Below, one piece after another: positions 1 to 26,924 of a stretch of DNA of 26,924 nt. The DNA is from a virus. The position numbers and the translations under genes were made by a program. Numbering within the stretch: position 1 is the first letter of the stretch; each line of letters opens with the position of its first letter. The notes under the pieces are model-generated. The model was not told the DNA's origin and ran no database searches. It saw only the letters and a list, made by a program, of their open reading frames with translations. The stretch covers positions 1 through 26,924 of IMG/VR virus record IMGVR_UViG_3300046005_001267. One strand, given 5' to 3'.

Positions 1-1
1 G

Positions 2-661
2 GAATACAATCCATTTACGGTGACAGGTAGACCATCCAATAGACATGGTGGTGTGAACTATGCCGCCCTCAATAAAACGGATGGTAGTAGAGAATGTTTC
101 GTTTCAGATGGAATATTCCTACAAATGGATTATAACGCATACCACCCACGACTAATTGGTAAGTTGATTAAGTTCCATATGCCGGAAGGTAATGTGCATG
201 AGTGGTTGGCTGAACAATATGGATGTGATGTGAATGAGGGAAAGGGAATTACGTTCCGTTTATTATATGGTGGTATTGATGATGATTTTAGACAAATTCC
301 ATATCTTAATGCGGTAGCTGATTACATTGATACCTTATGGATTGAAACACAAAAGAATGGATATCTACAAACACCACATAGAGAAATCCCATTGAGCTGG
401 ATAGAACAACCAAATGCACAAAAGGTATTTAACTATCTCCTACAAGCCGTTGAGACTGAGATGAACATTGAGGTTATGAGAAAGATATTGGATTACATAA
501 AGGGAAGTGGTATTAACTTTTGTTTATATACCTATGACTCGTTTCTTTTTGATGTTCCGACTGATATTGATAAGGGATTGATTAGAGGATTGAAGGAAAT
601 CATTGAAGGAAGTGGTTTCCCTGTTAAGGCTAGTTGGGGTTTGGATTACGGAAAACTATAA
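2..661 (+). CDS. Family A DNA polymerase-like protein, 3' part (5' end outside window)
   Basis: The frame is open to the left edge, so this is the C-terminal part of a longer gene; the GTG at 20 is internal. Three family A polymerase palm/fingers signatures occur in the right order. A TGRPSN segment is followed by motif A (DYNAYHPR, catalytic Asp codon at 128). Motif B has KGITF followed by YGG (Lys codon at 242). Motif C is TYDSFLF (Asp codon at 536). Relative to E. coli Pol I, both metal-binding Asp are kept and the O-helix Lys, Phe and Tyr-Gly are kept. The motif A Glu (710) appears as His, the O-helix Arg (754) as Val, and the motif C Glu (883) as Ser. A polymerase or repair synthesis role is inferred. 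Whether an exonuclease domain lies upstream cannot be seen. The phage also has its own family B replicase at 18576, so this is a second polymerase. Confidence 0.75.
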   Translation, partial: EYNPFTVTGRPSNRHGGVNYAALNKTDGSRECFVSDGIFLQMDYNAYHPRLIGKLIKFHMPEGNVHEWLAEQYGCDVNEGKGITFRLLYGGIDDDFRQIPYLNAVADYIDTLWIETQKNGYLQTPHREIPLSWIEQPNAQKVFNYLLQAVETEMNIEVMRKILDYIKGSGINFCLYTYDSFLFDVPTDIDKGLIRGLKEIIEGSGFPVKASWGLDYGKL

Positions 662-667
662 GAACCC

Positions 668-680
668 ATATTTATAGTAT
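668..680 (+). promoter_or_regulatory. Putative late-type promoter motif (ATATTTATAG) before the nuclease gene
   Basis: ATATTTATAGTAT lies 33 bp upstream of the ATG at 701. The same core occurs at 5935, 7279 and 8199, each time just upstream of a gene. No TTTGG box sits at the 19-bp distance used by the other promoter class. The late role is inferred from the genes it precedes. Confidence 0.45.
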
Positions 681-700
681 ATACAAAAACATGCTATAAT

Positions 701-1303
701 ATGAAGAAAATCGTTATCCTTTTTATTTTTTTAATCCTTTCTTTAATTTCTTTTGGACAGAATGTAAGAATAAAGAATGAAGTGTTTGATGTACTTTATT
801 CACAATCGTTAGAACAACCCCTAATTATTAAATACCGTTCTACCAACCGTCCTACAAATGTGAATAGAGGAGCTATGGATTTTTATAAAGAAGAAAATAT
901 CAAAACATCAGATGCGGATGATTACAAAGCAAACATATATGATAAAGGACATGGTGCACCAGCTGCAACCTTTTCTGATAATATGGTAAATCTAAAACAA
1001 ACATTTTCTTACTTAAATTGTATAATGCAGGACAAATATCTTAATAGAGGTGAATGGAGAATGTTAGAAGAACAAATTCGTAAATGGGATGATACCGAAA
1101 ATATTACAGTACTGATAAAAACATTCTTTGATAAACCTGTAAAAAGAGTATCAACTGGAGCAGCAATTCCATCCTACTTACAAAAACACATCTACTTTGA
1201 AAAACAAAAGAAATGGAGATGTTATGTATTTCTAAATGAAAAACCTAAATTTTCTTGGGAAGAATTGGAAATGGTATGTGAAGCAAAAGACCACAAATTT
1301 TAA
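701..1303 (+). CDS. Secreted DNA/RNA non-specific endonuclease (NUC1, beta-beta-alpha-Me)
   Basis: The 200-residue protein opens with a typical export signal: two Lys, then a hydrophobic stretch to about residue 19 ending SFGQ. A DNA/RNA non-specific endonuclease core follows. DKGH (81-84; family norm DRGH) supplies the putative catalytic His84. Further along, LNCIMQ carries the expected metal-ligand Asn106, and RGEWRMLEE carries the conserved Trp and Glu. Members of this family hydrolyse single- and double-stranded nucleic acid with Mg2+. With a signal peptide it should act in the periplasm or outside the cell. It follows the polymerase fragment after 39 bp with an ATATTTATAG motif between them. 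Its stop overlaps the next start (TAATG), which implies co-translation with the giant protein. The Arg to Lys change in DRGH is conservative and activity seems likely. Its purpose in a phage is unknown; host DNA breakdown after lysis or entry blocking are guesses. Confidence 0.8.
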   Translation: MKKIVILFIFLILSLISFGQNVRIKNEVFDVLYSQSLEQPLIIKYRSTNRPTNVNRGAMDFYKEENIKTSDADDYKANIYDKGHGAPAATFSDNMVNLKQTFSYLNCIMQDKYLNRGEWRMLEEQIRKWDDTENITVLIKTFFDKPVKRVSTGAAIPSYLQKHIYFEKQKKWRCYVFLNEKPKFSWEELEMVCEAKDHKF

Positions 1304-4300
1304 TGAATATGAATATATCTGAATTAATAAATGAGATACTAAGCGAATGGGCTTATAGAGTGGATGATGGACAACCTAATCCAAAAAATGAAAAGCATTT
1401 AGCCCAATTATCAATAGTGCTTTCTGAAATGGGATTATCAAATATTAAAGATGAATTATTTGAAAACATTACAGAAGCTGATAAGAAATTTACAAACCCA
1501 ATTCTTAATAAAGAAATTCCATATAAAGGAGCAGATGGTACATCTAAAACAGGTATTGTTGGTAACTTATTAAGATTACCAAAAGATAGTCCCGGTAGAG
1601 TAGCAGCTGAAAAACTAATGCCACCCGAAGGTTCTCCAGAAAGAGATTCGGTAATGCAAGATTTAGGAAGTGAGAAAGATGGTAAGAGTACAGGTGGTGA
1701 TAAAGAGAAAGGTAAAGAGGGTGAGAAAGGTAAAGAGGGTGAAGGAGAAAAGGGAGGTGGTGAAGAAGAAAAAGCAAAAGCTGCACAAGCTATGTTTGAC
1801 CCAAAAGCAGACCCTGCTATGGGTGCTCGTTTAGATAGAGAGAAAGCGGCAAATGATAAATTAGCACAAAAAGATAAAGAAGATTCTGATGCAGAGAAAT
1901 CAGCAGAAGTACCAAAAGAAGATGGTAAATTTAGTGAACCATCAAACCCACCACCTCAAAATGAAAAGGGTGTTGAGAAAGATGGTAAGGTAGATGGAAC
2001 AACAATTGAAACCGAACCTGGACTGGATGATATTGATAGTAATCTATTAAAGCAAAGGGTTACTGAAATGGATAAGTATTGGGCGGACCATAAAGCTGAT
2101 GTAAAAAAGGCTGAAGGTATTGCTAGAGAGAAAATGGGATATAGTGAGGAGCAAGCTAAAGGATTGAAGAAAGGTACTCCAGAAAAAGCAGCATATGATA
2201 AGGAAGTAAAAAAGAATCAACAACCAACATATAATTTATGTAAAGTATCAATTCCAAATTCAAACTTGTTTTGTAATGGAAACAAAAATATTCCAAGAGC
2301 AGAAATGCCACAATTCAAAGGTGAGCCTGTTGAAGGTTCTCAAGCATGGGATGTATTACAAAAGGCAAAAGAAAAAGACCCAACTGCTACCGAAGCAGAG
2401 GGAGAACCATACTTTAGACAAATGTTGGCTGATAAAGGAATTAAAGTAACCGATGCAGAAGTTCCATCTGAAAATTTAAAGGCAACTCAAAATGAATTAG
2501 TTGGTGATAAAGTATTGGGTATGGAATCTGGAATAGCTGAAGCAATGGCAGATACTATGCCTGATGGCTCTCCTAAAACGGAAGAGCAAAAGGTTAAAGA
2601 TGAAAAAACTAAAAAGAATTTACTTGCACCAATTTTTGTAAGTAACGATGGATATGTAGTTGATGGGCATCATAGATGGGCAGCAATTACAAGATATAAT
2701 ATGGAGCATCCTGATAAGCCAATACCATTGAAAGTAATGATTATTGACCAACCAATTGATGACGCTATAAAAACATCAAATGAATTCGCATCTGAATTTG
2801 GTGTAGCAGCAAAAAGTGGTAAACAAGCAGGACCTGGCGCTGGACCAAATGCAGAACCACCGGCAAATGAACCATCAAGACCAAACACAAATCCAACCGA
2901 AGATAAATCAACTATAAAAAGTATGAAGGGTGAATCAAAAATTATCAAAGGTAAGAAATCTGGCAAAGATATTCAAACAATTGAAATGGAAGGTGGTGGT
3001 ATGGTATTTGGTACACAACATAGAAATACTAAAATGGTTGATGATATAATTGATAATATAAAATCAACTATACCGCAAGAAAAATGGAAAGATATTGTAT
3101 TCGTAGGTGAAGGTGGTGTAACCAATAAAGACACAGGTGAATTAGTATTTAACGATGAAATGGATTACGCAGTACCAAAGTTTCAAGAAATAGGTGCTGG
3201 TGTTGATACATTTGATGGTGATGAATTGGATGTTCACAAACCAGATTCTAAATTATATAAAAAACAAATTGAAAAAACGGGTCTTAATCAATCACAGGTT
3301 AATGCAGGTAATTGGGCTAGTATGATTGGGCAGGGTGAAGGTACTGATACTATGAAAACCACTACATTCTTAGATGATAGTGGTAAACAATTCTTAAATG
3401 ATGCGGCAAAAGAGGCTGGATTCCCGGAAATAAAAAATTGGGATGAACCAACCGAACAGGATATAGATACTCTTTATAGATTATCATTTCCAGAAGATAA
3501 TGGTGATAAAGAAACTAAAATAAATGATATTCAAGTTGCATTTAATGAAATTAGAGATGAAAATATTTTAGAGAAAACAAAAGAATTACAAGCAAAAGGT
3601 AAAATACCAATTACTATTGCAGGTGAAGGTCATATTGATTTGGTTAATAATATGATGAAAAATGAAAATGTACAATATATGAATGAAGAAAATTTACAAT
3701 TAGCTGATAAATTAATGTTAGAAATGATTTATGGTTTTATAGATGAAGCATCTACAACTGGTAACCCTAAATTAGCGGCAAGAAGTAAAAAAACGGGTAA
3801 ATTAGTATATTTCAGTACACCACAATCCAAAAAGGCAGCAATAGCAAATGGAACTCACGAAGACCCTAAAGCTAAAAAAGGAGCTCCTACTAAAGTAGCT
3901 GGTAGTGATATGGATTATAGACAAACTCCTGATATTAAGAAAGATAAAATAGTAGTAGCTCCAAAAGTAACTAAAAAAGCTACTGATACTCCTCCAACTA
4001 AAAAAGAAAGAAGTGAAACTAATAACCCTTACAAAAAAAATGGTGATGAAGGTGAAACTATATTAGATATAAAGCCGGAAGAAATTGATTCTATATTAGA
4101 AAAATATGTAAATGCAGGTGAAGCAACTCCTGATGATATGAGAGAGTTGGCACCAAAATACTCAAATCAAGATATGGCTGATGGGTATTCGGATGAAGAT
4201 TACTATTCAAAAAATAAAAAACGTACAACCGCAGTTAGAAAACAACCATATAAGGTAAATAACAAAACAAGATTAGAATTAAAAAACGCAGGATTCCCTG

Positions 4301-5907
4301 AAAAATATATTAAATTTTTAGAAAGATGTATTAATACACAAGTTAAGGGTAAGAAACCACCTGTAACTGAACTAATCGCTCAGGGAGGAGCAGGGCAAAT
4401 TCAATCTCAATTTGGTGAAGTGATGGCAATGGCATTTATGTCAATCAGAGACCCACAGCAAAGAAGACAACTTGCTGATATTATGAACGCTGAAATACAA
4501 AAATCAGTAGAAGAATTTGGTGGTGGTAAGCAAAGTCCAATTGCAACTAAAGATTGGGTTGAAGCATCACTAACACATGCCGAAGCATTTGATTCAGCAA
4601 TGGATGAGAAGTATGGTAAAGGACAGTGGAAATTTGAAGGAGCTGCTTGGGATATTAAAGCTGATATAGAATCATTGGGATTGGATTATAAAAATAAAGG
4701 ATTCTCAACTGATGTAATGTTAAGAGTTCAACCTTTAGATAAAAATGGTAAACCAAATGGACCGGCTAGAGCACAAAAGAACTCATTAAAAAAAGATGAA
4801 AACATTTTTTTCTTTAATGGTTCAATCAATGAAGTTAATAATTTTGTATTAAATTTCTTAGATGAGAAAGAAAGAAAGAGAGTAAAAGGATATGAAGCGA
4901 TAGCAACAAAAGCGGGAGCATCAAATAAAAATCCAGAAGATAGAGCAGCAGCATTAGCAGCAGCTGAAAGAATTACGGGATTGAAAGGAGCTAAAGCAGT
5001 AGCAGCATTAAAACAAATGTCAGCAGATATTAGAAATAAAGCTTTTGAAGCAGCACCACAAAATGTTAAAGATGCAGTTTCTAAAGTTAGAAATTTTGGA
5101 GCAGCTCAAACGGCATCTGCTGAAAGATTAATTAAAACAGTAAATACTGATATTAAAAATCCAAACAATGTAATTGATAATGCAAAAAACATTGATGGTG
5201 GTGATAAGGATTTTGCTAAATTCTCATATAAAGCAGTTAAAGAATGTAAAGCTAGTGGTACTAAAGATATGACTACATGTATAAGACAAAAATTAAGTAA
5301 AGCTGGTGAAGATACAACTGATGATAGAATATGTAAAGTAGCTGTTTTAGCTTCTAAAGTAGCTATAGCTGCTGGTGATACTAACGCTGAAAAGGCTTTA
5401 AATAAACACTATAATTTAGCAGTTGAAGCTGGAAACGCTTTAATGGAAGTATTACCTGAAAGTGAAGAACTAATGGGAGGTTTGATGCAGAAATTAGCAG
5501 ATGCATTCCCAATGAAGACTTGTATGCAGGGTGAAGAATTTATGTGTATTGATGGTATGAAAGTAACACAAAAGACTTTACAAACTGTATTTGGTGTGGA
5601 TTCTTATGATGAATTACAAAAAGGTATGAAATTAAAGAGATTACCAAGTGGTGAAACTATATTGGTATATGGTGCTAAAGATAAAAACGGAGAAGATATT
5701 CCTATTGGTGTGGTTGGTGCTAGACAAAAGGGTAAGGGATACGAAGGAACTGTTGGTTTTGAGATATCTTGTTCTGATGATTTTGCATTGGCTGTAGCTG
5801 AAGCAAATAAGAAAAACGGAGATGCATCGGAATCAAATGAAAAAGCTAGACAATCTATTGGTAAGAGAGTAGCTACTAGAAAAGTAAAGGCTGATAAGAA
5901 AAAATAG
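1303..5907 (+). CDS. Giant 1534-residue multidomain phage protein (ParB-like and nuclease-like signatures)
   Basis: I do not recognise a named family for the whole protein. Residues about 110-240 are low-complexity Lys/Glu/Gly. VDGHHRWAA at 453-461 resembles the core of ParB-like/sulfiredoxin-fold domains. Residues about 597-780 hold IVFVGEGG and later TIAGEGHIDLV, faintly like TraB/Tiki-type GxxH motifs. Residues about 821-865 are a module repeated in the protein at 7303. Residues about 1010-1190 hold QFGEV (E1039), FSTDVML (D1137) and NSLKK (K1163), compatible with a PD-(D/E)XK nuclease core. The C-terminal part (about 1340-1534) has several Cys and no known motif. The ATG overlaps the upstream stop in TAATG. 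Size and position in the late block suggest a virion or co-injected protein, but no structural motif proves it. The gene is clearly coding; its function is open. Confidence 0.6.
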   Translation: MNMNISELINEILSEWAYRVDDGQPNPKNEKHLAQLSIVLSEMGLSNIKDELFENITEADKKFTNPILNKEIPYKGADGTSKTGIVGNLLRLPKDSPGRVAAEKLMPPEGSPERDSVMQDLGSEKDGKSTGGDKEKGKEGEKGKEGEGEKGGGEEEKAKAAQAMFDPKADPAMGARLDREKAANDKLAQKDKEDSDAEKSAEVPKEDGKFSEPSNPPPQNEKGVEKDGKVDGTTIETEPGLDDIDSNLLKQRVTEMDKYWADHKADVKKAEGIAREKMGYSEEQAKGLKKGTPEKAAYDKEVKKNQQPTYNLCKVSIPNSNLFCNGNKNIPRAEMPQFKGEPVEGSQAWDVLQKAKEKDPTATEAEGEPYFRQMLADKGIKVTDAEVPSENLKATQNELVGDKVLGMESGIAEAMADTMPDGSPKTEEQKVKDEKTKKNLLAPIFVSNDGYVVDGHHRWAAITRYNMEHPDKPIPLKVMIIDQPIDDAIKTSNEFASEFGVAAKSGKQAGPGAGPNAEPPANEPSRPNTNPTEDKSTIKSMKGESKIIKGKKSGKDIQTIEMEGGGMVFGTQHRNTKMVDDIIDNIKSTIPQEKWKDIVFVGEGGVTNKDTGELVFNDEMDYAVPKFQEIGAGVDTFDGDELDVHKPDSKLYKKQIEKTGLNQSQVNAGNWASMIGQGEGTDTMKTTTFLDDSGKQFLNDAAKEAGFPEIKNWDEPTEQDIDTLYRLSFPEDNGDKETKINDIQVAFNEIRDENILEKTKELQAKGKIPITIAGEGHIDLVNNMMKNENVQYMNEENLQLADKLMLEMIYGFIDEASTTGNPKLAARSKKTGKLVYFSTPQSKKAAIANGTHEDPKAKKGAPTKVAGSDMDYRQTPDIKKDKIVVAPKVTKKATDTPPTKKERSETNNPYKKNGDEGETILDIKPEEIDSILEKYVNAGEATPDDMRELAPKYSNQDMADGYSDEDYYSKNKKRTTAVRKQPYKVNNKTRLELKNAGFPEKYIKFLERCINTQVKGKKPPVTELIAQGGAGQIQSQFGEVMAMAFMSIRDPQQRRQLADIMNAEIQKSVEEFGGGKQSPIATKDWVEASLTHAEAFDSAMDEKYGKGQWKFEGAAWDIKADIESLGLDYKNKGFSTDVMLRVQPLDKNGKPNGPARAQKNSLKKDENIFFFNGSINEVNNFVLNFLDEKERKRVKGYEAIATKAGASNKNPEDRAAALAAAERITGLKGAKAVAALKQMSADIRNKAFEAAPQNVKDAVSKVRNFGAAQTASAERLIKTVNTDIKNPNNVIDNAKNIDGGDKDFAKFSYKAVKECKASGTKDMTTCIRQKLSKAGEDTTDDRICKVAVLASKVAIAAGDTNAEKALNKHYNLAVEAGNALMEVLPESEELMGGLMQKLADAFPMKTCMQGEEFMCIDGMKVTQKTLQTVFGVDSYDELQKGMKLKRLPSGETILVYGAKDKNGEDIPIGVVGARQKGKGYEGTVGFEISCSDDFALAVAEANKKNGDASESNEKARQSIGKRVATRKVKADKKK
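1705..1740 (+). repeat. Perfect 18-bp tandem duplication inside the giant gene
   Basis: GAGAAAGGTAAAGAGGGT occurs twice back to back (1705-1722, 1723-1740), with a degenerate continuation after it. It is in frame and encodes the Glu-Lys-Gly-rich linker of the 1303 protein. It probably arose by slippage and is a likely length-variable linker. Confidence 0.85.
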
Positions 5908-5934
5908 AGTTTTTACCCTTCCTTTTGGTTTTTG

Positions 5935-5948
5935 ATATTTATAGGTAA
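5935..5948 (+). promoter_or_regulatory. Putative late-type promoter motif (ATATTTATAG)
   Basis: ATATTTATAGGTAA lies in the 61-bp gap after the giant gene, 34 bp before the ATG at 5969. That spacing nearly matches the copy before the nuclease (33 bp). It could drive the 5969 gene and the endolysin. Confidence 0.45.
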
Positions 5949-5968
5949 TAAAAGAAATAAGAGGAAGA

Positions 5969-6400
5969 ATGAAGACACAGTTACTTTGTACATTTACAAC
6001 AAAGGAGGAGTTACAAAACACCTTACAGCAAATAAGAGAGACTTATCATATAGTTTACAACTATATATACATATTGCAAAATAAGTCCAATTTAGAAGAA
6101 TTGTTTGTGACATACAATATAGATACAGCTTTCCAACCGGATACTCCATTGGAAAATACAATCCTTATACATAGAAAGAAGGAATCTAATTCACTATACA
6201 CTATAAATGCTCTTAACGAATTAGTTAAAGAGGAAAATGGTGGGGTATTAGATACATCTTTTGTCATCAATTGGCAGAAGTTCAAAAATTCAATCATATT
6301 AACAAACGCCGAAGGAACTAAGAAAATTCAAACAAGAGTTTTTGAGGTAATTGATTTCGGAGAAGGAAATAAAGAAGTTACGGAAGGACAATCTAAATAA
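5969..6400 (+). CDS. Conserved-looking small phage protein of unknown function
   Basis: The 143-residue protein has no signal peptide, membrane segment or recognisable catalytic motif. The N-terminus (MKTQLLCTF) leads into a helical region, then a segment with ENTILIHRKKE and SLYTINALNELV, then GGVLDTSFVINW. From memory, similar short proteins occur in marine T4-like phages without an assigned role, but I could not confirm this. It follows the giant gene with an ATATTTATAG motif in between. It ends 8 bp before the endolysin gene, so the two probably share a transcript. That supports late expression and a possible virion or lysis-related role, which is inference only. Confidence 0.6.
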   Translation: MKTQLLCTFTTKEELQNTLQQIRETYHIVYNYIYILQNKSNLEELFVTYNIDTAFQPDTPLENTILIHRKKESNSLYTINALNELVKEENGGVLDTSFVINWQKFKNSIILTNAEGTKKIQTRVFEVIDFGEGNKEVTEGQSK

Positions 6401-6408
6401 TTTTTATT

Positions 6409-7251
6409 ATGTTATTAAAAAAGGGAGATAATAACGAAAACGTAAAGTTAATGCAACAAAAGCTGGGTATTGAACCAGCGGTAACTAACTTTGGACCAAA
6501 AACTGAAGCAGCTGTAAAAGAATGGCAGGCAAAGAATGGTTTAACTGCAGATGGTATTGTAGGACCATCAACTTGGGCAAAGATTATGGGAGAATCGGTA
6601 GCAGCAGCTCCTACTCCAATTGTATCTACACCAATAGCATCAGTAGGTGGATTAAAATTGGAAAAATTAAAAGGACATATTCCCGATGCAGTTATCGCAA
6701 TGATTCCTGCAGTAGCACAAAAGTTCCAAATTGATTCTGCATTAAGATTAGCACACTTCTTAGCACAATGTGGACATGAGAGTGGTGGATTCCGTTTGAC
6801 AAAAGAAAACTTAAACTATTCAGCTAAAGGTTTGAATGGTATCTTTAAGAAATACTTTCCAACTTTAGAATCAGCTCTACCTTACGAAAGAAAGCCGGAG
6901 AAGATTGCAAACAAAGTATATGGTGGTAGAATGGGTAATGGTCCTGAAGCAAGTGGTGATGGTGCAAAGTTTTGTGGTAGAGGATATATCCAATTAACAG
7001 GAAAAGATAACTATACCGCATTTGGTAAATCAATTGGTGAAGATGTTTGTGCTAACCCACAAGTAGTAGCTGAAAAATACGCATTATTATCAGCAGCATG
7101 GTTCTTCAACAAAAACGGATTACACAAAATGGCTGATGGTGGAGCAAGTGATACAGTTGTAACATCTATTACTAAAAGAGTAAATGGTGGTACTATTGGA
7201 TTGCCTGATAGAATTAAACACTTTAAAGAGTATTATCACTTATTAGCGTAA
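6409..7251 (+). CDS. Endolysin: peptidoglycan-binding domain plus GH19 lysozyme/chitinase-type domain
   Basis: The 280-residue enzyme has an N-terminal PG_binding_1 domain (residues about 3-60, with LMQQKLG, FGPKTEAAVKEWQ and DGIVGPSTW). An Ala/Pro/Thr linker (61-80) follows, then a glycoside hydrolase family 19 catalytic domain (about 85-280). GH19 hallmarks are AHFLAQCGHESGGF with the putative general acid E124, ENLNYSA with E133, GRGYIQLTG at 190-198, and VNGGTIGLPDR near the end. It should cut the beta-1,4 glycan backbone of peptidoglycan. There is no signal peptide or membrane anchor, so release would need a holin; none is seen in the window. It lies 8 bp after the 5969 gene. Family assignment is firm. 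The lysis role is inferred, since a virion-borne version of the same enzyme is possible. Confidence 0.92.
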   Translation: MLLKKGDNNENVKLMQQKLGIEPAVTNFGPKTEAAVKEWQAKNGLTADGIVGPSTWAKIMGESVAAAPTPIVSTPIASVGGLKLEKLKGHIPDAVIAMIPAVAQKFQIDSALRLAHFLAQCGHESGGFRLTKENLNYSAKGLNGIFKKYFPTLESALPYERKPEKIANKVYGGRMGNGPEASGDGAKFCGRGYIQLTGKDNYTAFGKSIGEDVCANPQVVAEKYALLSAAWFFNKNGLHKMADGGASDTVVTSITKRVNGGTIGLPDRIKHFKEYYHLLA

Positions 7252-7277
7252 TATTTGGTAAATTAATAAAAAAGTTG

Positions 7278-7292
7278 TATATTTATAGTATA
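7278..7292 (+). promoter_or_regulatory. Hybrid promoter: TTTGG-N19-TATATTTA with ATATTTATAG motif
   Basis: TATATTTATAGTATA is preceded by TTTGG at 7254-7258 with exactly 19 bp between, the spacing of the other promoter class. The last base of the -7 box is A instead of G. The same sequence also matches the ATATTTATAG motif. The ATG at 7303 is 24 bp past the core. Confidence 0.5.
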
Positions 7293-7302
7293 ACATAAAA
7301 AC

Positions 7303-8028
7303 ATGGCAAATATTAGATTAAAAGAGTTAGTAGAAGCTAACGTAGACCCTAAATTGGTAGCAAGAAGTAAAGAAAGTGGAAAGCTGGTTTATTTCAAAAC
7401 ACCACAAGCTAAAGATGCAGCAGTAAAAGCTGGTTCTCACTTAGAACCTAAAGGTAAAAAAGGTGGTGAACCTAAAGCAGATGCAAAACCAAATAATATG
7501 TTTGGTAAGGATTATTCAAAAGATAGAGGGGGTGATACAAAAATACAAGCATTTAAATCAGCAGATGGTTCTGATGTTGGACCTAACAAATATACAACAG
7601 CAATATCAAAAATTAGACCATCTGATTCATCAATGAAAATAAAATCAGAACCAACTCCAAAAATTGTTGGAAATTGGAAACCTGATGAAGATGGTAAATT
7701 GGGTAGTGATGCAGCTGATGATGTAAGAAATCATTTAAATGATGTATTGGGTGTTGATGGTATGGCTGAAATAGATTATAATACTGGAAATATTCAATAT
7801 GGTTTATCAGATGGTGAAAATAGTATTTTTGTTGGTAATGAGGATGGTACATATAATGTATCATTTGAAGGACCTTCTATGGATATAGATAAAATCAATC
7901 AATCGTATAAATCATTCAAAAATCCAAAAGAAGCCGTAAAATATGCTGGTGAATTGGCAAAAGCAAATAGAGAGGGATTAGAACAAAAGCAAGAATCAAC
8001 GAAACTAACATCAATGATTAAAAGATAA
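7303..8028 (+). CDS. Unknown 241-residue protein sharing a module with the giant protein
   Basis: Residues about 15-60 (DPKLVARSKESGKLVYF, a TPQxK motif and a KGKKG tail) closely match residues about 821-865 of the 1534-residue protein. Pattern: PKL-x-ARSK-x2-GKLVYF-x-TPQ-x-K-x-AA. The rest (60-241) is hydrophilic and Asp/Gly/Ser-rich, with no motif I recognise. There is no signal peptide or membrane segment. The gene has its own promoter-like element 24 bp upstream and a strong terminator directly after its stop, so it ends the late-looking block. The shared module may bind a common partner, for example a capsid component or DNA, so that both proteins are taken to the same place. That idea is inference only. 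Confidence 0.6.
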   Translation: MANIRLKELVEANVDPKLVARSKESGKLVYFKTPQAKDAAVKAGSHLEPKGKKGGEPKADAKPNNMFGKDYSKDRGGDTKIQAFKSADGSDVGPNKYTTAISKIRPSDSSMKIKSEPTPKIVGNWKPDEDGKLGSDAADDVRNHLNDVLGVDGMAEIDYNTGNIQYGLSDGENSIFVGNEDGTYNVSFEGPSMDIDKINQSYKSFKNPKEAVKYAGELAKANREGLEQKQESTKLTSMIKR

Positions 8029-8032
8029 AAAC

Positions 8033-8064
8033 AAAAGGGAGAAACTAAAAATTCTCCCTTTTTT
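8033..8064 (+). terminator. Rho-independent terminator closing the late-looking block
   Basis: An 11-bp perfect stem (AAAAGGGAGAA 8033-8043 with TTCTCCCTTTT 8052-8062), an 8-nt loop and a run of T to 8064. It starts 5 bp after the stop of the 7303 gene and just before the replication promoters. Confidence 0.9.
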
Positions 8065-8065
8065 A

Positions 8066-8097
8066 TTTGGCAGTATCAGGAATTTTTCGTATCTTTG
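8066..8097 (+). promoter_or_regulatory. Bacteroidota-type promoter (TTTGG-N19-TATCTTTG), SSB operon distal
   Basis: TTTGG at 8066-8070 and TATCTTTG at 8090-8097, with 19 bp between. The spacer carries the family signature TCAG then ATTTTTCG directly before the -7 box. It overlaps the terminator tail. Confidence 0.75.
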
Positions 8098-8156
8098 AGT
8101 AAATCTCAAACCCATATAAATGCGTAATTCGGTTATAAAATATACTTCAAAAAAGA

Positions 8157-8188
8157 TTTGGAAAGTCCAATAAATTGTTGTATATTTG
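8157..8188 (+). promoter_or_regulatory. Bacteroidota-type promoter (TTTGG-N19-TATATTTG), SSB operon proximal
   Basis: TTTGG at 8157-8161 and a perfect TATATTTG at 8181-8188, again 19 bp apart. The spacer lacks the TTTTTCG signature and has ATTGTTG instead, so it may belong to a different expression class from the upstream copy. Confidence 0.7.
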
Positions 8189-8197
8189 TAATCTCTT

Positions 8198-8207
8198 TAT
8201 ATTTATA
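8198..8207 (+). promoter_or_regulatory. Late-type motif (TATATTTATA) before the SSB gene
   Basis: TATATTTATA lies 10 bp downstream of the proximal promoter and 67 bp before the SSB ATG. It matches the motif seen before the late-looking genes. Three promoter-like elements are therefore stacked upstream of the SSB gene. Confidence 0.4.
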
Positions 8208-8274
8208 TACATAGAGGGTGAAGGACACTCACCTAAATAAAACCATAAAACATAAACTCTTAAAACGCAAAAAA

Positions 8275-9099
8275 ATGGCTATTAACTTAGACGCAATCAG
8301 AGGTAGACTGAACAAACTACAAAGCACAACTTCAAAGAAAGTAGAACTTTGGAAACCAGCTCCGGGCAAACACACTATTCGTTTAGTCCCTTACAAATTC
8401 AACAAAGAGAATCCTTTTATTGAATTATTCTTTCACTACAACATTAACAACAAATCTTATCTATCTCCATCTTCTTTTGGCAGACCTGACCCTATCGTTG
8501 AGTTCGCTGATAAGTTGAAAAGAATGGGTGATAAAGAAGATTGGAAAGCTGCCAAGAAAATGGAGCCGAAACTTAGAACATTCGTACCAGTATTGGTAAG
8601 AGGTGAAGAAGGTGAAGGTGTAAGATTCTGGGGCTTTGGAAAAACTGTATATCAAGAAATTCTTGGTTACATCGCTGATCCTGATTATGGTGATATTACT
8701 GACCCAAATGAAGGTAGAGATATTACTGTTGAAGTAGTATCAGCTGAAGACAGTGGTACTTCTTACCCTGTAACAACAATCCGTGTTAAACCAAAAGAAA
8801 CTCCTTTAGCAGCAACTAAAGAAGAAACTGATAAGTTTATCAATGGACAAACCGAAATCACAGACCTTTACCAGGAATTGACTTATTCGGAATTGAAATC
8901 TGTATTAGAAGGTTGGTTAAACCCATCCGCTAATGGTGATGAAGATACATCTACTGCAGCAGCAGAGACGTTAGCATCTACCGCAAAAAATGACGAAGCA
9001 CCTTTTGATGTTGATGTTAAATCAGCACCTAAAGTAGAAGCATCAGCTAAGAAAATAGATGATGTGGCATCAGCATTTGATGACCTTTTCAATTCATAG
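8275..9099 (+). CDS. 32: Single-stranded DNA-binding protein, T4 gp32-like
   Basis: I chose the ATG at 8275 (274 residues). The GTG at 8218 would add a Lys-rich, unlike-family extension that lies in the leader. The N-terminus (AINLDAIRGRLNKL) fits the gp32 self-association region. The core follows gp32 order: an LWKPAPGKHTIRLVPY strand, FFHYNINNKSYLSP, and RFWGFGKTVYQEI, which parallels T4 KYRFGKKIWDKI. An acidic tail ends FDDLFNS, the usual docking site for replication partners. It coats single-stranded DNA during replication and recombination. T4 gp32 binds zinc through one His and three Cys; this protein has no Cys, so the zinc site is gone. It leads the cluster with uvsX 16 bp downstream. 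Three promoter-like elements upstream suggest high, multi-phase expression. Confidence 0.88.
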   Translation: MAINLDAIRGRLNKLQSTTSKKVELWKPAPGKHTIRLVPYKFNKENPFIELFFHYNINNKSYLSPSSFGRPDPIVEFADKLKRMGDKEDWKAAKKMEPKLRTFVPVLVRGEEGEGVRFWGFGKTVYQEILGYIADPDYGDITDPNEGRDITVEVVSAEDSGTSYPVTTIRVKPKETPLAATKEETDKFINGQTEITDLYQELTYSELKSVLEGWLNPSANGDEDTSTAAAETLASTAKNDEAPFDVDVKSAPKVEASAKKIDDVASAFDDLFNS

Positions 9100-9115
9100 T
9101 AAATAAGTAAACAAT

Positions 9116-10240
9116 ATGGCAAAAGCAACTAAAGAGGTTGACTTGGCGGAAGTACTCGTTGAGTCCCTTAACAAACAATCAAAAGACCAAAAGGTAGCAT
9201 TCTTTTTAGATAATGATGATGCACCAACAAACGTAGAAGGCTGGGTATCAACCGGAGCATCTATGTTGGATGTGGCAATATCAAATCGCCCTTATGGTGG
9301 ATTACCGGTTGGAAGAATCACCGAAATTACGGGATTAGAACAAAGTGGTAAATCATTAGTATCAGCTCACTTACTTGCGGAAACGCAGAAGCTGGGTGGA
9401 TTGGCAGTATTGATTGACACGGAAAACGCCGTAAGTAGAGAATTCTTAGAAGCCATCGGAGTAGATACAACCAAATTACTTTATGTAGCAGCTGAAACTG
9501 TTGAACAATGTTTTGAATATACCGAAACTATTATTGAGAAGGTAAGAACTTCCTCTAAAGACAAGTATGTGACAATCGTTGTGGATTCAGTAGCAGCAGC
9601 ATCAACTGAAAAGGAGATGGAAGCTGATTATGGTAAGGATGGTTACGCTACGGATAAAGCAATTATCATTTCCAAAGCAATGCGTAAAATCACAAATCTT
9701 ATTGGTAGACAGAAAATCACTCTAGTTTTCACAAACCAATTAAGACAGAAGATGAACGCAATGCCATTCTCTGACCCTTGGACTACATCGGGTGGTAAAG
9801 CAATCGCTTTCCACGCATCGGTTCGTTTGAGATTAAAGAGTATGGGAACAATTAAAGCTAAAGATGGTAGTGGTAACGAAAGAATTGTTGGTATCAAAGT
9901 AAGATGCCAGGTTGTAAAGAATCGTATGGGACCACCATTACGTTCAGCAGATTTTGATATCTTCTTTGATAGAGGTATTGATAACTACGGCGCATGGTTG
10001 GGTAGTATGAAAGAAAACGCAATTGTGAAACAAAGTGGAGCTTGGTATGAATACATTGATATTGATTCAGGCGAAGTGATTAAGTTCCAAGCGAAAGATT
10101 TTCCGCTTACATTAGATTCTAACCCTGGTGTTAGAGAGCAAATCTATAAAAGGATTTGTGAGGCAACAATTTTAAGATACAAAAAAGATTCATTAGACAC
10201 TGATAATTTAGTAGTAGATTCAGAAGTGATTGGTGATTAA
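9116..10240 (+). CDS. uvsX: RecA/UvsX-type recombinase
   Basis: The 374-residue protein has the RecA ATPase core. Walker A is GLEQSGKS (73-80), IDTEN (100-104) carries the putative catalytic Glu103, and Walker B is TIVVDS with D157. FTNQLRQKM leads into the DNA-binding loop 2 region and TTSGGKAIAFHASVRLRL, which parallels RecA. It should form filaments on single-stranded DNA, displacing the SSB, and drive strand exchange for recombination-dependent replication. Length is close to T4 UvsX. The gene lies 16 bp after the SSB gene and is followed after 19 bp by RNase H, so the cluster is probably one operon. Bacterial RecA is the alternative, but the gp32/RNase H/gp41 neighbours favour UvsX. Confidence 0.92.
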   Translation: MAKATKEVDLAEVLVESLNKQSKDQKVAFFLDNDDAPTNVEGWVSTGASMLDVAISNRPYGGLPVGRITEITGLEQSGKSLVSAHLLAETQKLGGLAVLIDTENAVSREFLEAIGVDTTKLLYVAAETVEQCFEYTETIIEKVRTSSKDKYVTIVVDSVAAASTEKEMEADYGKDGYATDKAIIISKAMRKITNLIGRQKITLVFTNQLRQKMNAMPFSDPWTTSGGKAIAFHASVRLRLKSMGTIKAKDGSGNERIVGIKVRCQVVKNRMGPPLRSADFDIFFDRGIDNYGAWLGSMKENAIVKQSGAWYEYIDIDSGEVIKFQAKDFPLTLDSNPGVREQIYKRICEATILRYKKDSLDTDNLVVDSEVIGD

Positions 10241-10259
10241 TAAAGGTTACAAAAACAAA

Positions 10260-11303
10260 ATGAAAGACTTATACAAAAAGCTTCTTAACGAAGTAGAATC
10301 AGAACATGAGACATCACACTTAAGAGTGCGTAATAGTAGAGTTCTTGTCATTGATGGACTTAATACCTTCATCCGTAGTTGGACTACCAACCCTACAATG
10401 AATGAGGATGGTGACCATACGGGTGGAGTTATTGGTTCATTAAATTCAATTGGTTCTCAAATACGCCAATTCAATCCGACTAGAGTAGTTCTTATCTTTG
10501 ATGGTAAGGGTGGTTCTAAAGGTAGAAAGGAAGTGTTTGAAGGATACAAAGCTGATAGAGGTAAAAATCGTTTTAGAGTTAATAGACAATATCCTGAAAT
10601 GATGTCACAGGAAGAAGAACAACTTTCAATGAAACGCCAATTCGTTTGGTTAGTTGATTTGTTAGATTCACTTCCAATTACAACAATGATATATGATGGA
10701 ATTGAGGCCGATGATGTGATAGCTAACATAGCTAGACAAATATTAGGTGAAGATGAAGAATGTATTATTGTATCAACGGATAAAGATTTCTTACAATTAG
10801 TAGATGATAAGACGAAAGTTTATTCACCAACTAAAAAGAAACTTTATGATAGAGAGATGGTAAAAGCAGAATGGGGAATGTACCCACAAAACCTTTTACT
10901 ATTCAGAACATTGGATGGTGATAATTCAGATAATATTCCTGGCGTTAAAGGATGTGGTTTAAAGACTGTATTGAAAAGATTTCCTGAATTAGAGGAAGAT
11001 AGATTAATTACCTTTGATGAATTCTTTGGTATATGTGAATCTAAAAAAGATGATGCTAAAATATACGCTGATATCCTTTCTCAAAGAAATGAGGTATTAA
11101 GAAATAGGCATCTGATGCAATTAGAAGAAGCACATATCAATACAAACCAAACTCTTAAAATATTAGACCGTTTTAACGAACCTAATAAAAAGTTTGATAA
11201 GTTTGATTTTATTAAGGCAGCAATGAAATATAAGATACTACAAAACTGGAAAGATATAAACGATTGGTTGAAATCAACTTATACAAATATAATAGTAAAA
11301 TAG
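10260..11303 (+). CDS. rnh: 5'-3' exonuclease / RNase H (T4 Rnh-like, FEN family)
   Basis: The start is taken at the ATG at 10260 (347 residues). A TTG at 10230 would overlap uvsX and is unlikely. FEN-family acidic clusters appear in order: VLVIDGLN (D32), LIFDGKGGSKGRK (D81), YDGIEADD (E149, D151, D152) and STDKDFLQL (D174, D176). DGDNSDNIPG then leads into the helix-hairpin-helix GCGLKT. The enzyme should remove RNA primers and flaps from lagging-strand fragments, helped by the SSB. It is longer than T4 RNase H (305) because of an N-terminal stretch of about 25 residues. It is followed directly, without a gap, by the helicase gene (TAG then ATG), so translation is coupled. Confidence 0.9.
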   Translation: MKDLYKKLLNEVESEHETSHLRVRNSRVLVIDGLNTFIRSWTTNPTMNEDGDHTGGVIGSLNSIGSQIRQFNPTRVVLIFDGKGGSKGRKEVFEGYKADRGKNRFRVNRQYPEMMSQEEEQLSMKRQFVWLVDLLDSLPITTMIYDGIEADDVIANIARQILGEDEECIIVSTDKDFLQLVDDKTKVYSPTKKKLYDREMVKAEWGMYPQNLLLFRTLDGDNSDNIPGVKGCGLKTVLKRFPELEEDRLITFDEFFGICESKKDDAKIYADILSQRNEVLRNRHLMQLEEAHINTNQTLKILDRFNEPNKKFDKFDFIKAAMKYKILQNWKDINDWLKSTYTNIIVK

Positions 11304-12698
11304 ATGGCAGAGCAAGTAGATACACTCTCTAAATATGGGCAATCGTTTCAAGCTAAAGTAATATCTGCTTTACTTACCGATGTTAGAATGATGGACACTT
11401 TGTGTGAAATCATTGATAAGAAGTTCTTTGAATCCGATGCTAACAAATGGATAGTACAAGAGATTAAAGATTATTACGATGAGTATAAGAAAGAACCTAC
11501 ATTGGACGTATTCAAAGGGCAAGTATCAAAGCTAGATAATCCATCATTAAAGAAATCAGTAGTAGAACAACTCAAAACGGTCTACACACAAATTGGACAA
11601 GATGATTTTGAATATGTAAAAAACGAATTCACATCATTTTGTATCAATCAGAATATGAAAAATGTAATTCTACAATCAGTAGATTTACTTAAATCAGGCA
11701 ACTACGATAGAATCAAAGACTTAGTTGATAAGGCTATGAAGGTTGGGGTTGAATCGGATTTGGGTATGGATTACCTTTTAGATTTTGAGGAAAGATTTAG
11801 TGATACTGGTAGAGAGACTGTTGCAACTGGATGGGATTGTATTGATGATTTGATGGGTGGTGGAATTGGACCTGGCGAATTGGGAGTAGTAGTAGCACCT
11901 TCTGGTGTTGGTAAGACTTGGGCATTAGCAGCATTAGGAGCAGCAGCCGTAAGAGCTGGTAAGACTGTGGTACATTATACATTAGAACTTTCACAACATT
12001 ATGTGGGATTGAGATATGATACTGTATTTACACATATACCATCAACCGATTTAAAAGAAAAGAAAGATGAAGTATTTGCTAAACTTAAAAGATTACCTGG
12101 TAAACTTAAAGTTAAATACTTTCCACCAAAAGGAGCATCATCAAAAACAATCCAACTTCATATTGAAAAGATGATAGCAGCTGGTAATAAGCCCGATTTA
12201 ATTATTGTGGATTACGCTGACTTGTTATTATCACACTCAAACAAAACCGATAGTACATACGCTGAGCAAGGTGGGGTGTATATTGATTTGAGAGGAATGA
12301 GTGGTGAATTACAAATACCAATTTGGACAGCATCACAAACAAATCGTTCAGCAATTGATAGTGAAGTTATTGAAGCAGATAAGATTGCAGATAGTTACGC
12401 TAAAGTAATGAACGCTGACTTTATTATGAGTTTAAGTAGAAAAGCAAAAGATAAGTTGAACAATACGGCTAGAGTACACATTATGAAGAATCGTTTTGGA
12501 CAGGATGGTATTACCTTCCCAACTAAAATGGATACAACTACTGGAACAATAGAAGTATATGCAGCTACATCATCCGAAGGAATCATAGCATCAAAAGAAA
12601 GTGCTAATGGTGCCGAAATGGAAAAACAAATGTTACACAAAAAATATTTAGATACAATGCCTGGCTCAAAACCAACGCAAGTATCTGGATTAGGTTAA
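11304..12698 (+). CDS. 41: Replicative DNA helicase, DnaB/T4 gp41-like
   Basis: The 464-residue protein is about the length of T4 gp41. An N-terminal helical region (1-150) resembles the DnaB N-domain, starting with SALLTDVRMMDTL. The RecA-fold ATPase follows: Walker A APSGVGKT (198-205), HYTLELSQ with the putative catalytic Glu, Walker B LIIVDYADLLL (D303), and the sensor-like IWTASQTNR. Near the end, MKNRFGQDG matches the DnaB arginine-finger region. It should unwind DNA 5'-3' on the lagging strand as a hexamer. No primase gene is in the window. It starts right after the RNase H stop. The small histone-like gene follows 26 bp later, before a terminator. Confidence 0.93.
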   Translation: MAEQVDTLSKYGQSFQAKVISALLTDVRMMDTLCEIIDKKFFESDANKWIVQEIKDYYDEYKKEPTLDVFKGQVSKLDNPSLKKSVVEQLKTVYTQIGQDDFEYVKNEFTSFCINQNMKNVILQSVDLLKSGNYDRIKDLVDKAMKVGVESDLGMDYLLDFEERFSDTGRETVATGWDCIDDLMGGGIGPGELGVVVAPSGVGKTWALAALGAAAVRAGKTVVHYTLELSQHYVGLRYDTVFTHIPSTDLKEKKDEVFAKLKRLPGKLKVKYFPPKGASSKTIQLHIEKMIAAGNKPDLIIVDYADLLLSHSNKTDSTYAEQGGVYIDLRGMSGELQIPIWTASQTNRSAIDSEVIEADKIADSYAKVMNADFIMSLSRKAKDKLNNTARVHIMKNRFGQDGITFPTKMDTTTGTIEVYAATSSEGIIASKESANGAEMEKQMLHKKYLDTMPGSKPTQVSGLG

Positions 12699-12724
12699 TA
12701 ATAAAACAATAAAAAACAAAAACT

Positions 12725-12895
12725 ATGAACAGTCAAGAACTATTCGAACAAATGAAGACTTTGTTTACACAATTTGAAACAGAGCACAACGGAACTAAAA
12801 AAGTAAACAAATCAAGAGCTAGAAAAGCTATCGGTGATTTGAAGAAATTAATCACTGCGTATAGACAAGCATCTACCGCAGAGCAAAAAGCATAA
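12725..12895 (+). CDS. Histone H1-like (Hc1-type) small DNA-binding protein
   Basis: A 56-residue protein that begins MNSQELFEQMKTLFTQFE and continues with NKSRARKAIGDLKKLI and TAYRQAS. The layout is an amphipathic helix, then a basic segment with a S/T-RARKA box, then a Lys-rich helix. This is the plan of the short histone H1-like proteins common in Bacteroidota, where the box is often GTRARKA. It would bind DNA without strong sequence preference. Possible jobs are compacting phage DNA, shaping host chromatin or regulating transcription. It is the last gene of the SSB-helicase operon, 26 bp after the helicase, with a terminator 7 bp after its stop. Coding status is strong from position and fit; the family call is by pattern. 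Confidence 0.75.
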   Translation: MNSQELFEQMKTLFTQFETEHNGTKKVNKSRARKAIGDLKKLITAYRQASTAEQKA

Positions 12896-12901
12896 TATGA
12901 T

Positions 12902-12924
12902 AGGGGAGCTAACACTCCCCTTTT
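12902..12924 (+). terminator. Rho-independent terminator after the histone-like gene
   Basis: A 7-bp perfect stem (AGGGGAG 12902-12908 with CTCCCCT 12915-12921), a 6-nt loop and a T run. It ends the SSB-uvsX-rnh-helicase-histone operon. Confidence 0.85.
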
Positions 12925-12974
12925 ATTATGTTTTAATAGACTATGTATTATGACACGAATAAATTTAAAAAAAA

Positions 12975-13072
12975 GTGGGTTTTTTATCCACAAACCTGTA
13001 TTGTTTAGTGGCAGACAGTATATTTATTCTTACATTTTAGGAGTTTCCTGAAATATTTTAACACACTAAACA
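12975..13072 (+). promoter_or_regulatory. Structured leader of the ribonucleotide reductase gene
   Basis: Within the non-coding stretch 12925-13086 there are nested inverted repeats. A hairpin GTGGGT/ATCCAC spans 12975-12991 (one G-U pair). A 9-bp perfect long-range pair joins TGTTTAGTG (13002-13010) to CACTAAACA (13064-13072). Inside it, a 9-bp hairpin with a GTT loop spans 13034-13054 (one G-U pair). TATATTTATT at 13019-13028 resembles the late-type motif. An operator, an RNA control element or both are possible. It does not look like a cobalamin riboswitch. No TTTGG-N19-TATATTTG promoter is present here. Confidence 0.5.
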
Positions 13073-13086
13073 CAAATTTACAAAAA

Positions 13087-14943
13087 ATGGACATTTCAAC
13101 ACGAATTTTATCGGACATTACGGTTTATATGAAGTACGCAAAGTACAGACCGGAATTAAAAAGGAGAGAAACTTGGAAGGAGTTGGTAAAAAGAAATATG
13201 GATATGCATATAAAAACATATCCAAATTTAAAAGAGGAAATAAAAGAAGTATATAAATTCGTATCGAATAAAAAAATATTACCATCAATGCGTTCAATGC
13301 AGTTCGCAGGTAAACCAATTGAATTATCACCAAATAGAATTTACAATTGTGCATTTGCACCGGTAGATGATTGGAGAGTGTTTTCAGAAATTATGTTCTT
13401 ACTATTAGGTGGAACTGGAGTAGGTTATTCAGTACAACAACATCACGTTGATTGTTTGCCTGAAATCAGAAAGCCATCAACTGATAAGACAAGAAGATTT
13501 TTAATCGGTGATAGTATTGAAGGATGGGCTGATGCAGTTTCGGTAATTGTAAAAGCATATTTCTTCGGTGGTAGTAAGCCGGTATTTGATTTTAGAGATA
13601 TTAGAGAGAAAGGAGCACGATTGGTAACATCGGGTGGTAAAGCACCAGGCCCTCAACCATTGAAAGAGTGCCTTATCAAATTAGAAGGTATCTTAGATGC
13701 AAAAAAAGATGGTGAGAAATTAAAACCAATTGAAGTGCACGATATGGTTTGTCACATTGCTGATGCAGTATTAGCAGGTGGTATCCGTAGAGCAGCATTA
13801 ATTGCATTATTTTCTGCAACTGATGAACAAATGATTAGTTGTAAGAGTGGTGCATGGTGGGAAACAAATCCACAAAGAGGTAGAGCAAATAACTCAGCAG
13901 TATTAATGAGACATAAAATTACCAAAGAGTATTTTATGGACTTATGGAAAAGAATTGAAGCAAGTGGAGCAGGTGAGCCTGGTATCTACTTATCAAATGA
14001 TAAAGATTGGGGAACTAATCCTTGTTGTGAGATTGCATTAAGACCTTTCCAATTCTGTAACTTATGTGAAGTGAATGTAAGTGATGTTGATACTCAAGAA
14101 GAATTAAATGCTAGAGTTAAAGCAGCATCATTTGTAGGAACATTACAGGCTGGATATACTGATTTTCATTACTTAAGACCAATTTGGCAAAGAACAACTG
14201 AAAAGGATGCCTTAATAGGAATCTCAATGACAGGAATCGGAAGTGGTGCAGTTTTGAAATTAGATATGAAAGAAGCAGCAAAAGTTGTAAAAATAGAAAA
14301 CAAAAGAGTGGCAGAAATATTAGGTATTAACGCATCGGCAAGATGTACAACGGTTAAGCCTGCTGGAACTACTTCATTGGCATTAGGAACTTCATCTGGT
14401 ATTCACGCTTGGCACAATGATTACTATATTCGTAGAGTAAGAGTTGGTAAAAACGAATCAATGTATTCTCATTTATTATTAAATCATCCTGAATTAGTAG
14501 AAGATGAGTATTTCAGACCGCATGATACGGCAGTAATTGGTATTCCACAAAAGGCACCTGATACTGCAATCTTTAGAACGGAATCTCCTATTCAATTATT
14601 AGAGAGAGTTAAGAAAGTACATAGTGAGTGGGTTAAGCCGGGACATAGAAGCGGTAACAATACTCACAACGTATCAGCAACAATTTCTATTAGAGAGCAT
14701 GAGTGGAAAGCAGTTGGAGAGTGGATGTGGGAGAATAAAGAATTCTACAATGGATTATCAGTATTACCTTATGATGGTGGTACTTACATTCAGGCACCAT
14801 TTGAAGATTGTACTAAAGAAAAATACGATGAACTTATGAAAACATTAAATGATGTTGATTTAAGTAAGATAGTTGAAATAGAAGATATGACTGATTTAAG
14901 TGGTGAGCTAGCTTGTGCTGGTGGTGCATGTGAAATAAAATAA
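13087..14943 (+). CDS. nrdJ: Class II (adenosylcobalamin-dependent) ribonucleotide reductase
   Basis: The 618-residue enzyme reduces ribonucleotides, probably triphosphates, to supply dNTPs. Its active site matches the monomeric Lactobacillus leichmannii enzyme. N311, C313 and E315 in TNPCCEI correspond to N406, C408 (thiyl radical) and E410. C324 in FQFCNL is 11 residues after C313, as C419 is after C408. C88 in YNCAF matches C119. The C-terminal CAGGAC, a C-x4-C pair, matches the tail cysteines that thioredoxin re-reduces. No second (NrdB) subunit is nearby, as expected for class II. It is shorter than the 739-residue reference. The stop overlaps the next start (TAATG), and thioredoxin follows one gene later. 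The cobalamin cofactor must come from the host. Confidence 0.9.
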   Translation: MDISTRILSDITVYMKYAKYRPELKRRETWKELVKRNMDMHIKTYPNLKEEIKEVYKFVSNKKILPSMRSMQFAGKPIELSPNRIYNCAFAPVDDWRVFSEIMFLLLGGTGVGYSVQQHHVDCLPEIRKPSTDKTRRFLIGDSIEGWADAVSVIVKAYFFGGSKPVFDFRDIREKGARLVTSGGKAPGPQPLKECLIKLEGILDAKKDGEKLKPIEVHDMVCHIADAVLAGGIRRAALIALFSATDEQMISCKSGAWWETNPQRGRANNSAVLMRHKITKEYFMDLWKRIEASGAGEPGIYLSNDKDWGTNPCCEIALRPFQFCNLCEVNVSDVDTQEELNARVKAASFVGTLQAGYTDFHYLRPIWQRTTEKDALIGISMTGIGSGAVLKLDMKEAAKVVKIENKRVAEILGINASARCTTVKPAGTTSLALGTSSGIHAWHNDYYIRRVRVGKNESMYSHLLLNHPELVEDEYFRPHDTAVIGIPQKAPDTAIFRTESPIQLLERVKKVHSEWVKPGHRSGNNTHNVSATISIREHEWKAVGEWMWENKEFYNGLSVLPYDGGTYIQAPFEDCTKEKYDELMKTLNDVDLSKIVEIEDMTDLSGELACAGGACEIK

Positions 14944-15131
14944 TGAAAAGTGATAAAGAATTATATTATTTGGAAAATGGTAAAGTGGTTTTCACTCCTG
15001 AGTATCACATTGAACGAGGTAATTGCTGTGGGAGTGGCTGCCGCCATTGTCCATATGAACCAAACCACATAAAAGGAAATATAGAATTAGAAGAACAATA
15101 TAAAACAAAAAAAGATGAGCGTAACAGTTAA
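14943..15131 (+). CDS. DUF5522-type Cys-rich small protein
   Basis: This 62-residue protein begins by TAATG overlap with the reductase gene and overlaps the thioredoxin gene by 17 bp. It contains YYLENGKVVFTPEYH followed by GNCCGSGCRHCPYEP. That CCGSGCRHCPY block is the hallmark of the DUF5522 family, common in Bacteroidota and without known function. The four clustered Cys and one His suggest metal or Fe-S binding, or a redox role. Its place between a thioredoxin-dependent reductase and thioredoxin suggests it may help the same redox chain, which is inference. Coding is well supported by the motif and the tight packing. Confidence 0.8.
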   Translation: MKSDKELYYLENGKVVFTPEYHIERGNCCGSGCRHCPYEPNHIKGNIELEEQYKTKKDERNS

Positions 15132-15384
15132 AAAATTTGGAGCAGTATGGTGTGGTCCTTGTAGAGCATTAGGACCGGTATTAGAAGGATTAAAAAATGA
15201 TTTTGAAGGTAAAGCAACATTCATAGAATATGATGTTGATAATTCACCCGAAGAGGCACAACAATATAATGTGACATCTATTCCATTAGTAATAATTGAA
15301 AGAGATGGTGTAGTTGTTCAAAGATTTCAAGGGTTATCATCTAAGATGGCATACACAAATGCTATCAACGAAGCAATAGGATAA
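15115..15384 (+). CDS. trx: Thioredoxin
   Basis: The 89-residue protein has the thioredoxin fold order: KFGAVWCGPCRALGP with the redox WCGPC, then EYDVDNSPEEAQQYNV, then TSIPLVII with the conserved cis-Pro, then a C-terminal helix. It is slightly shorter than bacterial thioredoxin because the first strand and helix are trimmed. It most likely reduces the tail disulfide of the class II ribonucleotide reductase two genes upstream. The start overlaps the DUF5522 gene by 17 bp, so the three genes look like one translationally coupled cassette. Glutaredoxin is unlikely given WCGPC. Confidence 0.92.
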   Translation: MSVTVKKFGAVWCGPCRALGPVLEGLKNDFEGKATFIEYDVDNSPEEAQQYNVTSIPLVIIERDGVVVQRFQGLSSKMAYTNAINEAIG

Positions 15385-15405
15385 TAAAAAATAAAGGTTA
15401 CATTT

Positions 15406-15609
15406 ATGGCAATTTTAAGAGGGCAGCAACACCCGTCAGCAAAACTGACAGATGAGCAAGTTTTAATCATTAGAGACCTATGGAGAATGGGTCATCGCAA
15501 TATTAAAGTGATTGCCCAAAACAATAAGGTATCACCATCAAATGTATTAAAGATAATCCAACGTAAAACTTGGAATCATTTAAATCAATTTTGGTCTGGT
15601 AGCTTATGA
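15406..15609 (+). CDS. Small helix-turn-helix protein (homing endonuclease-type DNA-binding domain)
   Basis: The 67-residue protein reads SAKLTDEQVLIIRDLWRMG, then VIAQNNKVSPSNVLKII and KTWNHL. This matches the HTH module usually found at the end of HNH homing endonucleases (K-L-T-x3-V-x2-I-R, then a helix-turn-helix, then W-x-H). No nuclease domain is attached. It could be a free-standing regulator or a leftover from an endonuclease gene. Its stop overlaps the next start (ATGA at 15606-15609), so it is coupled to the first Mom-like gene and might regulate it. Confidence 0.65.
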   Translation: MAILRGQQHPSAKLTDEQVLIIRDLWRMGHRNIKVIAQNNKVSPSNVLKIIQRKTWNHLNQFWSGSL

Positions 15610-16379
15610 AAGTAGAAAATAAACAATATTGCGATATCTCTAAATTTTCTATTAGAGAGATTAATAAGAACATAGCAAAGGATATCATTGTCAATAACCA
15701 TTATAGTGGGATATGGACGAAGGTATCCTATGCCATTGGATTATTTTATATATCCGAAGATGAGCACAATTTCTTTAGTGGGGTGAATGAACAATTGGTT
15801 GGAGTTGCCTGTTATGGTGACCCGGTTGGTAGAAATGCCGGCGCATCTATTTCCGAATTACTGCCTAGAGATGGTGTATTAGAATTAACTCGTCTATTCG
15901 TATTTGATGGATATGGTACTAACATTGAGAGTTGGTTCGTTGGGCAATCTTTTGAATGGTTGAGAACTAATGTACCTCGTATAAAAGCACTAATATCTTA
16001 TTCAGACCCAAACGCTGGACACTTAGGAACAGTATATCAAGCTACCAATTGGATATATCAGGGAAATAAAATCAGATGGTCAGATAGTTGGAGTTTTAAG
16101 TGGAGTGAGGATGATGAATGGCATCACTCTCGCACATCTTATGTGAAGTATGGAACGAATGACCCGAAGATAATTCAGACAATGGTTACAAGCCCATTCT
16201 GGATTAAAAGAGAACCTCGTAAGCACCGATATGTATATATTCTAACCAAAGATAAGAAAGAGCGTAAATCGTTCTTAAAATCGCTTAAACATGAGGTATT
16301 TCCATATCCAAAGGTAGAGTTGGATATTATTGATGAGGTTCATAAAATGGACCCAATAGATTTGGTAGTTTCAGAATAA
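15606..16379 (+). CDS. Mom-like acyltransferase (DNA adenine modification), copy 1
   Basis: The 257-residue protein has the order of motifs of the phage Mu Mom family, a GNAT-fold group. They are NHYSG (31-35), YG (70-71), LELTRLF (92-98), SYSD (131-134) and GHLGTVYQATNWIYQG (138-153). Near the C-terminus are RKHRYV and LKHEVFPYPK. In Mu, Mom turns adenine into a carbamoylmethyl derivative that protects phage DNA from restriction; the substrate here is unknown. It is clearly paralogous to the gene at 16638: both start MKVE-x-K-x-YCD and share the HY, ELTRL, SY-x-D and YQATNWIYQG blocks. It is translationally coupled to the HTH gene before it. The promoter for the 16400 gene lies in its last codons. 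Family call is good; the actual reaction is inferred. Confidence 0.75.
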   Translation: MKVENKQYCDISKFSIREINKNIAKDIIVNNHYSGIWTKVSYAIGLFYISEDEHNFFSGVNEQLVGVACYGDPVGRNAGASISELLPRDGVLELTRLFVFDGYGTNIESWFVGQSFEWLRTNVPRIKALISYSDPNAGHLGTVYQATNWIYQGNKIRWSDSWSFKWSEDDEWHHSRTSYVKYGTNDPKIIQTMVTSPFWIKREPRKHRYVYILTKDKKERKSFLKSLKHEVFPYPKVELDIIDEVHKMDPIDLVVSE

Positions 16380-16392
16380 TTTCGTATATTTG
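16361..16392 (+). promoter_or_regulatory. Bacteroidota-type promoter (TTTGG-N19-TATATTTG) inside the end of Mom-like copy 1
   Basis: TTTGG at 16361-16365 and TATATTTG at 16385-16392, with 19 bp between. The spacer carries TCAG and ATTTCG in register with the 8066, 21135 and 22805 copies. The -33 box lies within the upstream coding sequence. The ATG at 16400 starts only 7 bp after the -7 box, so the transcript would have almost no leader. Confidence 0.75.
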
Positions 16393-16399
16393 TAATGTT

Positions 16400-16654
16400 A
16401 TGGCAAGAGTAGAACCCAACGTTAAGGATAAACCACGTAAATTTGAACACATCTACAAAGATGATGATGGATGTGAATCAATTTGGAAGTACGATTTGGA
16501 TAAATTCGCAAATGGACCTATATCAGTAGAAAACAAATATCCTACTGGGTATATAAAGGATTTGAAACAAAAACAAAGATTAGCAAAGGCTGAACGGAGT
16601 TTATCTATTTTAGAAAAAGCAAAACAAGCAAAACAAAATGAAGGTAGAAGGTAA
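16400..16654 (+). CDS. Unknown 84-residue charged protein between the two Mom-like genes
   Basis: No family is recognised. The N-terminal half holds FEHIYKDDDGCESIWKYDL and PISVENKYPTGYIKD. The C-terminal third is a Lys/Ala/Gln-rich helix (QRLAKAERSLSILEKAKQ) that may coil. There is no signal peptide or membrane segment. A strong promoter ends 7 bp before its ATG. Its 3' end overlaps Mom-like copy 2 by 17 bp, so the two are likely made together. A helper or regulator of the modification enzymes is possible from position alone. Confidence 0.6.
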   Translation: MARVEPNVKDKPRKFEHIYKDDDGCESIWKYDLDKFANGPISVENKYPTGYIKDLKQKQRLAKAERSLSILEKAKQAKQNEGRR

Positions 16655-17438
16655 AAATTATTGTGATACATCCAAAGTATATGTAGCACCAATAGCAAAG
16701 AGTATCGCTAAAGATATTATTGTTAAGAAGCACTATACTCACGCTTGGACAGCTTGTAGATATGCAATTGGAATATATTACAAATCAGAAGATGCCAATA
16801 CCTTTGATGGTGATAAACTTATAGGTTGTTTAATCTATGGTTTTCCTGTTGGAGCAAAAGCATCCACTTCTATTTGTGAAGGATTAACTAAAGATAACAT
16901 TTTAGAATTGACCCGTTTATATTGTGATGATGGGTATGGTTCTAATATTGAATCATTTGCATTAGGACAATCTTTCAAATGGTTAAAGGAAAACGATAAA
17001 GCAATTAAGGTATTACTATCATACGCCGATAACGGACAAGCTCACTTAGGAGGAATTTATCAGGCTACCAATTGGATTTATCAGGGATTATCTACGGATA
17101 TTGCATTGATGCCAAATTGGGGTATATCATTACACAAAGACCCGTATCAATGGATTCATAGTAGGACTGTGTTTTCAATGTGGGGTAGTGGTAACTTAGC
17201 ACACTTACAAATGGAAATAGGTAAGCAAGGATATAAAGAGTTTTGGAGAAGGGAAGAACCACCAAAGCATAGATATGTTCAATTACTTGCGCAAGATAAA
17301 AAAGAAAAAAAAGATTTGATGAAACGATTGAAGCATGAGATTAGACCTTATCCAAAAGATACGGCATCTTATAATACGGAAGTGGTTCATCACCCAACAA
17401 CATACGAAGCACCTGAAGGAGCTGAAAATTTTTGGTAA
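16638..17438 (+). CDS. Mom-like acyltransferase (DNA adenine modification), copy 2
   Basis: The 266-residue paralogue of the 15606 gene has the same motif order: KKHYTHAW (31-38), YGFPVG (67-72), LELTRLYCDDGYGSNIES (89-106), SYAD (128-131), AHLGG then YQATNWIYQG (135-150). PPKHRYVQLL and LKHEIRPYPK lie near the end. The start ATG overlaps the 16400 gene by 17 bp. The two copies have diverged in length and in the middle regions, which points to an old duplication or separate gains and perhaps different substrates. The C-terminal tail after PYPK is unique. The glycosyltransferase gene follows after 3 bp. A role in modifying phage DNA against restriction is inferred from Mu Mom. Confidence 0.75.
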   Translation: MKVEGKNYCDTSKVYVAPIAKSIAKDIIVKKHYTHAWTACRYAIGIYYKSEDANTFDGDKLIGCLIYGFPVGAKASTSICEGLTKDNILELTRLYCDDGYGSNIESFALGQSFKWLKENDKAIKVLLSYADNGQAHLGGIYQATNWIYQGLSTDIALMPNWGISLHKDPYQWIHSRTVFSMWGSGNLAHLQMEIGKQGYKEFWRREEPPKHRYVQLLAQDKKEKKDLMKRLKHEIRPYPKDTASYNTEVVHHPTTYEAPEGAENFW

Positions 17439-17441
17439 TAT

Positions 17442-18554
17442 ATGAGAGTATTAGTAATTCCGAATTATACAAATTTCGGACAAGAGAAAGACATTAATAG
17501 AGATTCATTTCTATTAGTATTTAAATCATTTTTAGATAATACTAAAATTGGTAAAGAATGGGAATGGATATTACCATATCCTGATATGGACAATCATCCT
17601 GGTATTATAAACCAATTTGAATATCCAAATGTTTCACTTCGTAGAATGGATGGATTGGATACCTTTCCACCTAAAATGAGAGTAAACTATCCACACAAAT
17701 TTTTTGATAGATTGGTTGAGAAAGAACAATTTAATTTAGTATGGTCACATTTGCCTGAATGGACACATGAATTTAAAATTACTCGTATCTATAATAAGAC
17801 ACAGCCTATTATTGGTTATTGCCATTGGTGGGAAATAAAAGATAATGGAGCTAGAGATGATAATTCATTTTGGAAAAACATTAAGGGTACATTGGATATG
17901 AAAGTATGCGGTGTGAACTCTCAATGGGTTAAGGATTTAGTTCTTAAAAGAGCAGCTGAAGAATTTCAACCACACATCATAGAAAAATTAGATAAGATTA
18001 TACAGCCTTGGTATTTGGGTACTGACGAATTTATACCAACCAAAGAATACAAAAAGAAAACTATTGTATTCAATCATAGAAATAATGGTTATACCGGTGG
18101 TGAATGGTTTTTTGAAACTATGGATGAATTGTGGAGTGAAAGACAAGATTTTGAAGTATGGACTACATTAGGTGATATGAAAAAACCATATACTAAATAT
18201 ATTGGACATGCTGATAGAAATGTTTATATGAATCAATTAGCAGAGGCTCATTTTGGAGTGGGATGTTTTCAAACATATTCTGCTTGGAGTATGAGTACAA
18301 CCGATGGACTTAGTAGAGGTGTACCTTATTTATTACCAAACGGATTATGTTATCCCGAAATGGTTGGAACTGATTATCCACTTCTTTACAATGGTAAAGC
18401 CGAATTTAAAGAAAAGGTAATTGGATTATTGGATGAAACAATTGAAAGACCTGATGTTAGTGATATATCAAAGGCATTGTTATGGGAGAATTCATTAAAG
18501 AGTTGGGATATTGAAAACAACTTTGAAAAAATGGCAAGGGTATTCGTAGATTAA
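17442..18554 (+). CDS. GT-B fold glycosyltransferase, possibly DNA-modifying
   Basis: The 370-residue protein starts MRVLVIPNYTNFG, typical of the first strand and loop of a GT-B domain. The N-domain holds NLVWSHLPEW (98-107) and IIGYCHWWEIKD (123-134). The C-domain starts near TIVFNHRN (207-214). The nucleotide-sugar site resembles TTDGLSRGVPYLLPNGL (286-302) followed by YPEM (304-307). It should transfer a sugar from a nucleotide donor. The target is unknown. Its tight packing (3 bp) behind a Mom-like gene and 21 bp ahead of the DNA polymerase suggests modified phage DNA as the acceptor. Virion or cell-surface glycosylation is the alternative. It is not an evident match to T4 alpha- or beta-glucosyltransferase. 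Confidence 0.7.
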   Translation: MRVLVIPNYTNFGQEKDINRDSFLLVFKSFLDNTKIGKEWEWILPYPDMDNHPGIINQFEYPNVSLRRMDGLDTFPPKMRVNYPHKFFDRLVEKEQFNLVWSHLPEWTHEFKITRIYNKTQPIIGYCHWWEIKDNGARDDNSFWKNIKGTLDMKVCGVNSQWVKDLVLKRAAEEFQPHIIEKLDKIIQPWYLGTDEFIPTKEYKKKTIVFNHRNNGYTGGEWFFETMDELWSERQDFEVWTTLGDMKKPYTKYIGHADRNVYMNQLAEAHFGVGCFQTYSAWSMSTTDGLSRGVPYLLPNGLCYPEMVGTDYPLLYNGKAEFKEKVIGLLDETIERPDVSDISKALLWENSLKSWDIENNFEKMARVFVD

Positions 18555-18575
18555 TTAAAAAATAAAAAAGCATAA

Positions 18576-21098
18576 ATGTATAAAAATATTTATTATCAGA
18601 GAGAAAGAAATTTAGTGCACATTTGGGATGATAGGTTAGGTTATAGAACCTTTCCATATACACGATATGCTTATGAAAAAGCACAAAGAGGACAATACAC
18701 ATCTTTGTACGGAGATAAGTTAGATAAGATTTTTAAATTCACAAAAGATGACCCGAATTTATTTGAATCGGATGTAGCTGAAACCACTAGAGTTTTGGTT
18801 GATACATATACTGATTCAGATATTCCATCCGAAGGGCACGTTACACTTACATATGATATTGAGTGTGAAATGGATAGTGGTTTACCTGATGTAGAAAAAT
18901 CAGAAAATGAATTAACCGCAATTGGTTTGCACGACTCTGCTACTGACCATTATTGGGTTTTGATTATGGACAAAGCTGGTAAGATGAGTGAGAAGAAGAC
19001 TGGCAATCGTACTGTAATTCCTTTCAGAGATGAGAGGGATATGTGTATGAAGTATTTAGAACTATATGAGTACATCAATCCAACAATCGTAACTGGTTGG
19101 AACATTGATAACTTTGATACTCCTTATTTATATAATCGTATTAAAAGACTATTAGGTGTTAAGCACGCTAATAGGTTAAGCCCAATAGGTGAATGTTTCT
19201 GGTCTCCATATCGTAAGAGATTTTATATGGCCGGCGTATCTTATTTAGATTACCTTGCTCTATATAAGAACTTCACCTATTCGGAATTAGATAACTATCG
19301 TTTAGATAGTATTGCTATGAAGGAATTGGGTAGAGGTAAGATTGAGTACGCTGGTAACTTAGATGATTTGTTCAAAGATGATATTGAAAAGTTTATTGAG
19401 TATAACTTAGTTGACGTTCAATTGGTGGTTGATATGGATAAGAAGTTACAATTCATTGATACGGCTAGAGGTATCTGTCACGCTGGACACGTACCATATG
19501 AAGATTTCGTTTACTCATCAAAATACTTAGAGGGTGCATTGTTATGTTACCTTAAGAGAAGAAACATTGTAGCTCCTAACAAACCTGCGGATAGACAAGA
19601 AAGGATGCAAGCACTTAGAGATAATGACCAAGAGAAATTCATTGGAGCATATGTGAAGGCACCTATCGTTGGTAAGTACGAATGGATATATGACTTGGAT
19701 TTAACTTCACTATATCCTTCAATCATTATGACAACTAATATTTCACCAGAAACCAAAGTTGGTAAGATTGATAATTGGGATGCACAAAAGTTTATGAAAG
19801 GTGAGATTGATACTTTCAACATTGGTGAGAAAACAATTACAAAAGAAAACCTTAAGAAGTTATTTGATGAAAGTAAATACGCTATCTCATCTAACGGAGT
19901 TCTTTACACTACGGATAAAGTTGGATGTATTCCTGATATATTAGACCTTTGGTTTAAACAACGTGTGGAGTTTAGAGCATTAGAGAAAAAATATGGTGAG
20001 AGTGGTGATAAAGAGAAATATGATTTTTATAAGAAAAGACAATTAGTACAAAAGATTTTATTGAACTCATTATATGGAGTATTAGGATTACCTGCTTTCA
20101 GATTCTATGATGTGGATAATGCTGAGGCGGTAACAACAACAGGTCAAACCGTGATTAAATCAACGGCTGATATGGCTAATATTAAATACAATAAAGAGTT
20201 AGGAACAACTGGACAAGATTTCAACATATACATTGATACGGATTCGGTATTCTTTTCAGCAGTACCCATATTAGACCATCGTTATAAAGATTGGAGAAGT
20301 TTAACTGATGCAGAGATTGCTATAAAGGTGGATGATATCGCTGGTGAAACTCAAGACTTCTTAAATAAGTTTTATGATGTATTGGCTGAGAAAGTATTCA
20401 ATGTTGATAAAACAAAACATAGATTCCAAATCAAAAAAGAATTCGTAAGTAGAAGTGGTATTTGGATTGCTAAGAAACGATACGCTCAATGGATTATTGC
20501 AGAGAATGGTATTCCTTGTGACACATTGCAAGTTAAAGGATTGGATGTGGTTCGTTCATCGTACCCCGCACAATTCCGTAAGTTTATGAGTGGTATCCTT
20601 ATTTCAATCCTACAAGGTGAAACTGAAATGGTACTAACTGATAGAATATATGATTTTAAAAAGGATTTAGTTAATATGGATGTAACTTCAATAGCTAAGA
20701 ATTCAGCAGTAAAAGAATTATCAAAATACATTCCAAAGAAAAAAGATAATAGAGCAATGTTCCAATTCAATAGTGGAACTCCGGCGCATGTAAAAGCAGC
20801 AATTGCACATAATCAATTATTAGTTCACTTCAAATGTGCAGCTAAGCACGCTCCAATGAGAGATGGTGATAAAATTAAGTGGGTATATCTAAAACAAAAT
20901 CCATTTGGGCTAGATGCTGTTGGGTTCAAAGGACATGATGACCCGAATGAGATAATGGACTTGGTAAGAACCTATATTGATTATGATAAGATTTTTGAGA
21001 GGGAATTACTTAAGAAATTAGAGGATTTCTATGGTGCATTGGGTTGGGGAGCAGTTTTATCCTCACAAAAAACGGCAGAACAATTCTTCGCATTCTAA
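18576..21098 (+). CDS. 43: Replicative DNA polymerase, family B (T4 gp43-like)
   Basis: The 840-residue enzyme carries all proofreading and polymerase motifs. Exo I is YDIE (D94, E96), Exo II is NIDNFD (176-181) and Exo III is YNLVD (276-280). Motif A is DLTSLYPSII with D375. Motif B is KILLNSLYG (493-501). Motif C is DTDS (554-557). A KKRYA block follows motif C. It copies the phage genome together with the gp45-like clamp and gp44-like loader encoded downstream. The length is close to the 898 residues of T4 gp43. The last residues (EQFFAF) look like a clamp-binding tail, as in T4. No promoter of the common type precedes it, so it is probably read from the modification-island transcript. Confidence 0.96.
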   Translation: MYKNIYYQRERNLVHIWDDRLGYRTFPYTRYAYEKAQRGQYTSLYGDKLDKIFKFTKDDPNLFESDVAETTRVLVDTYTDSDIPSEGHVTLTYDIECEMDSGLPDVEKSENELTAIGLHDSATDHYWVLIMDKAGKMSEKKTGNRTVIPFRDERDMCMKYLELYEYINPTIVTGWNIDNFDTPYLYNRIKRLLGVKHANRLSPIGECFWSPYRKRFYMAGVSYLDYLALYKNFTYSELDNYRLDSIAMKELGRGKIEYAGNLDDLFKDDIEKFIEYNLVDVQLVVDMDKKLQFIDTARGICHAGHVPYEDFVYSSKYLEGALLCYLKRRNIVAPNKPADRQERMQALRDNDQEKFIGAYVKAPIVGKYEWIYDLDLTSLYPSIIMTTNISPETKVGKIDNWDAQKFMKGEIDTFNIGEKTITKENLKKLFDESKYAISSNGVLYTTDKVGCIPDILDLWFKQRVEFRALEKKYGESGDKEKYDFYKKRQLVQKILLNSLYGVLGLPAFRFYDVDNAEAVTTTGQTVIKSTADMANIKYNKELGTTGQDFNIYIDTDSVFFSAVPILDHRYKDWRSLTDAEIAIKVDDIAGETQDFLNKFYDVLAEKVFNVDKTKHRFQIKKEFVSRSGIWIAKKRYAQWIIAENGIPCDTLQVKGLDVVRSSYPAQFRKFMSGILISILQGETEMVLTDRIYDFKKDLVNMDVTSIAKNSAVKELSKYIPKKKDNRAMFQFNSGTPAHVKAAIAHNQLLVHFKCAAKHAPMRDGDKIKWVYLKQNPFGLDAVGFKGHDDPNEIMDLVRTYIDYDKIFERELLKKLEDFYGALGWGAVLSSQKTAEQFFAF

Positions 21099-21101
21099 CT
21101 G

Positions 21102-21114
21102 GTTGATTATCAAC
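21102..21114 (+). promoter_or_regulatory. Dyad GTTGAT-T-ATCAAC, operator-like
   Basis: A perfect 6+6 inverted repeat around a single T, just after the polymerase stop and 20 bp before the -33 box of the next promoter. It could be a repressor or activator site for the GHKL-nuclease gene. No T run follows, so it is not a good terminator. Confidence 0.3.
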
Positions 21115-21134
21115 ACTATATAATATTCAAAATA

Positions 21135-21166
21135 TTTGGCAGATTCAAGTATTTTTCGTATATTTG
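21135..21166 (+). promoter_or_regulatory. Bacteroidota-type promoter (TTTGG-N19-TATATTTG) for the GHKL-nuclease gene
   Basis: TTTGG at 21135-21139 and TATATTTG at 21159-21166, 19 bp apart. The spacer ends ATTTTTCG like the copies at 8066 and 22805. The ATG at 21200 leaves a leader of about 30 nt. Confidence 0.8.
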
Positions 21167-21199
21167 TATAAACAATTTAAAATCATAAAAATATAAACT

Positions 21200-22804
21200 A
21201 TGAGTAACTTCATACCACAAACCGCTCCAGTCTTAAATCAAAAAGCAAAAAAGCAAATAATTTTACAAAGTAAAAAGCCAATCTTAACAATAGGAGCTGC
21301 TAAGAAAGCAGCATCAACTAATATTGAATGGTATCATGTTCTATCCGAATTAGCAGATAATGCTATTCTTGTTGATAAATCAAAATGCGTTAATGTTACT
21401 ATTAACATGCATTACAATGAAGATAATGAAAAATCTTATATAGAGGTTATTGATGATTCAATAGGTATTCCAGAAAAGGATATATTGAATATATTTGATT
21501 ATGGTCAATCTGCAAATCAAGGTAAGATGTTATTGTGTAAAATGGGTATGGGCTTAAAAGGTGCAATATGGGGATTGGGTGAATTTGATTATTTAATAAC
21601 AAAAACATCAAACGGTAATAAGTGCCAGGCTCAACCAATGAAATATGATAGCGATTCTGATATATTGGAATATATTCAAATTAAACCATCATCATCTGAA
21701 TTAGATGCACAATTAAGTGGTACTATTGTTAAAATAAAACGTGTTAATGATAAGTTGCCAAATTGGACAAATCAATCTCACTTTGATGCATTTGTTTTTA
21801 AAATAAATAGTATGTATGCAAACTTATTGCATGAATCAAGAGTTAAGATACACATTTCTTATAGTAATAGTTCTGGTTCTAAATGGTATAAAGAATGCGT
21901 AGGTAGTTTCCCATTAATGTCTAATCCTAGACATTTGTTAAACAATGATATTAGTATTGGATTTAACGAGCCAACATATATAAAAGATACAACAACACCT
22001 ATTGATAAAATAGAAATCAAAACAAAAAATACTAAAGTAAAACTTACGGCTTGGCACAAACCAACTCCAAATCAAGTTGAAAAGTATTTTGATACTTCTA
22101 AAAGTAAAGCATATAATCCTCAAACATATAAAGATTCTCTATTTGGATATGGGTCAGAAACTGGAGGTATTACAATTATGTATAGAGGTAAGTATATTGA
22201 GTTTGGTGTAGAAAAACATGCATCTAGAACCGAAAATCAGGGTATTATTTTGGAGATGGATGATGATAGTGGATTATCATTTACTGGATACAAAAACACT
22301 TTACAAAAAAACAACAATTATAGAGAGATGTTAGAAGCTGTTGATGCTTTCTTAAAAGAAAACGGATTTTTTGTTCGTTCAATAGTAGGAACACCATCGG
22401 TTGAGGAAGATGAAATTGTTAAGAAGTTTTTAGAATATATTCAAACAGATGCAATATATTTAGAGAGTCTTGGTATAGAAAGTTATCAAAAGCAAGTTGA
22501 AACTTGGATTAGAACTGAAGTTGGGGAAACTGATATTATTGTTAGAGATTACAATGATTCTGAAATAATTACTTGTGTTATTGAAGCTAAAAAAGATAGA
22601 TGCGGTGGATATGAAGCAGCTCAATTATGGGGATATATGGCATATCATAATTGCAAAAAAGGTATATTATTATCTGGAGCAGATGAACAACCATCCTTCA
22701 ATGTTATGATTAAATCTCTTAAAGATTTTTGTAATCTACCAGAAGTTGAAATTAAAAAAATGAATGTTAAAACTTTAAAGGCTGGTAAGTTTTTTAACAT
22801 TTAA
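21200..22804 (+). CDS. GHKL ATPase fused to a PD-(D/E)XK nuclease
   Basis: The 534-residue protein begins with a GHKL-type ATP-binding domain. The N-box is SELADNA (E50, D53, N54). The G1 box is DDSIGI (85-90), with Ser where Gly is usual. The G2 box is GMGLKGA (116-122). A middle region resembles the transducer part of MORC, MutL and Topo VI B proteins. The C-terminus has a PD-(D/E)XK core: GETDIIV with D445, IEAKKD with E462 and K464, and AAQLWGYMAY with the helix Gln often seen in this class. It may use ATP to clamp DNA and then cut it. The gene stands alone between two promoters of the same type, in the replication cluster. It is not the T4 topoisomerase large subunit, since the nuclease is extra. 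Recombination, host DNA breakdown and inter-phage conflict are all possible. Confidence 0.75.
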   Translation: MSNFIPQTAPVLNQKAKKQIILQSKKPILTIGAAKKAASTNIEWYHVLSELADNAILVDKSKCVNVTINMHYNEDNEKSYIEVIDDSIGIPEKDILNIFDYGQSANQGKMLLCKMGMGLKGAIWGLGEFDYLITKTSNGNKCQAQPMKYDSDSDILEYIQIKPSSSELDAQLSGTIVKIKRVNDKLPNWTNQSHFDAFVFKINSMYANLLHESRVKIHISYSNSSGSKWYKECVGSFPLMSNPRHLLNNDISIGFNEPTYIKDTTTPIDKIEIKTKNTKVKLTAWHKPTPNQVEKYFDTSKSKAYNPQTYKDSLFGYGSETGGITIMYRGKYIEFGVEKHASRTENQGIILEMDDDSGLSFTGYKNTLQKNNNYREMLEAVDAFLKENGFFVRSIVGTPSVEEDEIVKKFLEYIQTDAIYLESLGIESYQKQVETWIRTEVGETDIIVRDYNDSEIITCVIEAKKDRCGGYEAAQLWGYMAYHNCKKGILLSGADEQPSFNVMIKSLKDFCNLPEVEIKKMNVKTLKAGKFFNI

Positions 22805-22836
22805 TTTGGTACTTTCAGGTATTTTTCGTATATTTG
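22805..22836 (+). promoter_or_regulatory. Bacteroidota-type promoter (TTTGG-N19-TATATTTG) for the clamp operon
   Basis: TTTGG at 22805-22809 starts right after the GHKL-nuclease stop. TATATTTG lies at 22829-22836 with a 19-bp spacer ending ATTTTTCG. The ATG of the clamp gene is at 22872. It probably drives the run of genes to the window end. Confidence 0.8.
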
Positions 22837-22871
22837 TATAACAAAATAAAACATAAATTAAAATTTCAATT

Positions 22872-23567
22872 ATGAACAAAGCAAAATTTGATGGTTTCGT
22901 TAATCGTTACAACTTAGGTGGTGAGATTGAATCCGTTATGGTAAAATCCGATGATACAAACTTATCGGTAAGAATGATTTCAGATGACAAAACCTTATTA
23001 GGTGATGTTACAGTAGTAGGTGGTGAATTTCCAAGCGGTGAGTTTGGTATTTACACTACTTCACAATTAAAAGGTTTATTATCTGTATTAGATGATGCTA
23101 TCACTGTAGAAGAAGTTACTGGGGCATTAAAGTTTTCTGATAAGAAAACAAAGGTACAATATATGTTAGCAGCACCATCGGTGATTCCTGCAGTACCTGA
23201 TTTAAAAGCGTTACCTGCATTTGATGCGGAGATAACATTAGATGATGACTTTGTAAATAAGTTCATCAAATCAAAAGGTGTATTGGCTGACTCTGATACA
23301 TTTACATTTACATTCAAAGCTGGTAAAGGTGAAGTTATTTTAGGATACTCATCAATCAACTCAAATAGAATTTCTATTGAAGTAGATGCAACCGCTAAAG
23401 AAGATATTGAACCAATTGCATTTTCTGCAAAGTATTTGAAAGCTATCTTAATGGCTAACAAAGGTTCTAAATCATCTTCATTAAAAATCTCATCTAAGGG
23501 ATTATCGCATGTAGGATTCGTTGATGGAGATTACACAGCAAATTATTATTTAGTACAAATTAAATAA
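22872..23567 (+). CDS. 45: DNA polymerase sliding clamp, T4 gp45-like
   Basis: The 231-residue length matches T4 gp45 (228). Its pattern is two clamp domains with alternating strands: MNKAKFDGFVNRYNLGGEI and EFGIYTTSQLKGLLSVLDD in the first, DDDFVNKFIKSKG and FSAKYLKAILMANKG in the second, ending in NYYLVQIK. It forms a ring that tethers the polymerase. In T4 it also activates late transcription, which would fit a separate late promoter class here. It leads the clamp operon 36 bp after a strong promoter. Clamps have weak motifs, so the call rests on length, layout and the gp43/gp44 neighbours. Confidence 0.88.
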   Translation: MNKAKFDGFVNRYNLGGEIESVMVKSDDTNLSVRMISDDKTLLGDVTVVGGEFPSGEFGIYTTSQLKGLLSVLDDAITVEEVTGALKFSDKKTKVQYMLAAPSVIPAVPDLKALPAFDAEITLDDDFVNKFIKSKGVLADSDTFTFTFKAGKGEVILGYSSINSNRISIEVDATAKEDIEPIAFSAKYLKAILMANKGSKSSSLKISSKGLSHVGFVDGDYTANYYLVQIK

Positions 23568-23568
23568 T

Positions 23569-23748
23569 ATGGCTAACCAACATTACAACTTAATAAGTGA
23601 ACCTGTATTTGAAATAGATGGTAAGTTATATGAAACTGAAACATGGAATTTAAATTTAGAAAAATTCCTTATTGAAAATGCTGGTAAGGAGATATACATT
23701 TATGTACCATCAATAGAAACTAATCAAATCCGAGCAATCGTAAAATAA
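23569..23748 (+). CDS. Small unknown protein (59 residues) in the clamp operon
   Basis: The ATG at 23569 comes 1 bp after the clamp stop and the gene ends 5 bp before the next start. It begins MANQHYNLISEPVFEIDGKL and ends TNQIRAIVK. It is a compact acidic protein of predicted strand-helix-strand type with no Cys, signal peptide or membrane segment. I do not recognise it. It is far too short to be the clamp-loader subunit gp62. Tight packing is the main evidence that it is real. Confidence 0.6.
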   Translation: MANQHYNLISEPVFEIDGKLYETETWNLNLEKFLIENAGKEIYIYVPSIETNQIRAIVK

Positions 23749-23753
23749 TTAAT

Positions 23754-24965
23754 ATGAGCTTTTGGGATACTGAACCACAAAAACCTGTCTTTGACTTTGA
23801 ATCTGAAAAAGCAAAGTTAAAAGAAAATATGGACTACCTTATGACAATGTCTGTTCAAGAACAAACGTTATATAAGAAGTGGGTTGAATTGCAAGAACCT
23901 ACAATGATTCAAGCAAAATCCCAAATCGCATCTTATTACGATTTACAATGGAAACCAACTGATATCAACAATAAGGAGCTAACGATAAAAGAAATTGAAT
24001 CGTTAGACCCTTACGTTGAGATTGTTGATGACCCGAAGGAATCTACTAAATGGGCAGCGGTAAGACGTATGATTCACACAATGGATTTTACAGCAAACCC
24101 TGGCCGTAATGTAAAGATTAATGTAAAGGATAGAGTGAGTGGAAAACTATTAGGACAAATTTCATTAGCATCCGATGTAACCGCTATGGGAGTTAGAGAT
24201 AACTTCATTGGTTGGACTAAGGATAATAAGTTTGTTGATGGTAAGTTAAACAATACTACTATCGCTTCTACTATTGTATGTACTCAACCATTAGGTTATA
24301 ACTTTTTAGGTGGTAAGTTAATCGCTATGATGACAACTACGCCGGAGGTTAGAGCATATTGGAAATCAAAGTATGATAATGTTTTGATTGCAGTAGGTAC
24401 AACATCTTTATATGGTATTCATTCACAATATAATGGTATTCCTTTATTTAAAACATTAGGTGAATCAGCTGGTAAGATTAGTTTAAAGCCGGATGATAAA
24501 TTCTATGACCCTTGGCATCAATGGATTAAGGAAAATCGTGCAGAGTGGTATAAACAAAATATCTCAGATGAGAGAGCTCGTAATGGTGCTAGTATGGGTT
24601 ATGAATCCAATGGACCTGTTAGTGGTATCAAACAAAAAATATTAAGTGCTATCTTCAAAGAGTGTGGTATTAAGGCAACTGAATATCATCACGGATTTAA
24701 GAGAGGTGTTTATATGGCTATGATGTATGAGAACGGATGTGAGTATCTTAGAAACGAAATTACCGAAGATAAATTAATTCTTAAAGATAAGTTTAAGCAA
24801 GGTACTGAATACATCAACAAATGGTGGAAGAAACATGCAATCAGTAGATATACAAAACTACATGATGAAGGAAGAATTAAACCTGAACACTTATTCTACA
24901 TAGATGCTATTGGAATTAGTTGGGAAGAAATGAAAGTAAAATACCTATCAGAAGTAGGGAGATAA
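23754..24965 (+). CDS. DUF4338/DruA-like protein
   Basis: The 403-residue protein has a central block that resembles DUF4338, the domain of DruA from the Druantia phage-defence system. The block reads GQISLASDV (135-142), RDNFIGWT (148-155), NFLGGKLIAMM (183-193), YWKSKYDNVLIAV (202-214), TTSLYGIHSQYNGIPLFK (216-233) and TLGESAGKI (234-242). The flanking N-terminal (1-110) and C-terminal (250-403, Trp/Tyr/Lys-rich) parts are not recognised. From memory, similar proteins occur in marine T4-like phages with no known role. It sits between the clamp and dUTPase genes, so a DNA-related function is likely. The Y-x-A-N-W region of DUF4338 resembles that of Mom-like enzymes, which may hint at a shared fold. 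The family call is by pattern and moderate. Confidence 0.5.
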   Translation: MSFWDTEPQKPVFDFESEKAKLKENMDYLMTMSVQEQTLYKKWVELQEPTMIQAKSQIASYYDLQWKPTDINNKELTIKEIESLDPYVEIVDDPKESTKWAAVRRMIHTMDFTANPGRNVKINVKDRVSGKLLGQISLASDVTAMGVRDNFIGWTKDNKFVDGKLNNTTIASTIVCTQPLGYNFLGGKLIAMMTTTPEVRAYWKSKYDNVLIAVGTTSLYGIHSQYNGIPLFKTLGESAGKISLKPDDKFYDPWHQWIKENRAEWYKQNISDERARNGASMGYESNGPVSGIKQKILSAIFKECGIKATEYHHGFKRGVYMAMMYENGCEYLRNEITEDKLILKDKFKQGTEYINKWWKKHAISRYTKLHDEGRIKPEHLFYIDAIGISWEEMKVKYLSEVGR

Positions 24966-24981
24966 AAATAAAACAAAAATT

Positions 24982-25341
24982 ATGGCAAAGGCTAAAAAAA
25001 CAAAAAAAGAAGAAGTAGTTGAACCAATTGCAGAATTACAATTAAAACAATCTGAAAAGTTAGAACAATGCGAATGGGTATTTCAATTTGATAATGATGA
25101 ACCTCAAATTTTTGCATGGACAAGCGAAGATATGACAAATGAAGAACCAACAGTAACATTTACAATATCCAATACTAAAGATGCATACATATCTTTTACA
25201 AATAAAGAAACTTTAAAGAAATTTAAATTATATGCTAGAGAATTAACTGATGCTGGTAAAAAATTAAGAGAATTTCAAACACAACAATCTGAATTAGTAA
25301 AAACAAATATAGAAAATGGAAGTACGAATAAAGAAGCTTAG
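24982..25341 (+). CDS. Unknown 119-residue protein with Lys-rich N-terminus
   Basis: The N-terminus is a basic Ala/Lys stretch (MAKAKKTKKEE), followed by an acidic middle with EWVFQFDNDEPQIFAW and PTVTFTISN strands. A charged helix (ETLKKFKLYARELTDAG) and a Gln/Asn-rich tail complete it. No known family is recognised. Its 3' end overlaps the dUTPase start by 26 bp, which suggests coupled translation. There is no signal peptide or membrane segment. A DNA- or replisome-binding accessory is possible from context only. Confidence 0.6.
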   Translation: MAKAKKTKKEEVVEPIAELQLKQSEKLEQCEWVFQFDNDEPQIFAWTSEDMTNEEPTVTFTISNTKDAYISFTNKETLKKFKLYARELTDAGKKLREFQTQQSELVKTNIENGSTNKEA

Positions 25342-25741
25342 TGAAAACGCAGTAATCCCAACTTATGCAAAAGATGGAGATGCTGGTATGGATTTAGTAG
25401 CAACTAGAATTATATCCAATACAACATTTGATGTTAGTTATGGTACTGATTTGGCAATGGAAATTCCTAACGGATTTGTAGGATTGGTATTTCCTCGTTC
25501 ATCGGTTAGAAAATATGAGTTAGCATTATCTAATTCAGTTGGTGTAATTGATAGTGGATATAGAGGTGAATTACAAGCTACATTTAAGAAGACAAACGGA
25601 TTAGATTCTCTTGCGTATAAAGTAGGAGATAGAATTGCACAAATTATGATTATTCCACATCCTCCGATTGAGTTTAAAGAAGTAAATGATTTATCTGATA
25701 CTGAAAGGGGTGATGGCGGATTTGGTTCAACTGGAAAATAA
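25316..25741 (+). CDS. dut: dUTP pyrophosphatase (trimeric dUTPase)
   Basis: All five motifs are present in 141 residues: motif 1 DGDAGMDL (20-27), motif 2 PRSSV (60-64), motif 3 GVIDSGYRGEL (76-86) with the catalytic Asp79, motif 4 GDRIAQIMI (104-112) and motif 5 RGDGGFGSTGK (131-141). It hydrolyses dUTP to dUMP and pyrophosphate. That keeps uracil out of DNA and feeds dTMP synthesis. The start overlaps the previous gene by 26 bp. It complements the class II reductase in phage nucleotide supply. No sign of loss of function. Confidence 0.95.
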   Translation: MEVRIKKLSENAVIPTYAKDGDAGMDLVATRIISNTTFDVSYGTDLAMEIPNGFVGLVFPRSSVRKYELALSNSVGVIDSGYRGELQATFKKTNGLDSLAYKVGDRIAQIMIIPHPPIEFKEVNDLSDTERGDGGFGSTGK

Positions 25742-25751
25742 AAAATAAAAT

Positions 25752-26693
25752 ATGTTTATAGAACAAACGGAAGAAAAGGTAAATAATAATTTATGGGTAG
25801 AGAAGTATCGCCCAACAAAGCTTGTTGATTATGTAGGTAACGAACATCTAAAATCAAAAGTAGAAGGTTATTTAGAAACAGGTGAAATTCCACATTTACT
25901 TTTGTACGGAAAAGCCGGTACTGGTAAAACAACATTAGCAAAGTTAATTGTAAAATCAATTGAATGTGATTATATGATTATCAACGCATCTTCGGAAAAT
26001 AATGTTGATACTGTAAGAAATAAAGTAACTAACTTTGCATCTTCAATGGGATTCAAACCATTTAAGATTATTATATTGGATGAGTTTGATTATATGACTC
26101 ACAACGCACAAGCTATCTTAAGAAACTTAATGGAAACATTTTCAGCACATTGCCGTTTCATATTAACTTGTAACTATGTTGAGAAAGTAATTGACCCGAT
26201 TCAAAGTAGATGTCAATCATTTCAAATTGTACCTCCAACTAAAAAAGATGTTGCTATGCAAATTAGTAAAATCTTAAAGAATGAGGAGATTGAATTTGAA
26301 GTAAAGGATTTAGTTCCAATTATTGACGCAGCTTATCCTGATATTCGTAAGGTGATTAATACTTGCCAATTGAATTCAATTAAAGGTAAGTTGAAAGTAG
26401 ATGTACAAAATCTATTAGAGAATGATTATAGAAATAAAATTATTGACATCCTATCTTCAAAAGATGATAAGAGAAACAAATATATGAAAGTAAGACAAGC
26501 TCTTATTGATTCTAAAGTTACGGATTTTACCGATTTATATACAATGTTATATGATAAGGTGGATGAGTATGGTGGAGAAAATACGGCAAATGTAATCTTA
26601 CTATTAGGTGATGGCGTAAATAAATCAGCAGTAGCAATTGATAAAGAAATTCCAGCAGCAGCTACATTAATTCAAATTTTAAATATTATATAA
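25752..26693 (+). CDS. 44: Clamp loader ATPase subunit, T4 gp44-like
   Basis: The 313-residue AAA+ protein is near T4 gp44 (319) in length. Walker A is GKAGTGKT (53-60), Walker B is IIILDEFD (107-113), the SRC motif is QSRC (151-154), and the N-terminus holds WVEKYRP, all typical of clamp loaders. It opens the gp45-like ring and places it on primer ends using ATP. The partner gp62 is not in the window and may lie downstream. It follows the dUTPase by 10 bp. Its stop overlaps the next start (TAATG). A cellular RFC/DnaX origin is less likely given the short length and phage context. Confidence 0.93.
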   Translation: MFIEQTEEKVNNNLWVEKYRPTKLVDYVGNEHLKSKVEGYLETGEIPHLLLYGKAGTGKTTLAKLIVKSIECDYMIINASSENNVDTVRNKVTNFASSMGFKPFKIIILDEFDYMTHNAQAILRNLMETFSAHCRFILTCNYVEKVIDPIQSRCQSFQIVPPTKKDVAMQISKILKNEEIEFEVKDLVPIIDAAYPDIRKVINTCQLNSIKGKLKVDVQNLLENDYRNKIIDILSSKDDKRNKYMKVRQALIDSKVTDFTDLYTMLYDKVDEYGGENTANVILLLGDGVNKSAVAIDKEIPAAATLIQILNII

Positions 26694-26924
26694 TGGCTAA
26701 CATTTTAGGAGCAGGTGGACAACCAATAGGAGGACAAGAAGAAAAACCAATACCTTTAGAAAAAACTGAAGCAATCGGATGTAAGAAATGTGGTGGTGAG
26801 ATTTTCGTACAAGGGTTTGGATTTCGTAAGATTTCAAAGTTATTAACTGGTAAACCAAAAGATGAAGTATTACCCGTAGAGTTATTCTTATGTGGTGATT
26901 GTGGTGAAGTATTAAATGAATTAT
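26693..26924 (+). CDS. Zinc-ribbon protein, 5' part (runs off the right edge)
   Basis: The first 77 codons are visible and the frame stays open to the edge. After a Gly-rich start (MANILGAGGQPIGG), two Cys pairs form a zinc ribbon: CKKCGGE and, about 36 residues later, CGDCGE. It starts by TAATG overlap with the clamp-loader gene, so it is part of the same operon. Such ribbons bind nucleic acid or RNA polymerase. A transcription role is possible, but nothing seen links it to gp33 or gp55. Confidence 0.7.
   Translation, partial: MANILGAGGQPIGGQEEKPIPLEKTEAIGCKKCGGEIFVQGFGFRKISKLLTGKPKDEVLPVELFLCGDCGEVLNEL

Follow-up and report, generated by a model that had tools for sequence, protein, structure and literature searches.

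A small Hc1-family ("histone H1-like") protein encoded by T4-type phages of Bacteroidota

We report that a 56-codon open reading frame in a 26,924-nt virus record (IMGVR_UViG_3300046005_001267; the whole stretch analysed is referred to below as the window) is a real gene of the bacterial "histone H1-like" Hc1 family, and that many T4-type phages of Bacteroidota carry it. The gene is under purifying selection, and its phage copies form a branch of their own, well separated from the chromosomal Hc1 genes of Bacteroidota. With a probability that we put at about 0.48, we favour the reading that the product is a small architectural protein that works as a dimer on phage DNA; competing readings are weighed below together with the evidence that bears on them.

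An Hc1 gene closes a T4-type replication cluster

The window contains a T4-type replication region (Table 1), in which the Hc1 gene ends a cluster encoding gp32, UvsX, an exonuclease and a helicase. A first-pass annotation of this DNA had described a basic protein with an S-RARKA box, located at the end of a replication operon, directly after the helicase and before a terminator, and this observation is borne out. The Hc1 start lies 26 nt past the stop of the DnaB-like helicase gene, a GC-rich terminator-like hairpin with a T-rich tail follows, and the protein, which contains the segment KSRARKA, has a net charge of +5 and a pI of 9.9, with lysine and arginine making up 20% of its residues. 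The charge is unevenly divided, residues 1-22 carrying -3 and the remainder +8. Membership in the Hc1/H1-like family, which had also been proposed, is upheld by a profile search: the protein matches Pfam PF07432 (Hc1) at 31.3 bits (E 1.8e-7; curated cut-off 23.5 bits) over profile positions 2-56 of 57. Other copies score 44.0 bits (L150, in a head module), 36.9 bits (L083, from a metagenome-assembled genome [MAG]), 24.2 bits (L104) and, slightly under the cut-off, 22.3 bits (L169).

Table 1. Features of the window around the Hc1 gene.
Feature	Position	Strand	Details
gp32-like single-strand DNA-binding protein	8275..9099	+	PF08804, phrog_1192
UvsX/RecA recombinase	9116..10240	+	PF00154, phrog_97
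5'-3' exonuclease, T4 Rnh-type place	10260..11303	+	PF02739, phrog_107
DnaB-like replicative helicase, directly upstream of Hc1	11304..12698	+	PF03796, phrog_19
A-rich gap (26 nt), helicase stop to Hc1 start	12699..12724	+	similar A-rich stretches precede the gene in relatives; no promoter of its own assigned
Hc1-type (PF07432) gene	12725..12895	+	56 aa; ATG at 12725, stop ending 12895; predicted two-helix hairpin
Terminator-like GC-rich hairpin	12902..12921	+	AGGGGAG-CTAACA-CTCCCCT, T-rich tail
Conserved promoter-like element 3' of hairpin	12927..12938	+	TATGTTTTAATA, core TGTTWTAATA
Second conserved block, before ribonucleotide reductase gene	13021-13027		TATTTAT, invariant in 41/41 distinct Hc1-downstream stretches
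Class II-type (B12) ribonucleotide reductase, next gene after Hc1	13087..14943	+	PF02867, PF21995
Mom family gene	15606-16379		PF25680, DNA modification
Mom family gene	16638-17438		PF25680, DNA modification
534-aa ORF	21200-22804		GHKL-type ATPase-like by eye, with extra C-terminal domain; no PHROG match

Further searches with the window protein gave no competing assignment above threshold. Its Pfam matches to PF11603 (Sir1; 20.5 bits, cut-off 24) and PF12758 stayed under their cut-offs, its PHROG matches were weak (E 0.0028 to a family of unknown function, then E 0.12), and an NCBIfam search returned no match. HU/IHF (PF00216) was absent among its Pfam matches up to E 10. At the nucleotide level, Rfam yielded solely a sub-threshold match on the minus strand of the locus (19 versus 75 bits). 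Since T4 carries the small double-strand DNA-binding protein DsbA next to rnh, in its 33-59-32 cluster, we also considered an identity with DsbA, which the available part of PMC7824862 describes as a GapR homologue; BLASTP found nothing, and the window protein matched neither PF11126 nor PF10073. T4 DsbA itself matches PF11126. We reject this identity, and DsbA is at most an analogue of the Hc1 protein.

On the far side of the ribonucleotide reductase gene, whose place after Hc1 is taken by NrdB in some relatives, the window encodes a family B DNA polymerase and an AAA+ clamp-loader-like protein. The window also holds two Mom family genes, and a Mom gene adjoins Hc1 in the relatives L087-L092.

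The noncoding sequence 3' of Hc1 has conserved features of its own. The hairpin is kept throughout the window lineage, its stem varying with compensatory changes; a perfect stem with a T tail occurs in just 49 of 72 relatives, the T tail often being absent. Across loci L002-L076 plus the window (604 kb), the core of the promoter-like element occurs 75 times directly after Hc1, nowhere else on the plus strand, and 7 times on the minus strand. We considered and rejected the idea that it is a common repeated promoter of these stretches, given that its plus-strand occurrences are confined to the 3' side of Hc1.

The gene is under purifying selection and single-copy in the long records that carry it

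When the viral collection was scanned with the Hc1 protein, 108 stretches matched; 93 of them encode a relative, and 80 were kept. The protein is complete in 77 of these 80 and cut by contig ends in the other 3. Thirteen contigs encode an identical 56-aa protein from six different DNA sequences, and within the window lineage (73 sequences, 38 distinct) dN/dS is approximately 0.11. In an alignment of 33 sequences, eleven positions never vary: F17, H21, K26, A32, R33, K34, G37, K40, T44, Y46 and S50.

To avoid selection by Hc1 itself, a second set of 80 loci was picked by the helicase; it draws on many of the same contigs as the protein scan. Hc1 is present in 70 of the 80, directly downstream of the helicase in 68 and about 1 kb further on in 2. 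Taken together, the identical proteins from distinct DNA versions, the low dN/dS and this recurrent position after the helicase show that the match is more than chance. Nine of the ten loci that lack Hc1 fall into one group with an nrdB-like gene immediately after the helicase, and the tenth shows methylase-like ORFs followed by the contig end. Hc1 is absent from all six records (47-207 kb) that were searched from the nrdB group (L291, L293-L300), so the gene is dispensable in that group; the other 16 long records each carry exactly one copy.

Hc1 occupies several gene contexts in Bacteroidota phages

A wider search of the viral collection found at least 510 stretches with an Hc1 relative. Contexts were compared for the 233 viral loci, out of 244, in which the ORF caller found Hc1 (it missed 11); these loci are related rather than independent events, and 7 contigs, all in the head class, were fetched twice. 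A helicase upstream is the commonest neighbour (99/233), followed by an upstream GroEL (55/233). In 23 loci, or 16 contigs once double fetches are set aside, Hc1 lies in a head cluster with a scaffold-like gene and gp23 downstream, mostly behind the gp21 protease. L150 provides an example: positions 231-8417 hold portal, S77 protease, a 98-aa ORF, Hc1, scaffold-like gene and gp23, in T4-type arrangement. Of the remaining loci, 17 have an oxidoreductase gene on the downstream side and 12 a member of an unknown gene family. Ribonucleotide reductase precedes Hc1 in 7 and follows it in another 7 that show no recognised helicase; 5 have a clamp loader as neighbour, and 8 fall into other contexts. 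Among the last are L169 and L171, in which Hc1 follows a T4-type portal gene, with the gp21 protease coming next in L169. Elsewhere, Hc1 follows a UvsX-like recombinase in a 634-kb uncultured phage.

Relatives also occur in an isolated phage, Flavobacterium phage immuto (host Flavobacterium sp. LMO8), where the gene lies after groES-groEL and is annotated as hypothetical. This accords with the link to Bacteroidota drawn in the first-pass annotation, a Bacteroidota host being likely for the window. As for other proteins of the long records, an S77 prohead protease is found in 12 of 21, including records of the helicase, GroEL, head and unknown-gene contexts, and no HU/IHF-type protein was detected in any of the 19 searched, 17 of which have Hc1.

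Phage and host Hc1 proteins form separate branches

Bacteroidota chromosomes encode PF07432 proteins resembling the phage protein, approximately 58 aa long in most of the 48 recovered. PF07432 is present in 117 of 198 sampled genomes of the phylum of G001, a Flavobacteriales MAG, and in 38 of 196 sampled genomes of its order, the other 158 having no recognisable Hc1. In a tree of 173 rows and 58 columns (many of its forks are open and its root is arbitrary), 42 Bacteroidota host rows lie on one side of a branch (support 100/90) and all phage rows on the other. The loop differs accordingly, being of GNKAAGTRxRK type in the host branch and HNGTxKxxxxxARK in the phage branch; the window protein neither groups with the host sequences nor keeps the host-type loop.

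G001 is the exception. A profile of the phage proteins matches 34 of the 196 order genomes, at no more than 40 bits in every case except G001, where it reaches 104 bits. The G001 gene (L083, 2995-3168) lies between rpsB and tsf, as named by eye from the translations; it is nested in the helicase-context phage clade, it is the sole phage-like chromosomal copy in Flavobacteriales, and of the 52 genomes in its family the other 51 lack it. The simplest reading of this pattern, and a probable one judging from the tree, is transfer from phage to bacterium, although the rpsB-tsf copy may be an assembly error of the MAG. The same observations speak against the recent acquisition from a host that had been proposed initially: phage copies make up one clade with the G001 copy inside it, and recent host-to-phage transfer is not supported by the tree. 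The MAG copies L084 (Candidatus Neomarinimicrobiota) and L085 branch beside the phage clade, so that this verdict concerns recent transfer and not the deep origin of phage Hc1.

The predicted fold and the chlamydial namesake

The predicted monomer is a two-helix hairpin (residues 3-21 and 26-55; mean pLDDT 96.9). The eukaryotic linker histone H1 has a winged-helix globular domain, a fold that this two-helix model does not match. A search of the PDB by sequence found no solved structure of a relative (best E 0.6). Foldseek with the hairpin model gave nothing at E <= 0.001 (best 0.54), and VIA-align reached Z scores up to 8.2, within the range that its own note calls common for helical arrangements; neither program thus returned a specific fold match. 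Lysine and arginine do not cluster significantly on a single face of helix 2 (P 0.077), and net charge runs from 0 to +6 over 124 distinct Hc1 proteins, so some relatives are weakly basic. An [LI]xE motif occurs near the N-terminus, inside the conserved helix 1, in 118 of those 124.

In chlamydial Hc1 (HctA), according to the available portion of PMC2848022, DNA binding resides in a lysine-rich C-terminal tail and dimerisation in the N-terminus; the window protein has no such tail and ends after the first domain. We infer that PF07432 covers the N-terminal part of the chlamydial protein, based on the 57-position profile, the chlamydial sequence and the hctA primer letters in the accessible part of PMC13317200. 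The window protein thus shares with HctA the conserved domain that PF07432 names, and the tail is likewise missing in most of the 48 recovered Bacteroidota host proteins. That domain we take to correspond approximately to the dimerisation part of chlamydial Hc1. If PF07432 is the N-terminal part, the name "H1-like" rests on a part of the protein that is not credited with DNA binding.

Discussion

Our preferred reading, of a dimeric architectural protein, would work as follows. The product would be a small alpha-helical hairpin of the PF07432 family, from a phage-specific branch in T4-type myoviruses of Bacteroidota, and would form homodimers, as the chlamydial N-terminal domain suggests. Its basic second helix (R33, K34, K40, K41 and R47) would bind and organise phage DNA, to judge by its charge, its family and its gene neighbours; that DNA would be the product of the replication proteins encoded beside Hc1, and the protein would act before or during packaging. 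Phage rather than host DNA is the probable target, considering those neighbours and how seldom the sampled Flavobacteriales carry a host Hc1. We favour the dimeric architectural reading because the basic residues are conserved, the gene is single copy, its neighbours encode DNA enzymes in several lineages, and no HU-like protein is found in the long records searched; the Pfam score above cut-off, the purifying selection and the confident hairpin model also argue for it. Against it stand the missing lysine-rich tail, the weakly basic relatives and the lack of significant clustering of basic residues on one helix face, as do the frequent place after GroEL, which is not a DNA-enzyme context, the related group that does without the gene, and the want of a solved relative or a specific fold match.

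An alternative that we consider unlikely, while giving it more credence than the other alternatives, is an internal head or packaging protein that enters the prohead with the core, is perhaps trimmed by the S77 protease, and comes to lie on the packaged DNA. The loci with Hc1 just before the scaffold-like gene and gp23 point in this direction, as do the two loci in which it follows the portal gene and the S77 protease genes found in long records of several contexts. The cleavage rule for T4 core proteins is an [LI]xE motif, and nearly all distinct Hc1 proteins carry one near the N-terminus; however, these residues belong to the conserved helix 1, so the motif may be unrelated to cleavage, and the proteins counted are not independent of one another. 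In addition, in the window's own lineage Hc1 sits in the replication cluster, and no virion proteomics could be found. Also unlikely, and ranked next, is a role in host takeover, in which the protein would bind host DNA, or host Hc1 through mixed dimers, and shut down host transcription or replication. Phage and host proteins share the domain and are of near-equal length, producing chlamydial Hc1 in E. coli depresses the synthesis of DNA and protein (as given in the available part of PMC12619734), the PHROG match at E 0.12 is a very weak one to a family named "inhibitor of host transcription", and the hairpin weakly resembles the phage anti-activator Aqs1 (E 0.76). Hc1 lies outside any obvious host-takeover cluster in the window, however, the phage and host branches are well separated, and recognisable Hc1 is missing from most of the order genomes, which makes a general antagonist of host Hc1 unlikely and weakens the earlier suggestion that the protein counters host chromatin.

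We give still less weight to an adaptor role, in which the domain would serve for dimerisation alone and link up with a replication or chaperonin partner without acting directly on DNA. The conserved domain does roughly correspond to the part of chlamydial Hc1 that dimerises (PMC2848022, available portion), and the gene tightly adjoins helicase or GroEL, but its neighbours vary between lineages, which argues against one fixed partner, and its basic residues are conserved. An RNA- or ribosome-linked role is very improbable: the copy between rpsB and tsf and the ribosomal-protein helical hairpins among the structure matches would fit it, but that placement occurs in 1 of 52 family genomes, and the structure matches are generic helical hairpins with Foldseek E values of 0.5 or worse.

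Returning to the architectural reading, PF07432 in phages is not new. Four complete moraphages encode a PF07432 histone H1-like protein, for which genome compaction for packaging has been suggested (PMC12619734, available part). As in the present case, the moraphages are large aquatic phages with a family B polymerase and predicted Bacteroidota hosts; that portion of the report discusses Hc1 with no analysis of its sequence or gene context. It gives DnaJ as the commoner moraphage chaperone, and we found DnaJ in none of 16 long records, which may be fragments; this keeps us from calling the window a moraphage. Among the matches listed in the open-licence literature there was no second report of a phage H1-like protein. 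Phage phi29 p6 and lambda NinH, as described in the partial sources available, are phage-encoded nucleoid-type proteins of other families. Beyond the available text of PMC12619734, the present analysis shows how widespread the family is and in which gene contexts it lies, that its phage copies form a clade, and that one copy has probably passed back to a bacterium.

A broader scenario, speculative and between the takeover and adaptor readings in the improbability that we assign to it, is that of a phage-specific linker-histone-like family that is near-standard in T4-type phages of Bacteroidota, has moved between replication, chaperonin and head clusters, travels inside the virion of some lineages at least, where it organises the DNA, and was passed back to a bacterium that keeps its copy in the rpsB-tsf operon. 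The viral collection holds the gene in 510 stretches or more, and the isolated phage that carries it has it annotated as hypothetical. With that isolate, Flavobacterium phage immuto, the idea of a phage histone-like protein can be put to the test in culture: whether the protein is in the virion, and on which DNA it sits.

What the first reader, a model, noticed from the sequence alone, without database searches (positions are those of the whole stretch)
21200..22804. GHKL ATPase fused to a PD-(D/E)XK nuclease inside a phage replication cluster
One protein has an N-box, a modified G1 box (DDSIGI), a G2 box, then D445 and E462-A-K464 of a PD-(D/E)XK nuclease. GHKL-plus-nuclease designs recall MORC-like and MutL-like conflict or repair proteins, but I know no named phage system with this make-up. 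It is a lone gene with its own promoter and a dyad in front, between gp43 and gp45 where T4 has no such gene. It may process recombination ends, cut host or rival DNA, or replace a topoisomerase-like function.
Basis: partly seen in the sequence, partly recalled or inferred. Interest (0 to 1): 0.8.

Follow-up and report, generated by a model that had tools for sequence, protein, structure and literature searches.

The report
Optional clamp-tailed phage ATPase-nuclease gene
A T4-like phage carries, as an optional and exchangeable gene between its DNA polymerase and sliding-clamp genes, a known kind of ATP-driven DNA-cutting protein from bacterial defence systems; it ends in a look-alike of the polymerase's clamp-binding tail, which suggests a nuclease that rides on the phage's own replication machine.

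Summary
The gene is real. ORF 21200-22804 (534 aa) has an intact GHKL ATPase, an S5-like middle domain and a PD-(D/E)XK nuclease; key residues (D445, E462, K464, Q475) are invariant across 12 relatives. The nuclease profile matches NucS/EndoMS. dN/dS is 0.09.
The design is not new: it is that of paraMORC3 (Iyer 2008) and of VcSduA, a GHKL-Shedu protein shown to block phages (2025). Full-length relatives (20-24% identity) lie beside restriction systems, in prophages and on plasmids. The window protein does not match the Shedu nuclease (DUF4263) or any PADLOC model.
Two things appear new. (1) It is an accessory cassette: about 10 other contigs carry it, while 47 have polymerase directly followed by clamp, one 98% identical at both genes. 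A 37%-identical allele sits at the same site behind the same promoter. (2) The protein ends KAGKFFNI, like this phage's polymerase (KTAEQFFAF). Among 328 distinct C-termini, FF-x-[FILM] at the very end occurs only in polymerases and this protein. T4 polymerase, gp55 and gp33 dock on the clamp through such tails.
Best reading: a clamp-tethered, ATP-gated paraMORC-type nuclease acting on replicating DNA, more likely for conflict than repair. New variant of a known kind.

The parts
21200..22804 (+). GHKL-S5-PD-(D/E)XK protein, 534 aa
   Evidence: dN/dS 0.09 and 0.18 against the 86% and 71% alleles
21320..21754 (+). GHKL (Bergerat) ATPase domain, aa 41-185
   Evidence: PF13589 E 7.5e-11, PF02518 E 9.7e-8; Foldseek best PDB matches SMCHD1 ATPase module, Hsp90, Top6B, GyrB, MutL
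21347..21361 (+). N-box E50-L-A-D53-N54
   Evidence: E50 and D53 invariant in 12 relatives, N54 in at least 90%
21452..21466 (+). G1 box D85-D-S-I-G89 (D-x-[SA]-x-G family form)
   Evidence: D85 and G89 invariant in 12
21521..21580 (+). G2 box/ATP lid GKMLLCKMGMGLKGAIWGLG
   Evidence: G116, G118, K120, A122 invariant in 12
21755..22309 (+). S5-like transducer/middle domain, aa 186-370, with invariant K365 (22292-22294) as candidate lysine finger
   Evidence: K365 invariant in 12; SMCHD1 GHKL+S5 module is top PDB fold match
22400..22735 (+). PD-(D/E)XK nuclease domain, aa 401-512; D445 (22532-22534), E462-A-K464 (22583-22591), Q475 (22622-22624)
   Evidence: profile match to NucS/EndoMS and, weakly, Cas4 in PDB; AF2 order H403-416, E433-439, E442-449, E457-464, H470-482, E488-492
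22772..22801 (+). C-terminal tail TLKAGKFFNI, proposed clamp-interacting peptide resembling the polymerase tail KTAEQFFAF
   Evidence: FFx[FILM] at the very end only in polymerases and this protein among 328 distinct C-tails
21135..21166 (+). Bacteroidota-type promoter TTTG-N20-TATATTTG in front of the gene
22805..22836 (+). second copy of the promoter, in front of the clamp (23-base core identical to the first)
   Evidence: single copy in empty-site relatives
21102..21114 (.). dyad GTTGATTATCAAC, only in the window allele group and the 37% allele
18576..21098 (+). B-family DNA polymerase (gp43-like), tail ...TAEQFFAF
   Evidence: PHROG 262 E 2.7e-180; tails
22872..23567 (+). sliding clamp (gp45-like)
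   Evidence: PHROG 223 E 1.1e-12

Best explanation
It is a phage-borne, paraMORC-type ATP-gated DNA endonuclease that docks on the phage's own sliding clamp. The GHKL-S5 module most likely dimerises around or on DNA when ATP binds and controls the NucS/RecB-like nuclease domain (inferred from the families). The KxFFx[F/I/L] tail imitates the polymerase tail and tethers the enzyme to clamps loaded on replicating DNA (inferred from sequence). The gene behaves as a promoter-plus-gene cassette in the gap between polymerase and clamp, with the promoter present at both its edges, and is replaced by other alleles there (shown by comparison of loci). Because relatives sit in restriction, prophage and mobile-element contexts, and a GHKL-nuclease of the same layout is a proven anti-phage system, its most likely use is conflict: cutting competing or incorrectly marked DNA during phage replication. 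I put the conflict purpose at about 45%, and identity plus clamp docking at about 60%.
For: Architecture and intact catalytic residues. Full-length co-linear relatives: Priestia plasmid beside dcm, SNF2 and Sau3AI-type genes; Clostridium beside hsdR-S-M-like genes (by eye); a prophage beside integrase, HNH and a BglII-like endonuclease (by eye); a phage end beside an FRG-domain-like gene (by eye); between serine recombinases (by eye). VcSduA precedent. Accessory cassette: empty pol-clamp junctions in 47 contigs, e.g. L122 at 98%/98% identity; a 37% allele with identical 5' flank in L067-L069. Tail: all four alleles keep FF near the end (KAGKFFNI, KAGKFFNI, KAGKFFSL, DGKDFFTFN) although the last 34 residues are only 21% identical to the 37% allele; unique to polymerases and this protein; in a 207-kb relative the polymerase is the only one of 273 ORFs ending exactly so. 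The T4 gp43 tail SLDFLF binds gp45, its deletion abolishes binding, and the gp55/gp33/gp43 tails are interchangeable (PMC12746103, PMC2988020). NucS is stimulated by the sliding clamp (PMC8228993 abstract).
Against: Nothing shows ATPase or nuclease activity, or clamp binding. The tail was noticed after the fact, and the 37% allele has one extra residue. If docked on the phage clamp, the enzyme would sit on its own DNA, so self/non-self discrimination is unexplained. Neighbouring genes (the 17442-18554 gene, dUTPase) also vary between phages, so allele swapping alone does not prove conflict. Mom-like modification genes are present with and without the cassette, so no specific modification partner is shown. 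Similarity to the bacterial family is only 20-24%.
Confidence: 0.5

Rival explanations
1. Replication-coupled repair enzyme: a MutL-like ATPase fused to a NucS/EndoMS-like nuclease that rides on the clamp and removes mismatches, damaged or stalled structures in the phage's own DNA.
For: Nuclease profile's best solved relatives are NucS/EndoMS, whose activity is enhanced by the clamp; GHKL-S5 module folds like SMCHD1 and MutL; clamp-like tail; place in the replication cluster.
Against: Absent from most close relatives (47 empty junctions against about 10 filled), so not needed for replication; no MutS in eight related contigs; bacterial relatives lie in defence and mobile contexts.
Confidence: 0.27
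2. Selfish, homing-like mobile gene: the nuclease cuts phages that lack the cassette at or near the pol-clamp gap and is copied in by recombination.
For: Lone nuclease gene in an intergenic gap of a T4-like phage, present or absent between otherwise 98% identical neighbours, with a promoter copy on either side.
Against: Large ATPase-nuclease of a family with other roles, not a compact homing enzyme; the same gap can hold a different gene (groEL-like in L114).
Confidence: 0.1
3. rIIA-like protein: the phage's counterpart of T4 rIIA, a GHKL protein with a variable C-terminus that counters host exclusion.
For: rIIA models are among the viral fold matches; rIIA is described as N-terminal GHKL plus variable C-terminus (PMC7824862).
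Against: No tblastn match in 50,697 phage records, which include many T4-like phages; fold matches are to the shared GHKL fold with large rmsd; the PD-(D/E)XK domain with all catalytic residues is shared with paraMORC-like proteins instead.
Confidence: 0.05
4. Host-DNA degradation nuclease that supplies nucleotides.
For: Nuclease gene set among replication genes, in a cluster with RNR and dUTPase.
Against: Accessory; ATPase gating and a clamp-like tail are not needed for bulk degradation.
Confidence: 0.06

Closest known systems
paraMORC3 family (Iyer, Abhiman and Aravind 2008, PMC2292703)
   Same: N-terminal GHKL, S5 domain, C-terminal RecB-related restriction-fold nuclease with E-D-ExK motifs; some members stand alone without a conserved neighbourhood
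   Different: Described members are cellular; in the three papers of the held library that contain both 'paraMORC' and 'phage' I found no phage-encoded member, allele cassette or clamp tail described, though one of them (PMC3710099) was not read
VcSduA, a GHKL Shedu system (proposed Shedu type I-D) of Vibrio cholerae (PMC12137116)
   Same: GHKL ATPase N-terminus, clamp-like middle domain, PD-(D/E)XK C-terminus in one protein
   Different: Nuclease there is DUF4263/SduA_C; no member of the present family matches that model, and a GHKL-DUF4263-like protein (L162) is not recovered by our profile
NucS/EndoMS mismatch endonuclease
   Same: Related nuclease core (E 1.4e-4) and coupling to the sliding clamp
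   Different: No GHKL domain; different N-terminal domain; the tail here resembles the phage polymerase's
MutL
   Same: GHKL plus S5 module
   Different: Nuclease domain unrelated; no MutS found in related phages
T4 rIIA
   Same: Phage GHKL protein
   Different: No sequence match; no such nuclease domain known to me

Membership tests
paraMORC3 | GHKL domain with intact ATP-binding motifs | tested here: met
paraMORC3 | S5 domain after the GHKL domain with conserved basic residue | tested here: met
   K365 invariant in 12; SMCHD1 GHKL+S5 module is the best PDB fold match; model confidence is only moderate there
paraMORC3 | C-terminal RecB-related nuclease with E-D-ExK motifs | tested here: met
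   E403 invariant upstream of D445/E462/K464
paraMORC3 | Direct sequence grouping with the published paraMORC3 members | not tested
Shedu (SduA, DUF4263) | DUF4263/SduA_C (PF14082) nuclease domain | tested here: not met
   no match at E up to 5 in any of 12 members; no PADLOC match for the window protein
MutL | MutL equivalog model | tested here: not met
   only the 86% relative touched TIGR00585, at 13.6 bits against a cut-off of 180
NucS/EndoMS | full NucS model (N-terminal DNA-binding plus nuclease domain) | tested here: not met
   13.1 bits against a cut-off of 216, nuclease core only
type II topoisomerase subunit | GHKL plus Toprim or topoisomerase-specific domains | tested here: not met
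   no topoisomerase family in Pfam; C-terminus is PD-(D/E)XK
rIIA | sequence match to phage rIIA proteins | tested here: not met
   no tblastn match in 50,697 phage records
clamp-binding (CIP/PIP) protein | physical binding to the sliding clamp through the C-tail | not testable with these tools
   tail similarity and rarity only

The most novel reading that the evidence does not exclude
Some T4-like phages carry an exchangeable clamp-guided restriction factor: a paraMORC-type ATPase-nuclease that has acquired the replicative polymerase's clamp-docking tail, so that it rides with the replisome and destroys competing or foreign replicating DNA.
Probability: 0.3. Interest if true: 0.82.

Novelty: new variant of a known kind. 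Interest (0 to 1): 0.6.

Why it matters
GHKL-nuclease proteins (paraMORC3, VcSduA) are known from bacterial defence and restriction loci, but as far as I know what recruits them to DNA is open. A phage version with a readable candidate docking tail for a sliding clamp of a well-studied type makes that testable in vitro, and would show a phage using a bacterial defence-type enzyme inside its own replication machine. It would also link MORC-type ATPases, whose action on DNA is debated, to replication clamps.

Tried and rejected
PADLOC, PHROGs and NCBIfam gave no specific family. A first AlphaFold2 run with three sequences was useless (pLDDT 33.7); twelve sequences gave 68.9. A link between the gene and the two Mom-like modification genes was tested and dropped: those genes are present with or without it. 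Topoisomerase replacement and rIIA were tested and not supported. Shedu membership was tested and not met. No relative was found in phage records, nor in genome contigs with the phage-only profile. Bacteroidota genomes could not be sampled, as no centre genome of that phylum was reachable. The dyad in front of the gene was checked and is not conserved in all alleles.

Full report
Observation. The reading frame 21200-22804 (+, 534 aa) is as described. Residues 46-175 match HATPase_c_3 (E 7.5e-11) and HATPase_c (E 9.7e-8), both above Pfam's cut-offs. Single-sequence evidence for the nuclease was weak (Mrr_cat E 0.017). I therefore collected relatives and built profiles.

Relatives. In IMG/VR the protein is found in three further contigs at 100%, two at 86% and one at 71% identity, plus a 91% fragment at a contig edge (L091). 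It is absent from 50,697 phage records. A plasmid of Priestia megaterium encodes a full-length co-linear relative (24%, E 1e-8) beside cytosine methyltransferase, SNF2 helicase and Sau3AI-type genes. Further full-length relatives are in Clostridium beside hsdR-S-M-like genes, a Clostridia MAG beside type I restriction genes, a haloarchaeon and a Dehalococcoidia bacterium, a prophage beside HNH and BglII-like endonucleases, a phage end beside an FRG-domain-like gene, and between serine recombinases. The neighbours were named by eye from their sequences. Apart from the L064 protein, these are about 50% or more identical to each other across phyla and 20-24% to the phage group, which forms its own fully supported clade.

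Anatomy. In the 12-member alignment E50, D53, D85, G89, G116, G118, K120, K365, E403, D445, E462, K464, Q475, L476 and Y479 are invariant. The Ser in the G1 box is a family trait (mostly D-x-[SA]-x-G). An AlphaFold2 model on this alignment has mean pLDDT 68.9 and shows the canonical PD-(D/E)XK order with D445, E462/K464 and Q475 in place. Its best PDB matches are the SMCHD1 ATPase module, then Hsp90, Top6B, GyrB and MutL. A profile of the nuclease half alone matches NucS (E 1.4e-4) and EndoMS (3.8e-4), then weakly Cas4 (0.028), by sequence in the PDB. The protein is under purifying selection (dN/dS 0.09 and 0.18). Both active sites look intact; activity is not shown.

Genomic behaviour. Using the clamp as bait I fetched 71 loci of this phage group. 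In 47 of them the polymerase is followed by the clamp with a gap of about 24-80 bases; L122 has polymerase and clamp 98% identical to the window and no gene in between. In the window the promoter is present twice, one copy in front of the nuclease gene and one in front of the clamp, with a 23-base identical core; the empty sites of close relatives have one copy. L067-L069 have a 37%-identical allele behind an identical leader, between a 98% polymerase and a 99-100% clamp. L114 has a groEL-like gene there instead (named by eye). So this is an accessory, exchangeable cassette at an insertion hot spot. Caution: other genes of the region also vary.

The tail. The polymerases of this phage group end in KTA[EQ][KQ]FF[AS]F. 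The nuclease alleles end in KAGKFFNI, KAGKFFNI, KAGKFFSL and DGKDFFTFN. Among 328 distinct C-termini of ORFs of at least 150 aa from these loci and a 207-kb relative, FF-x-[FILM] at the very end is found only in polymerases and this protein; in the 207-kb relative the polymerase is the only one of 273 ORFs ending exactly so. In T4 the polymerase tail SLDFLF sits in a pocket of the clamp and loss of the last six residues abolishes binding (PMC12746103); gp55 and gp33 use highly similar, interchangeable tails (PMC2988020). The cellular relatives lack this tail; most end in YY or YV. I infer that the phage version has acquired clamp docking. Binding itself is untested, and the comparison was made after the fact.

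What it is and is not. The layout meets the published description of paraMORC3 (GHKL, S5, RecB-like nuclease; stand-alone members known). VcSduA, which shares the layout, blocks phages and needs both active sites. Membership in Shedu is not supported: DUF4263 is not detected in any of 12 members, and a GHKL-DUF4263-like protein from a Chloroflexota genome is not recovered by our profile. MutL, NucS, topoisomerase and rIIA were tested and are not met. No MutS was found in eight related contigs up to 207 kb.

Mechanism. Shown: domains, catalytic residues, selection, cassette behaviour, tail similarity. Inferred: ATP-driven clamping on DNA, nuclease gating, clamp docking, and use in conflict rather than repair. 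The main rival is a clamp-coupled repair nuclease; accessory distribution and the defence contexts of relatives tip the balance, not more.

Host. The promoter form TTTG-N20-TAnnTTTG is typical of Bacteroidota (own knowledge). It occurs 6 times in the window (1.3 expected) and 32 times in the 207-kb relative (7.7 in simple mononucleotide shuffles). The nearest isolated phage by polymerase is Microcystis phage Mel-JY01 at 52%; a 250-aa gene, the size of a clamp, directly follows its polymerase, and no such cassette lies in the stretch read.

Noticed in passing
23754-24965: Protein with a strong match to DruA of the Druantia defence system (PF14236, E 1.5e-17), directly after the clamp and present in nearly all relatives, so a near-core gene of this phage group.
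   Followed up: partly
15606-16379 and 16638-17438: Two Mom-like DNA modification genes (PHROG 1384, E 2e-47 and 2e-46) close together in the replication cluster, conserved with and without the nuclease cassette.
   Followed up: partly
17442-18554: 370-aa protein without any Pfam or PHROG match, directly upstream of the polymerase, whose alleles range from 98% to about 30% identity between phages with 98% identical polymerases.
   Followed up: no
L114:2631-4597: A groEL-like chaperonin gene occupies the pol-clamp gap of a relative, which marks the gap as an insertion hot spot.
   Followed up: partly
L131:10275-11750: In a distant relative whose polymerase ends NKFFEL, another ORF downstream of the clamp loader ends NKFFDLE; possibly a second clamp-docking protein.
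   Followed up: no
1303-5907: 1534-aa protein with almost no family match (one PHROG of unknown function, E 3e-11).
   Followed up: no
L018:9206-11383: In a Clostridia MAG the paraMORC-like protein is in frame with an upstream stretch that looks by eye like a plasmid replication initiator (725-aa frame).
   Followed up: no
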